DNA from: Methylomonas methanica
GTDB lineage: Bacteria > Pseudomonadota > Gammaproteobacteria > Methylococcales > Methylomonadaceae
Length of the DNA stretch: 64,000 nt
NCBI GenBank assembly: GCA_001644045.1
Contig: LUUF01000099.1
Coordinates: forward strand, 1-64,000
Reading direction: 5' to 3'
Below are positions 1-64,000 of this stretch, one piece after another. Both the position numbers and the translations under genes were made by a program. The first letter of the stretch is position 1; each line of letters starts with the position of its first letter. The notes under the pieces are model-generated. The model did no database searches. It was given only the letters and a program-made list of their open reading frames with translations, and was not told where the DNA came from.

Positions 1-941
1 TTTCCAAGATTTTCAGCGTCGGTAAAAAAACCGTGCCAGAGCGTGGCGCCGTTTTCAATCCGCTCCGGCGTGGCATGACAACTTATCCATCGGCAACCGT
101 GCTCGGGATGCTGCACGCGAAACTCCGCCCGAAACACCTCGCATTGCTGCGCCGATTTAACGATCAGATGTTTGATGGTCGGCAAATCGTCACTATGCGT
201 AACGGCGAATAGCGGTTCGGCATCGTCCAGCACTTGTTCCGGCTCTACCCCCATCAAATCGTAGAGCTTTCTGCTGGCATAAGGTAAACAGGAGCTGCCG
301 TCGGCGCGCAGCAAATATTGATAAATCACGCCCGGCACATTCGCGGTGATCTTTTGCAGATAATCGGCGTTAGCGCGCGCTTGCTCTTCATTGCTTTTCA
401 AACTCTTGAGCATTTGCCAACTCAAAAAAGCAATGATGCTATTGAACGAGAAAAGATTCCAAACAACATTCGCCCAAGGCAACGGATTGTAGGCATACAC
501 TTGGTAATCGACATCGAAGCTGACCCAATGCTGAGTAGCGGCAAAACCCAGCAAAGCCATGCTCAGAATATTGATTGCTATCAGCCAGCCGGCAATCGGA
601 AAATCGAACAAGAACACGCACAATAAGGTATTCAGCGGTGCGAACAATTTACTGCTGGCAATCAGGCCAAACTGGTAAAGTCCGCTGTAGGTGACTATCC
701 AAAATATAACCAGCAGCGATATTGCCCGGGCGACATAGGAAATGCGTTTGCGCCCCAACCATAGCAACCATAAAGTGATTATTGCCAACATCTGAACGGC
801 CATGACCGGCTTCCAGCCCATGAACATAGCTCGCGACAGAGATATTCCGACACTTGGAATACCTACCACACCGGAAACCAGCAGGGTGGCATTTAATAAC
901 TGGTTGCGTAAATCGGCTATATCTTCGTACTTGGTTTTCAT
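1..941 (-). CDS. Membrane-bound PAS-domain sensor protein (5' part only)
   Basis: An open frame starts at the ATG at 941 and runs off the left edge, about 313 codons. The first ~180 residues hold five or six hydrophobic segments with short loops, which looks like an integral-membrane sensory module. A PAS-type domain follows from about residue 195 (ITANVPGVIYQYLLR, then a PAS core ending in WISCHATPERI). Membrane-plus-PAS N-termini of this kind usually precede a histidine kinase or a GGDEF/EAL output domain. The output lies outside the window, so the signalling type cannot be assigned. No convincing ribosome binding site was seen at the start. Confidence 0.7.
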   Translation of the reverse strand, partial: MKTKYEDIADLRNQLLNATLLVSGVVGIPSVGISLSRAMFMGWKPVMAVQMLAIITLWLLWLGRKRISYVARAISLLVIFWIVTYSGLYQFGLIASSKLFAPLNTLLCVFLFDFPIAGWLIAINILSMALLGFAATQHWVSFDVDYQVYAYNPLPWANVVWNLFSFNSIIAFLSWQMLKSLKSNEEQARANADYLQKITANVPGVIYQYLLRADGSSCLPYASRKLYDLMGVEPEQVLDDAEPLFAVTHSDDLPTIKHLIVKSAQQCEVFRAEFRVQHPEHGCRWISCHATPERIENGATLWHGFFTDAENLG

Positions 942-1535
942 AAATTGGGTTCTATTGGCTGACTATCCCCCGCACGAGTAGCGATAAAATCTTGCTTGCC
1001 AATGGATTCGTACATACTCACCACCTCAATCATCTTCGTCGTTTTAAGAAGTTTAGCAGTTACTAAAACCGAGCGAAGCCAAAGCTAAGCAACAAGCCGA
1101 CGCGTGGGTAAGCGAAGATTGGCAGACTGGAATAGAAGCGCCGATGCCTTGCGAAGAGAAAAGACGAGGGCTGGCAACCGGAAAAGATTAGGCTGAGCTA
1201 TAAAGCCCCGCGACAAAACCCAGGCTGTCGAGTTAAGAAATTTTTGTGGATATGGGCTATCGAGAGATAACAAACCGGCTCGCGTCGAAGCCTGAGACTT
1301 GCGTAATATCGGCAAATTTAGCCAAGGCCACAGAGTCCACGTCCTGATGAACCATGCACCCAAAAAATAACGCCGTGGATTGAAAAGTGTTCCGACAAGG
1401 GATTGCGATAGACACGCGCGTCGTCTACCGAAAAAGCTACCGCCGTACTCCTCGGCTTGCCCCATATTCGAGAGCAAGCCGAGGATAAGCCGTCAGGCCG
1501 GACTCGCTGCCTAGCCTGATAAAAACTTACGGGGC
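942..1535. other. Intergenic stretch without a convincing gene
   Basis: About 590 bases separate the PAS sensor from the SulP gene. The longest open frame (1085-1477, minus, 130 codons) has a composition rich in Arg, Leu, Trp and Ser, no recognisable domain and no ribosome binding site, so it is not called as a gene. A perfect inverted repeat lies at 1450-1484. No tRNA, tmRNA, RNase P or other standard RNA was recognised. Confidence 0.5.
1450..1484. repeat. 11-bp perfect inverted repeat
   Basis: CCTCGGCTTGC at 1450-1460 is repeated as GCAAGCCGAGG at 1474-1484 around a 13-base spacer. No T-run follows on either strand, so it does not look like a standard intrinsic terminator. It lies about 50 bases past the stop codon of the SulP gene and could act as an mRNA 3'-end hairpin. 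Confidence 0.5.
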
Positions 1536-3095
1536 CTAATGCCCGGAAGACGAGGTTGGGCAGGAAACGCTAAAACCCTGAATTTCAACCGCGACATTGC
1601 GATCCGCCGCCGCCTGCAAGAAATCCGCGATGGTTTCCATAATATCCAAATCGATGAATTGAGCTTTGGTGCCGTCGATCAATAATTCGACGTCATTAGG
1701 TACTTCATCCAGATATTTACGCAGCAAAGCCTTGTTCAAAAACGAGACGTCCTTATGCAGACGCAACAAGTAATGCGGGCCGTGCTGGGTCAATGTGATC
1801 GCGGCATGGAAATTGGCTTTCAACACGAAGAAGAACCCGCAGGCCATACCAATTGCAATACCTTGCAGTAAATCGGTAAGCAGAATCGCCACAACGGTAA
1901 TCACGAACGGCGCAAACTGGTTCCAGCCCTTGCGGTAAAACTCCACGAACAATGCCGGTTTGGCCAGTTTAAAGCCGGTTTGCAGCAAAATCGCCGCCAA
2001 ACAGGCCAGCGGGATCATGTTCAAATATTTGGCAAAAAACAGCACGCTGACCATCAGTAAAACACCGTGGAAGAAACAAGCTATTCTGGTCTGGCCGCCG
2101 GCATTGATATTGGCCGAACTACGCACGATCACCGCGGTAATCGGCAACCCGCCCATCAAGCCGCTGATCAGATTGCCCAGACCTTGAGCTTTGAGCTCGC
2201 GGTTGGTCGGCGCCACCCGTTTATGCGGATCCAGTTTATCGACCGCTTCCAGACTGAGCAGCGTTTCCAGGCTGGCGATGATCGCGATGGTGCCGGCAAT
2301 GCTGTAGACCTTGGGATTGCTAAAGTAACTAAAATCCGGCAGCCGCAACTGGTTGATAAAATTAGCGGTGCTGCCCAATTCCGGTAGCGAGACCAGGTGT
2401 TTCTCGCCGATCACCAGTTCCGGGGCGAAATACATCGCCAATGAGTTGAAACTGACTCCCCAAATTACCGCCAATAGCGGCCCCGGAATCAGCTTTAACG
2501 CTTTGAATTGTTTGATGAAGCCGCTATCCCAAACAATCAGAATCAACAGGGCCACGATACTGACCAAGGTAACGCCGGGGGTAATCCCCTCCAACGCCTC
2601 GGAAAATTCGAAGAAGCTCGATTCGGCGGTTTCCTGCATGTAGCTTTCGTCGCCTTCAAAACTGGTATCGAAACCGGTGGCATGCGGGGTTTGTTTGATG
2701 ATCAAAATTACGCCGATAGCCGCCAGCATGCCTTTAATCACCGATGCCGGAAAAAATGCGCCTATCACCCCGGCTTTTAAAAAACCCAGCATAATTTGCA
2801 AACCGCCGGCCATCACCACGCTTAGCAAAAAGCCGCCAAAACCGCCCAGGGTTTCGATGGCGTCAAACACGATTACCGTCAGACCGGCGGCCGGTCCGGA
2901 AACGCTGAGTTGGGAGCCGCTGGCCCAGGACACCAGAATACCGCCAACCAAGCCGGCGATAATGCCTGAAAACAGCGGCGCGCCCGATGCCAACGCCACC
3001 CCCAAACACAAGGGCAAAGCCACCAGGAACACCACGATGCTGGCCGGCAAGTCCTGGTGCAGATGTTTCAAATAATAATTCAGTTGAGATGTCAT
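1536..3095 (-). CDS. SulP-family anion (probable bicarbonate) transporter
   Basis: Integral inner-membrane carrier of the SulP (SLC26-like) family, about 519 residues. The N-terminus (DLPASIVVFLVALPLCLGVA) and the segment GLISGLMGGLPITAVIVRSS are typical. Around residues 290-320 a family-like segment (ASLETLLSLEAVDKLDPHKR) is followed by GNLISGLMGG. A short STAS-like tail (LLIDGTKAQFIDLDIMETI) ends the protein. SulP proteins carry sulfate, bicarbonate or other anions. The adjacent upstream carbonic anhydrase and DAB genes point to bicarbonate, which is inference. An in-frame TTG at 3116 would add seven residues, but the ATG at 3095 is the more natural start. Neither has a clear Shine-Dalgarno. 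Confidence 0.88.
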   Translation of the reverse strand: MTSQLNYYLKHLHQDLPASIVVFLVALPLCLGVALASGAPLFSGIIAGLVGGILVSWASGSQLSVSGPAAGLTVIVFDAIETLGGFGGFLLSVVMAGGLQIMLGFLKAGVIGAFFPASVIKGMLAAIGVILIIKQTPHATGFDTSFEGDESYMQETAESSFFEFSEALEGITPGVTLVSIVALLILIVWDSGFIKQFKALKLIPGPLLAVIWGVSFNSLAMYFAPELVIGEKHLVSLPELGSTANFINQLRLPDFSYFSNPKVYSIAGTIAIIASLETLLSLEAVDKLDPHKRVAPTNRELKAQGLGNLISGLMGGLPITAVIVRSSANINAGGQTRIACFFHGVLLMVSVLFFAKYLNMIPLACLAAILLQTGFKLAKPALFVEFYRKGWNQFAPFVITVVAILLTDLLQGIAIGMACGFFFVLKANFHAAITLTQHGPHYLLRLHKDVSFLNKALLRKYLDEVPNDVELLIDGTKAQFIDLDIMETIADFLQAAADRNVAVEIQGFSVSCPTSSSGH

Positions 3096-3127
3096 TGGTT
3101 TACTCAGTAATGTCAAAAGCTCGAAGA

Positions 3128-3760
3128 CTAATCGGCGTAACGGTAAATCGGATTGATTTGGGTGTTGTGGTCGAGTTTGATCAATTCGCTAATCAAGCCG
3201 TCGTTCAGACCGTATACCCAGCCGTGCAGCGTAGGTTTATGACCATGTTTCCAAGCTGACTGAATAATCGAGGTATGAGCCAGGCGATAAACTTGTTCGA
3301 TGATGTTCAGCTCAATCAAGCGATCGGTCTTTTTCGCCGGATCTATCGACTCCAGTTCCTCCTGGTGTAAGCGGTATACGTCTTTAATATGCAGCAACCA
3401 TTTGTTGGCGATCACCAAATCGGCTTTTTGCGGCTGGAGGGCGGCCTTCACGCCGCCGCAGCCGTAATGGCCGCAAACGATGACATGCTTAACTTTTAAG
3501 ACCGAAATAGCGTATTGCACGACGCTCAGGCAATTGAAATCGGTAGTGATGACCTGATTGGCAATATTGCGGTGCACAAAAATTTCACCGGGCTTGGCGT
3601 TGACGACTGTCTCCGCCGGCACCCGGCTATCCGCACAGCCAATCCACAAAAAATCCGGCTTTTGTTCCTTGGCCAGCTGTACAAAAAACTCCGGGTCTTT
3701 TCTGCTGACCTCTTCCGACCAGGCTTTGTTTTCAAGCAGTAATTTCGTAGGTGTAATCAT
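3128..3760 (-). CDS. can: Beta-class carbonic anhydrase
   Basis: Cytosolic zinc enzyme interconverting CO2 and bicarbonate, 210 residues. The zinc ligand motifs are visible: CADSR near residue 40 and HYGCGG (HxxC) near residue 100, together with the usual GEIFVHRNIAN segment. The ATG at 3760 is chosen because AAGGACG lies just upstream and the family starts close to this point; an in-frame extension to 3823 has no ribosome binding site. It lies 12-32 bases before the SulP gene and 148 bases after the NuoM-like gene, all on the same strand. This fits a role in supplying or trapping bicarbonate. Confidence 0.93.
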   Translation of the reverse strand: MITPTKLLLENKAWSEEVSRKDPEFFVQLAKEQKPDFLWIGCADSRVPAETVVNAKPGEIFVHRNIANQVITTDFNCLSVVQYAISVLKVKHVIVCGHYGCGGVKAALQPQKADLVIANKWLLHIKDVYRLHQEELESIDPAKKTDRLIELNIIEQVYRLAHTSIIQSAWKHGHKPTLHGWVYGLNDGLISELIKLDHNTQINPIYRYAD

Positions 3761-3908
3761 AATTGGCGTCCTTATTTTTTTGTAACTACGTGTTCTAGAG
3801 CGTATCCGGAACGGATTGTTCAAAAGAGCATAGCTTTATGCGGCAATACTATATCGAATCGAAACTATATGGCAATCGCTTTACGGCCAGAATCAGACTA
3901 AATCCAAT

Positions 3909-5483
3909 TTATATCGAACCATCTGTCTCTGCCGGCATACCTAAACTCGTGGGGCGATGTGCGTGTCTCGCTTCGGCGATCAATTGCGTGGTGGCATTTA
4001 ATCGCTGCGACCATGCCTGCAAACTGGTTTCCTGCCAAGACAACAGCCACTGCGGATACAGGCCTATCGCCAATACCAGCAGCGCCGGCACGACCAGCAG
4101 TGCCAACTCGCGTGGGCGCAGATCCTGGGCTCTGGCGACGCTGTCATGTACAACCGGACCAAAGAATGCCCTTCTGACAAAACCCAGCATATACGCCGCA
4201 CCCAATACCGCGCCGAACAAAGCCACCATCGCCAGCGCCGGATAGGCTTGCAATGCGCCGAGAATCATCAGCAATTCCGCCGGAAAGCCATTGGTACCGG
4301 GCACGCCGATGCTGGACAATGCGAATACAAAAAATAAGACGGTCAGGCGCGGCATGGGCTTGGCTAAGCCGCCGAGATGAACCAGATCGGTACTACCCAA
4401 GCGTTGCTGGATCATACCGGCGATTAGCATCAGGCTGCCGGCGACGATGCCGAAATTCAGCAACTGCAGGACCGCGCCCTGCAAACCTTGCAGATTAAAC
4501 GCGGCGATACCGACAATCACCAGGCCGACATGACTAATGCTGGAATAAGCCAACAAGCGGCGCAGATTGGTTTGCTGCAACGCGATCAAGGCGCCGTAAA
4601 TCAGCGTCACCGCACCGAGTATCGCCAACAGCCAGCGATGCTCCAGCGCAGCTTGCGGCGCCAGCGGTATCGCAAAACGGATAATGCCGTAAACACCCAG
4701 TTTCAAGCCGACCAACAAGGCGCTAAGAAAAGTCGGCGCCTCCATCGCTGTCGTCGGCAACCAAGTGTGAAACGGCAGCAGCGGCGCTTTTACCGCAAAC
4801 CCCAAAACCAGCAATAAAAAAATCAGACCCTGTGCTGCCTCAGGTATCGGCGTATTCAGTAACACCGGCAGGCTAAAAGCCAAATCCTGCGGAATCGCTC
4901 CGCCGGTATATTCGGCGTGATTAATCGCCAACAAAATAATCCCGAACAGCAAGGGCACACCGCCGAACAACATATACAAGATATATTTCATCGCCGCGTG
5001 CCGCCGTTCGGCACCGATACCCCATAAGCCGATCAAAAAGAAAATCGGCGGCAAGGTCAGCTCCCAAAACAAGAAGAACAAGGCTAAATCCAACGCGGTA
5101 AACACACCGATAGTCACGCTTTCCAGCGCCAGCATCAACGCTAGTTGAAAGCGGTTTAACTGCCGCACGCTGTTCCAGCTTGCCAGCAAGGCCATCAGAG
5201 TCAGCAAGGCGGTGATCGGCAAAAACAGGATCGAGATGCCGTCCACGCCGAGTTGATAGTGAATATTAAGTCCGGGTATCCAGGGATAGTCTTCCAGTAA
5301 CTGAAAATCGCCGCGCGCTGTATCGAAAACCCAAGCCGCGGCAACGGTAAACAGCAATTCCACAACGGCAACCAACACTGCGCCGCGCTTGGCTAATCGG
5401 CTATCCCGGATAAATGCCAGCGACAACGCCCCCAATAGCGGCCAGGCCAGACACAAGGACAGTAAAGGAAAACTATCAGTCAT
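3909..5483 (-). CDS. NuoM/MrpD-like antiporter-type membrane subunit (copy 1 of 3)
   Basis: Proton-conducting membrane protein of the complex I NuoM / Mrp antiporter superfamily, 524 residues, about 14 hydrophobic segments. All four charged residues typical of the proton path are present: Glu141 in FWELTLPP, Lys232 in AVKAPLLPFH, Lys261 in VGLKLGVYG and Glu403 in GTNGFPAELL. It overlaps the preceding NuoM-like gene by 8 bases (ATGACTGA), which suggests translational coupling. No other complex I genes (nuoA-K) are nearby, so it is not part of a standard respiratory NADH dehydrogenase. Its place after DabA and DabB suggests it belongs to the DIC machinery. Confidence 0.88.
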   Translation of the reverse strand: MTDSFPLLSLCLAWPLLGALSLAFIRDSRLAKRGAVLVAVVELLFTVAAAWVFDTARGDFQLLEDYPWIPGLNIHYQLGVDGISILFLPITALLTLMALLASWNSVRQLNRFQLALMLALESVTIGVFTALDLALFFLFWELTLPPIFFLIGLWGIGAERRHAAMKYILYMLFGGVPLLFGIILLAINHAEYTGGAIPQDLAFSLPVLLNTPIPEAAQGLIFLLLVLGFAVKAPLLPFHTWLPTTAMEAPTFLSALLVGLKLGVYGIIRFAIPLAPQAALEHRWLLAILGAVTLIYGALIALQQTNLRRLLAYSSISHVGLVIVGIAAFNLQGLQGAVLQLLNFGIVAGSLMLIAGMIQQRLGSTDLVHLGGLAKPMPRLTVLFFVFALSSIGVPGTNGFPAELLMILGALQAYPALAMVALFGAVLGAAYMLGFVRRAFFGPVVHDSVARAQDLRPRELALLVVPALLVLAIGLYPQWLLSWQETSLQAWSQRLNATTQLIAEARHAHRPTSLGMPAETDGSI

Positions 5484-7017
5484 GGTGCGGGCCGTTCATG
5501 TGGTGGCTGTGATGTTCCGGATAATGTTCGCCGATTTCCTTGGCTTCCTGATCGATAAATTTCAACCAGGGCGTGGTGTAAAAACCGGTGCCTATCAGCA
5601 AGCCGCAAATGGTCACGGCGATAATCCGCTCCTTTAATACCGGATGATGAATGCTGCCGTAGGGCTGCACGACGCGTTGGGGATGGGCGATGAACAGCCG
5701 TTGAAAAGCCCAGAGCAGAAAAGCCGCCCCCAGCACGTTACCCAGCAAAATCGCAATCGCAATATACCAACCGTGTTCCTCGATGGTGCCCTCGATCAGC
5801 AAATGCGCCGCATCGAAACCCGGCGTACCAGGCATGACCATGGTGCTGAGCGCGGAAATCAAAAACAGCAAGGCGATAGTCGAATTGGTCTCGAACAAAC
5901 CGCCCAGGCGCGGCAAAAACGAAGTGCGGGTGCGTTCGTAAATCAAACCGATACTGAACAACATGCCGGCCGTGGCCAGACCATACGCTATCGACAACAG
6001 AATGCTGCCTTCCAGCGCAAAATCGTTGAAGGAGAACACGCCTATCGCCAGCATACCGGTATGACTGATCACCGCAAACGCCAGCAGCCGGCGCATATTG
6101 ATCTGCATCAGCGCCAGCAAGGCGCCGTAAAAGATGCCGATCAAGCCCAGATCGACCACAAAATGCACCCATTGCTCGGCCGCGCCCGGTACCAGCGGCA
6201 AAATGAAACGGATCAAGGCGTAAATGCCCAGCTTCAGGCCGGTCAGAAAAATTGCCGCGCTGGCGGCGGTGCCGTGCTCGGCCAACAAGGGTAACCAGGC
6301 ATGAAACGGAAACAGCGGCATGCGGATCGCAAAGCCGAAAAACAGCAAGATAAAAATCAGGGTTTCGTTGGGAATTGCCAGGTTGTGATGCTTCAAGGTC
6401 AACCAATCGAAGCTTAACTCCAAGCCGTTTTGCGCCAGTCCAAAGCTCAGCAAAATAAAGCCGGCCAGACTCATCGCCAAACCGGACAGCCAGTATTGCA
6501 ACACTGATTTAACCACCTGGTTGCGCTGTTTACCGGTACCGGCAAACACCGTCAATAGCACCACAGGCACCAGTTCCAGCAAACACCAGAACCAGAATTG
6601 CAGCGTGTTTAGCGCGGCAAACGCGCCGATTAAAATGCCTTGATAGGCCAGCAGGCAGGCGATGAACAGGCGGTCGTTACGATGCCGGGTGATCAGGGTA
6701 TAGACCAGTGCCAGCAAACCTAAAATCGCCGTCAGCGGAATAAACAGAATATTGGTACCGTCCACACCAACCCGATAGTTCATCCCCAGCAATCGAAAAT
6801 GTTCGGCAAGATGAATGCCGGGCGATTCCGAATCGAATATCAGCAATAGATAAATACTCAGCAACACGTTCAGCAACGCGCCGCCAAAGGCCAGCCGCAC
6901 GCTATAAATCGGCTTGGCGAACACCACCGCCAACATGGCCAGCAGCGGCACCAGCGTCAACACAGTCAAAAGCGGCACAGCGGCCACTGCCTGCCAGAAA
7001 ACAATAGGGGTATTCAT
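5476..7017 (-). CDS. Divergent NuoM-like membrane subunit (copy 2) with altered proton-path residues
   Basis: 513 residues, NuoM-like topology, but the usual charged residues are changed. The conserved Lys of the first half-channel is Arg232 (AIRMPLFPFH). The TM12 Glu is missing, replaced by GFDAAHLL around 401-407. The TM5 Glu is displaced, appearing as Glu148 in CLLELVPV rather than in an FWE motif. Lys262 (GLKLGIYA) is kept. The C-terminus is His-rich (EHYPEHHSHHMNGPHHD), a possible metal-binding tail. The start overlaps the DabB stop as ATGA at 7014-7017. It may be a structural or regulatory subunit rather than an active proton channel, which is inference. Confidence 0.85.
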   Translation of the reverse strand: MNTPIVFWQAVAAVPLLTVLTLVPLLAMLAVVFAKPIYSVRLAFGGALLNVLLSIYLLLIFDSESPGIHLAEHFRLLGMNYRVGVDGTNILFIPLTAILGLLALVYTLITRHRNDRLFIACLLAYQGILIGAFAALNTLQFWFWCLLELVPVVLLTVFAGTGKQRNQVVKSVLQYWLSGLAMSLAGFILLSFGLAQNGLELSFDWLTLKHHNLAIPNETLIFILLFFGFAIRMPLFPFHAWLPLLAEHGTAASAAIFLTGLKLGIYALIRFILPLVPGAAEQWVHFVVDLGLIGIFYGALLALMQINMRRLLAFAVISHTGMLAIGVFSFNDFALEGSILLSIAYGLATAGMLFSIGLIYERTRTSFLPRLGGLFETNSTIALLFLISALSTMVMPGTPGFDAAHLLIEGTIEEHGWYIAIAILLGNVLGAAFLLWAFQRLFIAHPQRVVQPYGSIHHPVLKERIIAVTICGLLIGTGFYTTPWLKFIDQEAKEIGEHYPEHHSHHMNGPHHD

Positions 7018-8585
7018 CGGTATCCCAGCGCTACCATCAAGGTGATCAACACAAACAACGCCAGATAGCGCGGCTGTAACAATAATTGCTCGAAACGGTT
7101 GGCGGCATGCCCCAAACGCCGACCGAGCCGAATCGAATCGCGGCCGATGCCGCGCAGAATAAAGTGATATTCAAACCAGTTCAGCAGGGCTGCGGTCCAT
7201 TGCGCCAGTTTGCCGGCCAAGCCACTGCCTTGCGCAAAACTATCTTCCTGGCTATCCAGATTGGCGCCCATTTTCTGTTCTTCCCACTGCGCCAAGGACG
7301 ACACTGCCCTGATAGCCGGGGCCGGCGCGCCCAGGGCCGTATCGACGATATGTTCGTCGATATAGCGCACATCCTTGGCCAGCCTCAACACCGGTTTGAC
7401 CAACAGCCAGTCCATGGCCGGTTCCAGCCAGCCGCGCTGTAAGGACGCGATAAACGCCCAGCGGCAATTCGCCAGCGCCGGCGCCACCGGCCGGATAGGT
7501 TGTCCATGAGTGTTGTGCAAGATGGAGGGTGCGGTTAGCAATAAATAGCAACGCACCACCGCATGCGCGCAAAGATGCCAGGCCGCTAAAGTCCAAAAGC
7601 CCAGCCCGCATTCGACAAACATCAAACCCAGTTGCGCGGACGTGGCAAAAATCTGCGAACTTTTAATATCGGTCTGACTCAGGCCCACCCAATGGCTGTA
7701 AATCGCTGTCAATGCGCCAATCACGGTCAATAGCAGCATGGCCAACGGCGCCTGCACAAACAAGGGCTGCAATTGAATGATTAAAAACACGCCGGCATGA
7801 ATCATCGCCCCGCCGTAGAAAATGGCGCTGGACGGCGTCGGCCCTTCCATCGCCCGCGCCAGCCAGGGTGTGAACGGAATCTGCGCGGATTTGGCAAATG
7901 CCGCCACGGCAAAACTCAAGGCCAGCAAAGTGGCGTCGCCCGCTTCCAGATCGGCCGCGCTGTTGTTGATCGTTTGCCAGTCGGCATTTTCCAGCCAGGC
8001 CAAGGCCAGGCCAATGGCCAGAATAAAGCCGCCGTCGCCGATGCGATTGGTCACAAATACCCGCGTGGCGTTATGCGCGGCAATGGGGCGGTCGTAGGCA
8101 TAGGCAATCAGCCAGTAAGAACAAACCCCGGCGATCTCCCAGGCAATAAAGGTAAACACCGCGTTGCCGGACAACACCAACAGCAGCATCGCCGCCGCAA
8201 ATAGATTCAGGATGAAAAAGAAGCGGTAGAAACCAGTCTCGCGGTGCAGGTAATTCACCGAGAAACGTATCGCCACCAGCAGCAGCAAGGAAAACAAACT
8301 CGCCAAAATCAGATTGAAGCCGCCGGTGGCTAATGTGTAGTCTATGGTCAGCGTGCCGCTGCGCAGCCAGGTACCGTACGACACCGAGTCGGGAAGTTGG
8401 CCGGATAAATCGGCTATCAATAAACCTAGGGCCGTCAGCACCGACAGGCCGATAGCCGTTAAGGCCAGCCGGGCCGTGGTTTTCTCGCCGGCCTCGCCGT
8501 CGACAATTCGGCAAAAATGCAGGCCGCCGATCAGCAGCGCGGCCAATAACGGAAACAAGGGAATAAGGGTTACGTAGGCAGCCAT
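7014..8585 (-). CDS. dabB: DabB-type NuoL-like subunit of the DIC accumulation complex
   Basis: 523-residue membrane protein of the NuoL/DabB family, the partner of DabA in energy-coupled inorganic carbon uptake. Key motifs are FIAWEIAGVCSYWLI (TM5 Glu), FAKSAQIPFTPWL (Lys) and AMEGPTPSSAIF. The C-terminal third (VRYIDEHIVD and a final hydrophobic helix) resembles the lateral-helix tail of NuoL, while the usual NuoL TM11-14 core looks shortened. The ATG at 8585 is chosen because GGGAG precedes it and it sits 2 bases after the DabA stop; a longer frame to 8660 lies inside dabA. The end overlaps the next gene as ATGA. Confidence 0.85.
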   Translation of the reverse strand: MAAYVTLIPLFPLLAALLIGGLHFCRIVDGEAGEKTTARLALTAIGLSVLTALGLLIADLSGQLPDSVSYGTWLRSGTLTIDYTLATGGFNLILASLFSLLLLVAIRFSVNYLHRETGFYRFFFILNLFAAAMLLLVLSGNAVFTFIAWEIAGVCSYWLIAYAYDRPIAAHNATRVFVTNRIGDGGFILAIGLALAWLENADWQTINNSAADLEAGDATLLALSFAVAAFAKSAQIPFTPWLARAMEGPTPSSAIFYGGAMIHAGVFLIIQLQPLFVQAPLAMLLLTVIGALTAIYSHWVGLSQTDIKSSQIFATSAQLGLMFVECGLGFWTLAAWHLCAHAVVRCYLLLTAPSILHNTHGQPIRPVAPALANCRWAFIASLQRGWLEPAMDWLLVKPVLRLAKDVRYIDEHIVDTALGAPAPAIRAVSSLAQWEEQKMGANLDSQEDSFAQGSGLAGKLAQWTAALLNWFEYHFILRGIGRDSIRLGRRLGHAANRFEQLLLQPRYLALFVLITLMVALGYR

Positions 8586-8587
8586 AC

Positions 8588-11500
8588 TCACACAACTCCC
8601 ATTAAATCGGGCTGTTTGATCAGCATGGGGGCGACCGGTTGGGTTTCGTCGCGATAGCAATCCGGTGAGTCATCCCGTAGTGGTAGCTCCATGTCACCGG
8701 GCTGCCAGCGCATAAAGCCGACGCCGCGCTGAAACACAAATATCTCGCCGCTGTCAGGATCTTTAGCGCTGAGATGCACCCAGCCGCCGCCTATCAGTTC
8801 TCGCAGGCTTTCCTGCCGGCCATAAATTTGCTCCAACACCGAGGTTTTGGCTTCGACGATGATTTGCAGGCGCATCGCTTCGTGAATCTCAATCATTTGT
8901 CGGGGCAAACCGGTGCGCAAGTCGCTGCCGGCACCTTCCATCACCGCACAAAAGCCGGTCAGATTGTGCGGCACTTTCGAACCGCAACCGAGCCGCTCGT
9001 TATTCACGGTGGAAAAATAATATTCCAGATTGATACCGGCGCCGACCGGGCCAACCGCCAACAAGATGCCTTCCAGCACGGTGCCTTCCGGGTCTTGGCT
9101 GGGATCGTAGGAAATCAAAAACAAGCGGCGGTCGAAAAACGCGCCTTGCGTCAACGAGCGTCTGCCGACCAATGCGGCAGCGTTGGTGGCATGCCCCAAT
9201 TCTGGGCGGGCTTGCGAAAAGTCGGCGGCGCGCTGCAGAAAATGCCGCAAAGCCTGCGGCGGCTCGGGTCGGCGCGGCGCAGAAGCCAGGCGCCGGCAGC
9301 GCTCGTGCGCCGACATGCGCTGTGCGTGTTGCATCTGCTCGATAAATTTATGCAAAGCGGCTTGGCATGCCCCAGGTACAGCAGCGCTGTCGTACCAGGT
9401 AATGTCTTCGTCGCAGGTGTTGTGCTCGGCGCCGATAAACCAGGTATCGTCTGGGATGACGATACCGCGCTCGGCCAGCAACTGCCGGACCTCGGGCCGA
9501 TTCGCCATCGCCGCGAACAACCGGGCATTAGGTCCGCCATGCCGGCCGCTGCACGCTCCGCAATCGTAAGCTGATAAATGCGGATTGTTTTGGCTCATCG
9601 AGCCATGGCCCATTAGCACCACCAATTCGGCAAAGCCGTAAGTCAGACCGGTATTTCGCAAAAACCCGGCGATCCGGTCGGCTTGTTCCTGGTCGGTAAA
9701 GCCCAGGCGCGGCTGTTGTGGCGTGGCCGGCGTCGCGGCGTCGGCAGCGGTAAAGTGCAATTGCGAGGCCACGTCGGGAGCGATCCCTTTCACCGCCGCA
9801 ACCAACAGCTGATGTTGAGTTTTGGGGATAAAGCTTTTCGCCAGCAAACCGAGCAAGGTAAACGGTGCCACGGCATTGATCACCGGATACGCCAGCAGTG
9901 CATCGCGGCGCAAGCCGTGATGGAGCAAATCGGCAAGCCGTTGCTTCAGATTACGGCCTTGCCGGTGCCGGGCCAAGGCATTTTCCTGGCCGGGTTGACT
10001 GCATTCTTGAACATTATGTGCTGGCACCACGACTACCGGACACAGAGCCGTCAGCTTGGTATCGTCCAGGCCCTGATAATTCATCGGCACGCCGAAAAAT
10101 CCGGCGGCCCCTAGAGTTTCGATAGCCGGATTCAGTTCTTCCAAGTGGCGGCGGATGCCTTCCTCGCGGTCGTCCATGCAAAACACGATTTGCGCCTCGG
10201 GCCGTCTGTCACGTTGCGCCCAACGCCCTCTATCATGATTGGCATACAATGCCTGCAGTAGCGCTTGCTGATAGTGGCGTTCGTAAGCGTTCAGCCAGAT
10301 AGTGCTGCGATCCGCTTCGCTGAAAGCATCGATAATGCCCAAGCATTCCAACAGTTGCGCCTGTTCCAAATGCTGTATCGCACCGGAGGTCAAGCCGAGC
10401 AATTGGCAAACGCGAAACAGCCGCCAACCCTGGTTATAAATACTCAGAGTCGAGGACGAGGGTGCCAGCGGGCTGAGTTGCCAGGTCCAAATCCGTTCGG
10501 CTAAGGTCTGCCAGGCCTGCTTATCTCGCGTCGAGTCGTTCAGTAAAGCCTGCGCCGCAAGCGCCAGATACTCCGGCAATTGGCCGTGGAATAAAGTATG
10601 CCTGACCGAAAACTCCGCCAGGTTTTTCGAAAAATAGCCGCGGAGTTTGTCCAGTTGCGCCTCGCAATGCCATTGCCGCCGGCACAGCTGTTCCGCGTAC
10701 AGCCGATCCAGGGTTAAACGTATTGCCAGATAGTCCTCCAACAGGGGCTTGGTTACGTCATCCGCTTGATAATCCGGATGGGTTTGTCGCCAGTTGATCA
10801 AGCCCGACCAACCCGGCAGTTCCAAGGCCAGTCTTTGCAAATACCCTGCCCAGCGTTGCTCCGGGACAGTCAGCGCCGCCAACTGTTGCGCGATGGCGTC
10901 GACGGCGTCCGCCGGCAGTTCCGCCGAGACGGCTTGCCAATCATGCAATTCCTGAAAAACCGGCTGCGCATCGTAGACCAAGCTTTCGCGCCAGGCTTGA
11001 TACAGCCCCAGTTCTTGCCGCTTGGGTAAACGCCAGGCAGCTAGGCCTTCGTCCAGCAATGATGCGCACAAGCGAATCAATTGCGGCCGCACCGTGTCGA
11101 GAATATCCTTGCCAGTCAACGCCGACAGCAAGCCGCGCAAGGTCAAACTGTCGCCGATCCGCGCAAACAGGCTTTCCAGACTCTCCATGCCGGCTTCGCG
11201 CATCTGTTGTTCCGCACCGGCATCTGCTGTATCCGGCAGCCATTGCCGGATTTGCTCGGCGGACAGATCGAGCAAATCTTCCGGATGCAAATCAAGCATC
11301 TGCAAGCCAAGCTTGGCAAGCAAGACATTCCACAATTCGCGAGCCGTTTTGCCGCCGGCGGACGGCCGGTCCAGCACGCCAAGCTCCCGCACTTGCCAAT
11401 CGAATTGCGTGGGTGTCAGCGCTGACAAATCATTCAGCAAAGCCAGCCGGTAAAGCTTTTGCCTGGTAATGCTCTTGCCATTGACAGTGCAAACTGGGGT

Positions 11501-11794
11501 TTCCAGCTCTGCGCCAAATTGCTGTGCCAACGCTGCATTAATATCGTCATCGTCGATTCGGCCTTGCGCATAAAACTCACGGAACTGTTCGGCCGGCAGA
11601 TAGCAGCTGATACCGGTTAACTGAGTAAATTCCGCAAGTGCCTGTTCGAACGGCAAATGCTGAAAGCCATGCAAGGTATTGTGATGCACGAAATCGTGAA
11701 TCGGCGCCTGTCCCGGCAGGACATGATCCAGGTGGTGGATCGCGTCTATGATGATGTCGCGCGGAGATGCGCTAATTGATAAGGAATCGTGCAT
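8588..11794 (-). CDS. dabA: DabA (DUF2309/UPF0753), vectorial carbonic-anhydrase-like subunit
   Basis: Large protein of about 1068 residues of the DUF2309 family. Known DabA proteins resemble beta-carbonic anhydrases and, with DabB, convert CO2 to bicarbonate using membrane energy. The catalytic zinc-site pattern is complete. Numbered from the TTG at 11800, Cys541 and Asp543 lie in CMDDREEG, and His732 and Cys747 in GHGSMSQNNPHLSAYDC; the His-Cys spacing of 15 matches the characterised protein. The ATG at 11794 is preferred over that TTG. The protein is longer than many DabA homologues because of an extended N-terminal half. It starts just after the repeat-derived frame at 11797-12156. Confidence 0.93.
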   Translation of the reverse strand: MHDSLSISASPRDIIIDAIHHLDHVLPGQAPIHDFVHHNTLHGFQHLPFEQALAEFTQLTGISCYLPAEQFREFYAQGRIDDDDINAALAQQFGAELETPVCTVNGKSITRQKLYRLALLNDLSALTPTQFDWQVRELGVLDRPSAGGKTARELWNVLLAKLGLQMLDLHPEDLLDLSAEQIRQWLPDTADAGAEQQMREAGMESLESLFARIGDSLTLRGLLSALTGKDILDTVRPQLIRLCASLLDEGLAAWRLPKRQELGLYQAWRESLVYDAQPVFQELHDWQAVSAELPADAVDAIAQQLAALTVPEQRWAGYLQRLALELPGWSGLINWRQTHPDYQADDVTKPLLEDYLAIRLTLDRLYAEQLCRRQWHCEAQLDKLRGYFSKNLAEFSVRHTLFHGQLPEYLALAAQALLNDSTRDKQAWQTLAERIWTWQLSPLAPSSSTLSIYNQGWRLFRVCQLLGLTSGAIQHLEQAQLLECLGIIDAFSEADRSTIWLNAYERHYQQALLQALYANHDRGRWAQRDRRPEAQIVFCMDDREEGIRRHLEELNPAIETLGAAGFFGVPMNYQGLDDTKLTALCPVVVVPAHNVQECSQPGQENALARHRQGRNLKQRLADLLHHGLRRDALLAYPVINAVAPFTLLGLLAKSFIPKTQHQLLVAAVKGIAPDVASQLHFTAADAATPATPQQPRLGFTDQEQADRIAGFLRNTGLTYGFAELVVLMGHGSMSQNNPHLSAYDCGACSGRHGGPNARLFAAMANRPEVRQLLAERGIVIPDDTWFIGAEHNTCDEDITWYDSAAVPGACQAALHKFIEQMQHAQRMSAHERCRRLASAPRRPEPPQALRHFLQRAADFSQARPELGHATNAAALVGRRSLTQGAFFDRRLFLISYDPSQDPEGTVLEGILLAVGPVGAGINLEYYFSTVNNERLGCGSKVPHNLTGFCAVMEGAGSDLRTGLPRQMIEIHEAMRLQIIVEAKTSVLEQIYGRQESLRELIGGGWVHLSAKDPDSGEIFVFQRGVGFMRWQPGDMELPLRDDSPDCYRDETQPVAPMLIKQPDLMGVV

Positions 11795-11796
11795 GA

Positions 11797-12156
11797 TCAA
11801 ATCACTTCCATATTCATTGACACGCCAAACGATGTGCTTCGCCCCTTAAAATTGGGAAGGGTGTTTATCCCGTATGCCGCGCCGAGCACCGGAACTTTTG
11901 GCAGGATCAGCCCGAAGGGGCGATGCAAGGATGCATCGCGTTGCCGAAGGGGCAGGAAGCTCCTTTCGGCAACCCCTGTCAAAAGCGAGGAGCACAGGAA
12001 ATAAGCGGCATTCGGGCCGCCTTTTCTTTGGCTACTTTCTTTTGGCGGAGCAAAAGAAAGTAGCTCGGCAGTCGGTCCGAGAACCGACTTCAAAAAACCG
12101 TCGCGATAGCGACACATCATTATCCAAGCGACCGCACGTACAGCAAAAAGCAACAT
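11797..12156 (-). CDS. Repeat-derived open frame bridging nuoM-like gene and dabA (doubtful protein)
   Basis: A 119-codon frame starts at an ATG overlapping the NuoM-like stop (TGATG, 12154-12158) behind a strong Shine-Dalgarno (GGGGAGAGG in the end of that gene). It ends in a TGA 2 bases before the dabA ATG. It runs across a hairpin-rich repeat, and its sequence (for example FAPPKESSQRKGGPNAAY) looks like translated repeat DNA rather than a folded protein. It may only keep ribosomes moving between two operon genes. I recall similar spurious frames from methanotroph genomes but cannot verify that here. Confidence 0.3.
   Translation of the reverse strand: MLLFAVRAVAWIMMCRYRDGFLKSVLGPTAELLSFAPPKESSQRKGGPNAAYFLCSSLLTGVAERSFLPLRQRDASLHRPFGLILPKVPVLGAAYGINTLPNFKGRSTSFGVSMNMEVI
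11880..12110. repeat. Hairpin-rich intergenic repeat element inside the DIC cluster
   Basis: About 230 bases hold a chain of stem-loops. These are GCGATGC/GCATCGC at 11920-11939 (containing TGCAAGGATGCA), TTGCCGAA(A)GG/CCTTTCGGCAA at 11941-11972, a 14-bp perfect stem at 12031-12064 and AGTCGGT/ACCGACT at 12070-12089. This density of dyads is typical of dispersed chromosomal repeats. It shares the core TGCAAGGATGCA with the element between pyrB and pyrC'. Exact ends are not visible. Confidence 0.6.
12031..12064. terminator. 14-bp perfect stem-loop (possible attenuator or terminator)
   Basis: GCTACTTTCTTTTG at 12031-12044 pairs perfectly with CAAAAGAAAGTAGC at 12051-12064 around a 6-base loop (GCGGAG). 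On the minus (operon) strand the second arm ends in TTTTGGCTACTTTC-type sequence without a clean U-tract, so partial termination or mRNA stabilisation between the first NuoM-like gene and dabA is as likely as full termination. Confidence 0.4.
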
Positions 12157-13670
12157 CACGGCAACCTCTCCCCCATGACCGCCAACATCTTCCCCACCGT
12201 CGCCGTAGACAACTCAATCAAAGGCGCCGGCAACAAACCGAACAACACAATCCCTCCGACCAACACCCCGGAGGCCATCAGTTCCAGTGATTTTAAATCG
12301 GCAATGTCGCGCATCTGCGGCTTAACCGGCCCGGTGAACAGCAAACCGATGGTACGCATCGCGTAGGCGGCGCTGATCAAGATGCTGAGACTAAAAAACA
12401 CCATCAAACCGCCCCATTGCTGAAAGCCGCCAATCAGCGTGTGCAGTTCGGCGATAAAGCCCACCGAGCCCGGCAAACCCATGGCTGCTAGCAAGGTCAA
12501 GGTTGTCAAAGTGGCAAAGCGCGGCATGACCTGCACCAGCGAACTGTAATCCTGGATGTTGCGGGTATGCGTGCGCTCGTAAAGCAGGCCCACCAGCAGA
12601 AACAACGCGCCGGCGATCAGGCCGTGCGCAGTCATTTGTAGTATCGCGCCGGTGAAGCCGGTTTGATTCAATGCGGCGATACCCAATAACACTACGCCCA
12701 TATGACTGAGGGAAGAGTAAGCCACCATGGCCTTCAAATCCCGCTGCCGCCAGGCCAGTAAGCCGCCGTAGATCATGCCGAACAGGGCCAGAAACACCAG
12801 CAGCGGTTGAATCAATTTGGCGGCGACCGGCAGCATCACTACGCACCGCAGCAAGCCGTAGGCGCCCATTTTCAGCAGAATGCCGGACAACAAGATACTG
12901 ATGGGGCTCGGCGCTTCAACGTGCGCCAGCGGCAGCCAGCCATGCAAGGGAAAAATCGGCATTTTCACGCCAAAACCGATTAAAAAACCCAGCAGCACCA
13001 GGACTTGCTCGACCACCGGCATGTTTTGCGCGGCCTGGCCCATGGATGCCATCAAGGAACCTTGGTTTTCCAGATCGTACTGACTGATCGCCAGCAGACT
13101 CAGCAGCATGAACACCGAACCGCCCATCGTGTACAACACAAAATTCAGGCTGGCGGCATGCCGGCGTTTGCCGCCCCAGCGGTCGATCAGGAAAAACAAC
13201 GGGATCAAGGTCACTTCCCAGAAGATGTAAAACAGCGCCCAGTCCTGCGCCATGAACACGCCGAGCATGCCGAATTCCAACAACAGAATGGAGATGTGAT
13301 AGCCCTTGATGCTATCGGACAGGGAGAAGGAGGCTAGCAGGGAAATACAAGTTAATAGGGTCGCCAGCACCAGCATCGGCATCGACAGGCCGTCTACACC
13401 CAGCGCGTAAGCGCTGCCAAGCTTGGGGTTGAGGGGATAGAACTCGCTAAATTGCAGTGCGGTGTCGTTGGCATCGAACTGGACCAATAGCAAACAGGCC
13501 AGCAACAAAGCCGCCAAACTGAATAGATTAGCTACAATTCTGATCAATCGGCTGTTCCGGCCGGAGACCAGTACCAGCAATATTGCCCCCAGCGCCGGGG
13601 TCCATAACAGCGCGCTTAGCATCACCATTGTTATCGTCAAAGTCCAATACAGCAAACATTCTAACGACAT
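12156..13670 (-). CDS. NuoM/MrpD-like antiporter-type membrane subunit (copy 3, first gene of the cluster)
   Basis: About 504 residues of NuoM-like membrane protein with an intact proton path: Glu in FYIFWEVTLIPLFFL, Lys in FGVKMPIFPLHGWLP, Lys in SGILLKMGAYGLLR and Glu in LPGSVGFIAELH. It is the most NuoM-like of the three copies. The start is uncertain: the ATG at 13670 is used, an upstream TTG (13688) and an internal ATG (13628) are also open, and none has a good ribosome binding site. It is transcribed first in the DIC cluster and is separated from dabA by a repeat element. Confidence 0.85.
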   Translation of the reverse strand: MSLECLLYWTLTITMVMLSALLWTPALGAILLVLVSGRNSRLIRIVANLFSLAALLLACLLLVQFDANDTALQFSEFYPLNPKLGSAYALGVDGLSMPMLVLATLLTCISLLASFSLSDSIKGYHISILLLEFGMLGVFMAQDWALFYIFWEVTLIPLFFLIDRWGGKRRHAASLNFVLYTMGGSVFMLLSLLAISQYDLENQGSLMASMGQAAQNMPVVEQVLVLLGFLIGFGVKMPIFPLHGWLPLAHVEAPSPISILLSGILLKMGAYGLLRCVVMLPVAAKLIQPLLVFLALFGMIYGGLLAWRQRDLKAMVAYSSLSHMGVVLLGIAALNQTGFTGAILQMTAHGLIAGALFLLVGLLYERTHTRNIQDYSSLVQVMPRFATLTTLTLLAAMGLPGSVGFIAELHTLIGGFQQWGGLMVFFSLSILISAAYAMRTIGLLFTGPVKPQMRDIADLKSLELMASGVLVGGIVLFGLLPAPLIELSTATVGKMLAVMGERLP

Positions 13671-13829
13671 TTGGTTGAAAAAAGCCAATCCAACAAAAAA
13701 TCGGTTGAAATAAACCGCGCCGTATCCAACGGCTCACAACTTAGGCGACGGAACCGATTTCGCAAACCCACGGGCTTCGTGTACCCTACGCCAACCAAAA
13801 AGCAACGGGATTTAGGGGGAATCCTTACC

Positions 13830-14582
13830 ATGCGCAACAATGTCACACTATTCAACAGCGGCAATCACCGCTACGTTTTACTAAACGAAAGCGAGCCGGG
13901 CGAAGAAGACGGCATTCCTTCCAACCAGTATCTGATCGTGCATAACGGCAAGGGCACTTTAATGGACCCGGGTGGTTTCGGCGTGATGCCGCAAGTGCTA
14001 AACGAAATGCTGCAATACCTGAATCCCGACGACATCGAAGCCATTGCGCTATCTCATCAGGACCCGGATATTGTCGGAGGCTTGAGCAGTTGGATGAAGC
14101 TGACGCCGGCGCGCATATACGCCTCCCGCATTTGGCTGCGTTTCCTGCCCCATTACGGCATTTCCGGCATGCGCCGTTTTGTCGGCGTGGCCGATCAGGG
14201 CGAAACGGTAACCTTGCACTCCGGCCTGCAATTGCAATTTGTCCCGGCGCATTTCCTGCACTCGCCCGGCCAGATCAATGTTTACGACCCGATTTCGAAA
14301 ATTCTGTTTTCCGGCGATGTCGGTGCTTCGATGGTACCGAACAATAATTGCGATATCTTTGTTGACGATTTCCAAAAACACTTGCCGTTCGCCGAAGGCT
14401 TTCATAAACGCTACATGGCCTCCAACCGCGCCTTGCGCTATTGGGTGCAGCAGGTGCGCAAGCTGGACGTGGAGCTCATCGCTCCGCAGCATGGCCCGGT
14501 CTATCGCGGCCAAGCCAAAATCGATTTTCTAAACTGGTTGTACGATTTGCAGTGCGGCAGCGATTTGCTGGATCTCGAATAA
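13830..14582 (+). CDS. Metallo-beta-lactamase-fold diiron (ODP/FprA-type) oxygen-binding protein
   Basis: 250-residue soluble protein of the oxygen-binding-diiron branch of the metallo-beta-lactamase fold. Likely iron ligands are His76, Asp78 and Asp80 (SHQDPD, replacing the usual HxExD), His141 or His144 (PAHFLHSPGQ), Asp163 (FSGDVG) and His221 (PQHGP). There is no flavodoxin or rubredoxin domain, unlike full FprA enzymes, so a sensor or small-ligand role is more likely than O2 reduction. AGGGGGA precedes the ATG at 13830, which decides the start over an in-frame extension to 13671. The stop is directly followed by the ATG of a GGDEF-EAL gene. Confidence 0.85.
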   Translation: MRNNVTLFNSGNHRYVLLNESEPGEEDGIPSNQYLIVHNGKGTLMDPGGFGVMPQVLNEMLQYLNPDDIEAIALSHQDPDIVGGLSSWMKLTPARIYASRIWLRFLPHYGISGMRRFVGVADQGETVTLHSGLQLQFVPAHFLHSPGQINVYDPISKILFSGDVGASMVPNNNCDIFVDDFQKHLPFAEGFHKRYMASNRALRYWVQQVRKLDVELIAPQHGPVYRGQAKIDFLNWLYDLQCGSDLLDLE

Positions 14583-16733
14583 ATGGACTATCCGCATAAA
14601 AAACCTTCGCAGCTCAAATCGCTGCATATCCACAGCATCCGTACGCTGACCGAATTACTGGAAGCGCAAAACCGTACGCAAACCTTCGAGCGCGGCATCA
14701 TCGATCTGGCGATACGCGAGGTCGGCAAGTTGGCCGCGCGCCTGCCGGTGCTGGCCGACAACGAAGCTGCGAAAGCAGAGGTAGCCGGACACGCCCAGCG
14801 CTGCAAGACCATTGCCGCCGGTCTGACGCTGCTTAACCAGCAACAGGACAAAGACGCGCAGCGAAACTGCCGGATGATTTCCTCGCTGATCACGGAAACC
14901 CACGAGCTGTTACAGCGCATGGAGCTGACGCTGATCGACAAAAGCCTGTTCGAACGGCAATCCGCGGTATTGGAAAACATCATCCTCTCCCACGAAAAAG
15001 TCACGCAATGGAAAGAGTTCATCCAAGAAATCTTGCTGGAATTTCACGGCTTTTTTCCGTTTAATTTTTTCTCTATCGCGTTCACCAACGAATCCGGTAT
15101 CAGCATTTATTTGTATTACCTGGGCCAATACAGTGAAGAAACCAAGATCTTCGTCCGTAAACGCCTGGCTGACAACCTGCTGGCCGAGCTGAAAATTCCA
15201 GCCGACACCCTGATTGAACTGGAAGAGTTTTTCATCACCGGCATTAAACAGCAACGCGATTTCGAGGAAATCGAAACGATCACTGTCGGCGTGCCGGACG
15301 AAAAAGTCGGCGTCGGCGGCATCCTCGGGGTCAGTTACGCCTCCGGGCTGCGCTTGACGGTTCAAGAGCAAAGCATCATCCGCTCATTGCTGTCGGTGAT
15401 GGTGATGGTGGTCGGCTCCAGCAAAACCCTGTCGCGCACGCTACAGGAACTGGCCTATTACGCGGAACACGATCCGCTCACCGGCCTGCATAACCGCCGC
15501 TATTTTAATGAAATCCTCGAGTACGAATTCGGTCGCGCCGCCCGGCATAACGATCAATTCGCGCTGCTATCCATGGATTTGGACAACTTTAAAGGTGTCA
15601 ACGACGGCTTCGGCCACATGATTGGCGACCAGGTGCTGGTTCACCTGGGGCAGCTGTTGAAAAAGCAGCTACGTAAAGGCGATGTGCTGGTGCGTTTGGG
15701 TGGAGACGAATTTGCCGCACTGCTGTCCGGCACCGACGGCCATAGCGCGCTGATCATCGCCGAATCGCTACGGCAGGCAGTGCACGATTTCGAATACAAG
15801 GTCGAAGGGCCTTATCAGGAACATATCAGTCTAACGATCTCGATCGGCGTGGCCACCTTTCCGAGAGATGCGCCGGTCATTGCCGATTTGCTGGCGGGCA
15901 TGGACTTGGCCCTGTATCAAGCCAAAGCCGCCGGCAAAAATTTCGTTTGCCCCTTACACGGTCTGGAAACCGGTATTGCCCAAAACAAAAAGTTGCTGGG
16001 CCTGTCGGAAGTATTGAAAAAGGCCTTAAAGGAAGAGCGCATTGTGCCGTATTTCCAGCCGATCATGGCGTGCGCCAGCGGCGAATTGCACGCTTACGAA
16101 GCGCTGGCGCGGCTGACTACCGAAGACGGCGAAATTATCCCGGCCGGCGTGTTCATCGATGCCGCCGACAAATACGGTATCAGCTTGAATCTGGATCATG
16201 TGATGCTGCGCAAGGTCACCGCGTTCATGGCCGAGCAGCATGCCGCCACCGGCCAAATGCCCACCGTATTCGTTAACCTGACGCCGCAGGAAATTCAACG
16301 CCGCGACATTCTGCAATACGCCGAAGACCTGTGCCTGCACCACCACATTCCGCCGGAAAAACTGGTATTCGAAGTCACCGAGCGCGAAGCGATCGGCGAT
16401 TTATCCAATATGCGCAAATTTTTAAGCAATTTGCGCGAGAAGGGTTTTGCCTTCGCGCTGGACGATTTCGGCAGCGGTTACAATTCCTTCCATTATCTGC
16501 GCGACCTGCATTTCGAATACGTGAAGATCGACGGCGCGTTTATTGCCAACATAGTCGAATCCAAGGTCGACAGCGTGTTGATCGAAAATCTGAATCGGCT
16601 CTGCCAGCAATTGGGTATGAGGACCCTGGCGGAATTTGTCGAATCGGAAGAAATCCTGACCCGCTTACGCGCGATGGGCGTCGATTATGTCCAGGGCTTT
16701 CATTTGGGCCTCCCCAGAGCGCATTTCCTGTAA
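14583..16733 (+). CDS. GGDEF-EAL cyclic-di-GMP protein with GAF-like sensor region
   Basis: 716 residues, no membrane segment. A helical N-terminus (1-130) is followed by a GAF-like region (about 135-285), then GGDEF (about 290-455) and EAL (about 470-715). The cyclase motif is intact (Gly373-Phe377, RLGGDEF) and has the RxxD inhibitory site (Arg364-Asp367). The EAL domain keeps Glu506-Ala507-Leu508, the NLTPQE loop and DDFGSGYNSF. Both synthesis and hydrolysis of c-di-GMP are possible. Its ATG abuts the stop of the diiron protein, so the two are almost certainly co-translated. This suggests O2 or redox input to c-di-GMP, which is inference. Confidence 0.9.
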   Translation: MDYPHKKPSQLKSLHIHSIRTLTELLEAQNRTQTFERGIIDLAIREVGKLAARLPVLADNEAAKAEVAGHAQRCKTIAAGLTLLNQQQDKDAQRNCRMISSLITETHELLQRMELTLIDKSLFERQSAVLENIILSHEKVTQWKEFIQEILLEFHGFFPFNFFSIAFTNESGISIYLYYLGQYSEETKIFVRKRLADNLLAELKIPADTLIELEEFFITGIKQQRDFEEIETITVGVPDEKVGVGGILGVSYASGLRLTVQEQSIIRSLLSVMVMVVGSSKTLSRTLQELAYYAEHDPLTGLHNRRYFNEILEYEFGRAARHNDQFALLSMDLDNFKGVNDGFGHMIGDQVLVHLGQLLKKQLRKGDVLVRLGGDEFAALLSGTDGHSALIIAESLRQAVHDFEYKVEGPYQEHISLTISIGVATFPRDAPVIADLLAGMDLALYQAKAAGKNFVCPLHGLETGIAQNKKLLGLSEVLKKALKEERIVPYFQPIMACASGELHAYEALARLTTEDGEIIPAGVFIDAADKYGISLNLDHVMLRKVTAFMAEQHAATGQMPTVFVNLTPQEIQRRDILQYAEDLCLHHHIPPEKLVFEVTEREAIGDLSNMRKFLSNLREKGFAFALDDFGSGYNSFHYLRDLHFEYVKIDGAFIANIVESKVDSVLIENLNRLCQQLGMRTLAEFVESEEILTRLRAMGVDYVQGFHLGLPRAHFL

Positions 16734-16738
16734 ACGCC

Positions 16739-17203
16739 ATGCAAATACACATGATCGCCGTTGGCAACAAAATGCCGGACTGGGTGCAGCAAGGTTATAA
16801 TGAATACAGCAAACGGCTGCCGCGCGAATGCGAGTTGCTGCTGAAGGAAATCGCCCCGGACAAGCGCCGGGGCGGCGACATTGCCCGGATAACCAAGGAC
16901 GAAGGAGAACGCATGATAGCGGCATTGCCGAGCCGGGCGCACGTGGTGACGCTGGACATACCCGGCAAGCCCTGGACCACGCCGAATCTGGCGCAAGCCT
17001 TGCAACGCTGGCTGGGCAACGGCCAGCCGGTAGCGCTGATGATAGGCGGGCCGGAAGGCCTGTCTCAGCAAGTACGCGACATGGCGCAGGAATCCTGGAG
17101 TTTATCGCCGCTGACTTTCCCGCACCCCTTGGTCCGCGTCATTGTCGCTGAACAAATCTATCGGGCCTGGAGTCTGCTGAACAATCACCCTTACCATCGT
17201 TAA
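16739..17203 (+). CDS. rlmH: 23S rRNA pseudouridine1915 N3-methyltransferase RlmH
   Basis: 154-residue SPOUT methyltransferase that methylates pseudouridine 1915 of 23S rRNA in the assembled ribosome. Family marks are the N-terminus MQIHMIAVGNKMPDWV, the SAM-binding knot segment LMIGGPEGLS near residue 103 and the C-terminal LVRVIVAEQIYRAWS..NNHPYHR. The length matches the family exactly. The ATG at 16739 follows the upstream stop by 5 bases, and maf begins 4 bases after its own stop. Confidence 0.95.
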   Translation: MQIHMIAVGNKMPDWVQQGYNEYSKRLPRECELLLKEIAPDKRRGGDIARITKDEGERMIAALPSRAHVVTLDIPGKPWTTPNLAQALQRWLGNGQPVALMIGGPEGLSQQVRDMAQESWSLSPLTFPHPLVRVIVAEQIYRAWSLLNNHPYHR

Positions 17204-17207
17204 GCGC

Positions 17208-17783
17208 ATGCACCCACAACTGATCCTGGCTTCCGCCTCGCCGCGCCGCAGTGAATTGCTCAAGCAAATCGGCATCCGTCACAGTATCATGGCGGTCGAC
17301 ATCGACGAAACACCGTGGCCGGGCGAAACGCCGGCCGCTTACGTCGAGCGGGTGGCAGCGGAAAAATCCGCGCTCTGTCTGGCGGCAACCGCTACTGATT
17401 TACCGGTGCTGGCAGCGGATACCAGCGTGATTTGCGACGGCCGCATCCTCGGCAAACCCGACGATTTACAGCACGCCATTGAAATGCTCAGTCATTTATC
17501 CGGCCGCAGCCATCAGGTGTATAGCGCGGTATCCTTACGCGGAGAACAACACTGGCAGGCGCTCAGCATTAGCGAAGTACGTTTCAGGCCCTTGAGCCAT
17601 CAGGAGATCGTTGCCTATTGGCAAACCGGGGAACCTCACGACAAGGCCGGTGCCTATGCAATTCAAGGCCTAGCCAGCGTGTTTATCGAATCGATCACCG
17701 GCAGTTTTTCCGGGGTAATGGGCTTGCCGCTATTCGAAACCGCGCAATTATTAAGCCTAGCAGGCATAGACATCATCCAATGA
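17208..17783 (+). CDS. maf: Maf-family nucleotide pyrophosphatase
   Basis: 191-residue Maf protein (YhdE type), a house-cleaning dTTP/UTP pyrophosphatase. The N-terminal signature LILASASPRRSELLKQIG, the AADTSVI motif near residue 70 and the segment GEPHDKAGAYAIQG are all present. The stop overlaps the rng ATG as ATGA at 17780-17783. The maf-rng pairing is common in gammaproteobacteria. Confidence 0.94.
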   Translation: MHPQLILASASPRRSELLKQIGIRHSIMAVDIDETPWPGETPAAYVERVAAEKSALCLAATATDLPVLAADTSVICDGRILGKPDDLQHAIEMLSHLSGRSHQVYSAVSLRGEQHWQALSISEVRFRPLSHQEIVAYWQTGEPHDKAGAYAIQGLASVFIESITGSFSGVMGLPLFETAQLLSLAGIDIIQ

Positions 17784-19237
17784 GCGAAGAAATATTAATC
17801 AACGTCACGCCGCCGGAAACCAGGGTGGCGGTGATCGAAAACGGCGTGCTGCAAGAACTGATTATCGAGCGGGTGCGGCAAAAAGGCTTGGTCGGCAACA
17901 TTTACAAAGGCGAGGTGTGCCGGGTGTTGCCGGGCATGCAGGCGGCCTTTGTCGATATTGGTTTGGAAAAAGCGGCGTTTTTACATTTATCCGATTTCAG
18001 CAGCAAGGAGCTGGCCGAAAAAGCCTCTGAAAACATCGAGCACTATCTAAAGGAAGGCCAAAAACTGGTGGTGCAAGTCACGAAGGATCCGCTGGGCAAC
18101 AAAGGCGCGCGGCTGACCACCGACATTTCCATCCCGTCCCGCTACCAGGTTTATATGCCCTATGCCGGCAACTCCGGCGTGTCGCAACGCATTGAGTGCG
18201 AATCCGAACGTACCCGTTTGCGGGCCTGTATCGAAGCCTATCAGCAAAAACATCAAGTTCCGGGCGGCTTTATCGCCCGCACCGCCGCCGAATGCGTAGA
18301 AGACGTGATTTTGTATTCCGACATGACTTTTCTGCACAAACTCTGGGAATCCATTCTGGACAAAAGCAGCAAAGCCAAGGTCAAAACCTTGATCCATGAA
18401 GACCTGCCGCTGAGCATTCGCACCCTGCGGGATTTGTATAAGGACGGCATCGAAAAAATCCGCGTCGATTCCAAGGAAACTTTTTTGCGGCTGGTCGAGT
18501 TCGCAGAAACCTTCGTCCCGGAAATCGTCTCGGTGATCGAACATTATTCCGGCGAACGGCCGGTGTTCGATATTTACAATGTCGAGGACGAGATCAGCAA
18601 GGCGCTGGACCGTAAGGTCAAGCTCAAATCCGGCGGCCATCTGGTGTTCGACCAGACCGAATCGATGACCACCGTCGACGTCAATACCGGCGGCTACGTC
18701 GGCGGCCGCAATCTGGAAGAAACCATCTTCAAGACCAATCTGGAAGCGGCCCAAACTATTTCCCGCCAGCTGCGGCTGCGGAATCTGGGCGGGATCATCA
18801 TCATCGATTTCATCGATATGCAAAGCGAGGACCACAAGAAACAGGTGTTGACCGCCTTGCAACGCAATCTGGACAAGGATCACGCCAAGACCAAAATCAC
18901 CGAAGTGTCCGCGCTGGGTTTGGTGGAAATGACCCGCAAACGTACGCGGGAAAGTCTGGAGCACATTCTCTGCGAACCTTGCTCGACTTGCGGCGGCCGC
19001 GGCGTCCTGAAAACCCCGGAATCGATCTGTCTGGAAGTATTTCGGGAGATTATTCGCGTGGTCAGGCAATACAACGTCCAGCAAATATTGGTACTGGCGT
19101 CCGAGCAAGTCGTGGAAATGCTGCTCGACGAGGAAGCTGATATGTTGGCGGAGCTGGAAATGTTCTTGAAAGTCGGCATCAAAATCCGCGCCGAAGCCGA
19201 ATATAACCAGGAGCACTACGACGTGGTGCTGTTATAG
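17780..19237 (+). CDS. rng: Ribonuclease G
   Basis: 485-residue endoribonuclease of the RNase E/G family, acting in 16S rRNA 5'-end maturation and mRNA decay. An S1-like region (about residues 35-125: GNIYKGEVCRVLPGMQAAFVDIG) comes first. The catalytic metal-binding aspartates lie in VDVNTGG and IIIIDFIDM. The zinc-link Cys pair is in CEPCSTCGG. It lacks the long RNase E scaffold, so it is RNase G. The start overlaps the maf stop as ATGA; the longer open frame from 17618 lies inside maf and is rejected. Confidence 0.95.
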   Translation: MSEEILINVTPPETRVAVIENGVLQELIIERVRQKGLVGNIYKGEVCRVLPGMQAAFVDIGLEKAAFLHLSDFSSKELAEKASENIEHYLKEGQKLVVQVTKDPLGNKGARLTTDISIPSRYQVYMPYAGNSGVSQRIECESERTRLRACIEAYQQKHQVPGGFIARTAAECVEDVILYSDMTFLHKLWESILDKSSKAKVKTLIHEDLPLSIRTLRDLYKDGIEKIRVDSKETFLRLVEFAETFVPEIVSVIEHYSGERPVFDIYNVEDEISKALDRKVKLKSGGHLVFDQTESMTTVDVNTGGYVGGRNLEETIFKTNLEAAQTISRQLRLRNLGGIIIIDFIDMQSEDHKKQVLTALQRNLDKDHAKTKITEVSALGLVEMTRKRTRESLEHILCEPCSTCGGRGVLKTPESICLEVFREIIRVVRQYNVQQILVLASEQVVEMLLDEEADMLAELEMFLKVGIKIRAEAEYNQEHYDVVLL

Positions 19238-19246
19238 GCGGCTATT

Positions 19247-22200
19247 TTGGTTATTCACCACGTCACCCGGGCCACGCGCCATCTGCTGTTCTGGTCGCTA
19301 ATCGCGACAGCCCTCGTGTTGAGCGCGGTACGGGTTTTTTTGATCGATATTGCCGATTACCGCATCGCACTGGAACAAAAGGTCCGCGAGACCACCGGCA
19401 TTCCGCTGCATATCGGCAGGCTGGGCGCGAATATGCGCGGTTTCAGCCCGGAATTGTTGCTGCGGGAAATTGCTATCGAAGGCGCCGAAGCCGGAGCGAA
19501 ACCGGCTATCCGCCTGCAAGAAGTGCGCATCGGTATCGATTTGCTGGAATGGTTATTAACCCAGGACCCGATGGCCGCCAGTTGGGTGACACTGGTGGGC
19601 GCCAAACTGGACATACTGCGTAACGAAGACGGCAGTCTCAGCATCAAGGGCCTGCAAAGCAGCGGCGAACAACCGCTATGGCTGTTACAGGGCGGTAAAT
19701 ACGAGATTCTGCAAAGCCAGGTAACTTGGCAGGATCTGAAGCAACATCGGCCACCGGTTAGCGTCGAACAATTCGATTTGCTGATCAAAAACCACTATCT
19801 GGATCAAAGCCACGAGATCCATCTGCTCAGCCGCTTGCCGGAGCAATACGGCGATAGCTTGCGCATTTCCGCGCGGCTTAACGGCAATATCTTTCAGGCC
19901 AATGCGATTAACGGCCAAATTTACGTGGAAGGCAACAATCTGCAAGGTCCGGCCTGGCTGATCGAGGATTTACCACTGGGCTTGCGTTTGGAATCCGGCT
20001 CGGGCGATATGAGGATCTGGAGCCAATGGCGCGATTCCCTGCCGTATCAAGTCAGCGGTTATCTGCAAGGCCAGCAGATCAAAATCGCCAGACAGCAAGG
20101 CAAAGCGCTACAACTAGACACTTTCGAAGGCAATCTGGGCTGGACCGAGCAAGATGGCCGGCAACGCTGGAGCGCTTACGACGTGAATATATTCGCGAAT
20201 CATCAGCGCTGGCGGGATGGCGAAGTGTATCTGCAGCAAGACGCGCAAGACAACCTGAGCGGCGTAATCAAGCAGTTGAATTTGCAAGCCTTGATGCATG
20301 TCGTTCCGCCGTTTTTGCCGGCCGAGCAGAGCGATTTGAGTAAATGGTTACAACTCAATCCGCGCGGCAATTTACTGGACCTGGCGTTCTTCACCGACGG
20401 CAGCCTGCAACGCTACGCGGTTAACGGACGTTTCAGCCAGCTTGGCAACGATGCGCAAGGCGAGGTGCCGCAAATACAGGATCTGAGCGGCTCGATTACT
20501 GCCGGCGACCAGGGCGGACAACTCACATTCGACAGCGCAAACCTCAAATTCAATGCGCCGCAAATGTTTAGAAGCAGTCTGGACGTCCCGCGCTTGCAAG
20601 GCCGGATCGACTGGCGGCAAACCGATACCGACTGGCAAATCGCCAGCGAAAACCTGCAACTGGACAGCACGGCCTTCCACACGCAAACCCATCTGCAACT
20701 CAGCATCCCGAAGAATAACGACAGCGCTGTGATCGATATGCGCACCCGCTTCGGCAATTTCAAAGACATTAGTAAAGTACCGCAGTACCTGCCAGCCAAA
20801 ATCATGGGTAAGGATGCGGTAGCCTGGCTGGACGATGCCTTTATCGGCGGCCATATCGACAAGGGCGAAATGCTGTTGAAGGGCAAGCTGGCTGACTTTC
20901 CGTTTACCAACGGCGCGGGCCGGTTTGAAGTGGTGTTTGCGATAGACGACGGCGAAATCCAGTTCAACGCCCTGTGGCCGCATTTACGCGCGGTGCACGC
21001 CGACGTGCAATTCCTCGCCGCGGATATGAAAGTGGCGATCAATGGCGGCCACAGCGAAAACGTCGACATCAATCAAGCCGTGGTCTCTATTCCGGATCTG
21101 GCCAATAGCGATTATGTTTACGTGTTGGGCCAGGTGCAAAGCAAGTTACCGCACAGTTTGCAGTATCTGCAAAAAACCCCGTTACGCGCCAAAATCGATC
21201 CGCTGGCCAAAGTGTTGGCCCCGGAAGGCAATACCCGGGTCGATCTCGATCTAAAAATCGCTTACTACGAAACGCTGCCGACCACCGTCAAAGTCGATGC
21301 GCATCTGGATAGGGCCCGCTTGCTGGTCAAACCGGTGGATCTTGCCGTCAACGACATCAGCGGCGTACTGCGCTTTACCGAAGACAGGGTCAGCAGCAAC
21401 CGCCTGGAGGGCAGTACCCTGGGTTATCCGATACACGCCATACTGCAAAGCGATGCTAGCGCCACGCAAATATTGATAGACGGCATGACCGACATCAAGC
21501 GCCTGGAAAAGCAATTCAGTTTTCTGAAAAACCAGGTGGCCGACGGTAGCCTGAACTATCAAACCGTTTTGACGCTGCCTTACGATGCCGCCCGGCCGTC
21601 TACGCTGAGCATAAACAGCAATTTACAGGGCGTAACGATCAATACTCAGGATGCGCTGGCCAAATCGGCCGATCAAGAGCAAGCCCTGAATCTGCAATTT
21701 ACTCTCGAAAACAGCAGCGCCTACTTGCCCTTAAAAGTCGCTTACGGCAAGGAATTGAACGCGGCACTGTTGATAGACGGCAAACAAAATCAGCTGCATT
21801 CCGGGCATATCGTCTTCGGCCGGGAACAGGCGGACTTTTTCGAACCGGCCGGTTTGAAACTGGAAATCAGGCAACCGCAATTCAAACTATCCGACGCGCT
21901 TGCCGCATTCTCCGATACCGAAACACAGCAACGCTTGCCGGCGTTGAAAGAAGTTATTCTGGATACCGAGCAATTGATCTGGCAAGGCCAGAACATCGGT
22001 GCGCTAAAATCCCGGCTACAGCATGTAAATCAGGCCTGGCAAGCCACGCTGGACAGCGCGATGGCGCGCGGCAAGTTGACGGTACCCGATCAACGCGGCG
22101 GCGCCAATGTCATCAAGCTGCAAATGGATTATCTGAATTTATCGGCAATGGACAGCCTGAATTTCGACGCGGCGGAAGAAGTCGTCACAGACTTGCCCTT

Positions 22201-23050
22201 GATCGACATCGACAGCAAACAGCTGCTGTGGCGCGGCGTGGATTTGGGCAGCTTAAAACTGCATACCGAGCGGCTGATCAACGGCATTCATTTCAAACAC
22301 GTGCAACTGGCCAGCGTGGCCGGCACCATAGATTTCAGCGCGGATTGGATCAAACTGGTCGGCGGCAGCTCGACGCAATTGACCGGTAAACTAAACATGA
22401 ACGGTTTCGGCTTATTCCTGTCGCAACTGGGCTTTACCGACGACTTAAGAGGCACGCACGCCGAAATCAACTTCAACGGCGGCTGGCGCGGTGCCCCGCA
22501 GCAATTTTCGACGGCCAACCTGATCGGGCAAATGCAACTCAAGTTCAGCGACGGCCGCATTTCCAGCATCGAGCCCGGCTTCGGCCGCTTGCTGGGCTTG
22601 ATTGCAATGGAGCAATGGGCCAAACGCTTGAGTCTGGATTTTACCGACGTCTACCGGCAGGGTCTGACCTTTGATCAGATTACCGGCGATTTTAAAATCA
22701 GTAACGGTCTGGCCTATACCGACAATTTATTGATCGACGCAGTATCGGCAAAACTCAGCGTGGCCGGCACCGCCGACCTGGTGAAAAAGACCATGGACCA
22801 CCGGGTGGCTGTGGTACCCAAGAGTTCCGGGGCGGTGCCTATTGCTGGTACAATCGTCGGCGGTATCGCCACCATCATTACCCAGGTAGTGACGGACGAT
22901 TACAAAGAAGGTTATTTTTTCGGCTCGCAATATAAACTTGCCGGGCCCTGGGGCAATGTCGAGGTTACGCCGCTGCACGATCAGGACGGCCTGGTGCAAA
23001 AAGCCTGGCGCGGCTTAACCGGCGGCTGGCTGGAGTCGCTGAGCAAATGA
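19247..23050 (+). CDS. yhdP: YhdP-family AsmA-like envelope protein
   Basis: 1267-residue protein with one N-terminal membrane anchor (LLFWSLIATALVLSAVRVFLI) and a very long periplasmic part rich in beta-strand. This matches the YhdP/TIGR02099 group of AsmA-like bridge proteins implicated in phospholipid transport to the outer membrane. The C-terminal AsmA motif region (FSDGRISSIEPGFGRLLGLIAMEQW and KISNGLAYTDNLLIDA) is clear. The apparent start is TTG with AGGCGG upstream. The order rng-yhdP-nitrilase matches other gammaproteobacteria; the tldD that often follows is absent here. Confidence 0.9.
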   Translation: MVIHHVTRATRHLLFWSLIATALVLSAVRVFLIDIADYRIALEQKVRETTGIPLHIGRLGANMRGFSPELLLREIAIEGAEAGAKPAIRLQEVRIGIDLLEWLLTQDPMAASWVTLVGAKLDILRNEDGSLSIKGLQSSGEQPLWLLQGGKYEILQSQVTWQDLKQHRPPVSVEQFDLLIKNHYLDQSHEIHLLSRLPEQYGDSLRISARLNGNIFQANAINGQIYVEGNNLQGPAWLIEDLPLGLRLESGSGDMRIWSQWRDSLPYQVSGYLQGQQIKIARQQGKALQLDTFEGNLGWTEQDGRQRWSAYDVNIFANHQRWRDGEVYLQQDAQDNLSGVIKQLNLQALMHVVPPFLPAEQSDLSKWLQLNPRGNLLDLAFFTDGSLQRYAVNGRFSQLGNDAQGEVPQIQDLSGSITAGDQGGQLTFDSANLKFNAPQMFRSSLDVPRLQGRIDWRQTDTDWQIASENLQLDSTAFHTQTHLQLSIPKNNDSAVIDMRTRFGNFKDISKVPQYLPAKIMGKDAVAWLDDAFIGGHIDKGEMLLKGKLADFPFTNGAGRFEVVFAIDDGEIQFNALWPHLRAVHADVQFLAADMKVAINGGHSENVDINQAVVSIPDLANSDYVYVLGQVQSKLPHSLQYLQKTPLRAKIDPLAKVLAPEGNTRVDLDLKIAYYETLPTTVKVDAHLDRARLLVKPVDLAVNDISGVLRFTEDRVSSNRLEGSTLGYPIHAILQSDASATQILIDGMTDIKRLEKQFSFLKNQVADGSLNYQTVLTLPYDAARPSTLSINSNLQGVTINTQDALAKSADQEQALNLQFTLENSSAYLPLKVAYGKELNAALLIDGKQNQLHSGHIVFGREQADFFEPAGLKLEIRQPQFKLSDALAAFSDTETQQRLPALKEVILDTEQLIWQGQNIGALKSRLQHVNQAWQATLDSAMARGKLTVPDQRGGANVIKLQMDYLNLSAMDSLNFDAAEEVVTDLPLIDIDSKQLLWRGVDLGSLKLHTERLINGIHFKHVQLASVAGTIDFSADWIKLVGGSSTQLTGKLNMNGFGLFLSQLGFTDDLRGTHAEINFNGGWRGAPQQFSTANLIGQMQLKFSDGRISSIEPGFGRLLGLIAMEQWAKRLSLDFTDVYRQGLTFDQITGDFKISNGLAYTDNLLIDAVSAKLSVAGTADLVKKTMDHRVAVVPKSSGAVPIAGTIVGGIATIITQVVTDDYKEGYFFGSQYKLAGPWGNVEVTPLHDQDGLVQKAWRGLTGGWLESLSK

Positions 23051-23125
23051 GCGGTTTACAATGTCAGCCCGACAAGCATCCCCAAACTTAACGTTATCGA
23101 AAATATATAAAAACAGGGACACCTC

Positions 23126-23944
23126 ATGACCATATGTGCCGCCATCCAGATGGCCTCCGGACCGCAAGTCAGCGCCAATTTGCTCGAAGCCGAGAAACAG
23201 ATCGCCGAAGCCGTGAAAGCCGGCGCGAAACTGGTGGCCTTGCCGGAGAATTTCGCCATCATGGGTATGAACGAGTACGACAAAGTTAAAGTCAGCGAAC
23301 AGGACGGCACCGGCCCTATCCAGGATTTTCTGGCCGCCACCGCGAAAAAATACGGCGTCTGGGTGATAGGCGGCACGATGCCGATGCAGGCCACCGCCCC
23401 CAACAAAGTCCGTGCGGCCTGTTTGATTTACAACGAACAAGGCGACCGTGTCGCCCGCTACGACAAGGTGCATTTGTTCGATGTCAGCGTACCGGATACC
23501 GCCGAGGAATACCGCGAATCCGACTCCGTGGAAGCCGGCGACGCCTCCTGCGTGATCGATACCCCATTCGGCCGGCTAGGTGTAGCGGTTTGCTACGACT
23601 TGCGTTTCCCGGAATTTTTCCGGCCTATGGCTCGGCAAGGCCTGGACATACTGGTCATTCCTTCCGCATTTACCGCCAAAACCGGCGCGGCGCACTGGGA
23701 AGTGTTGTTGCGGGCCCGCGCGATCGAAAACCTCTGCTACGTCATTGCGCCGAATCAAGGCGGCTTTCATATGAACGGCCGGCAAACCTACGGCCACAGC
23801 ATGGTGATCGATCCTTGGGGCGTGGTGCTGGATTGTTACAAAACCGGCCCTGGCTTCGTCAGCGCCGAAATCGATAAAAGTCGCCTGGAAAAAACCCGCC
23901 TGTCTTTCCCGGTGCTGGAACATAGACGCTTTTTTTGCGAGTGA
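23126..23944 (+). CDS. Nitrilase-superfamily carbon-nitrogen hydrolase (Nit1-like amidase)
   Basis: 272-residue cytosolic hydrolase. The catalytic triad is visible: Glu41 (LPENF), Lys114 (YDKVHLFD) and Cys156 (AVCYDLRFPE). The group next to YhdP in many proteobacteria corresponds to Nit1-like enzymes that hydrolyse deaminated glutathione; the substrate here is inferred from that. It follows yhdP by 75 bases and precedes the BamC-like lipoprotein by 5 bases. Confidence 0.92.
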   Translation: MTICAAIQMASGPQVSANLLEAEKQIAEAVKAGAKLVALPENFAIMGMNEYDKVKVSEQDGTGPIQDFLAATAKKYGVWVIGGTMPMQATAPNKVRAACLIYNEQGDRVARYDKVHLFDVSVPDTAEEYRESDSVEAGDASCVIDTPFGRLGVAVCYDLRFPEFFRPMARQGLDILVIPSAFTAKTGAAHWEVLLRARAIENLCYVIAPNQGGFHMNGRQTYGHSMVIDPWGVVLDCYKTGPGFVSAEIDKSRLEKTRLSFPVLEHRRFFCE

Positions 23945-23949
23945 GCCTT

Positions 23950-24531
23950 ATGTTGTTGAGAACGCTGACTTACGGCCTGCCTTGCCTGTTGCTGACAGCT
24001 TGCGCGGATGCGCCGGACAAATACCGCGATACCCATCACCTGGAACTGCCGCCGATTTTACCGATAGAACATACCAATCCGCAGCCGGCGGTAGCCGTCG
24101 ACGATTTAAAACCCAAGTCGGCTCTGGCCAATTTGGTTGCGTTTACCGACGATGCCGGCAAACCCCTGCTTACCTTGAAAACCCGCCCCGACCGGGCTTG
24201 GGAAATGGTCGCCACGGCCCTGAAGCTCAGCGACATCGAAGTACTGGATAGAAATCAGGAAGAGCATTTTTTCCGGGTGCGTTACGATCCCGACACCAGC
24301 GGCAAGGACACCGGCTTGTTGCGTTCTTTGTTCAACAATAATTACGACGAAGCCGAATACAACATCAAGCTAAAAGACGAAACAGCAGGCGTGACCGTCA
24401 ATGCGAGCTTAAACAAAGCGGATAACCTGGAGTCCGACGCGGACGGCTCGGCGGAATTGGTGCGCTTGCTGCACAAGGTCATAGACGAAAAAATCATCAA
24501 CCGCGCGCCTGACAAGAAGGCGGATAATTAA
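23950..24531 (+). CDS. bamC: BamC-like outer-membrane lipoprotein
   Basis: 193 residues with a lipoprotein signal (GLPCLLLTACADAP, lipobox LTAC, Cys about residue 18). It has an unstructured Pro-rich stretch and one helix-grip-like domain (TRPDRAWEMVATAL..DIEVLDRNQEEHFFRVRYD), the pattern of BamC of the BAM complex. It is clearly shorter than enterobacterial BamC (about 340 residues), so the second helix-grip domain is missing or the protein is only a relative. The ATG at 23950 is chosen so that the lipoprotein signal starts normally; an upstream TTG lies inside the previous gene. Confidence 0.65.
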   Translation: MLLRTLTYGLPCLLLTACADAPDKYRDTHHLELPPILPIEHTNPQPAVAVDDLKPKSALANLVAFTDDAGKPLLTLKTRPDRAWEMVATALKLSDIEVLDRNQEEHFFRVRYDPDTSGKDTGLLRSLFNNNYDEAEYNIKLKDETAGVTVNASLNKADNLESDADGSAELVRLLHKVIDEKIINRAPDKKADN

Positions 24532-24546
24532 ACGGGAAGAGTCTGA

Positions 24547-25035
24547 TTAAGCCCCGTCCCGTCGCCAATGCCCGGACTTGCCGCCGCTTTTTTCCAGCAG
24601 GCGCACCCCTTGAATCGTCATGCCGCGATCTACGGCTTTGCACATATCGTAAATAGTCAGCAAGGCAATCTGGGTGGCAGTAAGCGCTTCCATTTCCACA
24701 CCGGTTTGGCCGGTGGTCTTGACGGTCGTTTGACAATACACCCGATTCAGGTCGGTTTGGGCTTGCAGGCTAAGCTCGACGTGGCTGATCGGCAACGGGT
24801 GGCATAAGGGAATCAGGTCGGCGGTTTTTTTACTGGCCATGATCCCGGCGATACGGGCTATTCCCAGCACATCGCCCTTCTTGTGGGTACCGGCCACGAT
24901 CAGAGCCAGCGTTTCCGGCCGCATTTCGATGTAACCCTCGCAAACCGCCTGCCGGTGGGTAACGGCCTTATCCCCGACATCCACCATATGGGCTTCTCCG
25001 GCGGCATTAAAATGAGTGAGCGGCGAATTGGACAT
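24547..25035 (-). CDS. moaC: Cyclic pyranopterin monophosphate synthase MoaC
   Basis: 162-residue molybdenum cofactor enzyme that, after MoaA, forms cyclic pyranopterin monophosphate. Hallmarks are [46 protein letters not shown] and GVEMEALTA. It is divergent from moaD-moaE across a 53-base gap, so both promoters must lie in or around that gap. No moaA is in the window. It faces the BamC-like gene tail to tail, 15 bases apart. Confidence 0.95.
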
Positions 25036-25088
25036 GGCATACTAAGCAAGTGAAATCAGCCAAGCATTGTATTACCGGGTGAATAAAG

Positions 25089-25322
25089 ATGTCGATTAAA
25101 GTGCTTTACTTTGCAAGCTTGAAGGATCGCGTTGGCCGCAGCTGCGACGAGCTGACAATCGAGGCGCCGCTGACAGTGCTCGAGGTCTGGCAACGGGTTA
25201 ATCCGAACATGGACATGCCGGACACGATATTGGCGGCGATCAATATGGAGTATGTCAGTCTGGAGGCCGAAGTTAGCGACGGCGACGACGTGGCGTTTTT
25301 TCCGCCAGTTACCGGGGGTTGA
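25089..25322 (+). CDS. moaD: Molybdopterin synthase small subunit MoaD
   Basis: 77-residue ubiquitin-fold sulfur carrier. It begins IKVLYFASLKDRVG and ends in PPVTGG, the Gly-Gly tail that is activated and thiocarboxylated. It is followed 4 bases later by moaE, its partner in molybdopterin synthase. Confidence 0.94.
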   Translation: MSIKVLYFASLKDRVGRSCDELTIEAPLTVLEVWQRVNPNMDMPDTILAAINMEYVSLEAEVSDGDDVAFFPPVTGG

Positions 25323-25326
25323 AATT

Positions 25327-25782
25327 ATGACCATCAAACTCCGCGCCGAGATTTTCGACCCCTGGCGAGAACTCGCCGATTTTCAAACCCAGGCGGTCGA
25401 CATAGCCGGCAAATACGGCGCCACCGGCATCTTCGTCGGCACCATGCGCGACTTTAATCAAGGCGACGAGGTGCGCGGCATGTACCTGGAACATTATCCG
25501 GGCATGACCGAAAAACAATTGCAGCATATTGTCGACCAAGCACAAAGTCAGTGGAGTTTGTTGGACGTGCTGCTAATCCATCGCATCGGCCAGGTATCTC
25601 CCAACGATACGCTAGTGCTGGTGGCGGTCTGGTCCGCGCATCGCGGCGATGCTTTTGACGCCAGTCGTTTTATTATGGAAAACTTGAAAAGTCAGGCGCC
25701 GTTTTGGAAACGGGAAACCTTGGAATCCGGCCAAATACGTTGGGTCGAAAAGAACAGTGACGGCTACCTGCAGCAACCCTAA
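25327..25782 (+). CDS. moaE: Molybdopterin synthase catalytic subunit MoaE
   Basis: 151-residue large subunit of molybdopterin synthase, which transfers sulfur from MoaD to precursor Z. Family segments are TGIFVGTMRDFNQGDEVRGMYLEHYPGM, HRIGQVSPNDTLVLVAVWSAHRGDAF and KSQAPFWKRE (catalytic Lys region). The ATG at 25327 follows the moaD stop by 4 bases; a longer frame from 25252 overlaps moaD and is rejected. Confidence 0.94.
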   Translation: MTIKLRAEIFDPWRELADFQTQAVDIAGKYGATGIFVGTMRDFNQGDEVRGMYLEHYPGMTEKQLQHIVDQAQSQWSLLDVLLIHRIGQVSPNDTLVLVAVWSAHRGDAFDASRFIMENLKSQAPFWKRETLESGQIRWVEKNSDGYLQQP

Positions 25783-25787
25783 ATCCA

Positions 25788-26048
25788 TCAAGACTGGCGC
25801 AAATTGCCTACGGGCTTTGTATCGCTGGCGTAATTCACTGTTGGCATTTCACCCATTGACTGCGCTTGCAGCTGTTCTTGCAACTCGGCTATTTGCTGGT
25901 TGGCGTGGCTAACCTGCTGTTTTAAATCGTTTATGGTTTCGTGCAGATATTCGAAGTGGACTTGAAAATAGCGGGCCGACGGAAAGCTGGCATCCAAGGC
26001 TTCCGGCGACATTTTGTCCAATTTGGTTCGAGATCGTCTTGTTTTCAT
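25788..26048 (-). CDS. Small hypothetical coiled-coil protein
   Basis: 86 residues, family not recognised. The N-terminus is basic (MKTRRSRTKLDKM). Residues 30-65 form a predicted coiled coil (LHETINDLKQQVSHANQQIAELQEQLQAQ). AGGTG precedes the ATG by about 5 bases, which supports real translation. It is tail to tail with moaE (5-base gap). No signal peptide or membrane segment is seen. Confidence 0.6.
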   Translation of the reverse strand: MKTRRSRTKLDKMSPEALDASFPSARYFQVHFEYLHETINDLKQQVSHANQQIAELQEQLQAQSMGEMPTVNYASDTKPVGNLRQS

Positions 26049-26184
26049 ACTTACACCTAATCATCACTCTGGGCTAAACCAAGCCTTTCCGGCATGAAGC
26101 TATGATGTCCTTTCTAGTAAGACGTTCCAGAACGCAAATTCCCCACTTAAAATACGAAAAATTTTAGCAATCGCTCTCCAGCCA

Positions 26185-27288
26185 TCAGGCAAACTTGCCC
26201 GGCAACCAGCCGCGCTCTACGCATTCCCGAAAACTCCATTGCGGCATGGACTCGGTTTTATAACTCCAGAAGAACCAACCCAAATATTTCTCGAACACGG
26301 CCAGCTGCGCGGCTGCATAGCCGCGACACGCAATATCGAATTGAAAGTCGTCCATCGCCGTATGAGCATGATCGAACGGCCCTTCGGCCCAAAGCGCCGC
26401 CAATTTCGCATCCAGGCCCAAGCTCCATTCGCCGACATAGGTCGGCAAACCCAGGCCGCCGATGAGCTCGTCGGCTTCGGATTTCCAGTCGCAAACGACT
26501 TTTTGCAGATGCCGATAAATATCCCTGTCGATATCGTCCTGAACAAAACATTGATAACGGTGTATATCGAAGATCACATTGTCATGCTCGGGCGGCTGTA
26601 AAAAGCCCGTGTATTCGCGAAACGACCGGAAGCCATCATTAAATATCACCGCCACCTGTTCGGCCGCGCAATGGCTGCGGATACGCCAATACGCGGCACT
26701 GGTGTAACGTTTCAACAATTTTGTATCCAAATCCCAGCGCGGCTCGTTTAAGACCTCGATTCCATGCAAGGCCCGGCGCTTGCCGTAGCGCCGGGCCAAT
26801 CGTTCCAGAGTTTCCAGGGAATAGTCGATATAGGCTTCTTGGGTATGCCACTCGCAGACATCCTGGATGCCGCCATTGTCGAAACCGTTTTGGCAGCCCG
26901 GCGCGGCGTGCAGATCGACCACTACCCGCAAACCGAATTCCTCGGCCCAATCGAAAGCACGATCAAGCACCTCGACGCCGCCGCCGACAAAGGGATGAGG
27001 CAACGCGCCGAAACTATGATGATAGGGGTAATCGGCCGCGAACAGCCAGTAGCCGACAGGGATGCGTACGGCATTGATCCCGACTTCCGCCAGCCAGGCA
27101 AAGTCGGCGCGGGTGATAAAGCTGTGCCAGTGCTGCTGCAAACGCGTCTTGGCCTCGCGGCCCAGTTCGACGCACCAACTGGTTTCGTCCCTGGCATTCA
27201 GCCCGGCAAACAGGCTGGGAGTCATCCATTTTTCCAAGACCAGCCAGCCGCCCAAATTCACCCCGCGCAGTTTTTTACCAGGCTTCAT
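26185..27288 (-). CDS. Glycoside hydrolase family 5, exo-beta-1,3-glucanase-like
   Basis: About 367 residues with the GH5 barrel. Motifs are RGVNLGGWLVLEKWMTPSLF at the N-terminus, INAVRIPVGYW, VVVDLHAAPGCQNGFDNGG, the acid/base Glu in VLNEPRW (Glu188 counted from the upstream GTG) and the nucleophile Glu in YVGEWSLG (Glu293). The pattern is closest to yeast-type exo-1,3-glucanases rather than bacterial cellulases. No signal peptide is seen, so the enzyme should stay in the cytosol, which is unusual for a glucan hydrolase. The ATG at 27288 or a GTG at 27306 may be the start. It lies 41 bases after the ABC-like gene, same strand. Confidence 0.85.
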   Translation of the reverse strand: MKPGKKLRGVNLGGWLVLEKWMTPSLFAGLNARDETSWCVELGREAKTRLQQHWHSFITRADFAWLAEVGINAVRIPVGYWLFAADYPYHHSFGALPHPFVGGGVEVLDRAFDWAEEFGLRVVVDLHAAPGCQNGFDNGGIQDVCEWHTQEAYIDYSLETLERLARRYGKRRALHGIEVLNEPRWDLDTKLLKRYTSAAYWRIRSHCAAEQVAVIFNDGFRSFREYTGFLQPPEHDNVIFDIHRYQCFVQDDIDRDIYRHLQKVVCDWKSEADELIGGLGLPTYVGEWSLGLDAKLAALWAEGPFDHAHTAMDDFQFDIACRGYAAAQLAVFEKYLGWFFWSYKTESMPQWSFRECVERGWLPGKFA

Positions 27289-27329
27289 GGCAAAATCCCG
27301 AGACACGGGGCCTTATGGCGGGTTGCCGG

Positions 27330-29030
27330 TTAGCAGAGTGTAATCCGCCGCTTGTACAGGGCCTGGATGGTGGGTTGCTTGGTGATGGTCAGCACCGCCG
27401 AATCCGCAAGCTTTTTATGCATCAGATTGACCATGTCCACTTCGCCTTCAGGGTCGAGCGAATCGAAGGCTTCTTGCATCAGTATCCATTTTGGCTTGTG
27501 CAGCAACAAGCGCACCAACCCCAAACGCTGTTTCTGTTCGCGCTCCAGATTCTTTTCCCAATCGGCAACCTGATCGAGCTGTTCTTTCAACTCTTTCACA
27601 CCGGCCAGCTCTAGGGTATTTTCCAATACTTGCGGATCGAAAGCGGAGGGGTCGGACGGGTAGCAAATTGACGCGCGCAAGGTGCCGGTCGGTAGATAAG
27701 GACGCGGCGGCATGAAGAACATCGTTTCATCGTCAGGCAATTCGATCGCACCCTCGCCCCATGGCCAGAGGCCGGCGATCGCTTTGAACAGTTTATTGCC
27801 GGAAAACGCATTACCGGCAATCAACACCCGTTCTCCTGCCTTGATTTCTTCGTTGAGAGTGGACACGCAGACGATTCTGTCCAAACGCGAAATGCATAAA
27901 TCGCGAAACGCCAATACGGATTTGTCGCTTTTCACCAAACGAATCCGATACGGATCGGGCTTGGCGATTTCTCGCTCCAATTGCTCCAAAGCCTTGCTCA
28001 AGCCCAATACCCGCTCGACCGAGGCGCGCCATTCCGCCACCTTGCCCATGTTGTCAACCGGCCAGGACAGGGCCGCTACCATTTGCTGGAACGCCTGCGC
28101 CGATTGCATCAACGCGCCCAGACTGATAGTACCTAAAATATAGCGCGGCGCCGACACCAGAATAGGAAACGCCATCGACAATATCGAATAACCGGAGCTA
28201 AACATGGTTATACGCTGCCAGGCGTGGGTTTGCTGATTCCAGGCATCGACAATATTTCCGAACAAGCGGTGAAAATGCGGATTCTCATGCCGCTCGCCGT
28301 GGATCAAGGCGATGGCTTGGGCATTTTCGCGGGCCTTGACCAAAGCGAAACGGAAATTGGCTTCCACCGTTTGCCTGTTGTCGGTAGCCATGGTCAGGGG
28401 CCGGCCTATCCACCAACCCAAAGTCGATGCGCTAGCCGCGTAAATCAGCGCCAACCAGACCAAATGGCCTTGAATCGGCACTTCCATCAAGCCCAGATTC
28501 AGGGTTACCGTACCGGACAAGGTCCACAAAATCTCGGTGAAACTGGTCAGCAACAATAAGCAGTAAAAGAAGGTATGTAATAAATCGATGGCATATTCGG
28601 TGGAAATCCGGATGTCTTCGGCGATCCGGCCGTCGGGATTGTCGTGCTGCCCCGGAATGTGCGTGACCAGATAATGGCGGCCGTCGCGCATCCATTGACC
28701 GATCAATTTGTCGGTTAGCCAACCCCGCCAGCTCAATTGCAGGCGGCGCTTGATAACCAGATGGGTAGCGGTAATCGCCATATTGGCGATAAAAATTAGT
28801 ACGATCAGTCCGACTTGCGTAAACAGTCTCGACATCGAGCGTTGTTCCAGCGCATCGAATAAATCGGCGCTCCATTCGGTAATAATGACCGACACCGCAA
28901 TCTGCGCCACTGTCAACGCGACCAAAAACGCCGATAAGGTCCGGATGGTGGTCTTATTTTCCGAGCACCAGAAGGGGCCCGCCAATCGGACGAATTGCAT
29001 AAAAAATTTGCTGGTTGTTCGCAAGGCCAT
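27330..29030 (-). CDS. SbmA/YddA-type ABC exporter-like protein with degenerate ATPase domain
   Basis: 566 residues. The membrane half (1-340) matches the SbmA/BacA/YddA family of peptide, bleomycin and cobalamin-type transporters (GQHDNPDGRIAEDIR, TLGWWIGRPL, VEANFRFALVKARENAQAIA). The C-terminal half has the matching ABC fold but not its chemistry. Walker A is GNAFSGNKL (406-414). The Q-loop is MPPRPY with Pro442 in place of Gln. The signature is LEREQKQR (495-502). Walker B has Gln519 for Asp in LMQEAF, and the H-loop has Lys551 for His. The frame is intact and the surrounding sequence conserved, so this looks like a selected pseudo-ATPase, not a decaying gene. GAGGAGT sits just before the ATG. 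Confidence 0.85.
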   Translation of the reverse strand: MALRTTSKFFMQFVRLAGPFWCSENKTTIRTLSAFLVALTVAQIAVSVIITEWSADLFDALEQRSMSRLFTQVGLIVLIFIANMAITATHLVIKRRLQLSWRGWLTDKLIGQWMRDGRHYLVTHIPGQHDNPDGRIAEDIRISTEYAIDLLHTFFYCLLLLTSFTEILWTLSGTVTLNLGLMEVPIQGHLVWLALIYAASASTLGWWIGRPLTMATDNRQTVEANFRFALVKARENAQAIALIHGERHENPHFHRLFGNIVDAWNQQTHAWQRITMFSSGYSILSMAFPILVSAPRYILGTISLGALMQSAQAFQQMVAALSWPVDNMGKVAEWRASVERVLGLSKALEQLEREIAKPDPYRIRLVKSDKSVLAFRDLCISRLDRIVCVSTLNEEIKAGERVLIAGNAFSGNKLFKAIAGLWPWGEGAIELPDDETMFFMPPRPYLPTGTLRASICYPSDPSAFDPQVLENTLELAGVKELKEQLDQVADWEKNLEREQKQRLGLVRLLLHKPKWILMQEAFDSLDPEGEVDMVNLMHKKLADSAVLTITKQPTIQALYKRRITLC

Positions 29031-29196
29031 ACTCCTCGTTTAAGGTCGTCGCGCAATATAACAAAATTAATCGCATCGATAACCATCAAATGTGTTGCTG
29101 CGCTGCTGGCCGCGCATCAGACTAAGGATAGGCTTTTGTGTTTTATGGATAAAACGGGGGAATAAAAACAGGTGCGGAGATTGTGTAGCGAGTTTG

Positions 29197-29222
29197 CGAC
29201 GAGCGATGGCCACCGCTCGTCG
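29197..29222 (-). terminator. Hairpin 3' of rho
   Basis: CGACGAGCG (29197-29205) pairs perfectly with CGCTCGTCG (29214-29222) around an 8-base loop, 18 bases past the rho stop codon. No U-tract follows on the minus strand, so it is a 3'-end hairpin or a Rho-assisted end rather than a classic intrinsic terminator. Confidence 0.45.
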
Positions 29223-29239
29223 AGGCAGAAATTTCGCGC

Positions 29240-30496
29240 TTAACGCTTCATCGAATCGAAAAATGCGGCGTTGGTTTTAAAATCTTTGAGTTTGCCCAGC
29301 AGAAATTCGGATGCGGCCAATTCGTCCATCGGCTGCAGAATTTTGCGCAGAATCCAGGTTTTTTGCAGTTCGTCGGGATCGACCAAATACTCTTCGCGGC
29401 GGGTGCCGGACCGGTTGATATTGATCGCCGGATAAATGCGTTTTTCGGCGATTTTCCGCTCTAAGTGCAGCTCCATGTTACCGGTACCTTTGAACTCTTC
29501 GAAGATCACCTCGTCCATCCGCGAGCCGGTTTCCACCAATGCGGTAGCGATAATCGTCAAACTACCGCCTTCTTCGATATTCCGCGCCGCACCGAAAAAG
29601 CGTTTGGGTTTTTCCAGCGCATTGGCATCGACACCGCCCGATAGCAGCTTGCCGGAGGACGGCACCACCATGTTGTAAGCGCGGGCCAGACGGGTAATCG
29701 AGTCTAACAGGATAACCACATCGTGCTTGTGTTCGACCATCCTGCGGGCTTTTTCGATCACCATGTCGGCCACTTGCACGTGGCGGGTAGCGGGTTCGTC
29801 GAAGGTGCTGGAGACTACTTCTCCGCGCACGCAACGCTCCATCTCGGTGACCTCTTCCGGACGTTCGTCGATTAGCAGTACGATCAGGTAACATTCAGGG
29901 TTATTCTCGGCAATCGCATGGGCGATGCTTTGCATGATCATGGTTTTACCGGCTTTCGGCGGTGAAACGATCAGACCGCGCTGGCCTTTGCCGATGGGAG
30001 CGATCAAGTCGATGATGCGGGCAGTTAAATCTTCGCTGGTACCGTTGCCTTGTTCCAGGCGGAAACGTTTATTGGCGAACAGCGGCGTGAGGTTGGAAAA
30101 GGAAATCTTGTTTTTGGATTGCTCGGGCGATTCGAAGTTGATGCTTTCTACCTTCAGCATCGCGAAATAACGTTCGCCTTCCTTGGGTGGGCGAATCTTA
30201 CCGCTGACGGTATCGCCGGTGCGCAAACCGAAACGTCTGATCTGACTGGGCGATACATAAATATCGTCCGGCCCCGCCAAATAAGAACAACCGGGCGTCC
30301 TTAAAAAACCGAATCCGTCCGCCAATATCTCCAAAACCCCATCGCCAAAAATATCTTCCCCGCTCTTCGCCTGTTTCTTCAAAATCGCAAAAATCAGTTC
30401 CTGCTTTCTGGCTCTGTCGATATTTTCCAGCCCTAAAGACTCGGCAATCGCAATAATTTCAGTGACTTGTTTTAGTTTTAGCTCGGTAAGATTCAT
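29240..30496 (-). CDS. rho: Transcription termination factor Rho
   Basis: 418-residue hexameric RNA helicase. The N-terminal RNA-binding region ([26 protein letters not shown], then [23 protein letters not shown]) is followed by Walker A (SPPKAGKT), the Q-loop/R-loop region and RSGTRREE. The length matches E. coli Rho. It is the second gene after trxA on the minus strand, with a 173-base leader that contains two hairpins. Autoregulation through this leader is typical of rho genes; here it is inference. Confidence 0.97.
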
Positions 30497-30524
30497 GTTG
30501 ATTAAGGGAAATGAAAGAAATGCA

Positions 30525-30543
30525 AAACAGCAGAATGCTGTTT
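30525..30543 (-). promoter_or_regulatory. Small hairpin in the rho leader
   Basis: AAACAGCA (30525-30532) and TGCTGTTT (30536-30543) form an 8-bp stem with a 3-base loop, about 30 bases upstream of the rho ATG. Because rho genes are usually attenuated in their leaders, this is a candidate regulatory structure. Confidence 0.35.
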
Positions 30544-30621
30544 AAAGCGGAAGGTAGTTGTTGGATTAATTAAGGACGTTCAGGATGCGAAGAAGCAAGC
30601 GCAGAAAATTCTAGCGCAATA

Positions 30622-30656
30622 ACCGGACTTATCAAAACATTTTTAATAAATCCGGT
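30622..30656 (-). terminator. Hairpin just downstream of trxA
   Basis: ACCGGA (30622-30627) and TCCGGT (30651-30656), extended by TTAT/ATAA after one mismatch, form an AT-rich stem-loop that starts about 13 bases past the trxA stop. It could end or process the trxA transcript ahead of rho. Confidence 0.45.
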
Positions 30657-30669
30657 GATTCGGCTTGAT

Positions 30670-30996
30670 TTAGAGATTGCTATCGATAAACGCAGCCAAT
30701 TGAGATTTGGTTAACGCGCCGACTTTAGTCGCTTCCACTTCGCCGCCCTTGAAAAGCATCAAAGTCGGAATGCCTCGTACACCGTAGTGCTGAGGGGTTT
30801 TGGGGTTTTCGTCGATATTCAGCTTGGCAACAGTGAGTTTGCCTTGATACTCGGATGCAATTTCATCCAAAACCGGGGCAATCATTTTGCACGGACCACA
30901 CCATTCAGCCCAATAATCGACCAATACCGGCGTACCGGCTTTCAACACAGTTTCATTAAAATCAGCGTCTGATACATGAAGGACTAGGTCGCTCAC
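30670..30996 (-). CDS. trxA: Thioredoxin 1
   Basis: 108-residue thioredoxin with active site WCGPC (Cys33, Cys36) and the cis-Pro motif [12 protein letters not shown] at 30996 is taken as the start because GGAG lies at the right distance before it, and the protein then begins [10 protein letters not shown] and aligns without overhang with E. coli TrxA. An in-frame ATG at 31008 would add four residues but would sit only about 10 bases from the likely transcription start. The gene lies in the classic rhlB/trxA-rho arrangement. Confidence 0.93.
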
Positions 30997-31025
30997 GCCA
31001 TTCTCCATTAGTTTACAAAGTCAAG

Positions 31026-31055
31026 ACTATAGTTTCGCCGCGCTTTAATTGTCAA
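31026..31055 (-). promoter_or_regulatory. Sigma-70 promoter of trxA
   Basis: On the minus strand a perfect -35 box TTGACA (31055-31050) is followed after 18 bases by TATAGT (31031-31026). Transcription should begin near 31019, giving a short leader that holds the GGAG ribosome site for the GTG start at 30996. Confidence 0.7.
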
Positions 31056-31097
31056 TCGATTTCAACCGCGCGGCTTTTTAGTTTATCCTATCGGGCT

Positions 31098-32438
31098 ATG
31101 AAGAAAACACATTTGACGGAAACGCGTTTTAGCAATTTGGAGCTGTCCGACTCCATCATTAAAGGTCTGAAAGAAGCAGGATTTATCAACTGCACACCCA
31201 TTCAGGATAAATCCCTGCCCTTATCGTTAAGAGGCAAGGACATTGCCGGCCAAGCCCAAACCGGCACCGGCAAAACCGCCACGTTTCTGCTGGCGACCTT
31301 TCAGCATCTGATCAACGACGAAAGCGAAAAAATCAAAAACCCGCGCGCGCTGATCCTGGCGCCGACCCGCGAACTGGCGATTCAGATTCATAAGGATGCA
31401 CTAGCCCTAAGCAAGTATCTGAACCTGAAGTTTGCCTTGATCTACGGCGGCACCGACTATCAAAAGCAGCTGGATAAAATCAAAGGCAATGTCGACATCA
31501 TCATCGGTACACCAGGCCGCATCATCGACTTTTACCGGCAAGGCGCTTTCACGCTGGAGAATATTCAAGTCACCGTGATGGACGAAGCCGACCGCATGTT
31601 CGATTTGGGCTTTATCAAGGACATTCGCTTCTTGCTGCGCCGCATGCCGCCGGCTGAAAAACGCTTGAACATGCTGTTTTCGGCCACGCTGTCCTATAAA
31701 GTCACCGAACTGGCTTACGAGCATATGAACAACCCGGTGCTGATCCGTATCGAGTCCGAGGAAGTCACCTCAAAAGCTATCAATCAGGTAGCTTACTGCC
31801 CGGCCAACGAACAAAAAATTCCGCTGTTGCTGGGCTTACTGAAACAACACCAGCCGCAGCGCAGCATCGTGTTTGTCAACACCAAACGTTGCGCCGAACA
31901 ACTGGACGATTATCTGCAAGCCAACGGCCATAAAACCGCGATGCTCAGCGGCGACGTGCCGCAGGAAAAACGCCAGCGCCTGCTCAACGATTTTCAGGAA
32001 AATCGGGTCACGCTGTTGATCGCGACCGACGTGGCGGCGCGCGGTTTGCATATTCCGGACGTATCGCATGTGTTCAATTACGACTTGCCGCAGGATGTAG
32101 AGGATTACGTACACAGAATCGGCCGTACCGCCCGTTTCGGCGCCAGCGGCGAAGCGATCAGCTTTATTTGCGAGGAATACGCTTATTCGATGCCGGACAT
32201 CGAGGATTACATCGGCGAGAAAGTGCCTGTGCAAGCCATCACGCCGGAGTTAATGGTGGAAGATGTGATCAAACCCGAACGCCGCGAACCGCGCGAACGG
32301 GTCATGCAGCGCGACAAACGCGCGCCGCGTTCAGAGCACAAACCCAGAGAACACCGGCCGGCGCGCCCCCAACCCGCTACAAACCAGGCATCAACGCCCG
32401 AAAATCCTCCACCGCCGCAAACTCAGCAACCTGCCTGA
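31098..32438 (+). CDS. rhlB: ATP-dependent RNA helicase RhlB (DEAD-box)
   Basis: 446 residues. The DEAD-box motifs appear in order: Q motif (TPIQDKSLPL), AQTGTGKT, PTRELAIQI, GTPGRIIDF, MDEADRM (motif II, DEAD), SATLS, VNTKRCAEQL, ATDVAARGLHI and HRIGRTARFG. The basic, Pro-rich C-tail (RREPRERVMQRDK..) fits RNA binding and degradosome partnering. It is divergent from trxA-rho, the enterobacterial arrangement. The last 62 bases overlap the convergent yrfG gene. Confidence 0.93.
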   Translation: MKKTHLTETRFSNLELSDSIIKGLKEAGFINCTPIQDKSLPLSLRGKDIAGQAQTGTGKTATFLLATFQHLINDESEKIKNPRALILAPTRELAIQIHKDALALSKYLNLKFALIYGGTDYQKQLDKIKGNVDIIIGTPGRIIDFYRQGAFTLENIQVTVMDEADRMFDLGFIKDIRFLLRRMPPAEKRLNMLFSATLSYKVTELAYEHMNNPVLIRIESEEVTSKAINQVAYCPANEQKIPLLLGLLKQHQPQRSIVFVNTKRCAEQLDDYLQANGHKTAMLSGDVPQEKRQRLLNDFQENRVTLLIATDVAARGLHIPDVSHVFNYDLPQDVEDYVHRIGRTARFGASGEAISFICEEYAYSMPDIEDYIGEKVPVQAITPELMVEDVIKPERREPRERVMQRDKRAPRSEHKPREHRPARPQPATNQASTPENPPPPQTQQPA

Positions 32439-33033
32439 CCGGCCGTTGACTATCCGGCTTGCTGATCGACACCAGATGAGCAATGCCGAAAGCCCGGGCG
32501 GACGTCAGTACCGCAACACTATCGTCTACCAGCAGGGTTCTATCCTTTTCAAACAGATGTTTGTCTTGCAGGATTTGCCAGAAATCTTGCTGTTCCTTGG
32601 CAAAACCAAAATCGTGCGACGAAACGATTTCGTCGAAAAACCCGTGCAGACAGGTTTTTTCCATCTTCAGATTCAAGCTGTCTCGATGCGCATTCGTCAC
32701 CAGCAATAAGCGCTTGCCGCCGGCTCGCGCCGCATCCAAAAACTCGGTGACATGCGGATGCACCGCAATCAAGCCGGCCAGTTCCTGCTTCAGCCCGGCG
32801 ATATTCAAGGCCAACTCCTGGGTCCAATAATCCAGGCAATACCATTCCAGCTTGCCTTCCATCGCCTTGAAACGCGGCGCCAACTGCTGTTTGGCTTCCT
32901 CAAGCGTTAGGCTGTACAGTTCGGCAAAGCGCAAGGGCACAAACTCTTGCCAAAAATGATTATCGAAATTCAAATCCAGCAAAGTGCCATCCATATCCAA
33001 CAGGACGGTATCGATTTGTTTCCAGTTGAGCAT
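32377..33033 (-). CDS. yrfG: HAD-superfamily nucleotidase, YrfG-like (GMP/IMP)
   Basis: 218-residue haloacid-dehalogenase hydrolase. Motif I DMDGTLLDL (nucleophile Asp), motif II VTNAH, the Lys region FGFAKEQQDF and motif IV LLVDDS are all present. The N-terminus (WKQIDTVLLDMDGTLLDLNFDNHFW) resembles E. coli YrfG, a purine nucleotide 5'-nucleotidase, and nudE lies close by as in E. coli. The 3' end overlaps the rhlB 3' end by 62 bases on the opposite strand, and both frames stay intact there. Confidence 0.88.
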   Translation of the reverse strand: MLNWKQIDTVLLDMDGTLLDLNFDNHFWQEFVPLRFAELYSLTLEEAKQQLAPRFKAMEGKLEWYCLDYWTQELALNIAGLKQELAGLIAVHPHVTEFLDAARAGGKRLLLVTNAHRDSLNLKMEKTCLHGFFDEIVSSHDFGFAKEQQDFWQILQDKHLFEKDRTLLVDDSVAVLTSARAFGIAHLVSISKPDSQRPVRQVAEFAAVEDFRALMPGL

Positions 33034-33211
33034 TTCACCTAGTCCTTATCAAGAGCTCTGGTTGTTCCCAAGCACAGCGCAGCCTGGATTAGTTTTTTAT
33101 TCTAACCGGAAAATCTATAAGTTCAGCTAGGCTTGATGTCTATAGGAAAAAGGATTAAAAGCTTTAACATGTGTTTTGTTGCGGCATCAGCCATCGAAAG
33201 GAGATAAATTC

Positions 33212-34723
33212 ATGAGCGCCATGAAAGTGCGAACCCGTTTAGGATTGGGATTCGGCGGTGTACTACTGCTACTGGCCATGATCGCCGGCACCAGCATCAA
33301 CGGTCTGAACCGCCTGCTGTTCAGCATCGACGATATGATCAACGATAAATTTCCGAAAACGGTATGGGCCGACAATGTTATCGGCAATATCAATATTATC
33401 GCCCGCTCCATGCGTAATACCCTGCTTGTTAAAGACCAGGCCACCATCGACAAGGAACTCAGCCGAATTCAAGATTCGCGCCGCGCCATCAAGGAAAACC
33501 TGGATAAACTCGACGAAAATATTAAAAGCACGGAAGGCAAAGCGCTGCTGCAAAAAATAATGGACGCCCGCACACCTTATATTGCCGCCCAGGACCAGTT
33601 CATCAAACTAGCCGGCGAAGGTAAACAAGCGGAAGCCGCAGAATTCCTGCTGTCTCAAGTCAGGAAATTGCAAACCAATTATATCGATACGGTCAACGCG
33701 TTAATCGAGTATCAAAGCAAATTAATGGAACAATCCGGCGCGGAAGCCAAAGAAACGGTGAACCAAAGCGTAAAATTGATTACCACTCTGGCGCTAATTT
33801 CCGTGGCCATTGGCGGCATCGCCGGCTACTTGATAACCAAAAGCCTGATGAAACAGCTGGGCGGAGAGCCGGACTATGCGGCTGCAGCGGTGAATACCAT
33901 GGCGGCCGGCGACCTTTCCGTGGATATAGATCTGCGGGAGGGCGACAACAGCAGTCTGCTGTACGATCTAAAAGCCATGCGCGACCAACTCGGCAACGTG
34001 GTCCGGCAAGTTCTCGGTAACGCCGAAGTATTGGGTTCCGCGTCCAAGGAAGTCAGCGGCACCGCCCAATCGATCAGTCAGGCCACCACCGAACAGGCCG
34101 CCAGCGTCGAAGAAACCACCAGCGCCATCGAACAACTCAGCGCCTCCGTGCAACAAAATACCGAAAACGCCCACGTCACCGAGCAAATGGCCGGCAAATC
34201 CGCCAGCGAAGCCAAGCAAGGCGGTGAAGCGGTGATCGAAACCGTCAAGGCCATGAAACACATCGCCAAAAAAATCGGCTTGATCGAAGACATTGCCTAC
34301 AAAACCAATCTATTGTCCTTGAACGCGGCAATCGAAGCCGCTTCCGCCGGCGAACACGGTAAAGGCTTTGCCGTGGTGGCGGCGGAAGTTCGCAAACTTG
34401 CGGAAAGCAGCCGCACCACGGCTGCGGAAATTAACGAATTGGCGTCCAACAGCGTAGCGATTGCGGAAAAAGCCGGCGTACTGATCGGCGATGTGCTGCC
34501 GGACATCGTTAAAACTGCCGATCTGGTTCAAGAGATCAATGCCGCCTCCGCCGAACAAGCCAGCGGTATTAAACAAATCGGTGAGGCCATGCGGCAGTTG
34601 GACAGAGTCACTCAACAAAACGCGGCCGCCTCGGAAGAAATGGCCGCAACCGCCGAAGAATTAAACGGCCAAGCCGAGCAGCTACAAAATGTCGTTGGTT
34701 TTTTCAAGTTGGCGGACAGTTAG
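33212..34723 (+). CDS. Methyl-accepting chemotaxis protein
   Basis: 503-residue chemoreceptor. It has TM1 ([17 protein letters not shown]), a periplasmic four-helix-bundle ligand domain (about 35-185), TM2 ([20 protein letters not shown]), a HAMP segment and a cytoplasmic signalling domain with the hairpin tip [35 protein letters not shown]. No CheR-tethering pentapeptide is seen at the C-terminus. AGGAG precedes the ATG at 33212 by 7 bases, which decides against the longer frame from 33176. No other che genes lie nearby, so it is an orphan receptor. The ligand is unknown. Confidence 0.93.
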
Positions 34724-34795
34724 CAATACTGCCATGCTGATCGTCGAGCCTGAAATCAAACACATTTCAGCAACCACGTTGTAGAACCCGAGCCG

Positions 34796-35347
34796 ATGCC
34801 CAATAAACCGAAAATCCTGAAACAAACCGTCATAGCCCAAACCCGGCAGTTCCGCATCGAAGCGCTGGATCTGGAGTTTAGCAACGGCGAGCGCCGCCAA
34901 TACGAACGCCTGGCTCGCAGCGCCTCGCACGGCGCGGTACTGATTGTGCCGATGCTGGACCCCGATACCGTGCTGTTGGTCAGGGAATACGCCGCCGGCA
35001 TCCATCGTTACGAACTGGGTTTACCCAAAGGCAAACTGGATGTCGGCGAGGACATGCTGGACGCCGCCAATCGGGAATTGAAAGAGGAGATTGGCTACGG
35101 CGCTGCCAAATTACACCATTTGCATCGCGTATCTCTGGCCCCGGCCTATTTGGAGCACACGATAGATATTATTCTCGCCGAAGAGCTGTATCCGGAAAAA
35201 CTGATCGGTGACGAACCGGAAGAACTGCAAGTGGTGCCCTGGCCGTTGAATAGTATCGATACCCTGCTGGCCAGCGGCGAATGTAGCGAAGCGCGTTCGA
35301 TTGCCGCGCTGTACATGGCGTTGGCGCATCTGAATGGCCGCGACTAG
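34796..35347 (+). CDS. nudE: ADP compounds hydrolase NudE
   Basis: 183-residue Nudix hydrolase acting on ADP-ribose, NADH and related ADP compounds. The Nudix box is complete at residues 79-101 (GKLDVGEDM..RELKEEIGY). The RSASHGAVLIVPML and REYAAGIHRYELGLPKGK segments are typical of NudE. It stands alone between the chemoreceptor and batD, the latter convergent. Confidence 0.92.
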   Translation: MPNKPKILKQTVIAQTRQFRIEALDLEFSNGERRQYERLARSASHGAVLIVPMLDPDTVLLVREYAAGIHRYELGLPKGKLDVGEDMLDAANRELKEEIGYGAAKLHHLHRVSLAPAYLEHTIDIILAEELYPEKLIGDEPEELQVVPWPLNSIDTLLASGECSEARSIAALYMALAHLNGRD

Positions 35348-35379
35348 GCAGACACCGTCGCAATAAAAATCTTTAACGG

Positions 35380-37080
35380 TTAAATCTTGAACAAAGGCTC
35401 CAAACCGTCGCCGCTTTCCCTAGCGCCGCCGGCCGCTAATGGTTTAGCGGAAAACGCCTGCCACAGATTCTGACCTTGCCAGTCTTGATGTTGCCCGGAA
35501 TATAGCAGGCGATTCAACGCCAAAATCTCTTCGCGGAGCGCCGCGGAGCAATAGACCGCAATCGCGCCTAAATTCTCCGCGCCGAATTCGGCCTTACCCC
35601 ACTGTAGCAAGGCCTGCTTGGCGGCCTGCGGGTTATTTTCCCAACAGGCGCGTTTCAGCGTCTTTTCCAGCGCGGTTTCCGCCACAAGCTCACCGCGTTT
35701 ACCAGTTGAAGCTTTGGCGGACGGGCGGCGATACCACACGGCGATAGTCAGCAACCAGCCCATCGCCAACGTCGCCGATACCACTTGCCAAAAACGGGTG
35801 TCGCTGCTGCTGGTCACGGTAATCGGCGACGCAGCCACTTGGCTATTTGCCGATTCCTGCGGCGCAGTCGCCGTTACTGGCGGCGAGGATGCTTGCGTAT
35901 CCGTGGCGCTCGCCAAAGCCGTGAGCTTGACGCTAGGCAAGTGCGCGGTTTCCATTTTCTGGGTTTTGGTGTTGAACCAAACTATGTCCAGCGCCGGCAA
36001 GGTGTATTCGCCGGGTTTGGAAGGGATGAAGGCGATTTTTTCCTCGCGTAGCGCGGTCAAGCCGTCGCTTTCCTTGTCTTCCTTCAGCAGCGGTTGATCG
36101 GGATAGGTTTTGATACCATCAATAGCGGTTTTATCGAGCAGTTCCGGTAACTGACCGACCGTGGCGCCTTTCGCGCTTAGTGTGAGAGTGCGGGTCAAGG
36201 GCTCGCCGACTTTGGTTTGCAGGCCGGCGTCGGACCAGGTTTCACTGAGCTTTAACGATTCCGCGCTCAACCAATTCTGACTTTTAAAGCTGGCCGGCAC
36301 CGCTTGCACGTTTAAGGTGATGGCTTTGGAAGCCACCCGGCGGGTTTCCGTGTCGGGCCGGTTGAAGAAACCGTTAAAACGCGGTTGCCGTTGATTGCTA
36401 AGGTATTCGGCGTTCAGGATTAACGGCGCGATGGTAAATATGCCGCTCTGCTGCGGAAAAATCGCATATTTCCGTTCCGTCACCCAATAATCCACGCCCC
36501 TGACCTGGGTAACATAGGTACTGTCCTCGCCCAGCTTTTCGACCAGCGCATCCTTGATCTCCGGCTCGCTGAGGCTGGCCTGGGTAATTTGCACCTTGCG
36601 GAACAACTTCAGCGTGTACAGCACCTGCGACTGCACATAAGGCTGTTCGGGCGTGGCCGCCACTTCCAGAAATATGTCGTCGTTACCCTGCGGAGCGGCG
36701 GTAGTTTCGTTGACCACCAGCTTCAAAGGCTTGCTGCTATCGGCGCCGAAGGCAATCGGTGGAATCAACAGCTCGCCGGCTTGTTTGGCCATCGCCCGCA
36801 CAATCCATTGTTCGCTGCGGCTGCTCTGGCCGTTCACCCAAGACGAGTTACTGCTGCGTTGCTGGCTGAGAATTTCGAAATTTTCCTGCAAGGGCGCGAA
36901 ATCCGGGTTACCGTCCGGTTCGTCGCTGGCGGTGAAGGTAATCTGAAACGATTCGTTAAGGCCGACCGGATTGCGATCGACCGCTACTTGAATCTCCGCC
37001 GCCTGTATCGCGGTAGCCAGCAACATTAACAGGCCAAACAAAATCGGTGCGCAATAATATCTATGCATACAATTGATCAT
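35380..37080 (-). CDS. batD: BatD-family protein of the MoxR/Bat system
   Basis: About 562-566 residues. A signal peptide (FGLLMLLATAIQAAE) leads into a long beta-rich periplasmic part (AEIQVAVDRNPVGLNESFQITFTASDEPDGNPDFAPL, the BatD/oxygen tolerance pattern). One C-terminal transmembrane helix (FWQVVSATLAMGWLLTIAVWYRR) and a cytosolic tail follow. The start codon abuts the cusA-like stop with no gap, so batD is now the last gene of a pump transcript and is 6 kb from the other Bat genes. A second in-frame ATG four codons on is also possible. Confidence 0.9.
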   Translation of the reverse strand: MINCMHRYYCAPILFGLLMLLATAIQAAEIQVAVDRNPVGLNESFQITFTASDEPDGNPDFAPLQENFEILSQQRSSNSSWVNGQSSRSEQWIVRAMAKQAGELLIPPIAFGADSSKPLKLVVNETTAAPQGNDDIFLEVAATPEQPYVQSQVLYTLKLFRKVQITQASLSEPEIKDALVEKLGEDSTYVTQVRGVDYWVTERKYAIFPQQSGIFTIAPLILNAEYLSNQRQPRFNGFFNRPDTETRRVASKAITLNVQAVPASFKSQNWLSAESLKLSETWSDAGLQTKVGEPLTRTLTLSAKGATVGQLPELLDKTAIDGIKTYPDQPLLKEDKESDGLTALREEKIAFIPSKPGEYTLPALDIVWFNTKTQKMETAHLPSVKLTALASATDTQASSPPVTATAPQESANSQVAASPITVTSSSDTRFWQVVSATLAMGWLLTIAVWYRRPSAKASTGKRGELVAETALEKTLKRACWENNPQAAKQALLQWGKAEFGAENLGAIAVYCSAALREEILALNRLLYSGQHQDWQGQNLWQAFSAKPLAAGGARESGDGLEPLFKI

Positions 37081-40000
37081 TTACTTCATCGAAAAAGGTT
37101 TATGTTCATCAGGGCGGTCATCGAACCAGCCGTATAACACCGGCAATACTACCAGCGTCAGCAGCGTCGAACTGATCAAACCGCCGATCACCACGATAGC
37201 CAGAGGCTTTTGCACTTCGGAACCGGGGCCGATGGCGAACAAAAACGGCACCAGACCCAGCAAGGCGACCGTGGCGGTCATCATCACCGGCCGGAAGCGC
37301 TGTTCGCACCCGCGCCGTATCGCATACTCCAGGCTCAGACCGCTTTCGCGCTGCGAACGGATATACGATACCAATACCACGCCGTTCAGCACCGCTATGC
37401 CCCACAGGGCGATGAAACCCACAGAAGCCGGTACCGACAGGTATTCGCCGCTGAGAAACAGCGTGATGATGCCGCCAATCGACGCAAACGGCAGCACCAG
37501 AATAATCAACGCGGCGAAGCGCAGCGATTTAAACAACATAAACAGCAAAAAGAAAATCGCCGCGATGGTGACCGGAATAATCATCTGCAAATGCCCCAAG
37601 GCCCGCTCCATATTCTGGAATTGGCCGCCCCATTGCAGATAATAGCCTTCCGGCAATTGCACCTTGTCGGCGACGGCTTTTTGCAGCTCGGCGACGAAGC
37701 CGCCCAAATCCCGGTCGCGCACGTTAATCCCCACCACGATGCGGCGCTTGCCCATCTCCCGGCTGATCAGGGCCGGACCGTCGTTTAGCGTAATTTTGGT
37801 CACGTCGCCCAGCGGCACGCGCGCGCCGTTCGCGGACGTCAGCATCAACGCATCGATGGAGCCGATATTATTCCGAAATTGCTCCGGCAGGCGCACCGCC
37901 GCCGAGAAGCGCCGCTCGCCCTGATAAATTTCGGTCGCTACCTTGCCGGCTATCGCGGTTTCGATCACATCGTGAATATCGGATGCGTTCAAGCCATGGC
38001 GGGCGATAGCTTGCCTATCGACGGTGATATTCAGATATTGCTGACCGGTCAGGCGTTCGACGCGAATATCGCGGGCGCCGTTAACGTCGTTGGCGACGCC
38101 GGCAATCGTGTCCGCCAGCCGCTTCAGTGCGGCCAGATCGTCGCCGAACACTTTCACCGCCACGTCGGAACGCACGCCGGTCACCATCTCGTCCACCCGG
38201 TCGGAAATCGGTTGCGCCATCACCACCTGCATGCCGGGCAGGTTTTCGATGAGTTTCGTGCTCATCGCATCGGCGATGTCATCTTGATTCCAGCCTTTCG
38301 GCCATTCTTCCCGAGGTTTCAACGTGACGATAGGCGTGGACTCGTTTTGCGCTTGCGGGTCGGCCGGGCTTTCGCCGCGCCCTACGCCACTGACCACGGT
38401 TTTCACACCGGGGATTTCCATCACCATCTTCATCGCCTGCATTTCCACGTTAATGCTTTCCTCCAGGGAAATATTCGGCATCCGGTTAATCCCCGGCACA
38501 ATAGAGCCTTCCTTCATCTCAGGAATGAAGGACGTGCCCAGCAAAGGCAGCAAAGCCAGTGTGGCGGCAAACACGCCGACCGCGCCGCCCACCACTTTCA
38601 GCCGATTAGCCATCGCCCAATCCAGCATGCGCAGATAAATCCGCTTGATGAAGGCGATCAGCCGGGTGTCGTGTTCGCCGTCGTGTCCCTCCAGTAAAAA
38701 GGCGCACAGTACCGGCGACAAGGTCAGCGATACTATCAGCGAAATCAGCAACGCAATCGCGATGGTATACGCCAACGGCGCGAACATCTTGCCCTCCATG
38801 CCTTGCAGGGTCATCAACGGCAAAAATACCAACACGATGATACCGACGCCGAACAACACCGGCGTGGCTACTTCCTGGGCGGCGGTCATCACCACTTTCA
38901 CCCGGCTGGTTGCGCGACCCTTGCGCTCGCCGAGCAAACGAAACGCGTTTTCCACCACTACCACCGAGCCGTCCACCATCAAACCGATCGCAATCGCCAA
39001 GCCGCCCAGCGACATCAAATTAGCGGAAAGCCCAAGCTGATTCATCGCAATAAACGTAACCAGGGGCGTGACGATCAAGGTGCTGACCACGATCAAACTG
39101 GAACGCACATCGCCCAAAAACAGGAACAATACGATCACCACCAGCACGACGCCTTCCAGCAGAACTTTGGTCACGGTATGCAAGGCGGCATCGACCAGAT
39201 CGCTGCGGTCGTAATAGGCAACGATTTTCAGATCGTTGGGCAGCATGCCCTTGGCGTTGATTTCCGCGACCCGCTCCTTGATGCGACCGACCACTTCCTT
39301 GGCATTGCCGCCGCGCAGCATCATGACCACGCCGCCGACCGCTTCGGTGTAGCCGTCCTTCAGGACCGCGCCTACCCGGACTTCGTGGCCGATTTTTATT
39401 TCGGCGACATCGTGCATATGCACCGGCACGGCGTTTTCTTCCTTCAAGACGATATTGCCGATGTCCTTGACTTCGTTGATCAAACCGACGCCGCGAATCA
39501 AATATTGCTCGGCATAATGCGGCAGCACCCCGCCGCCGCTGTTGGCGTTATTTCTGGCCAGCGCCTCGAATACCTCGTTCAGGGAAATACGATAGTGGTG
39601 CAGGCGATTGGGATTGACCAAGACCTGGTATTGCTTGACATAGCCGCCTTGGGAATTGATTTCCGCGACGCCGGGAATCCCGCGCAGCAGCGGCCTGACC
39701 ACCCAATCCTGCGCTTCGCGGCGTTGCTGCAATTCTTCCTGGGTCAAGGCCCGCCGGCCATCGTCGTCGCGTTCCAGGGTATATTGATAGACCTCGCCCA
39801 AGCCGGTGGAAACCGGCCCCAGCACCGGATTGACGCCTTCAGGCATCTGCTGTTTCACCTCTATCAAGCGTTCCATCACCAATTGCCGGGCGAAATACAC
39901 CTCGGTGCTATCGGTGAAAATCAAGGTAATCAAGGACAGGCCGTTTTTGTTCAAGGAGCGCATTTCTTCCAGGCCCGGCAGGCCGGCCATGGCTATTTCC

Positions 40001-40206
40001 AAGGGCACGGTGACCAGCCGTTCGACTTCGTCCGGCGAGCGGCCGGTGGCTTCCGTGGCGATTTGTACCTGGATATTGGTGACGTCGGGGAACGCATCCA
40101 CCGACAACTGCTGCACGGCGCGCACGCCGAATAGCGTAATCGCCACCGCCAGCACCGCCACCAGAATCCGTTGCTGCAACGCGGCTGCTATCAGGCTATT
40201 GATCAT
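37081..40206 (-). CDS. Heavy-metal-efflux RND pump, CzcA/CusA family
   Basis: 1041-residue inner-membrane RND transporter with the usual two repeats and 12 membrane segments. The TM4 segment AIAIGLMVDGSVVVVENAFR, with Asp and Glu, is the proton-relay signature of the heavy-metal subfamily. N-terminal family text (VDAFPDVTNIQVQIATEATGRSPDEVERLVTVPLE) is clear. The cation is not deducible; the TM4 motif does not exactly match the Cus or Czc forms I remember. It pairs with the adaptor gene 3 bases upstream. No outer-membrane channel gene is in the window. Confidence 0.93.
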   Translation of the reverse strand: MINSLIAAALQQRILVAVLAVAITLFGVRAVQQLSVDAFPDVTNIQVQIATEATGRSPDEVERLVTVPLEIAMAGLPGLEEMRSLNKNGLSLITLIFTDSTEVYFARQLVMERLIEVKQQMPEGVNPVLGPVSTGLGEVYQYTLERDDDGRRALTQEELQQRREAQDWVVRPLLRGIPGVAEINSQGGYVKQYQVLVNPNRLHHYRISLNEVFEALARNNANSGGGVLPHYAEQYLIRGVGLINEVKDIGNIVLKEENAVPVHMHDVAEIKIGHEVRVGAVLKDGYTEAVGGVVMMLRGGNAKEVVGRIKERVAEINAKGMLPNDLKIVAYYDRSDLVDAALHTVTKVLLEGVVLVVIVLFLFLGDVRSSLIVVSTLIVTPLVTFIAMNQLGLSANLMSLGGLAIAIGLMVDGSVVVVENAFRLLGERKGRATSRVKVVMTAAQEVATPVLFGVGIIVLVFLPLMTLQGMEGKMFAPLAYTIAIALLISLIVSLTLSPVLCAFLLEGHDGEHDTRLIAFIKRIYLRMLDWAMANRLKVVGGAVGVFAATLALLPLLGTSFIPEMKEGSIVPGINRMPNISLEESINVEMQAMKMVMEIPGVKTVVSGVGRGESPADPQAQNESTPIVTLKPREEWPKGWNQDDIADAMSTKLIENLPGMQVVMAQPISDRVDEMVTGVRSDVAVKVFGDDLAALKRLADTIAGVANDVNGARDIRVERLTGQQYLNITVDRQAIARHGLNASDIHDVIETAIAGKVATEIYQGERRFSAAVRLPEQFRNNIGSIDALMLTSANGARVPLGDVTKITLNDGPALISREMGKRRIVVGINVRDRDLGGFVAELQKAVADKVQLPEGYYLQWGGQFQNMERALGHLQMIIPVTIAAIFFLLFMLFKSLRFAALIILVLPFASIGGIITLFLSGEYLSVPASVGFIALWGIAVLNGVVLVSYIRSQRESGLSLEYAIRRGCEQRFRPVMMTATVALLGLVPFLFAIGPGSEVQKPLAIVVIGGLISSTLLTLVVLPVLYGWFDDRPDEHKPFSMK

Positions 40207-40209
40207 CGC

Positions 40210-41346
40210 TTACTCCAAAATACTGCGCAGGCGTTCGTTGTTCAGATGAAACGCGCCGCCCACGACGATCTTCTCGCCGGCTTTCAAACCTTCCAACAGC
40301 GGCCGTTTCTGAGCTTCTTCGCGGCCCAAGCGCACCGGGCGCAACTCAAAGCGCGCGGAGGCGGTTTCCACAAACACGAAATCCCTATCATTTTCCCTGA
40401 CCACCGCCTGGCTGGGCACGATCAAGGTTTGCGAACCGGGCTTGCTGATTTTCAGCGTCGCCAGCATTTGCGGCTTGAATAATCTTTGCGGATTGGCCAA
40501 GGCCATCCGCACCGTCACCGTGCGGGTGTCGGCATCCACCATATCGGCGACATAAATCAGCTTGCCGCTGACTTCCTGGCCCGGCAACGCCGGCACCTCA
40601 GCCAGGGCCTTATCGCCTTGCCGCGCCCAATGCGCTTGTTGTTCGGGGATTTCCGCAACCAGCCATAGTTGCGACAGATCCGCGACGGTATACAAGCTGT
40701 CCGCCGGCTGCACCACCTGGCCGATGGCGACGTTACGCTCGATCACCACGCCGTCGATACTGGCGGTAACCGGCGAGAAAGAGTGAATGCTGCGCTGCTT
40801 ATCCAGGCGTTTCAAATCGCCTTCGCTCATGCCCATCACTCGTAACTGATCGCTGGCCGCGCGCAAATCCACGTCCGCCTCGGTCAATACGCTCTGCCGC
40901 TCCTGAAATTCGGCCTCCGCGATCACGCCGCTTTCCAGCAAGCGTTCGGCGCGTTTCACGGTAATCCGGCGTAAGTTGACTTGCGAGGCCGCTTTTAAAT
41001 AATCCGACTGGGCCTTACCCAACTCGGTGCTATTCAATAGCGCCAGCCGTTCGCCCTTTTTTACCGCTTGGCCGAGCATCGCATTGATTTCGGTAATCCG
41101 TCCGGTGACCGAAGCGCCGATCCGCGCCACCCGCGCCTGATCCAGTTCCACCCGAGCCGACAGATTCAAGGATTCGCCGACTTCGCCGGGCTTGACCTCG
41201 GCGATGCTCAACAGCTTTAACAAGGCGGGGGAGGCTTCCAGCAACGGTTTATGATCCGCGCCGATGGAGGGAAAGGCAAAACTCAGCAAAAATAGCGCTG
41301 CCATCAACGGCGTGGAGCGGAATGTGGTCTGGAGCTTGAGTTTCAT
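40210..41346 (-). CDS. RND efflux periplasmic adaptor, CusB/CzcB-like
   Basis: 378-residue membrane-fusion protein. It has a signal peptide (PLMAALFLLSFAFPSIGA), a barrel-sandwich/lipoyl half (GASVTGRITEINAMLGQAVKKGERLALLNS), a helical hairpin (about 140-215), the second half VTASIDGVVIERNVAIGQVV and a C-terminal membrane-proximal domain. AAAGGA precedes the ATG at 41346, which is preferred over the frame start at 41382. It sits 3 bases before the pump gene. Confidence 0.9.
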   Translation of the reverse strand: MKLKLQTTFRSTPLMAALFLLSFAFPSIGADHKPLLEASPALLKLLSIAEVKPGEVGESLNLSARVELDQARVARIGASVTGRITEINAMLGQAVKKGERLALLNSTELGKAQSDYLKAASQVNLRRITVKRAERLLESGVIAEAEFQERQSVLTEADVDLRAASDQLRVMGMSEGDLKRLDKQRSIHSFSPVTASIDGVVIERNVAIGQVVQPADSLYTVADLSQLWLVAEIPEQQAHWARQGDKALAEVPALPGQEVSGKLIYVADMVDADTRTVTVRMALANPQRLFKPQMLATLKISKPGSQTLIVPSQAVVRENDRDFVFVETASARFELRPVRLGREEAQKRPLLEGLKAGEKIVVGGAFHLNNERLRSILE

Positions 41347-41394
41347 GTTATTTCCTTTAAGCAGAATATTCTTTTCAAACAATTACCTAAACTC

Positions 41395-41558
41395 AGCAAG
41401 AGTCTTCATCTAGCACCCAAAACATCGTCATTCCGAGGATGCCGGAGCCGTTAGACCACGCAGCGAATCCAAGCTTCATGGATGATTCGAAGTCTACCAT
41501 CCATGGCGAAGGATATCGGCTTCCCTGCTGGTATGACGCTTGGTTGAAGACTCTTGCT
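41395..41558. repeat. 164-bp element with 14-bp terminal inverted repeats (MITE-like)
   Basis: AGCAAGAGTCTTCA at 41395-41408 is repeated as its exact complement at 41545-41558. An inner pair (CGTCATTCC / GGTATGACG, one mismatch) and a central hairpin (CATGGATG/CATCCATG) add to the symmetry. No coding frame and no clear target duplication were seen. It fills most of the 324-base gap between the adaptor gene and the CorC-like gene. It could be a small non-autonomous mobile element or a REP-like repeat. Confidence 0.5.
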
Positions 41559-41670
41559 AATCAAGAGCAATTAACTAACAACGGACTATGACCGATGCAG
41601 ACAGCGTTTCCGGATAGTCTGGCTGGCGCCGATTGCGCTTTAGCGCCGACCAGCGCAACGTAGCGAAGAG

Positions 41671-42969
41671 CTAAATAGCCGCCTCGGCCGGCTTTTGGCT
41701 GACCAAGACCTTGTCGATGCGGGTGCCGTCAATATCGACGATCTCGAAACGCCAGTGCCGAAATTCGAAGTTATCCGTTACTTGGGGAATCTTTTCCAGG
41801 TAAAACAGGATGAAGCCGCCGACGGTGTGATAGGCATTGTCGGCCTCGCCGGGTAAATTGCCGTCCATACCAATCACCGATTTCAAACGCTGAATCGACA
41901 GGCCCCCATCCACCAACCACGAGCCGTCGGCGCGTTGCACCACATCGACGTCCAGATTGGTGCGGCTGGGCAGATGGCCGACAATGGCTTTCAGTACGTC
42001 GCTGAGCGTCACCAAACCCTCGATATCGCCGTATTCGTCGACGACCAACGCCAGATCGGCCCGCTTTTCCTGAAAGAACGCCAGCAACTGGCTCAAGGTC
42101 ATCGCTTCCGGCACATACAGCGGCGCATGCAGGATCGGCACTATATCCAAGGCTGCGCCGGTCATCGCCAACTTCAGCAGATCACTGCGTTGCAATATTC
42201 CTACCACATTTTCCAGACCGTCCCGGCAGATCACCGCCCGGGCATAAGGACAGTCGGCGATTTTCTCGCGCACCGCCGCTTCGGCGTCGCTCAAATCGAT
42301 GGCATATATTTGCTGTCTCGGCGTCATCGCCGCGCCGAGCAGTTGTTCGTCCAGTTGCAAGACATTGCCGACCAAATGGCTTTCGCTGGCGTGAAACACG
42401 CCGGATTCCGCACCGATTTCCATCAACAATTTGATTTCTTCGTTGGTGACAGTGGTCTGCGGCGGCCGATGCGCGCCGAAAAGCCAAAGTATTAGAGTAC
42501 TGGAGGACGACAACAGCCAAACCAAGGGACTGGTTATCTGCGACAGCGTCTGCATGGGCCGGGCGATGATTAGCGCGATGCGTTCCGGATGCAGCAAGGC
42601 CAGACGCTTGGGCACCAGTTCGCCGACCACTACCGAGCAATAGGTAATCAGAAACACCGTGGCGATCAGCGCAATACTCTGGGCATAAGGTGCCAGCAGG
42701 GGGACGTTCAGAAGTTGCCGATACAAGGGCTCGGTCAACGCGTCCTCGCCCAGCGCGCCGCTGAGAATGCCGACCGAGGTAATGCCGACTTGTACCGTGG
42801 ACAAAAACCGCGACGGATCCTTGTGCAGCTTCAGCGCGGTGCGCGCGCCCGCGCGTTTTTCGCCGGCCAGTTTCTGCAAGCGGGCCAGCCCGGACGAGAC
42901 CAGCGACATTTCCGACATCGCGAACACGCCGTTGATCAAGATCAAAATCAGTATCAGACCAATATCCAT
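41671..42969 (-). CDS. CNNM/CorC-family membrane protein with CBS domains
   Basis: 432 residues. An N-terminal CNNM/DUF21 membrane domain with about four segments (MDIGLILILILINGVFAMSEM) comes first. A CBS pair (about 205-330: MTPRQQIYAIDLSD, VVDEYGDIEGLVTLSDVL) and a C-terminal CorC/HlyC domain (WLVDGGLSIQRLKSVIG, HTVGGFILFYLEKIP) follow. The family is linked to Mg2+/Co2+ efflux and was once annotated as hemolysin. It lies between batB and the RND adaptor on the same strand and may be co-transcribed with the pump, although a repeat element lies between them. Confidence 0.88.
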   Translation of the reverse strand: MDIGLILILILINGVFAMSEMSLVSSGLARLQKLAGEKRAGARTALKLHKDPSRFLSTVQVGITSVGILSGALGEDALTEPLYRQLLNVPLLAPYAQSIALIATVFLITYCSVVVGELVPKRLALLHPERIALIIARPMQTLSQITSPLVWLLSSSSTLILWLFGAHRPPQTTVTNEEIKLLMEIGAESGVFHASESHLVGNVLQLDEQLLGAAMTPRQQIYAIDLSDAEAAVREKIADCPYARAVICRDGLENVVGILQRSDLLKLAMTGAALDIVPILHAPLYVPEAMTLSQLLAFFQEKRADLALVVDEYGDIEGLVTLSDVLKAIVGHLPSRTNLDVDVVQRADGSWLVDGGLSIQRLKSVIGMDGNLPGEADNAYHTVGGFILFYLEKIPQVTDNFEFRHWRFEIVDIDGTRIDKVLVSQKPAEAAI

Positions 42970-43072
42970 CGTCTCATCGCATCGAAAGTTAAAAGAATGT
43001 CGAACTTACAGTGCCGGGTTAATAATCAAGGCTAAGCCACCCTGGATTTTCAGTCTTTATTCATACCGGGAT

Positions 43073-44863
43073 TTACCATGCCGGACCGGACTGGTTTCCT
43101 CGATTGCGCTGACCATATTGATATTTGAATTTACGCTTCAACAAACCGGTCGGCTCGTCGGGTATGCGCTTCAATAATTGCTCGTTGGCACGCTGAGTTT
43201 CGTTTTTTTCCGTGGCTTGCGCGGCTTTTTCCGTCTCGGAGAGCTCTTGCTTGGGCGGTTGCGGCTGAGCTTGCTGTTTGGCGTCGGCTTCGGATTGTCG
43301 TTTGTCGTCCGCCGCTTTGTTCTGCTCTGCGTCCTGCTTAGCCTCGGTTTGTTGCTTGTCTTGCGGCTTTTGCTCCTGCTGCGAATCCTTATCGGCTTGC
43401 TCGGACTTGCCGTCCTGCTGTTGCTGTTTTTGCTGTTGATCGGACGACTGCTGCTGGTCTTTGTCTTGCTGGTCTGGTTGATTGTTGTCCTGCGGCTTTT
43501 GTTCCTGTTCCTTCAGCTTCTTCTCGACAAGTTCCTTGTTGTATTTTGCATCCTGGTGGTTAGGATCGAGTTGCAGAGCCTGCTGATAAGCTTGCACGGC
43601 TTCCTGCAACTGGCCGGCCTGAGCCAGCGCATTGCCGCGATTGTAATGGCCTTCCGCAGTTTGAGTGTTTTTCAAGGTCTCGGCGGCTTCTTTATATTGA
43701 CCGGCCTTGTATTGCGCGGCGGCGCGCCAATCCGGATTATTGAACTGCTCGGCGGCTTGTTGATATTGCTGCTGCTCGAAAGCCTGCTTGGCGCGTTGAT
43801 CCGGCGTTTGCCACAGTTTCTGCCAATCCAGCGCGTAGCTATTCTTCGGCAACGGCAATAAACACAGCAAGGCCAATAACAAACCTTTTCTAAATTGCAA
43901 AGCCGCCCACGGTAACACCAGCAACAGCAGCCAGGGACCTTTTTCATCCCATTGCTGCAACAACAGATTGCTATCCAGATTTTCGCCTCCGGTATCGGCG
44001 CTGTTAAACAAGCGCCCCAAATTCTCGACATCCGCATCGTTCGCGGTCACAGGCTGATAAATGCCGCGGCCATGCTGGGCCAGCGTGCTCAGCGCGGCTT
44101 CGTCCAGCCTGGCGACCACGATAGAGCCATTACTATCCTTTAAAAACCCGGCACCCTGTAACTGGATAGGCGCGCCTTCCGGCGTACCCACCGCCAATAC
44201 CGAAAGCCGGTAATCGCCCAGCCAATGTTCAGCCTGCTCGGCGACATCACTGTCGACGCCGTCGGTGACCAGCAGAATATGTCCCTTGACCAAGCCGGCC
44301 TGGCGCAACAAGGCCACCGCCGCATTCAACGCCACGCCGGTGTTGCTGCCGGGGCTGGGCATGATGTCGGTGGTCAACGCCGTCAGCTGGCTGTCTATGG
44401 TAGCGGTATCGTTGGTCAACGGTGTGACGGTAAAGGCATCGCCGCCGTAGACAAGCAACGCGGTCTGGCCGTCCTTGCGTTGCTTTAATAAATCGGCGAT
44501 TTTGTAGCGGGCCTTGCTGATCCGGCTGGGTTTGATGTCGGCGGCATCCATGGATTTGGATAAATCCAACGCAATCACCAGCGCGGCGTCGTTTCTAAAG
44601 GCCGGGCCGGGCAAGCGCTGCCAGGTCGGACCGGCCAGCGCGATGATGGTCAACAACGCGGCAAAGCCGGCGCCGAATAAATTGCCGCGCGACTGTTGCA
44701 GCGGCTTGTCTTGCAAAATAAAGGGCAGCAATTCGGCATCGCAGACTTCGCTCCAGTTCCCGCGCCCTTGCCGATGCCGCACCAACAAGATCAAAAACAG
44801 CGCGGCCGGCAATATAGCCAGCAACCACCAGGGCCGCAGGAAATGAAAATCGGCAAAATTCAT
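43073..44863 (-). CDS. batB: BatB-BatC fusion: VWA membrane protein with TPR and charged tail
   Basis: 596 residues. Two N-terminal membrane helices precede a VWA domain with MIDAS motif (DLSKSMD, then VTDGVDSD), and a third helix follows near residue 320. Then come TPR repeats (AEGHYNRGNALAQAGQLQEAVQAYQQALQLDPNH) and a ~120-residue tail made mostly of Gln, Lys, Asp and Glu. This is the BatB plus BatC organisation in one chain. The ATG at 44863 is fixed by its ATGA overlap with the batA stop. Bat proteins act in the envelope with MoxR ATPases; the true substrate is not known. Confidence 0.9.
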   Translation of the reverse strand: MNFADFHFLRPWWLLAILPAALFLILLVRHRQGRGNWSEVCDAELLPFILQDKPLQQSRGNLFGAGFAALLTIIALAGPTWQRLPGPAFRNDAALVIALDLSKSMDAADIKPSRISKARYKIADLLKQRKDGQTALLVYGGDAFTVTPLTNDTATIDSQLTALTTDIMPSPGSNTGVALNAAVALLRQAGLVKGHILLVTDGVDSDVAEQAEHWLGDYRLSVLAVGTPEGAPIQLQGAGFLKDSNGSIVVARLDEAALSTLAQHGRGIYQPVTANDADVENLGRLFNSADTGGENLDSNLLLQQWDEKGPWLLLLVLPWAALQFRKGLLLALLCLLPLPKNSYALDWQKLWQTPDQRAKQAFEQQQYQQAAEQFNNPDWRAAAQYKAGQYKEAAETLKNTQTAEGHYNRGNALAQAGQLQEAVQAYQQALQLDPNHQDAKYNKELVEKKLKEQEQKPQDNNQPDQQDKDQQQSSDQQQKQQQQDGKSEQADKDSQQEQKPQDKQQTEAKQDAEQNKAADDKRQSEADAKQQAQPQPPKQELSETEKAAQATEKNETQRANEQLLKRIPDEPTGLLKRKFKYQYGQRNRGNQSGPAW

Positions 44864-45846
44864 GACCACCTCAAACGGGCCAAGGTTAACCATCCCGTCA
44901 AAAACAAAGCCAAACCCAGCGGCCAATAAAACAGCTCACTGCGCGGCCGGAAATATTGTTTGTCTTTTTCAACCGGCTCCAGTTGATCCAGCATCCGGTA
45001 GATTTTTTCCAGCTCTTCGGTATTGCGGGCCCGGAAATAATGGCCGCCGGTGGTGTCGGCAATCGCCGTCAGGGTTTTTTCGTCCAGATCGGCGGAAGGG
45101 TTGACCCGGCGCGTGCCGAACAGACTGCGCACCAACACTTCGTCGGCGCCTATGCCTATCGTATAAATTTTCAGGTGATGCTCGGCGGCCAATTCGGCGG
45201 CTTTTAACGGTGTCAGTTCACCGGCGGTATTGGCGCCGTCGGTCAATAAAATCAAGACCCGGCTGGCATCTTGTTGCTCTTGCAGACGTTTGATCGCCAG
45301 GCCGATAGCGTCGCCGATCGAGGTTTTCGGGTCGTCCTCGGTAATGCCGATAAAAGCCTCGTGCAACAAGGTTTGCACAGTCTTGCGGTCAAAGGTTAAG
45401 GGCACATGCAAATAGGCTTGCGTACCGAACAGGATCAAGCCCAACCGGTCGCCGACTCGGCGCTGAATAAACTCGCCGGCCACTTGTTTGATCGCGGTTA
45501 ACCGGTCCACGCGCTGCTTGCCGAGGATGAAGTCCTCTTCCTGCATACTGCCGGACACGTCCACCGCCAGCATCAAGTCGCGGCCGCTGACCGCTTGCTC
45601 GATGGGTTCGCCCAACCATTGCGGGCGGGCAGCTGCTGCCAGCAAACAGACCCAGGCCAATGCTGCCAGCCATAGAGGCCAGCGCCTCTCACTGCTGACC
45701 ACCCGACTGGCGCTGGGGCCGAAATCGTCCAGAAACGGTACTTTCAATGCCGCCTGTTGGGCGACGGCACGCGCTGGCAACAGCCAACGCAATAACAGCG
45801 GTAGCGGCAACAACCATAACAACCAGGGCCAGTGCAATTCGATCAT
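44860..45846 (-). CDS. batA: BatA, VWA-domain membrane protein
   Basis: 328 residues. An N-terminal membrane helix (HWPWLLWLLPLPLLLRWLL) and a second helix near residue 65 are followed by a VWA domain with intact MIDAS (DVSGSMQEEDF, then LLTDGANTAG) and a C-terminal membrane helix. The ATG at 45846 overlaps the upstream stop as ATGA; a longer frame to 45951 runs into the previous gene and is rejected. It probably binds partner proteins in a metal-dependent way through the MIDAS. Confidence 0.92.
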   Translation of the reverse strand: MIELHWPWLLWLLPLPLLLRWLLPARAVAQQAALKVPFLDDFGPSASRVVSSERRWPLWLAALAWVCLLAAAARPQWLGEPIEQAVSGRDLMLAVDVSGSMQEEDFILGKQRVDRLTAIKQVAGEFIQRRVGDRLGLILFGTQAYLHVPLTFDRKTVQTLLHEAFIGITEDDPKTSIGDAIGLAIKRLQEQQDASRVLILLTDGANTAGELTPLKAAELAAEHHLKIYTIGIGADEVLVRSLFGTRRVNPSADLDEKTLTAIADTTGGHYFRARNTEELEKIYRMLDQLEPVEKDKQYFRPRSELFYWPLGLALFLTGWLTLARLRWS

Positions 45847-46310
45847 CGTTTTTTCGCCTGCTGTTTCAACCAGCGTTCGCACAACTCGAACAATGCCACC
45901 AGCTCGGCATCGGCCGGCGGCGTTTGCCGATAATGGCCGTCGGCCAGACAACGGCCGGGGCCTTGACTAAACGGCGCATCCGGCAAGGATTGGTCCAGGT
46001 ACGCCAGCCAGGCCGCGCCACGCAAGCTGGCCGCATCGCTGCGCGGCGCGGTACTGATGGCTACGCGCCGCAGCAACGCAGACAAGGCTGCCAGGGTTTG
46101 TCTGGCATCGGCCCCGCTGTCCCGGCGAATGCCGGACAACAATTTGGCCGCGGTTTTAACCGCCGTCTGACGGCGGATGCGCTTATACAAATAACGGCAC
46201 AAAAAAACCAGCAGCGGCAGCAATACCGCTAACAACCACCAACCCGGCGCCGGCGGCCAGAAAGCCACCGCACTCGGCAGATGAATATCTTTTAAAGGCA
46301 ATGGTTCCAT
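45843..46310 (-). CDS. DUF4381-family membrane protein of the Bat operon
   Basis: 155 residues with one membrane helix near the N-terminus (FWPPAPGWWLLAVLLPLLVFLC) followed by a helical cytosolic part. The start MEPLPLKDIHLPSAVAFWPPAPGWW is typical of DUF4381, regularly found between the DUF58 and BatA genes. Its stop overlaps the batA start (ATGA). Here it is separated from DUF58 by the large c-di-GMP gene, which ends 9 bases upstream. Confidence 0.88.
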   Translation of the reverse strand: MEPLPLKDIHLPSAVAFWPPAPGWWLLAVLLPLLVFLCRYLYKRIRRQTAVKTAAKLLSGIRRDSGADARQTLAALSALLRRVAISTAPRSDAASLRGAAWLAYLDQSLPDAPFSQGPGRCLADGHYRQTPPADAELVALFELCERWLKQQAKKR

Positions 46311-46319
46311 GTTGAATAT

Positions 46320-49300
46320 CTACATCGCGTCCAAATCGGGGAGAGGGGTGTACAAAATCAGCAGATCGTCGATTTGCTGCTGAATGGCCCGCAGATCGTT
46401 AAATCCGGCCTGCGCGGCTTCGCGTTGGCCGGCCTCGCAGCGCTTCAGCAGGCTTTCGGCCAGCACGTGCAGTTGCCGCTGCAATTGCTCGATACGTTCC
46501 AGCCAATCCTGGCCATATTGTCTGTCGTGTTGCGCCTGCTTTAACCAGCGTCCCAGATGGGTACGGCGTTGCTCCATGATCGGCCAGCTTTTCACACCAT
46601 CATGCGGCTCCGCGAACAGACAGGCTTGCACCCGCTGCAACCACTGCCGCGTGTCGAAGCGGCGAATCGCTATCGCGATTTGTTCCGCCGACAGTTCGGC
46701 ATCCGCGTAAAACCGCCAGTCAGGGAAAGGCCGGTAATCCGTTACCCAATCGGCAATCGCCGCGGCCGGCATGGGCCGGGCAATCGCATAGCCTTGCAGC
46801 AGATGGCAGCCCAGCAACAACAGCACGATACCTTGTTCCTGGCTTTCCACCCCTTCCGCCACTACTCCCCGGTTGAAGGCTTGACTCAGATCGATCACGC
46901 TTTCGATGATGGCGTAATCGTCCGGATCGTCGAGCATATCGCGTACAAAGGTCTGATCGATTTTTACGGTATCCACCGACAAGTGCCGCAAATGAGTCAA
47001 CGACGAATAGCCGGTGCCGAAATCGTCCAAAGCCACGCTGATACCCAACTGTTCCCGGCAGCTTTTGATGATGCGGTTCACCGCCGATAAGTCGTCCAAT
47101 GCGGTACTTTCCAGAATTTCCAATTGCAGATAGCGGGCATCTATTTCCGGATGGCTGTGCAGCGTGGTTTCGATATACGCGCCAATGCCGGGCCATAGCA
47201 AATGATAGGAGGAAATATTTACGCTTACCTCCAACGGCAAACCCTGCTCATGCCAGCCCGCCAGCTGTTCGCAGGCCTGGGCGATCACCCAGTTGCCGAT
47301 GCGGATTTCCAGGTCGGTGGAGGCGATAACCGGCAGAAACTCCAGCGGCGGCACCATGCCGCGCTGCGGATGCTGCCAGCGGATCAAGGCCTCCACGCCT
47401 TTAACCTGGCCGGTTTTAATATCGACCTTGGGCTGGTAATACATGCACAATTCATTGTTTAAAAACGCCGCTTCGATGTCGCGCAACTGCTGGTGGCGAT
47501 GCATGATTTGCTGGTCGTGGGTGGCATCGAACAGCTGGCAGCGATTCTTGCCGGCCAGTTTGGCCTGATACATGGCATGGTCGGCATGCCGCAACAAGGT
47601 ATCGGCGTCGGCATCATCCAGGGGATACAGGGTAAAACCGCTGCTGGCGCCGACCGAAATCGGCTGGTCGTCGATGACATACGGCTGGGCAATCGCCCGG
47701 TGAATACGCAGGATGGCTTGCTCGCATTGCTCGACCGATTCTAAATCGCCCAGCAACAGCGCGAATTCGTCGCCGCCGTGCCGGGACACGCTGTCTTCCT
47801 CGCGAATCGCGTTTTTGATCCGTTCCGCAACTTCAACCAACACCCGATCGCCGACATCGTGGCCGAATTGATCGTTGACCGGCTTGAAACCGTCCAGGTC
47901 CAGAAAACAAATCGCCAACAAGGACTTTTCCCGCTTGCTGTGGGCGATGGCCTGATTCAAGCGATCGGCGAATAAAATCCGGTTCGGCAGGCGGGTGAGC
48001 GGGTCGTAATGGGCAAACAACTCCAACAGCTGTTGCTGCTGTTTGGCATGCGTGACATCTGAGAATAAACCGATATAGTGGGTGACGTTACCGTCGGCAT
48101 CGCACAACGCGGAAACCGTCAGCCATTCCGCATACAACTCGCCGTTTTTTTTGCGATTCCATAATTCGCCTTGCCAATGTTGCGCTTCGCGCAAGGCTTG
48201 CCACATATCCCGGTAAAAATCCGAACCGTATTTGCCGGATTGCAACATACTGGGGTTGCGACCGATGACTTCGGCGCGGCTGTAGCCGGTAATTTCACAA
48301 AAAGTCGGATTCACGTCGATGATGATCGCGGCGGCGTCGGTAATCAGAATGCCCTCGTGCGCTTCGCTGAACACCCGCGCGGCCAGCTTCAGATGCTCCT
48401 CCGCTTGCTTGCGTTCCGTAATATCCCGGGTCAAGCCCAATAGGGCAGTGATATTGCCTTCCCCGTCGCGCATCGGTACCGCGTGGGTATCCAGCCAACG
48501 CTGACCACCTTTCAAGCCGACGATTTCAAACTCCAAGGTGCCCGACGCACCGGCAAACACCCGTCGAGTCAGTTTTTGAAAGGCTTCCCGATACTTGGGC
48601 AACACCATGTTTTCCAAGTTAACTCGTTGCGCCTGCTCGAAGGAGTCGGCTTCTATCATATCCAGACCGGCGCGATTCATTTGCAATAAGCTACCGTCCC
48701 GCGCCAGCAGTTTCACGCATTCCGGCTCCGAATCGACAATAGTACGCAGTTTTAATTCCGATTCCTTGGCGATATTTGCCGAGGCTTCCAACTCGGCAAC
48801 GGCGTCGGCCAGCGCCTGGGTGCGTTCTTCCACCAAGGCTTGCACGGAGGCGGTTCTACCGCTGATGATTAACAGTAAAATGCTCAACAGACTGGTAAAA
48901 CAAAGACCACCGATCAGTGTAATCAAGGGCAGCGAGGAGCCTTGTTCGCCGATAAACCGGCTATCGGGAGAGATGGTGATTTGCCAGTTGCGATCCACAA
49001 ATGGAAAACTACGTTGCCAGTTTCGTAATTCATAATTTAACGACACCGGGTTGCGTACCGGTTTTACGAACAAGCTCGTTTGCCCGGCGGGCGCGCTGAG
49101 ATCATCGATGACGATGCCCAGCGCGTCGATATTCAAACCCTGGGTGACGATCTCCACCATTTTGGCCGGCAAAATGATTGCGGAAACAAAGCCGGCAATA
49201 TCCAGCGCATCGCCGTTAGCGCTCTGTCGGCGAACCGGAATGGAAACCAAAATTCCGGGATCCGCATCGCCGCGCTGCATTAGCGACAGTTTTTGCGAGG

Positions 49301-50477
49301 CGCTGGGTTTGCCGCTAGCACGGGCCAGGTTTTTTGCTTCACGGCTAAGCGGATTTGATATGGAATCGAAGCCGAAAGCTTTTTCGTTGCCCGCCATCGG
49401 CTCCACAAACATAATCGGAAAATATTCCGATCTGGCCGCTGCCTTAACCAATTGACCGGCGCTATCGCGCTCGATAACCTGGAAACCAGGAAACCCTTCG
49501 GCGCGTATTGCTTGTTCGAAGGCCGGCAAATCGGCTTGGGCGACACGAGGCAACCATTCCAGAGCTTGAATTTCCGGATGGCGTTGCAGGATGCCCTGCG
49601 AAAATACGCTAAATTCGGCTCTGCCTACGTCGCTGGATGCCAAAAACACATCTCTTAAAGCCAGCGTGCTGTCGATCACATCAACGGAATATTCGACCAG
49701 CAGCCGCTGTATTTCGCCCGCCCGGCTATCGAAAGCCAGCTGAATGCGCGCGCGTTCGGCTTGAAATACTTGCAAAAATACCAGCACCAGCGCCAGCAAT
49801 GTGCCCAATAAGGGCAGCGCCACACTCAATCGTCGTGCCTGCCACAGCGCACGGGGCCGTCCGAAATAACAAAACAACAGCGGCGCCACAATCATCACGC
49901 CCAAACTATCGCCAACCCACCAGTTGCGCCAGGACAGCCATAGCTGTGCCGAGCTCATCAAATCCAACGAATACAGCGCGACAATGCCGACACTGGGCGC
50001 GATCAAACACGCAACCGGCCCCACCAATGCAAAAAATTTAAGGATAGTGCTTGGGCTGTCCAGCTTCGGCAAACCCGGTTCTATGTAAGTTCTGACCAGC
50101 GCCGTGGCCGCCAATGCCTGTAAGGTGCTGCCGGCACCGATGGCGAAAGAGGACGCCACGGTTGCGGCCGTCAAATGGCCGGAAAAATCGATAGTCGCCA
50201 GAAAGTTACTGAACGCCGCGCCCAGCCAGACTCCCGGCCACAAGTAACGCCCACCGATGAACAACGCGGCCAGCGCGATCCCGGCCGGCGGCCATAGCGG
50301 ACTGGCATAGCCAGGCGGAATTATCATTTTTAAGCCTAGCCAGCCGCCGGCAAACATCAGCAAACTCAATACGCCGATATGCATCAGCAATATCATGGGT
50401 CTAATAGGCGCGATATGTCGGTCCTCGGGCTCCGGCAACGATAAATCTGCTGAATTGGACAAATTGGGAATTTGCAT
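46320..50477 (-). CDS. MASE1-CHASE-PAS-PAS-GGDEF-EAL protein with extra C-terminal helical domain
   Basis: 1385 residues. In order: eight or so membrane segments of MASE1 type (about 30-235), a periplasmic CHASE domain (about 250-500), a membrane helix (about 518-540), PAS (about 575-690), PAS (about 695-810), GGDEF (about 820-985) and EAL (about 1000-1250). The catalytic motifs are intact (Gly901-Phe905; Glu1029-Ala1030-Leu1031) and an RxxD inhibitory site is present (Arg892-Asp895). Residues about 1270-1385 form an additional helical domain (RRTHLGRWLKQAQ, QLQRQLHVLAESLL) that looks like a degenerate CZB zinc domain without its ligands. It sits inside the MoxR/Bat operon. Confidence 0.92.
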   Translation of the reverse strand: MQIPNLSNSADLSLPEPEDRHIAPIRPMILLMHIGVLSLLMFAGGWLGLKMIIPPGYASPLWPPAGIALAALFIGGRYLWPGVWLGAAFSNFLATIDFSGHLTAATVASSFAIGAGSTLQALAATALVRTYIEPGLPKLDSPSTILKFFALVGPVACLIAPSVGIVALYSLDLMSSAQLWLSWRNWWVGDSLGVMIVAPLLFCYFGRPRALWQARRLSVALPLLGTLLALVLVFLQVFQAERARIQLAFDSRAGEIQRLLVEYSVDVIDSTLALRDVFLASSDVGRAEFSVFSQGILQRHPEIQALEWLPRVAQADLPAFEQAIRAEGFPGFQVIERDSAGQLVKAAARSEYFPIMFVEPMAGNEKAFGFDSISNPLSREAKNLARASGKPSASQKLSLMQRGDADPGILVSIPVRRQSANGDALDIAGFVSAIILPAKMVEIVTQGLNIDALGIVIDDLSAPAGQTSLFVKPVRNPVSLNYELRNWQRSFPFVDRNWQITISPDSRFIGEQGSSLPLITLIGGLCFTSLLSILLLIISGRTASVQALVEERTQALADAVAELEASANIAKESELKLRTIVDSEPECVKLLARDGSLLQMNRAGLDMIEADSFEQAQRVNLENMVLPKYREAFQKLTRRVFAGASGTLEFEIVGLKGGQRWLDTHAVPMRDGEGNITALLGLTRDITERKQAEEHLKLAARVFSEAHEGILITDAAAIIIDVNPTFCEITGYSRAEVIGRNPSMLQSGKYGSDFYRDMWQALREAQHWQGELWNRKKNGELYAEWLTVSALCDADGNVTHYIGLFSDVTHAKQQQQLLELFAHYDPLTRLPNRILFADRLNQAIAHSKREKSLLAICFLDLDGFKPVNDQFGHDVGDRVLVEVAERIKNAIREEDSVSRHGGDEFALLLGDLESVEQCEQAILRIHRAIAQPYVIDDQPISVGASSGFTLYPLDDADADTLLRHADHAMYQAKLAGKNRCQLFDATHDQQIMHRHQQLRDIEAAFLNNELCMYYQPKVDIKTGQVKGVEALIRWQHPQRGMVPPLEFLPVIASTDLEIRIGNWVIAQACEQLAGWHEQGLPLEVSVNISSYHLLWPGIGAYIETTLHSHPEIDARYLQLEILESTALDDLSAVNRIIKSCREQLGISVALDDFGTGYSSLTHLRHLSVDTVKIDQTFVRDMLDDPDDYAIIESVIDLSQAFNRGVVAEGVESQEQGIVLLLLGCHLLQGYAIARPMPAAAIADWVTDYRPFPDWRFYADAELSAEQIAIAIRRFDTRQWLQRVQACLFAEPHDGVKSWPIMEQRRTHLGRWLKQAQHDRQYGQDWLERIEQLQRQLHVLAESLLKRCEAGQREAAQAGFNDLRAIQQQIDDLLILYTPLPDLDAM

Positions 50478-50495
50478 GGCCTGATGGAAAACGCG

Positions 50496-51413
50496 TTAGG
50501 CTGCCGGACGCGCGCGGGTGCCGTTCAATGCGTCCAAAGGCGCTTGCTGGGTAGTGCAGGGTATCAACATCAGCCGCAGTTTATTACCAAGTTTTTGCAG
50601 ATACTGCTGCCTGTCCTGGAAGCGCTGCCGATAGGCTTGCAGGCGCTGCTTGTCGCCACTATCGATCAATATGTCGCGTAAGCCGTCGGTAAAACGATAA
50701 CGGCCTTGGGTCGGCAAACTGCTCTCCAGCGGATCGGCGATATGCACCAACACCACTTCGCAATGCCGGGCCAAATTGGCCAAATGGTTTTCGGCGGCGC
50801 TATTCATCCCGCGAAAATCGCTGAGGATATAGACCCGGCTGCCGGGCCGGGCATGATGCAGCAATCTGGCTAAAGGTTGCGCCAGATTGACCACGGCCGC
50901 GCCGTTATAGTCCGGATTGACCAGGGCGTTCAAAAACCGTAACAAGGCCGGTTTGCCGGTTTGCGGTTTCAATTCCTGGCAACCGGCGTCGCTGAAAATC
51001 TGCCCGCCGATCCGGTCGCCTTGCTTCAAGGCCGCCCAGGCCAATAAACCTGCCAGCCGTGCCGCCTGCACGGACTTGAACACGCCGCGCGTGGCAAACA
51101 CCATGGTCGCCCGGTAATCCACCGCGATGAACATCGGCCTTTCCCGTTCTTCCTTGAAAATCTTGCTGTGCGGTTTATCGGTGCGAGCCGTGACGCGCCA
51201 ATCGATACGCCGCACATCGTCGCCGGGTTGATAGAGCCGGGTTTCGTCGAAAGCCATCCCACGCCCTTTCAGATGCGACAGATAATTACCGCTTTGCGCG
51301 GCGCGGATATTGGCGTGCCCCAGACTGAGCATGCCGGCTGGTTTGGCCAGATCCACCAAGGCTTTAAGAGTAACCGTAACCCGAGGGTTGTCAGTCTCTG
51401 GCGATTTATTCAT
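50496..51413 (-). CDS. DUF58-family protein of the MoxR/Bat operon
   Basis: 305 residues with the DUF58 signature (GRGMAFDETRLYQPGDDVRRIDWRVTARTDKPHSKIFKEERERPMFIAVD) followed by a VWA-like region (YILSDFRGMNSAAENHL). No membrane helix, so it is probably cytosolic. Its ATG shares one base with the moxR stop (TGATG), so the two are translationally coupled. The next gene, 18 bases on, is the large c-di-GMP protein instead of the usual DUF4381. Confidence 0.92.
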   Translation of the reverse strand: MNKSPETDNPRVTVTLKALVDLAKPAGMLSLGHANIRAAQSGNYLSHLKGRGMAFDETRLYQPGDDVRRIDWRVTARTDKPHSKIFKEERERPMFIAVDYRATMVFATRGVFKSVQAARLAGLLAWAALKQGDRIGGQIFSDAGCQELKPQTGKPALLRFLNALVNPDYNGAAVVNLAQPLARLLHHARPGSRVYILSDFRGMNSAAENHLANLARHCEVVLVHIADPLESSLPTQGRYRFTDGLRDILIDSGDKQRLQAYRQRFQDRQQYLQKLGNKLRLMLIPCTTQQAPLDALNGTRARPAA

Positions 51414-52399
51414 CAGGGGACGGCAATTCGGGCTATTAGTTCTTTGATCACATAGTCGCTGCTAATGCCTTCCGCTTCGGCTTCGTAAGACAAAATCAGG
51501 CGGTGCCGCAATACGTCGTAAGCCATGTCCTGAATGTCGCCCGGATCGACGAAATCGCGTTGTTGCAACCAGGCCTTGGCGCGCGCGCAGCGGTCCAGCG
51601 CGATGCTGGCGCGCGGACTGGCGCCGTATTGAATCCAACCGGCCAAATCCTGACCGTAAACGCCGGGATTACGGGTAGCCAGCACGATTTGCAGTAAATA
51701 CTGCTCCAAGCTGTCAGCTAGGTATAAATCCAACACTTCGCCGCGCGCCGCGAATAAATCTTGCTGACTCACTTTAGGCTGCGCGTTGCCCTGATTTTGC
51801 AAAGCGCCCTTGGCCTCGGCGCGAGCCAGATGCAGGATGGCCTGCTCGTGCTCGGCATTGGGATAATCGATTTTTACATGAAGCAAGAATCTATCCAGCT
51901 GCGCTTCCGGCAAGGGATACGTGCCTTCCTGTTCGATGGGATTTTGCGTGGCCATAACCATGAACAAAGACGGTAGCAGATAAGTGGCTTTGCCGACCGT
52001 GATCTGCCGTTCCGCCATCGCTTCCAGCAATGCAGCCTGCACCTTGGCCGGTGCACGGTTGATTTCGTCGGCCAGAATCAGATTATGAAACAACGGCCCT
52101 TTCTGAAATTCGAAACTGCCTTGCTGCGGGCGGTAAATCTCGGTGCCGGTTAAATCGGCCGGTAACAAGTCGGGGGTAAATTGCACCCGATGAAAATCGG
52201 CTTCTATACCCTGGCTAAGTACGTTTATAGCGCGAGTTTTCGCCAAACCCGGCGCACCTTCCACCAATAAATGACCATCGGCCAGCAGGGCAATCAACAT
52301 CCTTTCGACCAGCACTTCCTGGCCGATGATCTGGGTATTAATGTGCGTTTTGAGATTTTGCAGGGCGGTTTGGCTGGGGCTGAGACTTGTCGCAGTCAT
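51413..52399 (-). CDS. moxR: MoxR-family AAA+ ATPase
   Basis: 328 residues. Walker A GAPGLAKT, Walker B LILADEINRA, sensor 1 ATQNPIEQEGTYPLPEAQLDRF and the sensor 2 region (YGASPRASIALDRCARA) identify a MoxR ATPase. These act as chaperone-like motors with VWA partners, here DUF58, BatA and BatB. It is the first gene of the operon. The next upstream gene, encoding a LOG-family protein, lies 66 bases away on the same strand. Confidence 0.93.
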   Translation of the reverse strand: MTATSLSPSQTALQNLKTHINTQIIGQEVLVERMLIALLADGHLLVEGAPGLAKTRAINVLSQGIEADFHRVQFTPDLLPADLTGTEIYRPQQGSFEFQKGPLFHNLILADEINRAPAKVQAALLEAMAERQITVGKATYLLPSLFMVMATQNPIEQEGTYPLPEAQLDRFLLHVKIDYPNAEHEQAILHLARAEAKGALQNQGNAQPKVSQQDLFAARGEVLDLYLADSLEQYLLQIVLATRNPGVYGQDLAGWIQYGASPRASIALDRCARAKAWLQQRDFVDPGDIQDMAYDVLRHRLILSYEAEAEGISSDYVIKELIARIAVP

Positions 52400-52465
52400 G
52401 TGTATAAAAAATCCTTATGTTTAACGGAGATGTGACCGAGTTGAGTCTTGAAAGTTGCGCGAAGC

Positions 52466-53170
52466 TTAGTTTTTGCGCTGCAGATCTTTCCACTCGCGAT
52501 GCGCAACCATGATGTCGACCACTTGTTGCGGATCGTCGGTCACGGTGATCAGCTTTAAATCTTCCTCGGAAATGGTGCCGTATTCCATCATCTTGGCTTT
52601 CATCCAATCCATCAAACCGCTCCAGAAATCGGTGCCGAACAATACCAACGGAATCGGATAAATCTTGTGGGTTTGCATCAAGGTCAACGCTTCGAAGAAT
52701 TCGTCCAGCGTACCGAAACCGCCCGGCATACAGACATAGCCGATCGAGTAGCGCACGAACATCACCTTGCGCACGAAAAAATAGCGAAAATTCAGCGAAA
52801 TATTTTGGTACGGATTGGGCGTCTGCTCCATCGGCAATTCGATGTTCAAGCCGATGGACGGTTGATCGTGCAGAATGGCGCCTTTGTTGGCGGCTTCCAT
52901 CACGCCGGGCCCGCCGCCGCTGATCACCGCAAAGCCTTCCTTGCTGAGCATTTCCGCCAGTTCCACGGTTTTTTGATAATAAAAATGCTCGGGCGGCAAG
53001 CGCGCGGAACCGAAAATCGAAATCGCGTCGCATAAACCGGACAGCTCGTCGAAGCCTTCGGTAAATTCGCTGATGATGCGAAAAATCCGCCAGGATTGAT
53101 CGCCTTTCAGGTCGTCGATGATACTGGACGAGGTCGAGCCGTCGGCGCGGCGGTTTTTGATACAACTCAT
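52466..53170 (-). CDS. LOG-family (TIGR00730) nucleotide N-glycosidase-like protein
   Basis: 234-residue Rossmann-fold protein with VISGGGPGVMEAANKGA and the signature MPGGFGTLDEFFEALT. Family members are cytokinin-activating LOG phosphoribohydrolases or purine nucleotide 5'-monophosphate nucleosidases. The bacterial role here is probably nucleotide salvage, which is inference. It lies between pyrC' and moxR, same strand, with short gaps of about 70 bases on each side. Confidence 0.9.
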   Translation of the reverse strand: MSCIKNRRADGSTSSSIIDDLKGDQSWRIFRIISEFTEGFDELSGLCDAISIFGSARLPPEHFYYQKTVELAEMLSKEGFAVISGGGPGVMEAANKGAILHDQPSIGLNIELPMEQTPNPYQNISLNFRYFFVRKVMFVRYSIGYVCMPGGFGTLDEFFEALTLMQTHKIYPIPLVLFGTDFWSGLMDWMKAKMMEYGTISEEDLKLITVTDDPQQVVDIMVAHREWKDLQRKN

Positions 53171-53241
53171 GATTTATTCCTTAACGAGCACGCGGTGCTC
53201 CATGCATTGAGATGAAACGGCGAATCCAAACTGGCTCACGG

Positions 53242-54525
53242 CTATTCCGCCAAACGATAAACCGGATTGCCGGCCAGTAAGGTATGTGTCACGCGCCCTA
53301 TCAAGGTCTGTTGCCAATACGGCGTATTGCAACCGGCGCTAAGCCAGTTGTCGCGGTTGACCTGCCAGCTGGCTTGCGGATCGAAAATACACACATCGGC
53401 CGCATAACTCGGTGTTAATGCACCGGTAGCCAGCCCCAGAATTTGCGCCGGCTTGCAGGTGAGGTTGGCTATGGCTTGCGACAAACCGATGCGATGTTGC
53501 CGGGTTAACGCCAGCGTCAACGGCAACAGCGTTTCCAGTGCGGCAACGCCCGCTTCGGTTTCCGGAAACGCACCGAGTTTGGCATCCAGATCGTGCGGTT
53601 GGTGATCGGAACAAATCGCATCGATGGTACCGTTAACCAGACCTTCGCGTAAATACTGCCGGTCGATGGCGCTGCGCAGCGGCGGCAGCACGTGGTAGTT
53701 GCTGTCGAATGGGGTAATGTTGTCTTCGGTCAGATGCAGTTGATGAATAGCCACGTCGGCCGTAACGTTCAGGCCGTATTTCTTGGCCTGCTGCAGTTTG
53801 ATCACCGATTGCTTGCAGCTGATTTGACTGATATGTACCCGGCAACCGGTCAGTTCCGCCAACTCCAGGCATTGGGCCAACGCAATGGATTCGGCGGCTT
53901 CCGGAATCCCCGGTAAACCGTAACGGCTGGCCACCGCGCCTTCGTGAGCACAGCCTTTGCCGGACAAAGCTGCTTCATTGGCACGATACATCAATAGTAA
54001 GTCGTGAGTGGCGGCATATTCCATCGCCCGCCGCAAAATCAACAGATTGCCGAGCGGCTCGCTGGCATTGCTGACGGCGATACAACCGGCCTGCTTCAGC
54101 GCGAACATCGCACTCAGTTCGCTGCCGGCCAAGCGCTGAGTCAATGCGCCTATGCTATGAATTTGCGGGTACTCCGCCTTTTCCGCCTTGTCCTTGATGA
54201 ACTCGACTACCGCCGGGCTATCGATGCAAGGCTTGGTATCCGGCGGCAAACACATAGAGGTGACGCCGGCGCTGAGCGCGGCACGGGTTTCGCTGAGGAT
54301 ATTGCCTTTCTGGGTATGACCGGGTTCGCGCAAGCGTACGCTGAGATCGACGAAGCCAGGGCAAACGATCCGGCCGCTGGCGTCGATAATCTGCTCGGCC
54401 GTGAAATCGGCGGCTTGCTCCAGCACCGAGACAATCTTGCCGTCGGCAATGCAGACTGGGCCGATGGCGTCGATGTTGTTGGCCGGATCGACGACACGGC
54501 CGTTTTTAATCAAAATCTTGTTCAT
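53242..54525 (-). CDS. pyrC: PyrC', dihydroorotase-like protein lacking the metal site (ATCase partner)
   Basis: 427 residues with the dihydroorotase fold, but the catalytic metal ligands are lost. The usual HxH after PGFVDL is Ser62-Val63-Arg64 (PGFVDLSVRLREPG). The His of the HxE segment is Arg181 (MYRANEA), and HISH is HISQ (231-234). The DH..PH segment (SDHQPHD, 307-312) remains. In Pseudomonas such a protein, encoded after pyrB, has no dihydroorotase activity and is needed to assemble class A aspartate transcarbamoylase; the same role is expected here. An active pyrC should exist elsewhere. The start overlaps a small frame in the pyrB-pyrC' gap. Confidence 0.9.
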   Translation of the reverse strand: MNKILIKNGRVVDPANNIDAIGPVCIADGKIVSVLEQAADFTAEQIIDASGRIVCPGFVDLSVRLREPGHTQKGNILSETRAALSAGVTSMCLPPDTKPCIDSPAVVEFIKDKAEKAEYPQIHSIGALTQRLAGSELSAMFALKQAGCIAVSNASEPLGNLLILRRAMEYAATHDLLLMYRANEAALSGKGCAHEGAVASRYGLPGIPEAAESIALAQCLELAELTGCRVHISQISCKQSVIKLQQAKKYGLNVTADVAIHQLHLTEDNITPFDSNYHVLPPLRSAIDRQYLREGLVNGTIDAICSDHQPHDLDAKLGAFPETEAGVAALETLLPLTLALTRQHRIGLSQAIANLTCKPAQILGLATGALTPSYAADVCIFDPQASWQVNRDNWLSAGCNTPYWQQTLIGRVTHTLLAGNPVYRLAE

Positions 54526-54695
54526 GACGCACCTCCATGTGCGTCACCCTCGACTGCAAGGATGCAGGACGACTGCAAGGATGCAGGAGGTAGGGCAACG
54601 CAGGGAGCAGTTGCCGACGTAGGGCAATGTCTGGAACAATTGCCGAAACGGGCCGCCGTTGGCGGTGCAAAAATCCTGTCCTGTATTTTTGTCAT
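54522..54695 (-). CDS. Spacer ORF (57 codons) coupling pyrB to pyrC' (doubtful protein)
   Basis: An ATG at 54695 overlaps the pyrB stop as ATGA behind a strong Shine-Dalgarno (AGGGAGG). The frame ends in a TGA at 54524-54522 that again overlaps the pyrC' ATG as ATGA. The 57-residue product ([13 protein letters not shown].., with five Cys) resembles no family I know. The DNA is made of tandem repeats and hairpins. It could be a small peptide gene, but more likely it is repeat DNA that has kept translation coupled between two genes that were once adjacent. Confidence 0.35.
54526..54545 (-). promoter_or_regulatory. Hairpin carrying the pyrC' ribosome binding site
   Basis: GACGCAC (54526-54532) and GTGCGTC (54539-54545) form a 7-bp stem directly before the pyrC' ATG at 54525. 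The loop and first stem base hold the Shine-Dalgarno GGAGG in the mRNA. Such a structure can limit free initiation and make pyrC' translation depend on ribosomes arriving from upstream. Confidence 0.45.
54551..54588. repeat. Perfect 19-bp tandem duplication in the pyrB-pyrC' spacer
   Basis: CGACTGCAAGGATGCAGGA occurs at 54551-54569 and again, identically, at 54570-54588. Each unit holds a short dyad (CTGCA/TGCAG). The core TGCAAGGATGCA also occurs in the element between the NuoM-like gene and dabA (11924-11935). Confidence 0.85.
54590..54647. repeat. Two tandem 29-bp units, each a hairpin with a compensatory base change
   Basis: Units begin GTAGGGCAA at 54590 and 54619. Unit 1 pairs GGCAAC (54594-54599) with GTTGCC (54610-54615). 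Unit 2 pairs GGCAAT (54623-54628) with ATTGCC (54639-54644). The C-G pair at the base of the loop in unit 1 has become T-A in unit 2, so pairing is kept although sequence changed. Confidence 0.7.
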
Positions 54696-55657
54696 GCCGC
54701 ACCTCCCTGACTGTGCATGGCCATCGACATAATCGCCATCCTGACCGCCACGCCGTTACTGACTTGCTGCAAGATCACCGATTGCTGGCCGTCGGCGACG
54801 CTGGAGGCGATTTCCACGCCCCGATTGATCGGCCCGGGATGCATCACGATGGCGTCCGGCTTGGCGCGTTTCAGTTTGGCTTCGGTCAAGCCGAAGCAAC
54901 GGAAAAACTCGCTTTCGCTAGGCAGAAAGGCCGAATTCATGCGTTCTTTTTGCAAGCGCAGCATGATCACCACGTCCACATCGTCCAGGCCTTCGTCCAT
55001 GTCGTGCATGGGTATCACACCCATGGTTTTGACTTGCGCCGGCAGCAAGGTCTTCGGCGCAATCACTCTGACCTCGGCGACGCCCAGGGTGTTTAAGGCC
55101 AGAATTTGCGAGCGTGCCACCCGCGAATGCAAAATATCGCCAACGATGGCGACTCTCAGGCCCTCGAATTGTTTCTTGTGTTGCCGGATCGTGAACACAT
55201 CCAACATCGCCTGGGTCGGATGCGCGTGCTGGCCGTCGCCGGCGTTGATCACGCTGATATGCGGCGCGGTGTGTTGGGCGATGAAATGCGCGGCTCCGCT
55301 CAGCGCATGGCGAACCACGAACATGTCGACATGCATCGCTTCCAGGTTATGGATGGTATCCAGCAGGCTCTCGCCCTTGGAGGTGGCGGAAGTGGCTATA
55401 TTCATGCTAAGCACGTCCGCCGACAGCCGGGTGGCCGCCAGTTCAAAGGTGGTACGGGTGCGGGTGCTGTTCTCGAAAAACAGGTTGACGATGGTCTTGC
55501 CGCGTAGCAAGGGTACTTTTTTGACTTGATGTTCGGACATGCCGGCAAACGATTCGGCGGTATCCAAAATCTCGGTCAACAGCTGTTTGTCCAGTCCTTC
55601 GATGGTCAGGAAATGCTTGAGCTTACCTTGTTCGGTAAGCTGGATATGCCGGGTCAT
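54692..55657 (-). CDS. pyrB: Aspartate carbamoyltransferase catalytic subunit
   Basis: 321 residues. Carbamoyl-phosphate and aspartate binding motifs are [50 protein letters not shown] and [12 protein letters not shown]. The protein begins with a short extension ([17 protein letters not shown]) typical of the Pseudomonas-type class A enzyme that binds PyrC'. No pyrI is present, which fits. The ATG at 55657 overlaps the pyrR stop as ATGA; longer upstream frames lie inside pyrR and are rejected. Confidence 0.94.
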
Positions 55658-56175
55658 GCCGCCACCACTTGCGGGGATTGAATCTCGATACCCAGCGGGT
55701 CGGGTCCGGTCAGTTTGATGCGTTGATCGCCGGCCAGATCGATGCGGATGCCGTGGCAGTCGGGCTGCAACGGAATCTGCCGGCCGTTGCGCTCGATCAA
55801 TACCGCCAACACTACTTGACTGGGGCGGCCGTAATCGAAAATCTCGTTCAATGCAGCGCGGATGGTGCGGCCGGTGTAAAACACGTCGTCGATTAAGATG
55901 ATGTCGCGGCCTTCCAGATGCGGCGGCAGTTGACTGGTCTTGACCTTGGGATGCATGCCGATTTGCGAAAAGTCGTCGCGATAAAAGGTGATGTCCAACA
56001 TGCCCAAAGGTTCGTTCATGCCCAAGCGTTGATGCATATGGCGGGCGATCCATGCTCCGCCGCTGTGTATGCCGATCAGCAATGGGTTATTCAGTTTACG
56101 CTCGCTAATTTGCCGGCGAATCGCGGCTTCCAGAGTGTCGAGCAGGATATCGATGTTGAGAGTGGCAATTGGCAT
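55654..56175 (-). CDS. pyrR: PyrR, bifunctional pyr regulator / uracil phosphoribosyltransferase
   Basis: 173 residues of phosphoribosyltransferase fold with the PRPP motif [18 protein letters not shown] near residue 95 and the hood segment [19 protein letters not shown]. PyrR binds pyr mRNA in Gram-positives; in proteobacteria with this operon it is mainly known as the first gene of pyrR-pyrB-pyrC'. I saw no clear PyrR-type anti-terminator upstream. It lies 101 bases after ruvX. Confidence 0.92.
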
Positions 56176-56276
56176 GACGGCTACAGAGGGAATCTTGTTA
56201 TTGTTATAAAATTCGGGAAAAAGGCAAAAGCAACAGGATAAACAGACTGTGTGACTGTAAAACCGTTTTCGTCTTT

Positions 56277-56723
56277 TTACTTATCAAACCAGCTTTGCAG
56301 AATTATCTGGGCGGCCAGCTGATCTTGCACTGCCCACAGTTTAGCAGCACTGACTTTCAGGTCGTCGAACAGCATCTGCTTGGCGGCAAACGTGGTTAGC
56401 GTTTCATCGATTTGATGCACGGGCAAATTGTAACGACCATTGAGCTGGCGGCAGAATTTTTGCATGCGCGGGGTAATCACATTATCCGAACCGTCGCTTT
56501 GCCGGGAAATACCGACCACCAAACCGATGGGCCGCCATTCGGCTATCAACTGACTGATTTTATGCCAGTCTGGCACTTGGTTAAGCGACTGGATGGTTTG
56601 CAGCGGACTGGCAATCCCGGTATCCGCATGCCCTACCGCAACGCCGATTTTTTTGTTGCCGAAATCAAACCCTAAGTACGCGTCGCTGCTGAATTTTGCC
56701 GCCAGCGGATCGACCTTAACCAT
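56277..56723 (-). CDS. ruvX: RuvX/YqgF, putative pre-16S rRNA nuclease
   Basis: 148 residues of the YqgF family, acting in 16S rRNA 5'-end maturation. The RNase H-like core is visible: DFGNKKIGVAVG (first Asp), VVGISRQSDGS, DETLTTFAAK and VQDQLAAQIILQSW. The motifs deviate a little from the commonest forms (GISRQSDG for GLPLNMDG, DETLTT for DERLTT). The start overlaps yqgE by 8 bases. Confidence 0.88.
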   Translation of the reverse strand: MVKVDPLAAKFSSDAYLGFDFGNKKIGVAVGHADTGIASPLQTIQSLNQVPDWHKISQLIAEWRPIGLVVGISRQSDGSDNVITPRMQKFCRQLNGRYNLPVHQIDETLTTFAAKQMLFDDLKVSAAKLWAVQDQLAAQIILQSWFDK

Positions 56724-57282
56724 GACCTGCCGGCGTGGTCAGGCGGTTAATATCGATACCCAATTGTCCGGCCGCCGCATTCCAGCGTTGGCTGATCGGG
56801 GTTTCGTAGAGTATCGCTTCACCGCAAGGCGTGTTCAGCCAGGCGTTTTCGACCATTTCTTTCTCCAGTTGGCCGCTACCCCAGCCGGCGTAACCCAACG
56901 CGATCAAATAATGGCTGGGACCTTTACCTTCGGCAATGGCCTCGAGAATGTCGCGGGAACTAGTGAGGGTAATATTGTCGGCCGTGCTGATACTGGAATC
57001 CCAACGCTGTTCGCAGGAATCGTGAATCACGAAGCCGCGTTCCTGTTGCACCGGGCCGCCGGCGAATACCGGGGTTTCCAACACATTTTCCAGCTCGGTT
57101 TTAATCCCCATTTGCTCGAAAATATCGCGTAATTTCATGCCGGTCGGCCGGTTGATGACGATGCCGAGCGCACCTTCTTCGTTGTGCTGGCACAGGTAAG
57201 TCACAGTGTGGAAAAAATGCGGGTCGGCCAGGCCGGGCATCGCAATCAAAAACTGGTTATTTAAATAAGTAACGTCTGTCAT
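56716..57282 (-). CDS. yqgE: YqgE/AlgH-family protein
   Basis: 188 residues of the UPF0301 family. Typical segments are YLNNQFLIAMPGLADPHFFHTVTYLCQHNEEGALGIVINRPT, VFAGGPVQQERGFVIH and YLIALGYAGWGSGQLEKEM. Biochemical role is unknown; in Pseudomonas it was named AlgH. It is coupled to ruvX by an 8-base overlap, the conserved arrangement. Confidence 0.94.
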   Translation of the reverse strand: MTDVTYLNNQFLIAMPGLADPHFFHTVTYLCQHNEEGALGIVINRPTGMKLRDIFEQMGIKTELENVLETPVFAGGPVQQERGFVIHDSCEQRWDSSISTADNITLTSSRDILEAIAEGKGPSHYLIALGYAGWGSGQLEKEMVENAWLNTPCGEAILYETPISQRWNAAAGQLGIDINRLTTPAGHG

Positions 57283-57298
57283 TGGAATGCTGTATGGG

Positions 57299-58192
57299 CT
57301 AGCGGGCAGTCATGCCGGTTTCGTCTGAGAATTTCCAGACCCTGGTAATCACCAAAACGTTCACTTCTCTTAACAAATCATCGGGTAAAGCGGCAAAGGG
57401 CGCGCTCATCTTTACAATACGTTTCGCGGCGTCGTCCAGCGCGGTATTGCCGGACGATCTGACAATACGCATGCTGTAAATACTGCCGTCGGCGTTGATG
57501 CCGACGTCCATGGTTAAGGACTGCGAAGCCCCGTTTTTGCGCGCGGCCTCAGGATAATTCAGATTGCCAGTCCGCTCAACCTTGTCCTCCCAATCCTTGA
57601 CGTATTGCGCCGCCAGATACTTATGCGTGCTGATCGAGTTGACGAATTTAATTTTAGTATCTTGCGCGCTTTGCTGGGTGTTTCTGATGCGCTCGCCGAG
57701 TTGGGCGATTTGTTGCTGAAGCGCTTCCGGGGATAATTTGGGGGCGGACTCCTGAACTTCAACGGCTTCCGGTAATTCTACCGGTTGCTCGGGTTCCGTC
57801 ACCACTTTGACCGGCGCTTTGGCTTGCGTAAGCAGTTTCTCGACGACCGGCTTGGCCTGCGCGACGACCGGATGCGGCAGGGCTTTTTTAACCGGTGGAC
57901 TGAACGGCTGTTCCTGCGTGGCTATTTTTTGCTGCGGCGGCTCGGGTTTCCGAGTCTCCTCGCCGGCACCTATTTGATGCTCGGCTGCCAGATGTTTCGC
58001 ATCCTTGGGCGCCTTTTTTACTGGTGCATGGGCAACGGTTATTTCAATCGAACGGTTGATCTTGGGCGGCTGCGGTGCGGTGAAATTAACCCCCAACAAC
58101 ACAACTACATGCAGCACCGCCGCCACAAACAACGCCGTCAGCAGCGAATCGCCCTGCGACAGCGGAGTGGGAGTCAATTCCGGCGCATGCAT
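57299..58192 (-). CDS. tonB: TonB-like energy transducer
   Basis: 297 residues. One N-terminal membrane anchor (LLTALFVAAVLHVVVLLGVNF) is followed by a Pro/Lys/Glu-rich periplasmic linker (about 45-170) and a C-terminal TonB domain (GNLNYPEAARKNGASQSLTMDVGINADGSI, ending in a VITRVWKF strand). It passes proton-motive force to outer-membrane receptors, but no exbBD or receptor gene is nearby. The position between gshB and yqgE corresponds to tonB3 in P. aeruginosa. Confidence 0.9.
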   Translation of the reverse strand: MHAPELTPTPLSQGDSLLTALFVAAVLHVVVLLGVNFTAPQPPKINRSIEITVAHAPVKKAPKDAKHLAAEHQIGAGEETRKPEPPQQKIATQEQPFSPPVKKALPHPVVAQAKPVVEKLLTQAKAPVKVVTEPEQPVELPEAVEVQESAPKLSPEALQQQIAQLGERIRNTQQSAQDTKIKFVNSISTHKYLAAQYVKDWEDKVERTGNLNYPEAARKNGASQSLTMDVGINADGSIYSMRIVRSSGNTALDDAAKRIVKMSAPFAALPDDLLREVNVLVITRVWKFSDETGMTAR

Positions 58193-58193
58193 A

Positions 58194-59144
58194 TCAGGCC
58201 TGGCATTTGGCGGCGATGTGATCCATTAGCTGCGCACTAATATTGATGCCGAACTGCTTATCCAACTCCTGCACGCAGGTCGGGCTGGTGACATTGACTT
58301 CGGTCAGGTAATCGCCGATCACATCCAGGCCAACAAATATCAGGCCTTTTTCGCGCAAGGTCGGCCCGACTTGTTCGGCGATCCAGCGATCGCGAGCGCT
58401 GAGCGGGCGGCCTTCGCCTCGGCCGCCGGCGGCCAGATTGCCGCGGCTCTCGCCGCTGGCTGGAATCCGCGCCAAACAATAAGGCACCGGTTCGCCGTTG
58501 ACCACCAATATCCGTTTATCGCCGTCTTTTACCGCCGGCAAATATTTTTGCGCCATGATGTAACTGCTGCCGTGCTGGGTCATGGTTTCCAAGATCACAC
58601 TCAGATTCGGATCGTTTTCCCGCACATAAAAGATGGATGCGCCGCCCATGCCGTCCAATGGCTTCAGGATGATTTCCTTATGCTCTTGCAGAAAGCCGCG
58701 GATTTTTTGCGGATCCCTGGCCACCAAAGTATCGGTACAGCATTGCGGAAACCAGGCGGTGAACATTTTTTCGTTGGCGTCGCGTAGCGATTGCGGCTTG
58801 TTGACCACATAAACGCCTTGGCGCTCGGCCTGTTCCAGCATGTAGGTGGCGTAAATATATTCCTGGTTGAAGGGCGGGTCCTTACGCATGATGATCGCGT
58901 CCAACTCGGACAGCGCTATCTGCTGTTCGCCGAGAAACCGATGCCATTGCTTTTCGTCGCGCTCTACTTCCAGCAGGCGGGTGCGAGCATAAGCGTCGCC
59001 GTTGTGCATAAAAAGATCGGACAGTTCCATATAATGCAATTCCCAGCCGCGCGCCTGAGCTTCCAGCAGCATCGCGAAACTGGTGTCCTTTTTAATATTG
59101 ATTTGGCCGATGGGGTCCATGACCATGCCGAGTTTGATAGCCAT
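58194..59144 (-). CDS. gshB: Glutathione synthetase
   Basis: 316-residue ATP-grasp enzyme joining gamma-glutamylcysteine and glycine. Family segments are [61 protein letters not shown] and [13 protein letters not shown]. The length matches E. coli GshB. The tonB ATG follows after 1 base, so the genes from gshB to pyrC' read as one long operon. Confidence 0.95.
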
Positions 59145-59211
59145 TAAAGTCCTGTGTTATCCGAAGCAAGTGGAAATAAAAACGATTTTATCAAATTTAT
59201 TTTGCAGGCTG

Positions 59212-59241
59212 TTGTTTACCAACAAAAGTTTTTTTGATATA
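59212..59241 (+). promoter_or_regulatory. Possible promoter of rpmB-rpmG
   Basis: In the 139-base divergent gap between gshB and rpmB, TTGTTT (59212-59217) is followed after 18 bases by GATATA (59236-59241), about 43 bases before the rpmB ATG. The match to sigma-70 boxes is moderate. Confidence 0.35.
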
Positions 59242-59283
59242 AAGCGCGGCTATTTTGAATTAAAAGCTCGCATTGAGGTAGTC

Positions 59284-59520
59284 ATGTCCAGAGTATGCCA
59301 AGTAACAGGTAAACGCCCGGTAAGCGGGCACAACGTTTCACACGCGATGAACAGAACCAAAAGACGTTTTACGCCTAATCTGCACCACCACAGATTCTGG
59401 GTTGAAAGCGAAAACCGTTGGGTTCGTTTGAGAGTATCTTCCAAAGGTATGCGTATCATCGACAAAAACGGCATCGATGCCGTGCTGGCCGATCTGCGTA
59501 AACGCGGCGAACAATTTTAA
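59284..59520 (+). CDS. rpmB: 50S ribosomal protein L28
   Basis: 78 residues, starting [24 protein letters not shown] and ending [11 protein letters not shown], a full-length L28. GAGGTA lies 7 bases before the ATG at 59284; the longer frame from 59083 has no support. It is followed by rpmG after 12 bases. Confidence 0.96.
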
Positions 59521-59532
59521 GGAGACTTGAAC

Positions 59533-59688
59533 ATGCGTGACAAAATCAAATTGGTATCTAGCGAAGGCACCGGCCATTTCTACACCACCACCAAAAACAA
59601 AAAAACCATGCCTGAAAAAATGGAGATCAAAAAATTTGATCCCGTCGTTCGTAAGCATGTGATGTACAAAGAAGCCAAAATCAAATAA
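59533..59688 (+). CDS. rpmG: 50S ribosomal protein L33
   Basis: 51 residues ([20 protein letters not shown].. to ..VMYKEAKIK), full length for L33 and of the Cys-free form without a zinc ribbon. AAGGAGA precedes the ATG by about 9 bases. It is the second gene of the conserved rpmB-rpmG pair. Confidence 0.96.
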
Positions 59689-59744
59689 ACACCGCTTTAT
59701 TGATCCGCTTTTAGGCGTTGGCGGGCTAGCAAGGTTTTGTCCGA

Positions 59745-61076
59745 CTAGCCACCGCCACCGGCTTTCTTGATCGCTTCCAGTTCGGCTTTTAACGATTCCG
59801 TAAACTTGGCAAGCGCCAAATATTTCATCTCCAAAGCCTTTTTCTCGGCTTCCAAAATATTGTATTTGGTTTTAAGTTGCTGCAGAAAGCGCCGTAAACG
59901 TTCCATATCGTCTTGCATGGAAGATTGCTCGGAAAACGAGTGATTAGTCTCGCTCTCACCGCTTATCCCTCTAAAATTACTAGTCTCAATACCGTCGTCA
60001 ATCGGAAAGGATGAAGGCGCTTTCAGCTCATCCGGACTGATACTGTCGATGCCGCCGCTTAAAATCAGCGCATTGAATTTATGCCGCATCAAGATAAAAG
60101 CCGCCGTTTCGCTAATCTTGCCGTTCTGGCAAACCACTACGATGGGATGCTGCCGATTCAGGGTTTTTAGCTGCATCCGCAACGAAAAAAACGGCAGATT
60201 GATACTCAACGGCAAATGCCTGGGCTTATATTCGTCGGGCTCGCGCACATCGATCAAATCGGCACCCTTGGCCACTAAATCCTGGGCATCTTTATAGCTG
60301 ATGTATTTAAGCGTCGGCTGTTTGATCAAGGTCAGAAATTGTTCCTTGCCCAAGCGCAACAAAGAAACATCGGTTAACGCACTGACTGAAACATTGCGGG
60401 GTTCGCCTGAAATCAGCGCATCCTCGCCAAAGGTATCCTGATCGCTAAGTTGCGCCAGCTTGATCTCCTTGGCGTTGGGTGCGGGCTTCCTGCTGACCAA
60501 GCACTGCCCTTTTTTGATAATGTAGTAAAAATCGCCCGGCTCACCTTGATTGACAATCACAGCGCCGGCATCAACGCGTATTTCCTGCATGCCTATCAAG
60601 ATTTTTTGCAAATTAGCCGGAGGCAACGCCCGAAATACCGGTGACTTCAACAAGGTCGTCATCCAGTCGTCGTTGTCCTCTACCTCATCAACTACCATAA
60701 AACTCTCTGTTTCTTCATACGGGACATCTTGAGCCGATTTCATCATATCAGCATTCAATCGCAAAAAACGAATTCGGGAACTGGCAACGGCGTGCACTTT
60801 TCTGGGAATCTGATGCGCCAGCGCGAAACGCGCCGAAGGGCTGTCCGACTTGATCGTTTCGATCTTTAACAGATCGGTCTGCAAGGTCACGCTACCGTCG
60901 ATCAAATAAACCAGATCGTTACGCTCATCGCCACATTTGAACAAAAATTGGCCTTCTTCGGCATCCTCTATCTTGATTTGTGCGCATAGCGCCTCAAATT
61001 TATTGAAGGGCAAGGTGGATAGCGGAATTAATTGCCGAATCACACGGCCTTCAGCGGAATGGATGTCGACAGCCAC
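59745..61076 (-). CDS. Tandem cyclic-nucleotide-binding domains fused to rhodanese domain and coiled coil
   Basis: 443 residues, no membrane segment. Two cNMP-binding (CAP-type) domains occupy about 15-120 and 140-250. The second has the phosphate-binding cassette FGEDALISGEPRNVSV with Arg227, while the first is degenerate. A rhodanese domain follows (about 255-345: DLIDVREPDEYKPRHLPLSINLP) with the active-site Cys316 in VVVCQNGKISE. Residues about 385-440 form a coiled coil ending in GGGG. It may be a second-messenger-responsive sulfur carrier or a regulatory protein. No DNA-binding domain is seen. Confidence 0.88.
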   Translation of the reverse strand: MAVDIHSAEGRVIRQLIPLSTLPFNKFEALCAQIKIEDAEEGQFLFKCGDERNDLVYLIDGSVTLQTDLLKIETIKSDSPSARFALAHQIPRKVHAVASSRIRFLRLNADMMKSAQDVPYEETESFMVVDEVEDNDDWMTTLLKSPVFRALPPANLQKILIGMQEIRVDAGAVIVNQGEPGDFYYIIKKGQCLVSRKPAPNAKEIKLAQLSDQDTFGEDALISGEPRNVSVSALTDVSLLRLGKEQFLTLIKQPTLKYISYKDAQDLVAKGADLIDVREPDEYKPRHLPLSINLPFFSLRMQLKTLNRQHPIVVVCQNGKISETAAFILMRHKFNALILSGGIDSISPDELKAPSSFPIDDGIETSNFRGISGESETNHSFSEQSSMQDDMERLRRFLQQLKTKYNILEAEKKALEMKYLALAKFTESLKAELEAIKKAGGGG

Positions 61077-61219
61077 GTAAGCGTTGCGAATAAAAAGTGA
61101 AGGAAAACCAACAAGAAAACTTCATCTATGATAGTCGATTATTAAGTAAACTCTCAGTGAAACATTTTGCCACCCAGCGTGTCCATGCTGGCAACTTAAC
61201 TGCCTGGAATGCAAAAACC

Positions 61220-62569
61220 ATGACGAACATGAACAAACTATTCCTGATTATCCTGTTTGGCCTGAGCAGTTGGCAGGCCCATGCAGTATTACCCGGACAA
61301 GTAGATGGCGCGCCGCTGCCGTCCCTGGCGCCGATGTTGGAGCAAAGCATGCCGGCGGTGGTTAATATTTCCACCTCCACCAACGTGCGGATGCAAGAAA
61401 ATCCGTTGATGAACGACCCGGTATTTCGGCGTTTTTTCAACATTCCCAATAACCCCAAGCAGCAGCAACGCAACAGCCTCGGCTCCGGCGTGATTATCGA
61501 CAAAGACCAAGGTTATGTGTTGACCAACAATCACGTGATCGACAAAGCCGACAAAATCACCGTCACCCTGAGCGATGGCCGCCAACTCAACGCCAAATTG
61601 CTGGGAACCGATCCGGAAGCGGATGTCGCGGTGATTCAAATTCCTGCCGACAATCTCAGTGCGCTGAAAATCGCCGACTCCAGCCAACTCAAAGTCGGCG
61701 ACTTCGTGGTCGCCATCGGCAACCCGTTCGGCCTGGGGCAAACCGTCACCTCCGGTATCGTCAGCGCTCTAGGCCGCTCCGGGCTAGGCATCGAAGGTTA
61801 CGAAGATTTCATCCAGACCGATGCCTCGATCAACCCCGGCAACTCCGGCGGCGCCTTGGTAAATTTACGCGGCGAATTTGTCGGCATGAACACCGCGATT
61901 CTGGCACCCAATGGCGGCAATGTCGGCATCGGTTTTGCCATTCCATCCAATATGGCCACTCGACTGATGGAATCCTTAGTTCAGCACGGCGAAGTCCGCC
62001 GTGGCTTGCTCGGCGTTACGACTCAAGACCTGACGCCGGAATTGGTGAAGGCCTTTGCCCTGAAAAGCCAGCATGGTGCGGTGGTCAGTCGGGTTGACGC
62101 CGGATCGCCAGCCGAAAAGGCCGGCCTGGAGCCGGGCGATATTATCGTGGCGATCAACGGTCAGGATGTGAAAGGCGGCAGCACGCAAATTCGTAACGCG
62201 GTTGGCTTGCTGCAAATCGGCGATACCGCCAGCCTGGAAATCATGCGCGGCGAGGAACGCAAGTCGCTACAAGCCACCATCGGCAAGCCGAAACGGCCGG
62301 AGCTGGAAGGCAATAAACTGCATCCGACCTTAAGCGGCGCAGTACTTGGTGTGACGCCCAAGGATCAGGTGGAAGGCGTGATGATCGAAAAAGTCGAACA
62401 GAATTCCAAAGCCTGGAAATCCGGCTTGCGCCCGGGCGACGTTATCGTTACCACCAACCGTTACCGAGTCAGAAATCTGGACGAGATCAAGCAAGTGGTC
62501 AATCCCAATGCGCCGCTGCTGGTCAATCTGCAGCGCGGCGGCGAAGCGTTTTTTGTAGTACTGCAATAA
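61220..62569 (+). CDS. degQ: DegQ/HtrA-type periplasmic serine protease
   Basis: 449 residues. A signal peptide (LFLIILFGLSSWQAHA) leads into a trypsin-like domain with catalytic His105 (LTNNHVI), Asp135 (EADVAV) and Ser209 (NPGNSGGAL), then two PDZ domains (about 275-360 and 370-445). Size and loops fit DegQ, with a short LA loop. It degrades or refolds damaged periplasmic proteins. The ATG at 61220 (or 61229) gives a normal signal peptide; the frame extends upstream to 61097 without support. It is divergent from the cNMP/rhodanese gene and ends 1 base from rep, tail to tail. Confidence 0.93.
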   Translation: MTNMNKLFLIILFGLSSWQAHAVLPGQVDGAPLPSLAPMLEQSMPAVVNISTSTNVRMQENPLMNDPVFRRFFNIPNNPKQQQRNSLGSGVIIDKDQGYVLTNNHVIDKADKITVTLSDGRQLNAKLLGTDPEADVAVIQIPADNLSALKIADSSQLKVGDFVVAIGNPFGLGQTVTSGIVSALGRSGLGIEGYEDFIQTDASINPGNSGGALVNLRGEFVGMNTAILAPNGGNVGIGFAIPSNMATRLMESLVQHGEVRRGLLGVTTQDLTPELVKAFALKSQHGAVVSRVDAGSPAEKAGLEPGDIIVAINGQDVKGGSTQIRNAVGLLQIGDTASLEIMRGEERKSLQATIGKPKRPELEGNKLHPTLSGAVLGVTPKDQVEGVMIEKVEQNSKAWKSGLRPGDVIVTTNRYRVRNLDEIKQVVNPNAPLLVNLQRGGEAFFVVLQ

Positions 62570-62570
62570 G

Positions 62571-64000
62571 CTAATTCAACATCGTTTTCAGCGCGGCCAG
62601 GCTGGCCTTGCCGCGCTGCTTGATTTCTTCCGGAGCCAACTGTTTTTTGTTGGCCCACTCCAAATCATCTTCCGGCAGTTCGTTCAAGAACCGGCTGGGT
62701 TCGCACTCAGCCATATCGCCGTAGCGCTTGCGGTGGGTGCAATAGCTAAAGGTCAGGGTTTGCTGGGCGCGGGTGATGCCGACATAAGCTAGGCGCCGTT
62801 CCTCCTCGATATTATCGGTTTCGATACTGTTTTGATGCGGCAGCAGGTTTTCTTCCATGCCGATCAAAAACACATGCGGAAACTCCAGACCCTTGGCGGC
62901 ATGCAGCGTCATCAAGCTCACCTGATCGCCGGCTTCGTCTTCCTGATTGCGATCCAAAATATCCAGCAGCATCACCTTGGCGATCACATCCGCCAGCGAC
63001 TGCTCGACGCCTTGCTCCTTGGTGGCAATCCGCTGCAGCCACTCGATCAACTCATAAACGTTTTTCAATTTACGTTCCGCCGACGCCGGGGTTTTACTGT
63101 TCTCTTGCAGCCAGGCCGAATAGTTTATTTCGTCAACCATCCGGTTAATCACGACAAAGGTATCCTCGCGCTCGGTCTTGATAGCAGTTTCCTTCAGCCA
63201 ATCGCAAAATTTGCTTAGTCGCTGCATCGACTTTTCCGGCAGCCGTTGCTGCAGACCCAACTCGTTGCAGGCCGCAAACAGACTGATATGCCGCTCGTTG
63301 GCATAAGCGCCGAGCTTTTCCAGCGTAGTCGGGCCGATCTCTCGGCGCGGGGTGTTAATCACCCGCAAAAATGCCGCGTCGTCGTCGCGATTAACCAGCA
63401 GCCGCAGATAAGCCAACACGTCCTTGATCTCCGCGTAGGAAAAAAACGAGGCGCTACCGCTGATGAAATAGGGCACATTGTTCTCGCGCAATTCCTTCTC
63501 GAACAAACGAGACTGGTGGTTGCCGCGATACAGGATTGCATAATCGCCATAACTGCCGCCTGTCTTGAAGCGGTGATGGACTATCTCGGCGGTGACTTGC
63601 TTGGCTTCGGCAACGTCGTTCTTATGGCTGAGCACCCGCAGCGGGTCGCCATAACCCAGCTCGCTCCATAATTTTTTCTCGAAGGCATGCGGGTTATTGG
63701 CGATCAATTGATTGGCCACCTTTAAAATCCGCCCGGCGGAACGGTAATTTTGTTCCAACTTGATCACCTGCAAGCGGCTGTAATCCTTTTGCAACTGGCC
63801 CAGGTTTTCCGGCTGCGCGCCACGCCAGGCGTAGATCGACTGATCATCGTCGCCGACCACCGTGAAGCGGCCCAGATTGCCGGCCAATAGCTTAACCAAT
63901 TGGTATTGGGTGATGTTGGTGTCCTGATATTCGTCTACCAGCAAATAGCGAATCTTGTTCTGCCATTTTTCCAACACGGCCGGATGCTGTTGGAACAGCA
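62571..64000 (-). CDS. rep: ATP-dependent DNA helicase Rep (C-terminal part, runs off right edge)
   Basis: About 476 codons of a UvrD/Rep superfamily 1 helicase. The open frame continues to the window edge (LFQQHPAVLEKW before LLVDEYQDTN). Visible motifs are II (VDEYQDTN), III (DDQSIYAWRGA), IV (LEQNYRS), V (LMTLHAAKGLEFPHVFLIGMEE) and VI (YVGITRAQQTL). The sequence follows Rep rather than UvrD or PcrA (for example EEERRLAYVGITRAQQTLTFSYC). Walker A lies outside the window. Confidence 0.92.
   Translation of the reverse strand, partial: LFQQHPAVLEKWQNKIRYLLVDEYQDTNITQYQLVKLLAGNLGRFTVVGDDDQSIYAWRGAQPENLGQLQKDYSRLQVIKLEQNYRSAGRILKVANQLIANNPHAFEKKLWSELGYGDPLRVLSHKNDVAEAKQVTAEIVHHRFKTGGSYGDYAILYRGNHQSRLFEKELRENNVPYFISGSASFFSYAEIKDVLAYLRLLVNRDDDAAFLRVINTPRREIGPTTLEKLGAYANERHISLFAACNELGLQQRLPEKSMQRLSKFCDWLKETAIKTEREDTFVVINRMVDEINYSAWLQENSKTPASAERKLKNVYELIEWLQRIATKEQGVEQSLADVIAKVMLLDILDRNQEDEAGDQVSLMTLHAAKGLEFPHVFLIGMEENLLPHQNSIETDNIEEERRLAYVGITRAQQTLTFSYCTHRKRYGDMAECEPSRFLNELPEDDLEWANKKQLAPEEIKQRGKASLAALKTMLN

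Follow-up and report, generated by a model that had tools for sequence, protein, structure and literature searches.

DABs are an under-studied route of energy-coupled carbon uptake. Two genes suffice in systems described elsewhere, and for DAB2 of Halothiobacillus neapolitanus (DabA2-DabB2, PDB 9rd0), which is held to consume the proton motive force (PMF), a proton conduit and mutants have been described (PMC13144422). In DAB1, which consists of three genes in the order DabB-small protein-DabA, the interstitial gene is called 'mrpA family, PFAM 00361' in a passage of PMC7714395 and a small hypothetical transmembrane protein in a passage of PMC13144422. The cyanobacterial NDH-1MS has equally been viewed as a vectorial carbonic anhydrase (PMC13144422).

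The window analysed here, a stretch of 64,000 nucleotides from Methylomonas methanica, encodes DabA and DabB together with three additional antiporter subunits, a five-gene set of which no description was found in the literature searched, a body of work that did not include Desmarais 2019 and Schmid 2021. In agreement with the first-pass annotation, seven reading frames, all on the minus strand, are found at the proposed places and belong to the proposed Pfam and NCBIfam families, including four PF00361 proteins:

12156 to 13688, minus strand: M1, NuoM-type antiporter-like subunit and first core gene (NCBIfam TIGR01972, 476 bits; PF00361), with an uncertain start codon, TTG 13688 or an ATG further in
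11795 to 12155, minus strand: spacer of 361 bases between M1 and dabA, holding a dispersed palindromic repeat
8588 to 11794, minus strand: DabA, long type, 1068 aa, carbonic-anhydrase-like (PF10070, 848 bits against a cut-off of 25)
7014 to 8585, minus strand: DabB, NuoL-like, 523 aa (PF00361, profile positions 2-227 of 294)
5476 to 7017, minus strand: M2b, divergent NuoM-type subunit (TIGR01972, 286 bits)
3909 to 5483, minus strand: M2c, NuoM-type subunit (TIGR01972, 490 bits)
3128 to 3760, minus strand: beta-carbonic anhydrase (NF007756, 266 bits against a cut-off of 251; PF00484, Pro_CA)
1536 to 3116, minus strand: SulP-family anion carrier (PF00916, Sulfate_transp, 177 bits)

From dabA to M2c the genes are as tightly spaced as had been reported, with the dabB ATG (8585) 2 bases past the dabA stop, M2b overlapping the dabB stop via ATGA (7014-7017) and M2c overlapping M2b by 8 bases (5476-5483). 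The carbonic anhydrase gene probably starts at ATG 3760, 148 bases past M2c, within an open reading frame that extends to 3823.

The order M1-DabA-DabB-M2b-M2c recurs in Gamma-, Betaproteobacteria and Magnetococcia, with methane- and ammonia-oxidising bacteria among its carriers. At 52 of the 80 named loci, the relatives kept from one search, all five are present as separate genes (Methylococcales, Nitrosomonadales, Magnetococcales and others), while the remaining 28 comprise 22 cuts by contig ends, four DabB-M2b fusions and two real gaps, namely L141 with a shortened M2c frame and L178, where M1-DabA is followed by unrelated genes. Of the 43 named loci on contigs of sufficient length, 40 have all five, and of the 38 other such loci 35 do, with some genomes occurring in both sets; the misses are L178, L180 and L185 among the named and L091, L113 and L037, an ORF-boundary artefact, among the other loci. 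Other genes directly follow DabA at L104, and M1 or M2c is missing at L176 and L185. Fusion of M2b to DabB is found in Competibacteraceae and relatives, at five loci in total (L176, L179, L180, L185 and L091); an alignment that combined the fusion with unfused DabB and M2b sequences seemingly placed M2b onto DabB and was left unused. Even where the operon is broken, parts persist in the three genomes searched, as G134 encodes M1-DabB-M2b-M2c together and DabA on a separate contig, and G128 and G258 carry M1 and M2c apart from DabA-DabB/M2b. Within the genus, 8 of 37 genomes are without a full-length match to the long DabA, and fragments are present in G008, G010 and G016. Each subunit forms one clade in the phylogenetic tree (SH-aLRT 99-100), and the subunit distance matrices correlate at 0.88-0.95, a range that partly reflects shared ancestry and linkage.

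This neighbourhood survey, set beforehand as the refuting test of the proposed module, shows that NuoM-like genes do co-occur with dabA in relatives of this DabA type. Other DabA types do without the NuoM-like triple: a NuoM-type gene in the same run was found neither at the 28 loci sampled that are labelled DAB1 from their gene order nor at any of the 20 loci with a short DabA retrieved from the class. With DAB1 the present locus shares the long DabA, but the gene order differs and the DAB1 DabB forms a separate clade.

As in DAB/DAC vectorial carbonic anhydrases, a PF10070 DabA with a Cys/Asp/His/Cys zinc site adjoins a NuoL-like PF00361 DabB. The zinc residues had been given as Cys541, Asp543, His732 and Cys747, which is right if numbering begins at the TTG; with ATG 11794 as the start, the same residues become Cys539, Asp541, His730 and Cys745, and they align with Cys351, Asp353, His524 and Cys539 of the solved DabA2 (PDB 9rd0_A). 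Among 123 long-type DabA rows (118 distinct sequences), Cys/His/Cys is kept in all 123 and Asp in 122. Compared with DabA2, the window protein is about 200 aa longer, and its AlphaFold2 model (pLDDT 82.6, pTM 0.84) contains helices 604-629 and 632-655, so that residues 604-655 are predicted to form the membrane finger hairpin also present in DAB2. A Foldseek search with this model against the PDB (to 8 April 2026) yielded no match with E <= 0.001; beta-carbonic anhydrases appear only at a probability of 0.28-0.35, and 9rd0 is not among the best 50 listed. By sequence alignment, the finger residue Glu444 characteristic of the DAB2 subtype is replaced by Asn640, and across the 123 long-type DabA this position holds Glu in none and Asp in 39, whereas Glu is present in 20 of 21 DAB2-type and 28 of 28 DAB1-type DabA. 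As this Glu is essential in DAB2, the DAB2 proton path is not transferable to the present locus.

DabB, NuoL-like and endowed with the Lys/Asp/Arg/His conduit residues as in DAB2, also departs from that subtype. It carries Glu150 where DabB2 has Ile151, a position at which the NuoL TM5 Glu is kept in all but one of 101 unfused DabB and in 5/5 fusions, whereas DAB2-type DabB have Ile/Leu/Val (19/22; Glu in 1) and DAB1-type DabB His/Tyr (23/27). While DabB of DAB2 possesses 15 transmembrane helices, the model of the window protein displays TM1-11 and one C-terminal helix, with confident helices up to residue 358 and a low-confidence arm (after about residue 390) before the last helix. From the model, with which hydropathy agrees, DabB appears to be devoid of TM12-15, and its NuoL-family matches (NCBIfam) cover the ORF only between residues 28 and 390 or so. 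If these helices are absent, a DabA without the finger Glu and such a DabB would not constitute a self-contained equivalent of DAB2. Retention of NuoL Asp400, aligned to D or E in 106/106 DabB rows, was dropped as a candidate feature, since the resemblance of this region to the C-terminus of NdhF is weak (<=3.4 bits) and the model lacks TM12, which renders the alignment untrustworthy.

The NuoM-type subunits differ in their proton-path residues. M1 keeps all seven tested, with Glu158, Lys242, His249, Lys273, His329, His355 and Glu414 in 113/113 rows (107 distinct) corresponding to NuoM Glu144, Lys234, His241, Lys265, His322, His348 and Glu407, respectively. M2c keeps six (Glu141, Lys232, His239, Lys261, His318 and Glu403 in 91/91) and has Phe at the NuoM His348 site in 91/91. 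In M2b, Glu is found at neither the TM5 nor the TM12 site (0/97 each), Lys of TM7 is replaced by Arg in 97/97 and TM8 Lys262 is retained in 97/97, while an own pair, Asp402/His405, is conserved at >=95%.

The membrane arm of respiratory complex I (NuoL, NuoM, NuoN) is likewise built from NuoL/NuoM-type subunits and shares these proton-path residues, but no redox subunits lie beside the cluster and PF00346, used as the redox test, has no match in the host genome (control: 11 of 14 genomes positive). As the genome has moreover only five PF00361 matches, four in the cluster and one a second DabB, the NuoM-like genes are not spare parts left over from complex I; the host encodes two DABs. The cyanobacterial NDH-1MS, with the subunits NdhF3/NdhD3/CupA, combines antiporter-like subunits with CO2 hydration, as proposed here, but is ferredoxin-driven, and DabB reaches 160 bits against the NdhF3 model TIGR01960 with its cut-off of 588.7. 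Mrp cation/proton antiporters also have PF00361 subunits. A DabA with an Mrp/Mbh-like set exists elsewhere (locus L076).

We propose, with a probability of about 0.62, that M1, DabA, DabB, M2b and M2c form a single complex, a DAB-family variant that would work as a vectorial carbonic anhydrase powered by the PMF and free of redox chemistry. The recurring gene order, the DabB-M2b fusions and the parts persisting in broken operons support the complex-I-like module suggested by the first-pass annotation, for the long DabA type; its designation as Mrp is, in the strict sense, unsupported, as no small Mrp subunit is found among the nine proteins scanned. In such a physical complex, the single NuoL-like subunit of a DAB would have grown into a line of four antiporter-like ones, resembling the complex I membrane arm without the redox arm. 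CO2 would be bound by DabA at the buried zinc, the helical finger of DabA would insert into DabB where NuoL has TM12-13, and protons moving down the PMF via M1, M2c and DabB would trigger CO2 hydration in one direction. While the parts, their conserved linkage and the residue patterns are evident from sequence, the fold, the finger and the loss of DabB helices are predictions, and we infer the complex, its subunit order and this direction. M2b may be a modified coupling piece, and several protons may be spent on each CO2. As a tentative and rather doubtful extension, several proton channels could be geared to one CO2 hydration, the intact M1 and M2c acting via the re-wired M2b onto the shortened NuoL-like subunit and DabA; protons would then leave by a different path than in DAB2, and each CO2 would take more than one H+.

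The bicarbonate would be supplied to ordinary carboxylases in this Methylomonas, in whose genome a search for RuBisCO gave no match, and in nitrifiers presumably also to RuBisCO, so that the complex would bear on how both methanotrophs and nitrifiers obtain their carbon. Against the proposal counts the co-encoded cytosolic carbonic anhydrase in Methylomonas, as it would tend to undo bicarbonate accumulation, and so do the missing finger Glu, the ability of DAB2 to function with two subunits, the deviating loci L178, L104 and L141 and the eight genus genomes lacking a full-length long DabA match. If five subunits indeed act together, they link the simplest DAB to complex I by the same kind of proton subunit without electron transfer, and the long-range coupling of an antiporter-like row to distant chemistry becomes testable in a system with a soluble substrate, a new and simpler study object; should several channels be geared to one event, an independent test case for energy passage along such a row would be at hand.

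As M1 and M2c keep the NuoM-type proton-path residues, they could function independently, and M1, M2b and M2c might form a separate proton/cation antiporter merely co-expressed with an ordinary DabAB, for example balancing charge or cytoplasmic pH during bicarbonate formation. Although MpsAB has been argued to be sodium-linked (PMC13144422), the placement of DabA and DabB between M1 and M2b, the fusion of DabB with M2b at five loci, the TM5 Glu of DabB that DAB1- and DAB2-type DabB have mostly lost and the lack of small Mrp subunits among the nine proteins scanned make this unlikely. Slightly less probable still is that DabAB suffices alone, as two-gene DABs do (PMC13144422), the M proteins serving in assembly, in regulation or in raising affinity; the 20 short-DabA loci without a NuoM-type gene are in line with such sufficiency, but the DabB apparently without TM12-15, the DabA without the finger Glu and M1/M2c proton-path residues invariant except for one M2c site speak against it.

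The carbonic anhydrase and SulP, previously counted as members of the unit, are mainly an addition of the Methylomonas lineage. Of 25 loci retrieved from the genus that extend far enough (window excluded), all but L060 have both downstream; in other genera, both are present at L049, and SulP lies downstream at L153 and L174. On this distribution, they were rejected as core members. All three NCBIfam SulP-type matches of the carrier are under their cut-offs, and with 111 bits against a cut-off of 880 (NF050096) it does not classify as BicA. A mode of ion export or pH control, in which methane-derived CO2 is hydrated, HCO3- leaves via SulP and carbonic anhydrase and complex balance CO2, HCO3- and protons rather than accumulate HCO3-, is very improbable: a host without RuBisCO match yet with two DABs, carbonic anhydrase and SulP would fit, as would the import or export of HCO3- proposed in a passage of PMC11423575 for carbonic anhydrase-SulP pairs of M. 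capsulatus, but electrogenic proton export from CO2 hydration needs, by a rough estimate, very low internal HCO3-, DAB2 is regarded as a PMF consumer (PMC13144422) and both genes lie downstream at just two of the 80 named loci, many of which end early, both in the lineage of the window.

With respect to regulatory elements, an Rfam search of positions 1-20000 gave no matches, a promoter scan found 4 sites against 9.5 in shuffles and a terminator scan 39 against 21.4, many of them within genes. The spacer between M1 and dabA harbours a 24-base motif (12022-12045) which, with 0 occurrences of the reversed-pattern control, is present in 25 genome copies (<=1 mismatch).

Three NuoM-type subunits, here called M1, M2b and M2c, are encoded together with DabA and DabB in a five-gene set, M1-DabA-DabB-M2b-M2c, which is probably a new form within the known DAB family. 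The window holds the following features:

1536-13688, minus strand: one-directional run of seven genes, M1, DabA, DabB, M2b, M2c, beta-carbonic anhydrase and SulP carrier
12003-12080, between M1 and dabA: palindromic repeat, the 24-base motif of which has 25 copies genome-wide
13671-16733, plus strand: divergent neighbours, an ODP-family metallo-beta-lactamase-fold protein and a GGDEF-EAL protein

This run is as the first-pass annotation had read it, including the 2 bases between dabA and dabB, the ATGA overlap of dabB with M2b and an overlap of M2b with M2c, which measures 8 bases; M1 lies 361 bases from dabA. In relatives, with the nearest possible start codon picked mechanically and the counts thus biased to small gaps, junctions of at most 30 bases are found at dabA-dabB in 93/106, dabB-M2b in 87/96, M2b-M2c in 89/92 and M1-dabA in 83/113 cases. 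The abstract of Schmid 2021 reportedly speaks of 'one, two, or three subunits'. DAB complexes with two and three subunits are described in the available text of PMC13144422, and a five-subunit DAB is described neither there nor in the available portions of PMC10880623, PMC7714395, PMC8552792 and PMC11423575.

A full-length match to the long DabA of the window is present in 29 of 37 genus genomes, host included, and at these loci and seven from other families of the order the five-gene order is kept wherever the contig reaches, with the exception of L050. At this locus (4281-12775), DabA-DabB is followed by two NuoM-type genes which group with E. coli NuoM and not with M1, M2b or M2c, possibly an independent multi-subunit DAB. 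Carbonic anhydrase and SulP are co-encoded at 24 of the 25 genus loci examined with enough sequence. Genome G017 carries the set twice (L045, L067), and a short DabA lies closely upstream of one of the copies; in one genus member the DabA match is split over two overlapping frames (G024:C2:1634979-1637353).

In a sample spread over the class, DabA occurs in 83/369 genomes, from which 40 long and 20 short DabA examples were examined. The order DabB-gap-DabA at 28 of the long loci, labelled DAB1 in this analysis, and DabB-DabA at the 20 short loci, labelled DAB2, come without any NuoM-type gene in the same run. The five-gene order is found in L105-L112, as far as contigs extend; exceptions are L104, without any of the set's genes beyond DabA, L113, with DabA alone, and L091, with DabA and a DabB-M2b fusion. 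L101 has three genes of the NuoL/NuoM-type family PF00361 on the opposite strand, and at L076 (4547-16478) a SulP-DabA pair precedes an Mrp/Mbh-like set made up of MbhD/E-, MnhB- and NuoK-like genes plus three PF00361 subunits.

Among the best 80 of a larger number of loci in named genomes, 52 carry the complete set with no two genes fused (Methylococcaceae, Crenotrichaceae, Nitrosomonadaceae, Gallionellaceae, Sulfuricellaceae, Thiobacillaceae, Magnetococcales with five such loci, and unplaced proteobacteria). The remaining 28 comprise 22 cut by contig ends, four with a DabB-M2b fusion, L141 with a shortened M2c frame and L178 with unrelated genes after DabA. Where contigs are long enough, the full set of five is found at 40/43 named and 35/38 other loci; as both sets, which share some genomes, were retrieved by DabA similarity, these counts describe co-occurrence with the long five-gene-type DabA only. 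In a phylum sample, 38/398 genomes match the window's DabA type (E <= 1e-100), 35 of them outside the class, counting DabA matches only.

The host genome (5.02 Mb, 99.98% complete) encodes two DabA, the long DabA of the window and, on contig C18, a short one, and only five PF00361 matches, four in the window cluster and one the DabB adjoining the short DabA; together with the absence of a match to the complex I 49-kDa subunit, this means that the trio does not look like components of some other complex in this genome. DabB and M2b form one protein at L176, L179, L180, L185 and L091, three of the first four labelled Competibacteraceae or Contendobacter. In G128 and G258, M1 and M2c lie apart from DabA-DabB/M2b in the same genome, and in G134 (L215, L113) M1-DabB-M2b-M2c is contiguous with DabA on another contig. 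In a quick tree with some long branches and E. coli as sole complex I reference, M1, M2b, M2c and five-gene-type DabB each form one clade, M2b and M2c being sisters (support 98).

Measured against E. coli NuoL/M/N, the seven NuoM positions tested are all conserved in M1 (113/113 rows) and six of them in M2c (91/91), which has Phe at His348. All 97 M2b rows are devoid of Glu at the TM5 and TM12 sites, have Arg for the TM7 Lys and keep the TM8 Lys; Asp402/His405 are conserved in and own to M2b. DabB of the five-gene type retains the TM5 glutamate (100/101 separate and 5/5 fused proteins), whereas DAB1- and DAB2-type DabB mostly do not, having His/Tyr (23/27) and Ile/Leu/Val (19/22), respectively. 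A small number of near-copies is present among the rows, and counts over distinct rows (107, 91, 88 and 98) lead to the same result. According to the available text of PMC13144422, this glutamate is near the next subunit in complex I, and its restoration at the DAB2 site, Ile151, halves growth yield. Its retention thus fits a DabB placed within a row of subunits, and by the same rule one might guess that M2b, which lacks it, is the end of the row.

The DabB AlphaFold2 model has TM1-11 mostly at high confidence, then a low-confidence arm, weakly like the NdhF C-terminus (3.4 bits or less), and one last helix; TM12-15 are absent from it. The Foldseek matches listed are NuoL-type chains (TM about 0.6), E. 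coli complex I NuoL on top. The zinc residues of DabA are kept, as first noted, and in its model (pTM 0.84) a helical hairpin at 604-655 is the finger region, which would occupy the place of NuoL TM12-13 as in DAB2. There, replacing finger Glu444 by Ala or Gln abolishes activity (PMC13144422, available text). By alignment in a variable helix, which could shift a few positions, this position is Glu in 28/28 DAB1-type and 20/21 DAB2-type DabA, and in the five-gene type Glu in 0/123 and Asp in 39/123, with any acid within 636-651 in only 43/123. With such a finger, the outer half-channel would have to differ from DAB2. Driven by the proton motive force, CO2 hydration would run in one direction only; M1 and M2c would probably serve as functional channels, and M2b would couple in a modified way.

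RuBisCO large subunit has no match in the host genome, and in Methylomonas bicarbonate would feed ordinary carboxylases. The co-encoded carbonic anhydrase and SulP are puzzling in a bicarbonate accumulator; a carbonic anhydrase-SulP operon is described for M. capsulatus in the available text of PMC11423575.

The lone DAB2-type DabA without finger Glu, with Gln instead, belongs to the second DAB of the host. Its partner DabB is the sole DAB2-type one with a TM5 Glu and, in the tree, sits beside DabB of the five-gene type; judged from the alignments, finger Glu loss and TM5 Glu presence go together. This locus (L073, 7763-12231 on C18) encodes the short DabA and this DabB, 632 aa in length, with a C-terminal part weakly like the end of NuoM-type subunits, in which a relative from G014 shows a second PF00361 stretch (22.5 bits). 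This second DAB is possibly a compact and partly fused relative of the five-gene system.
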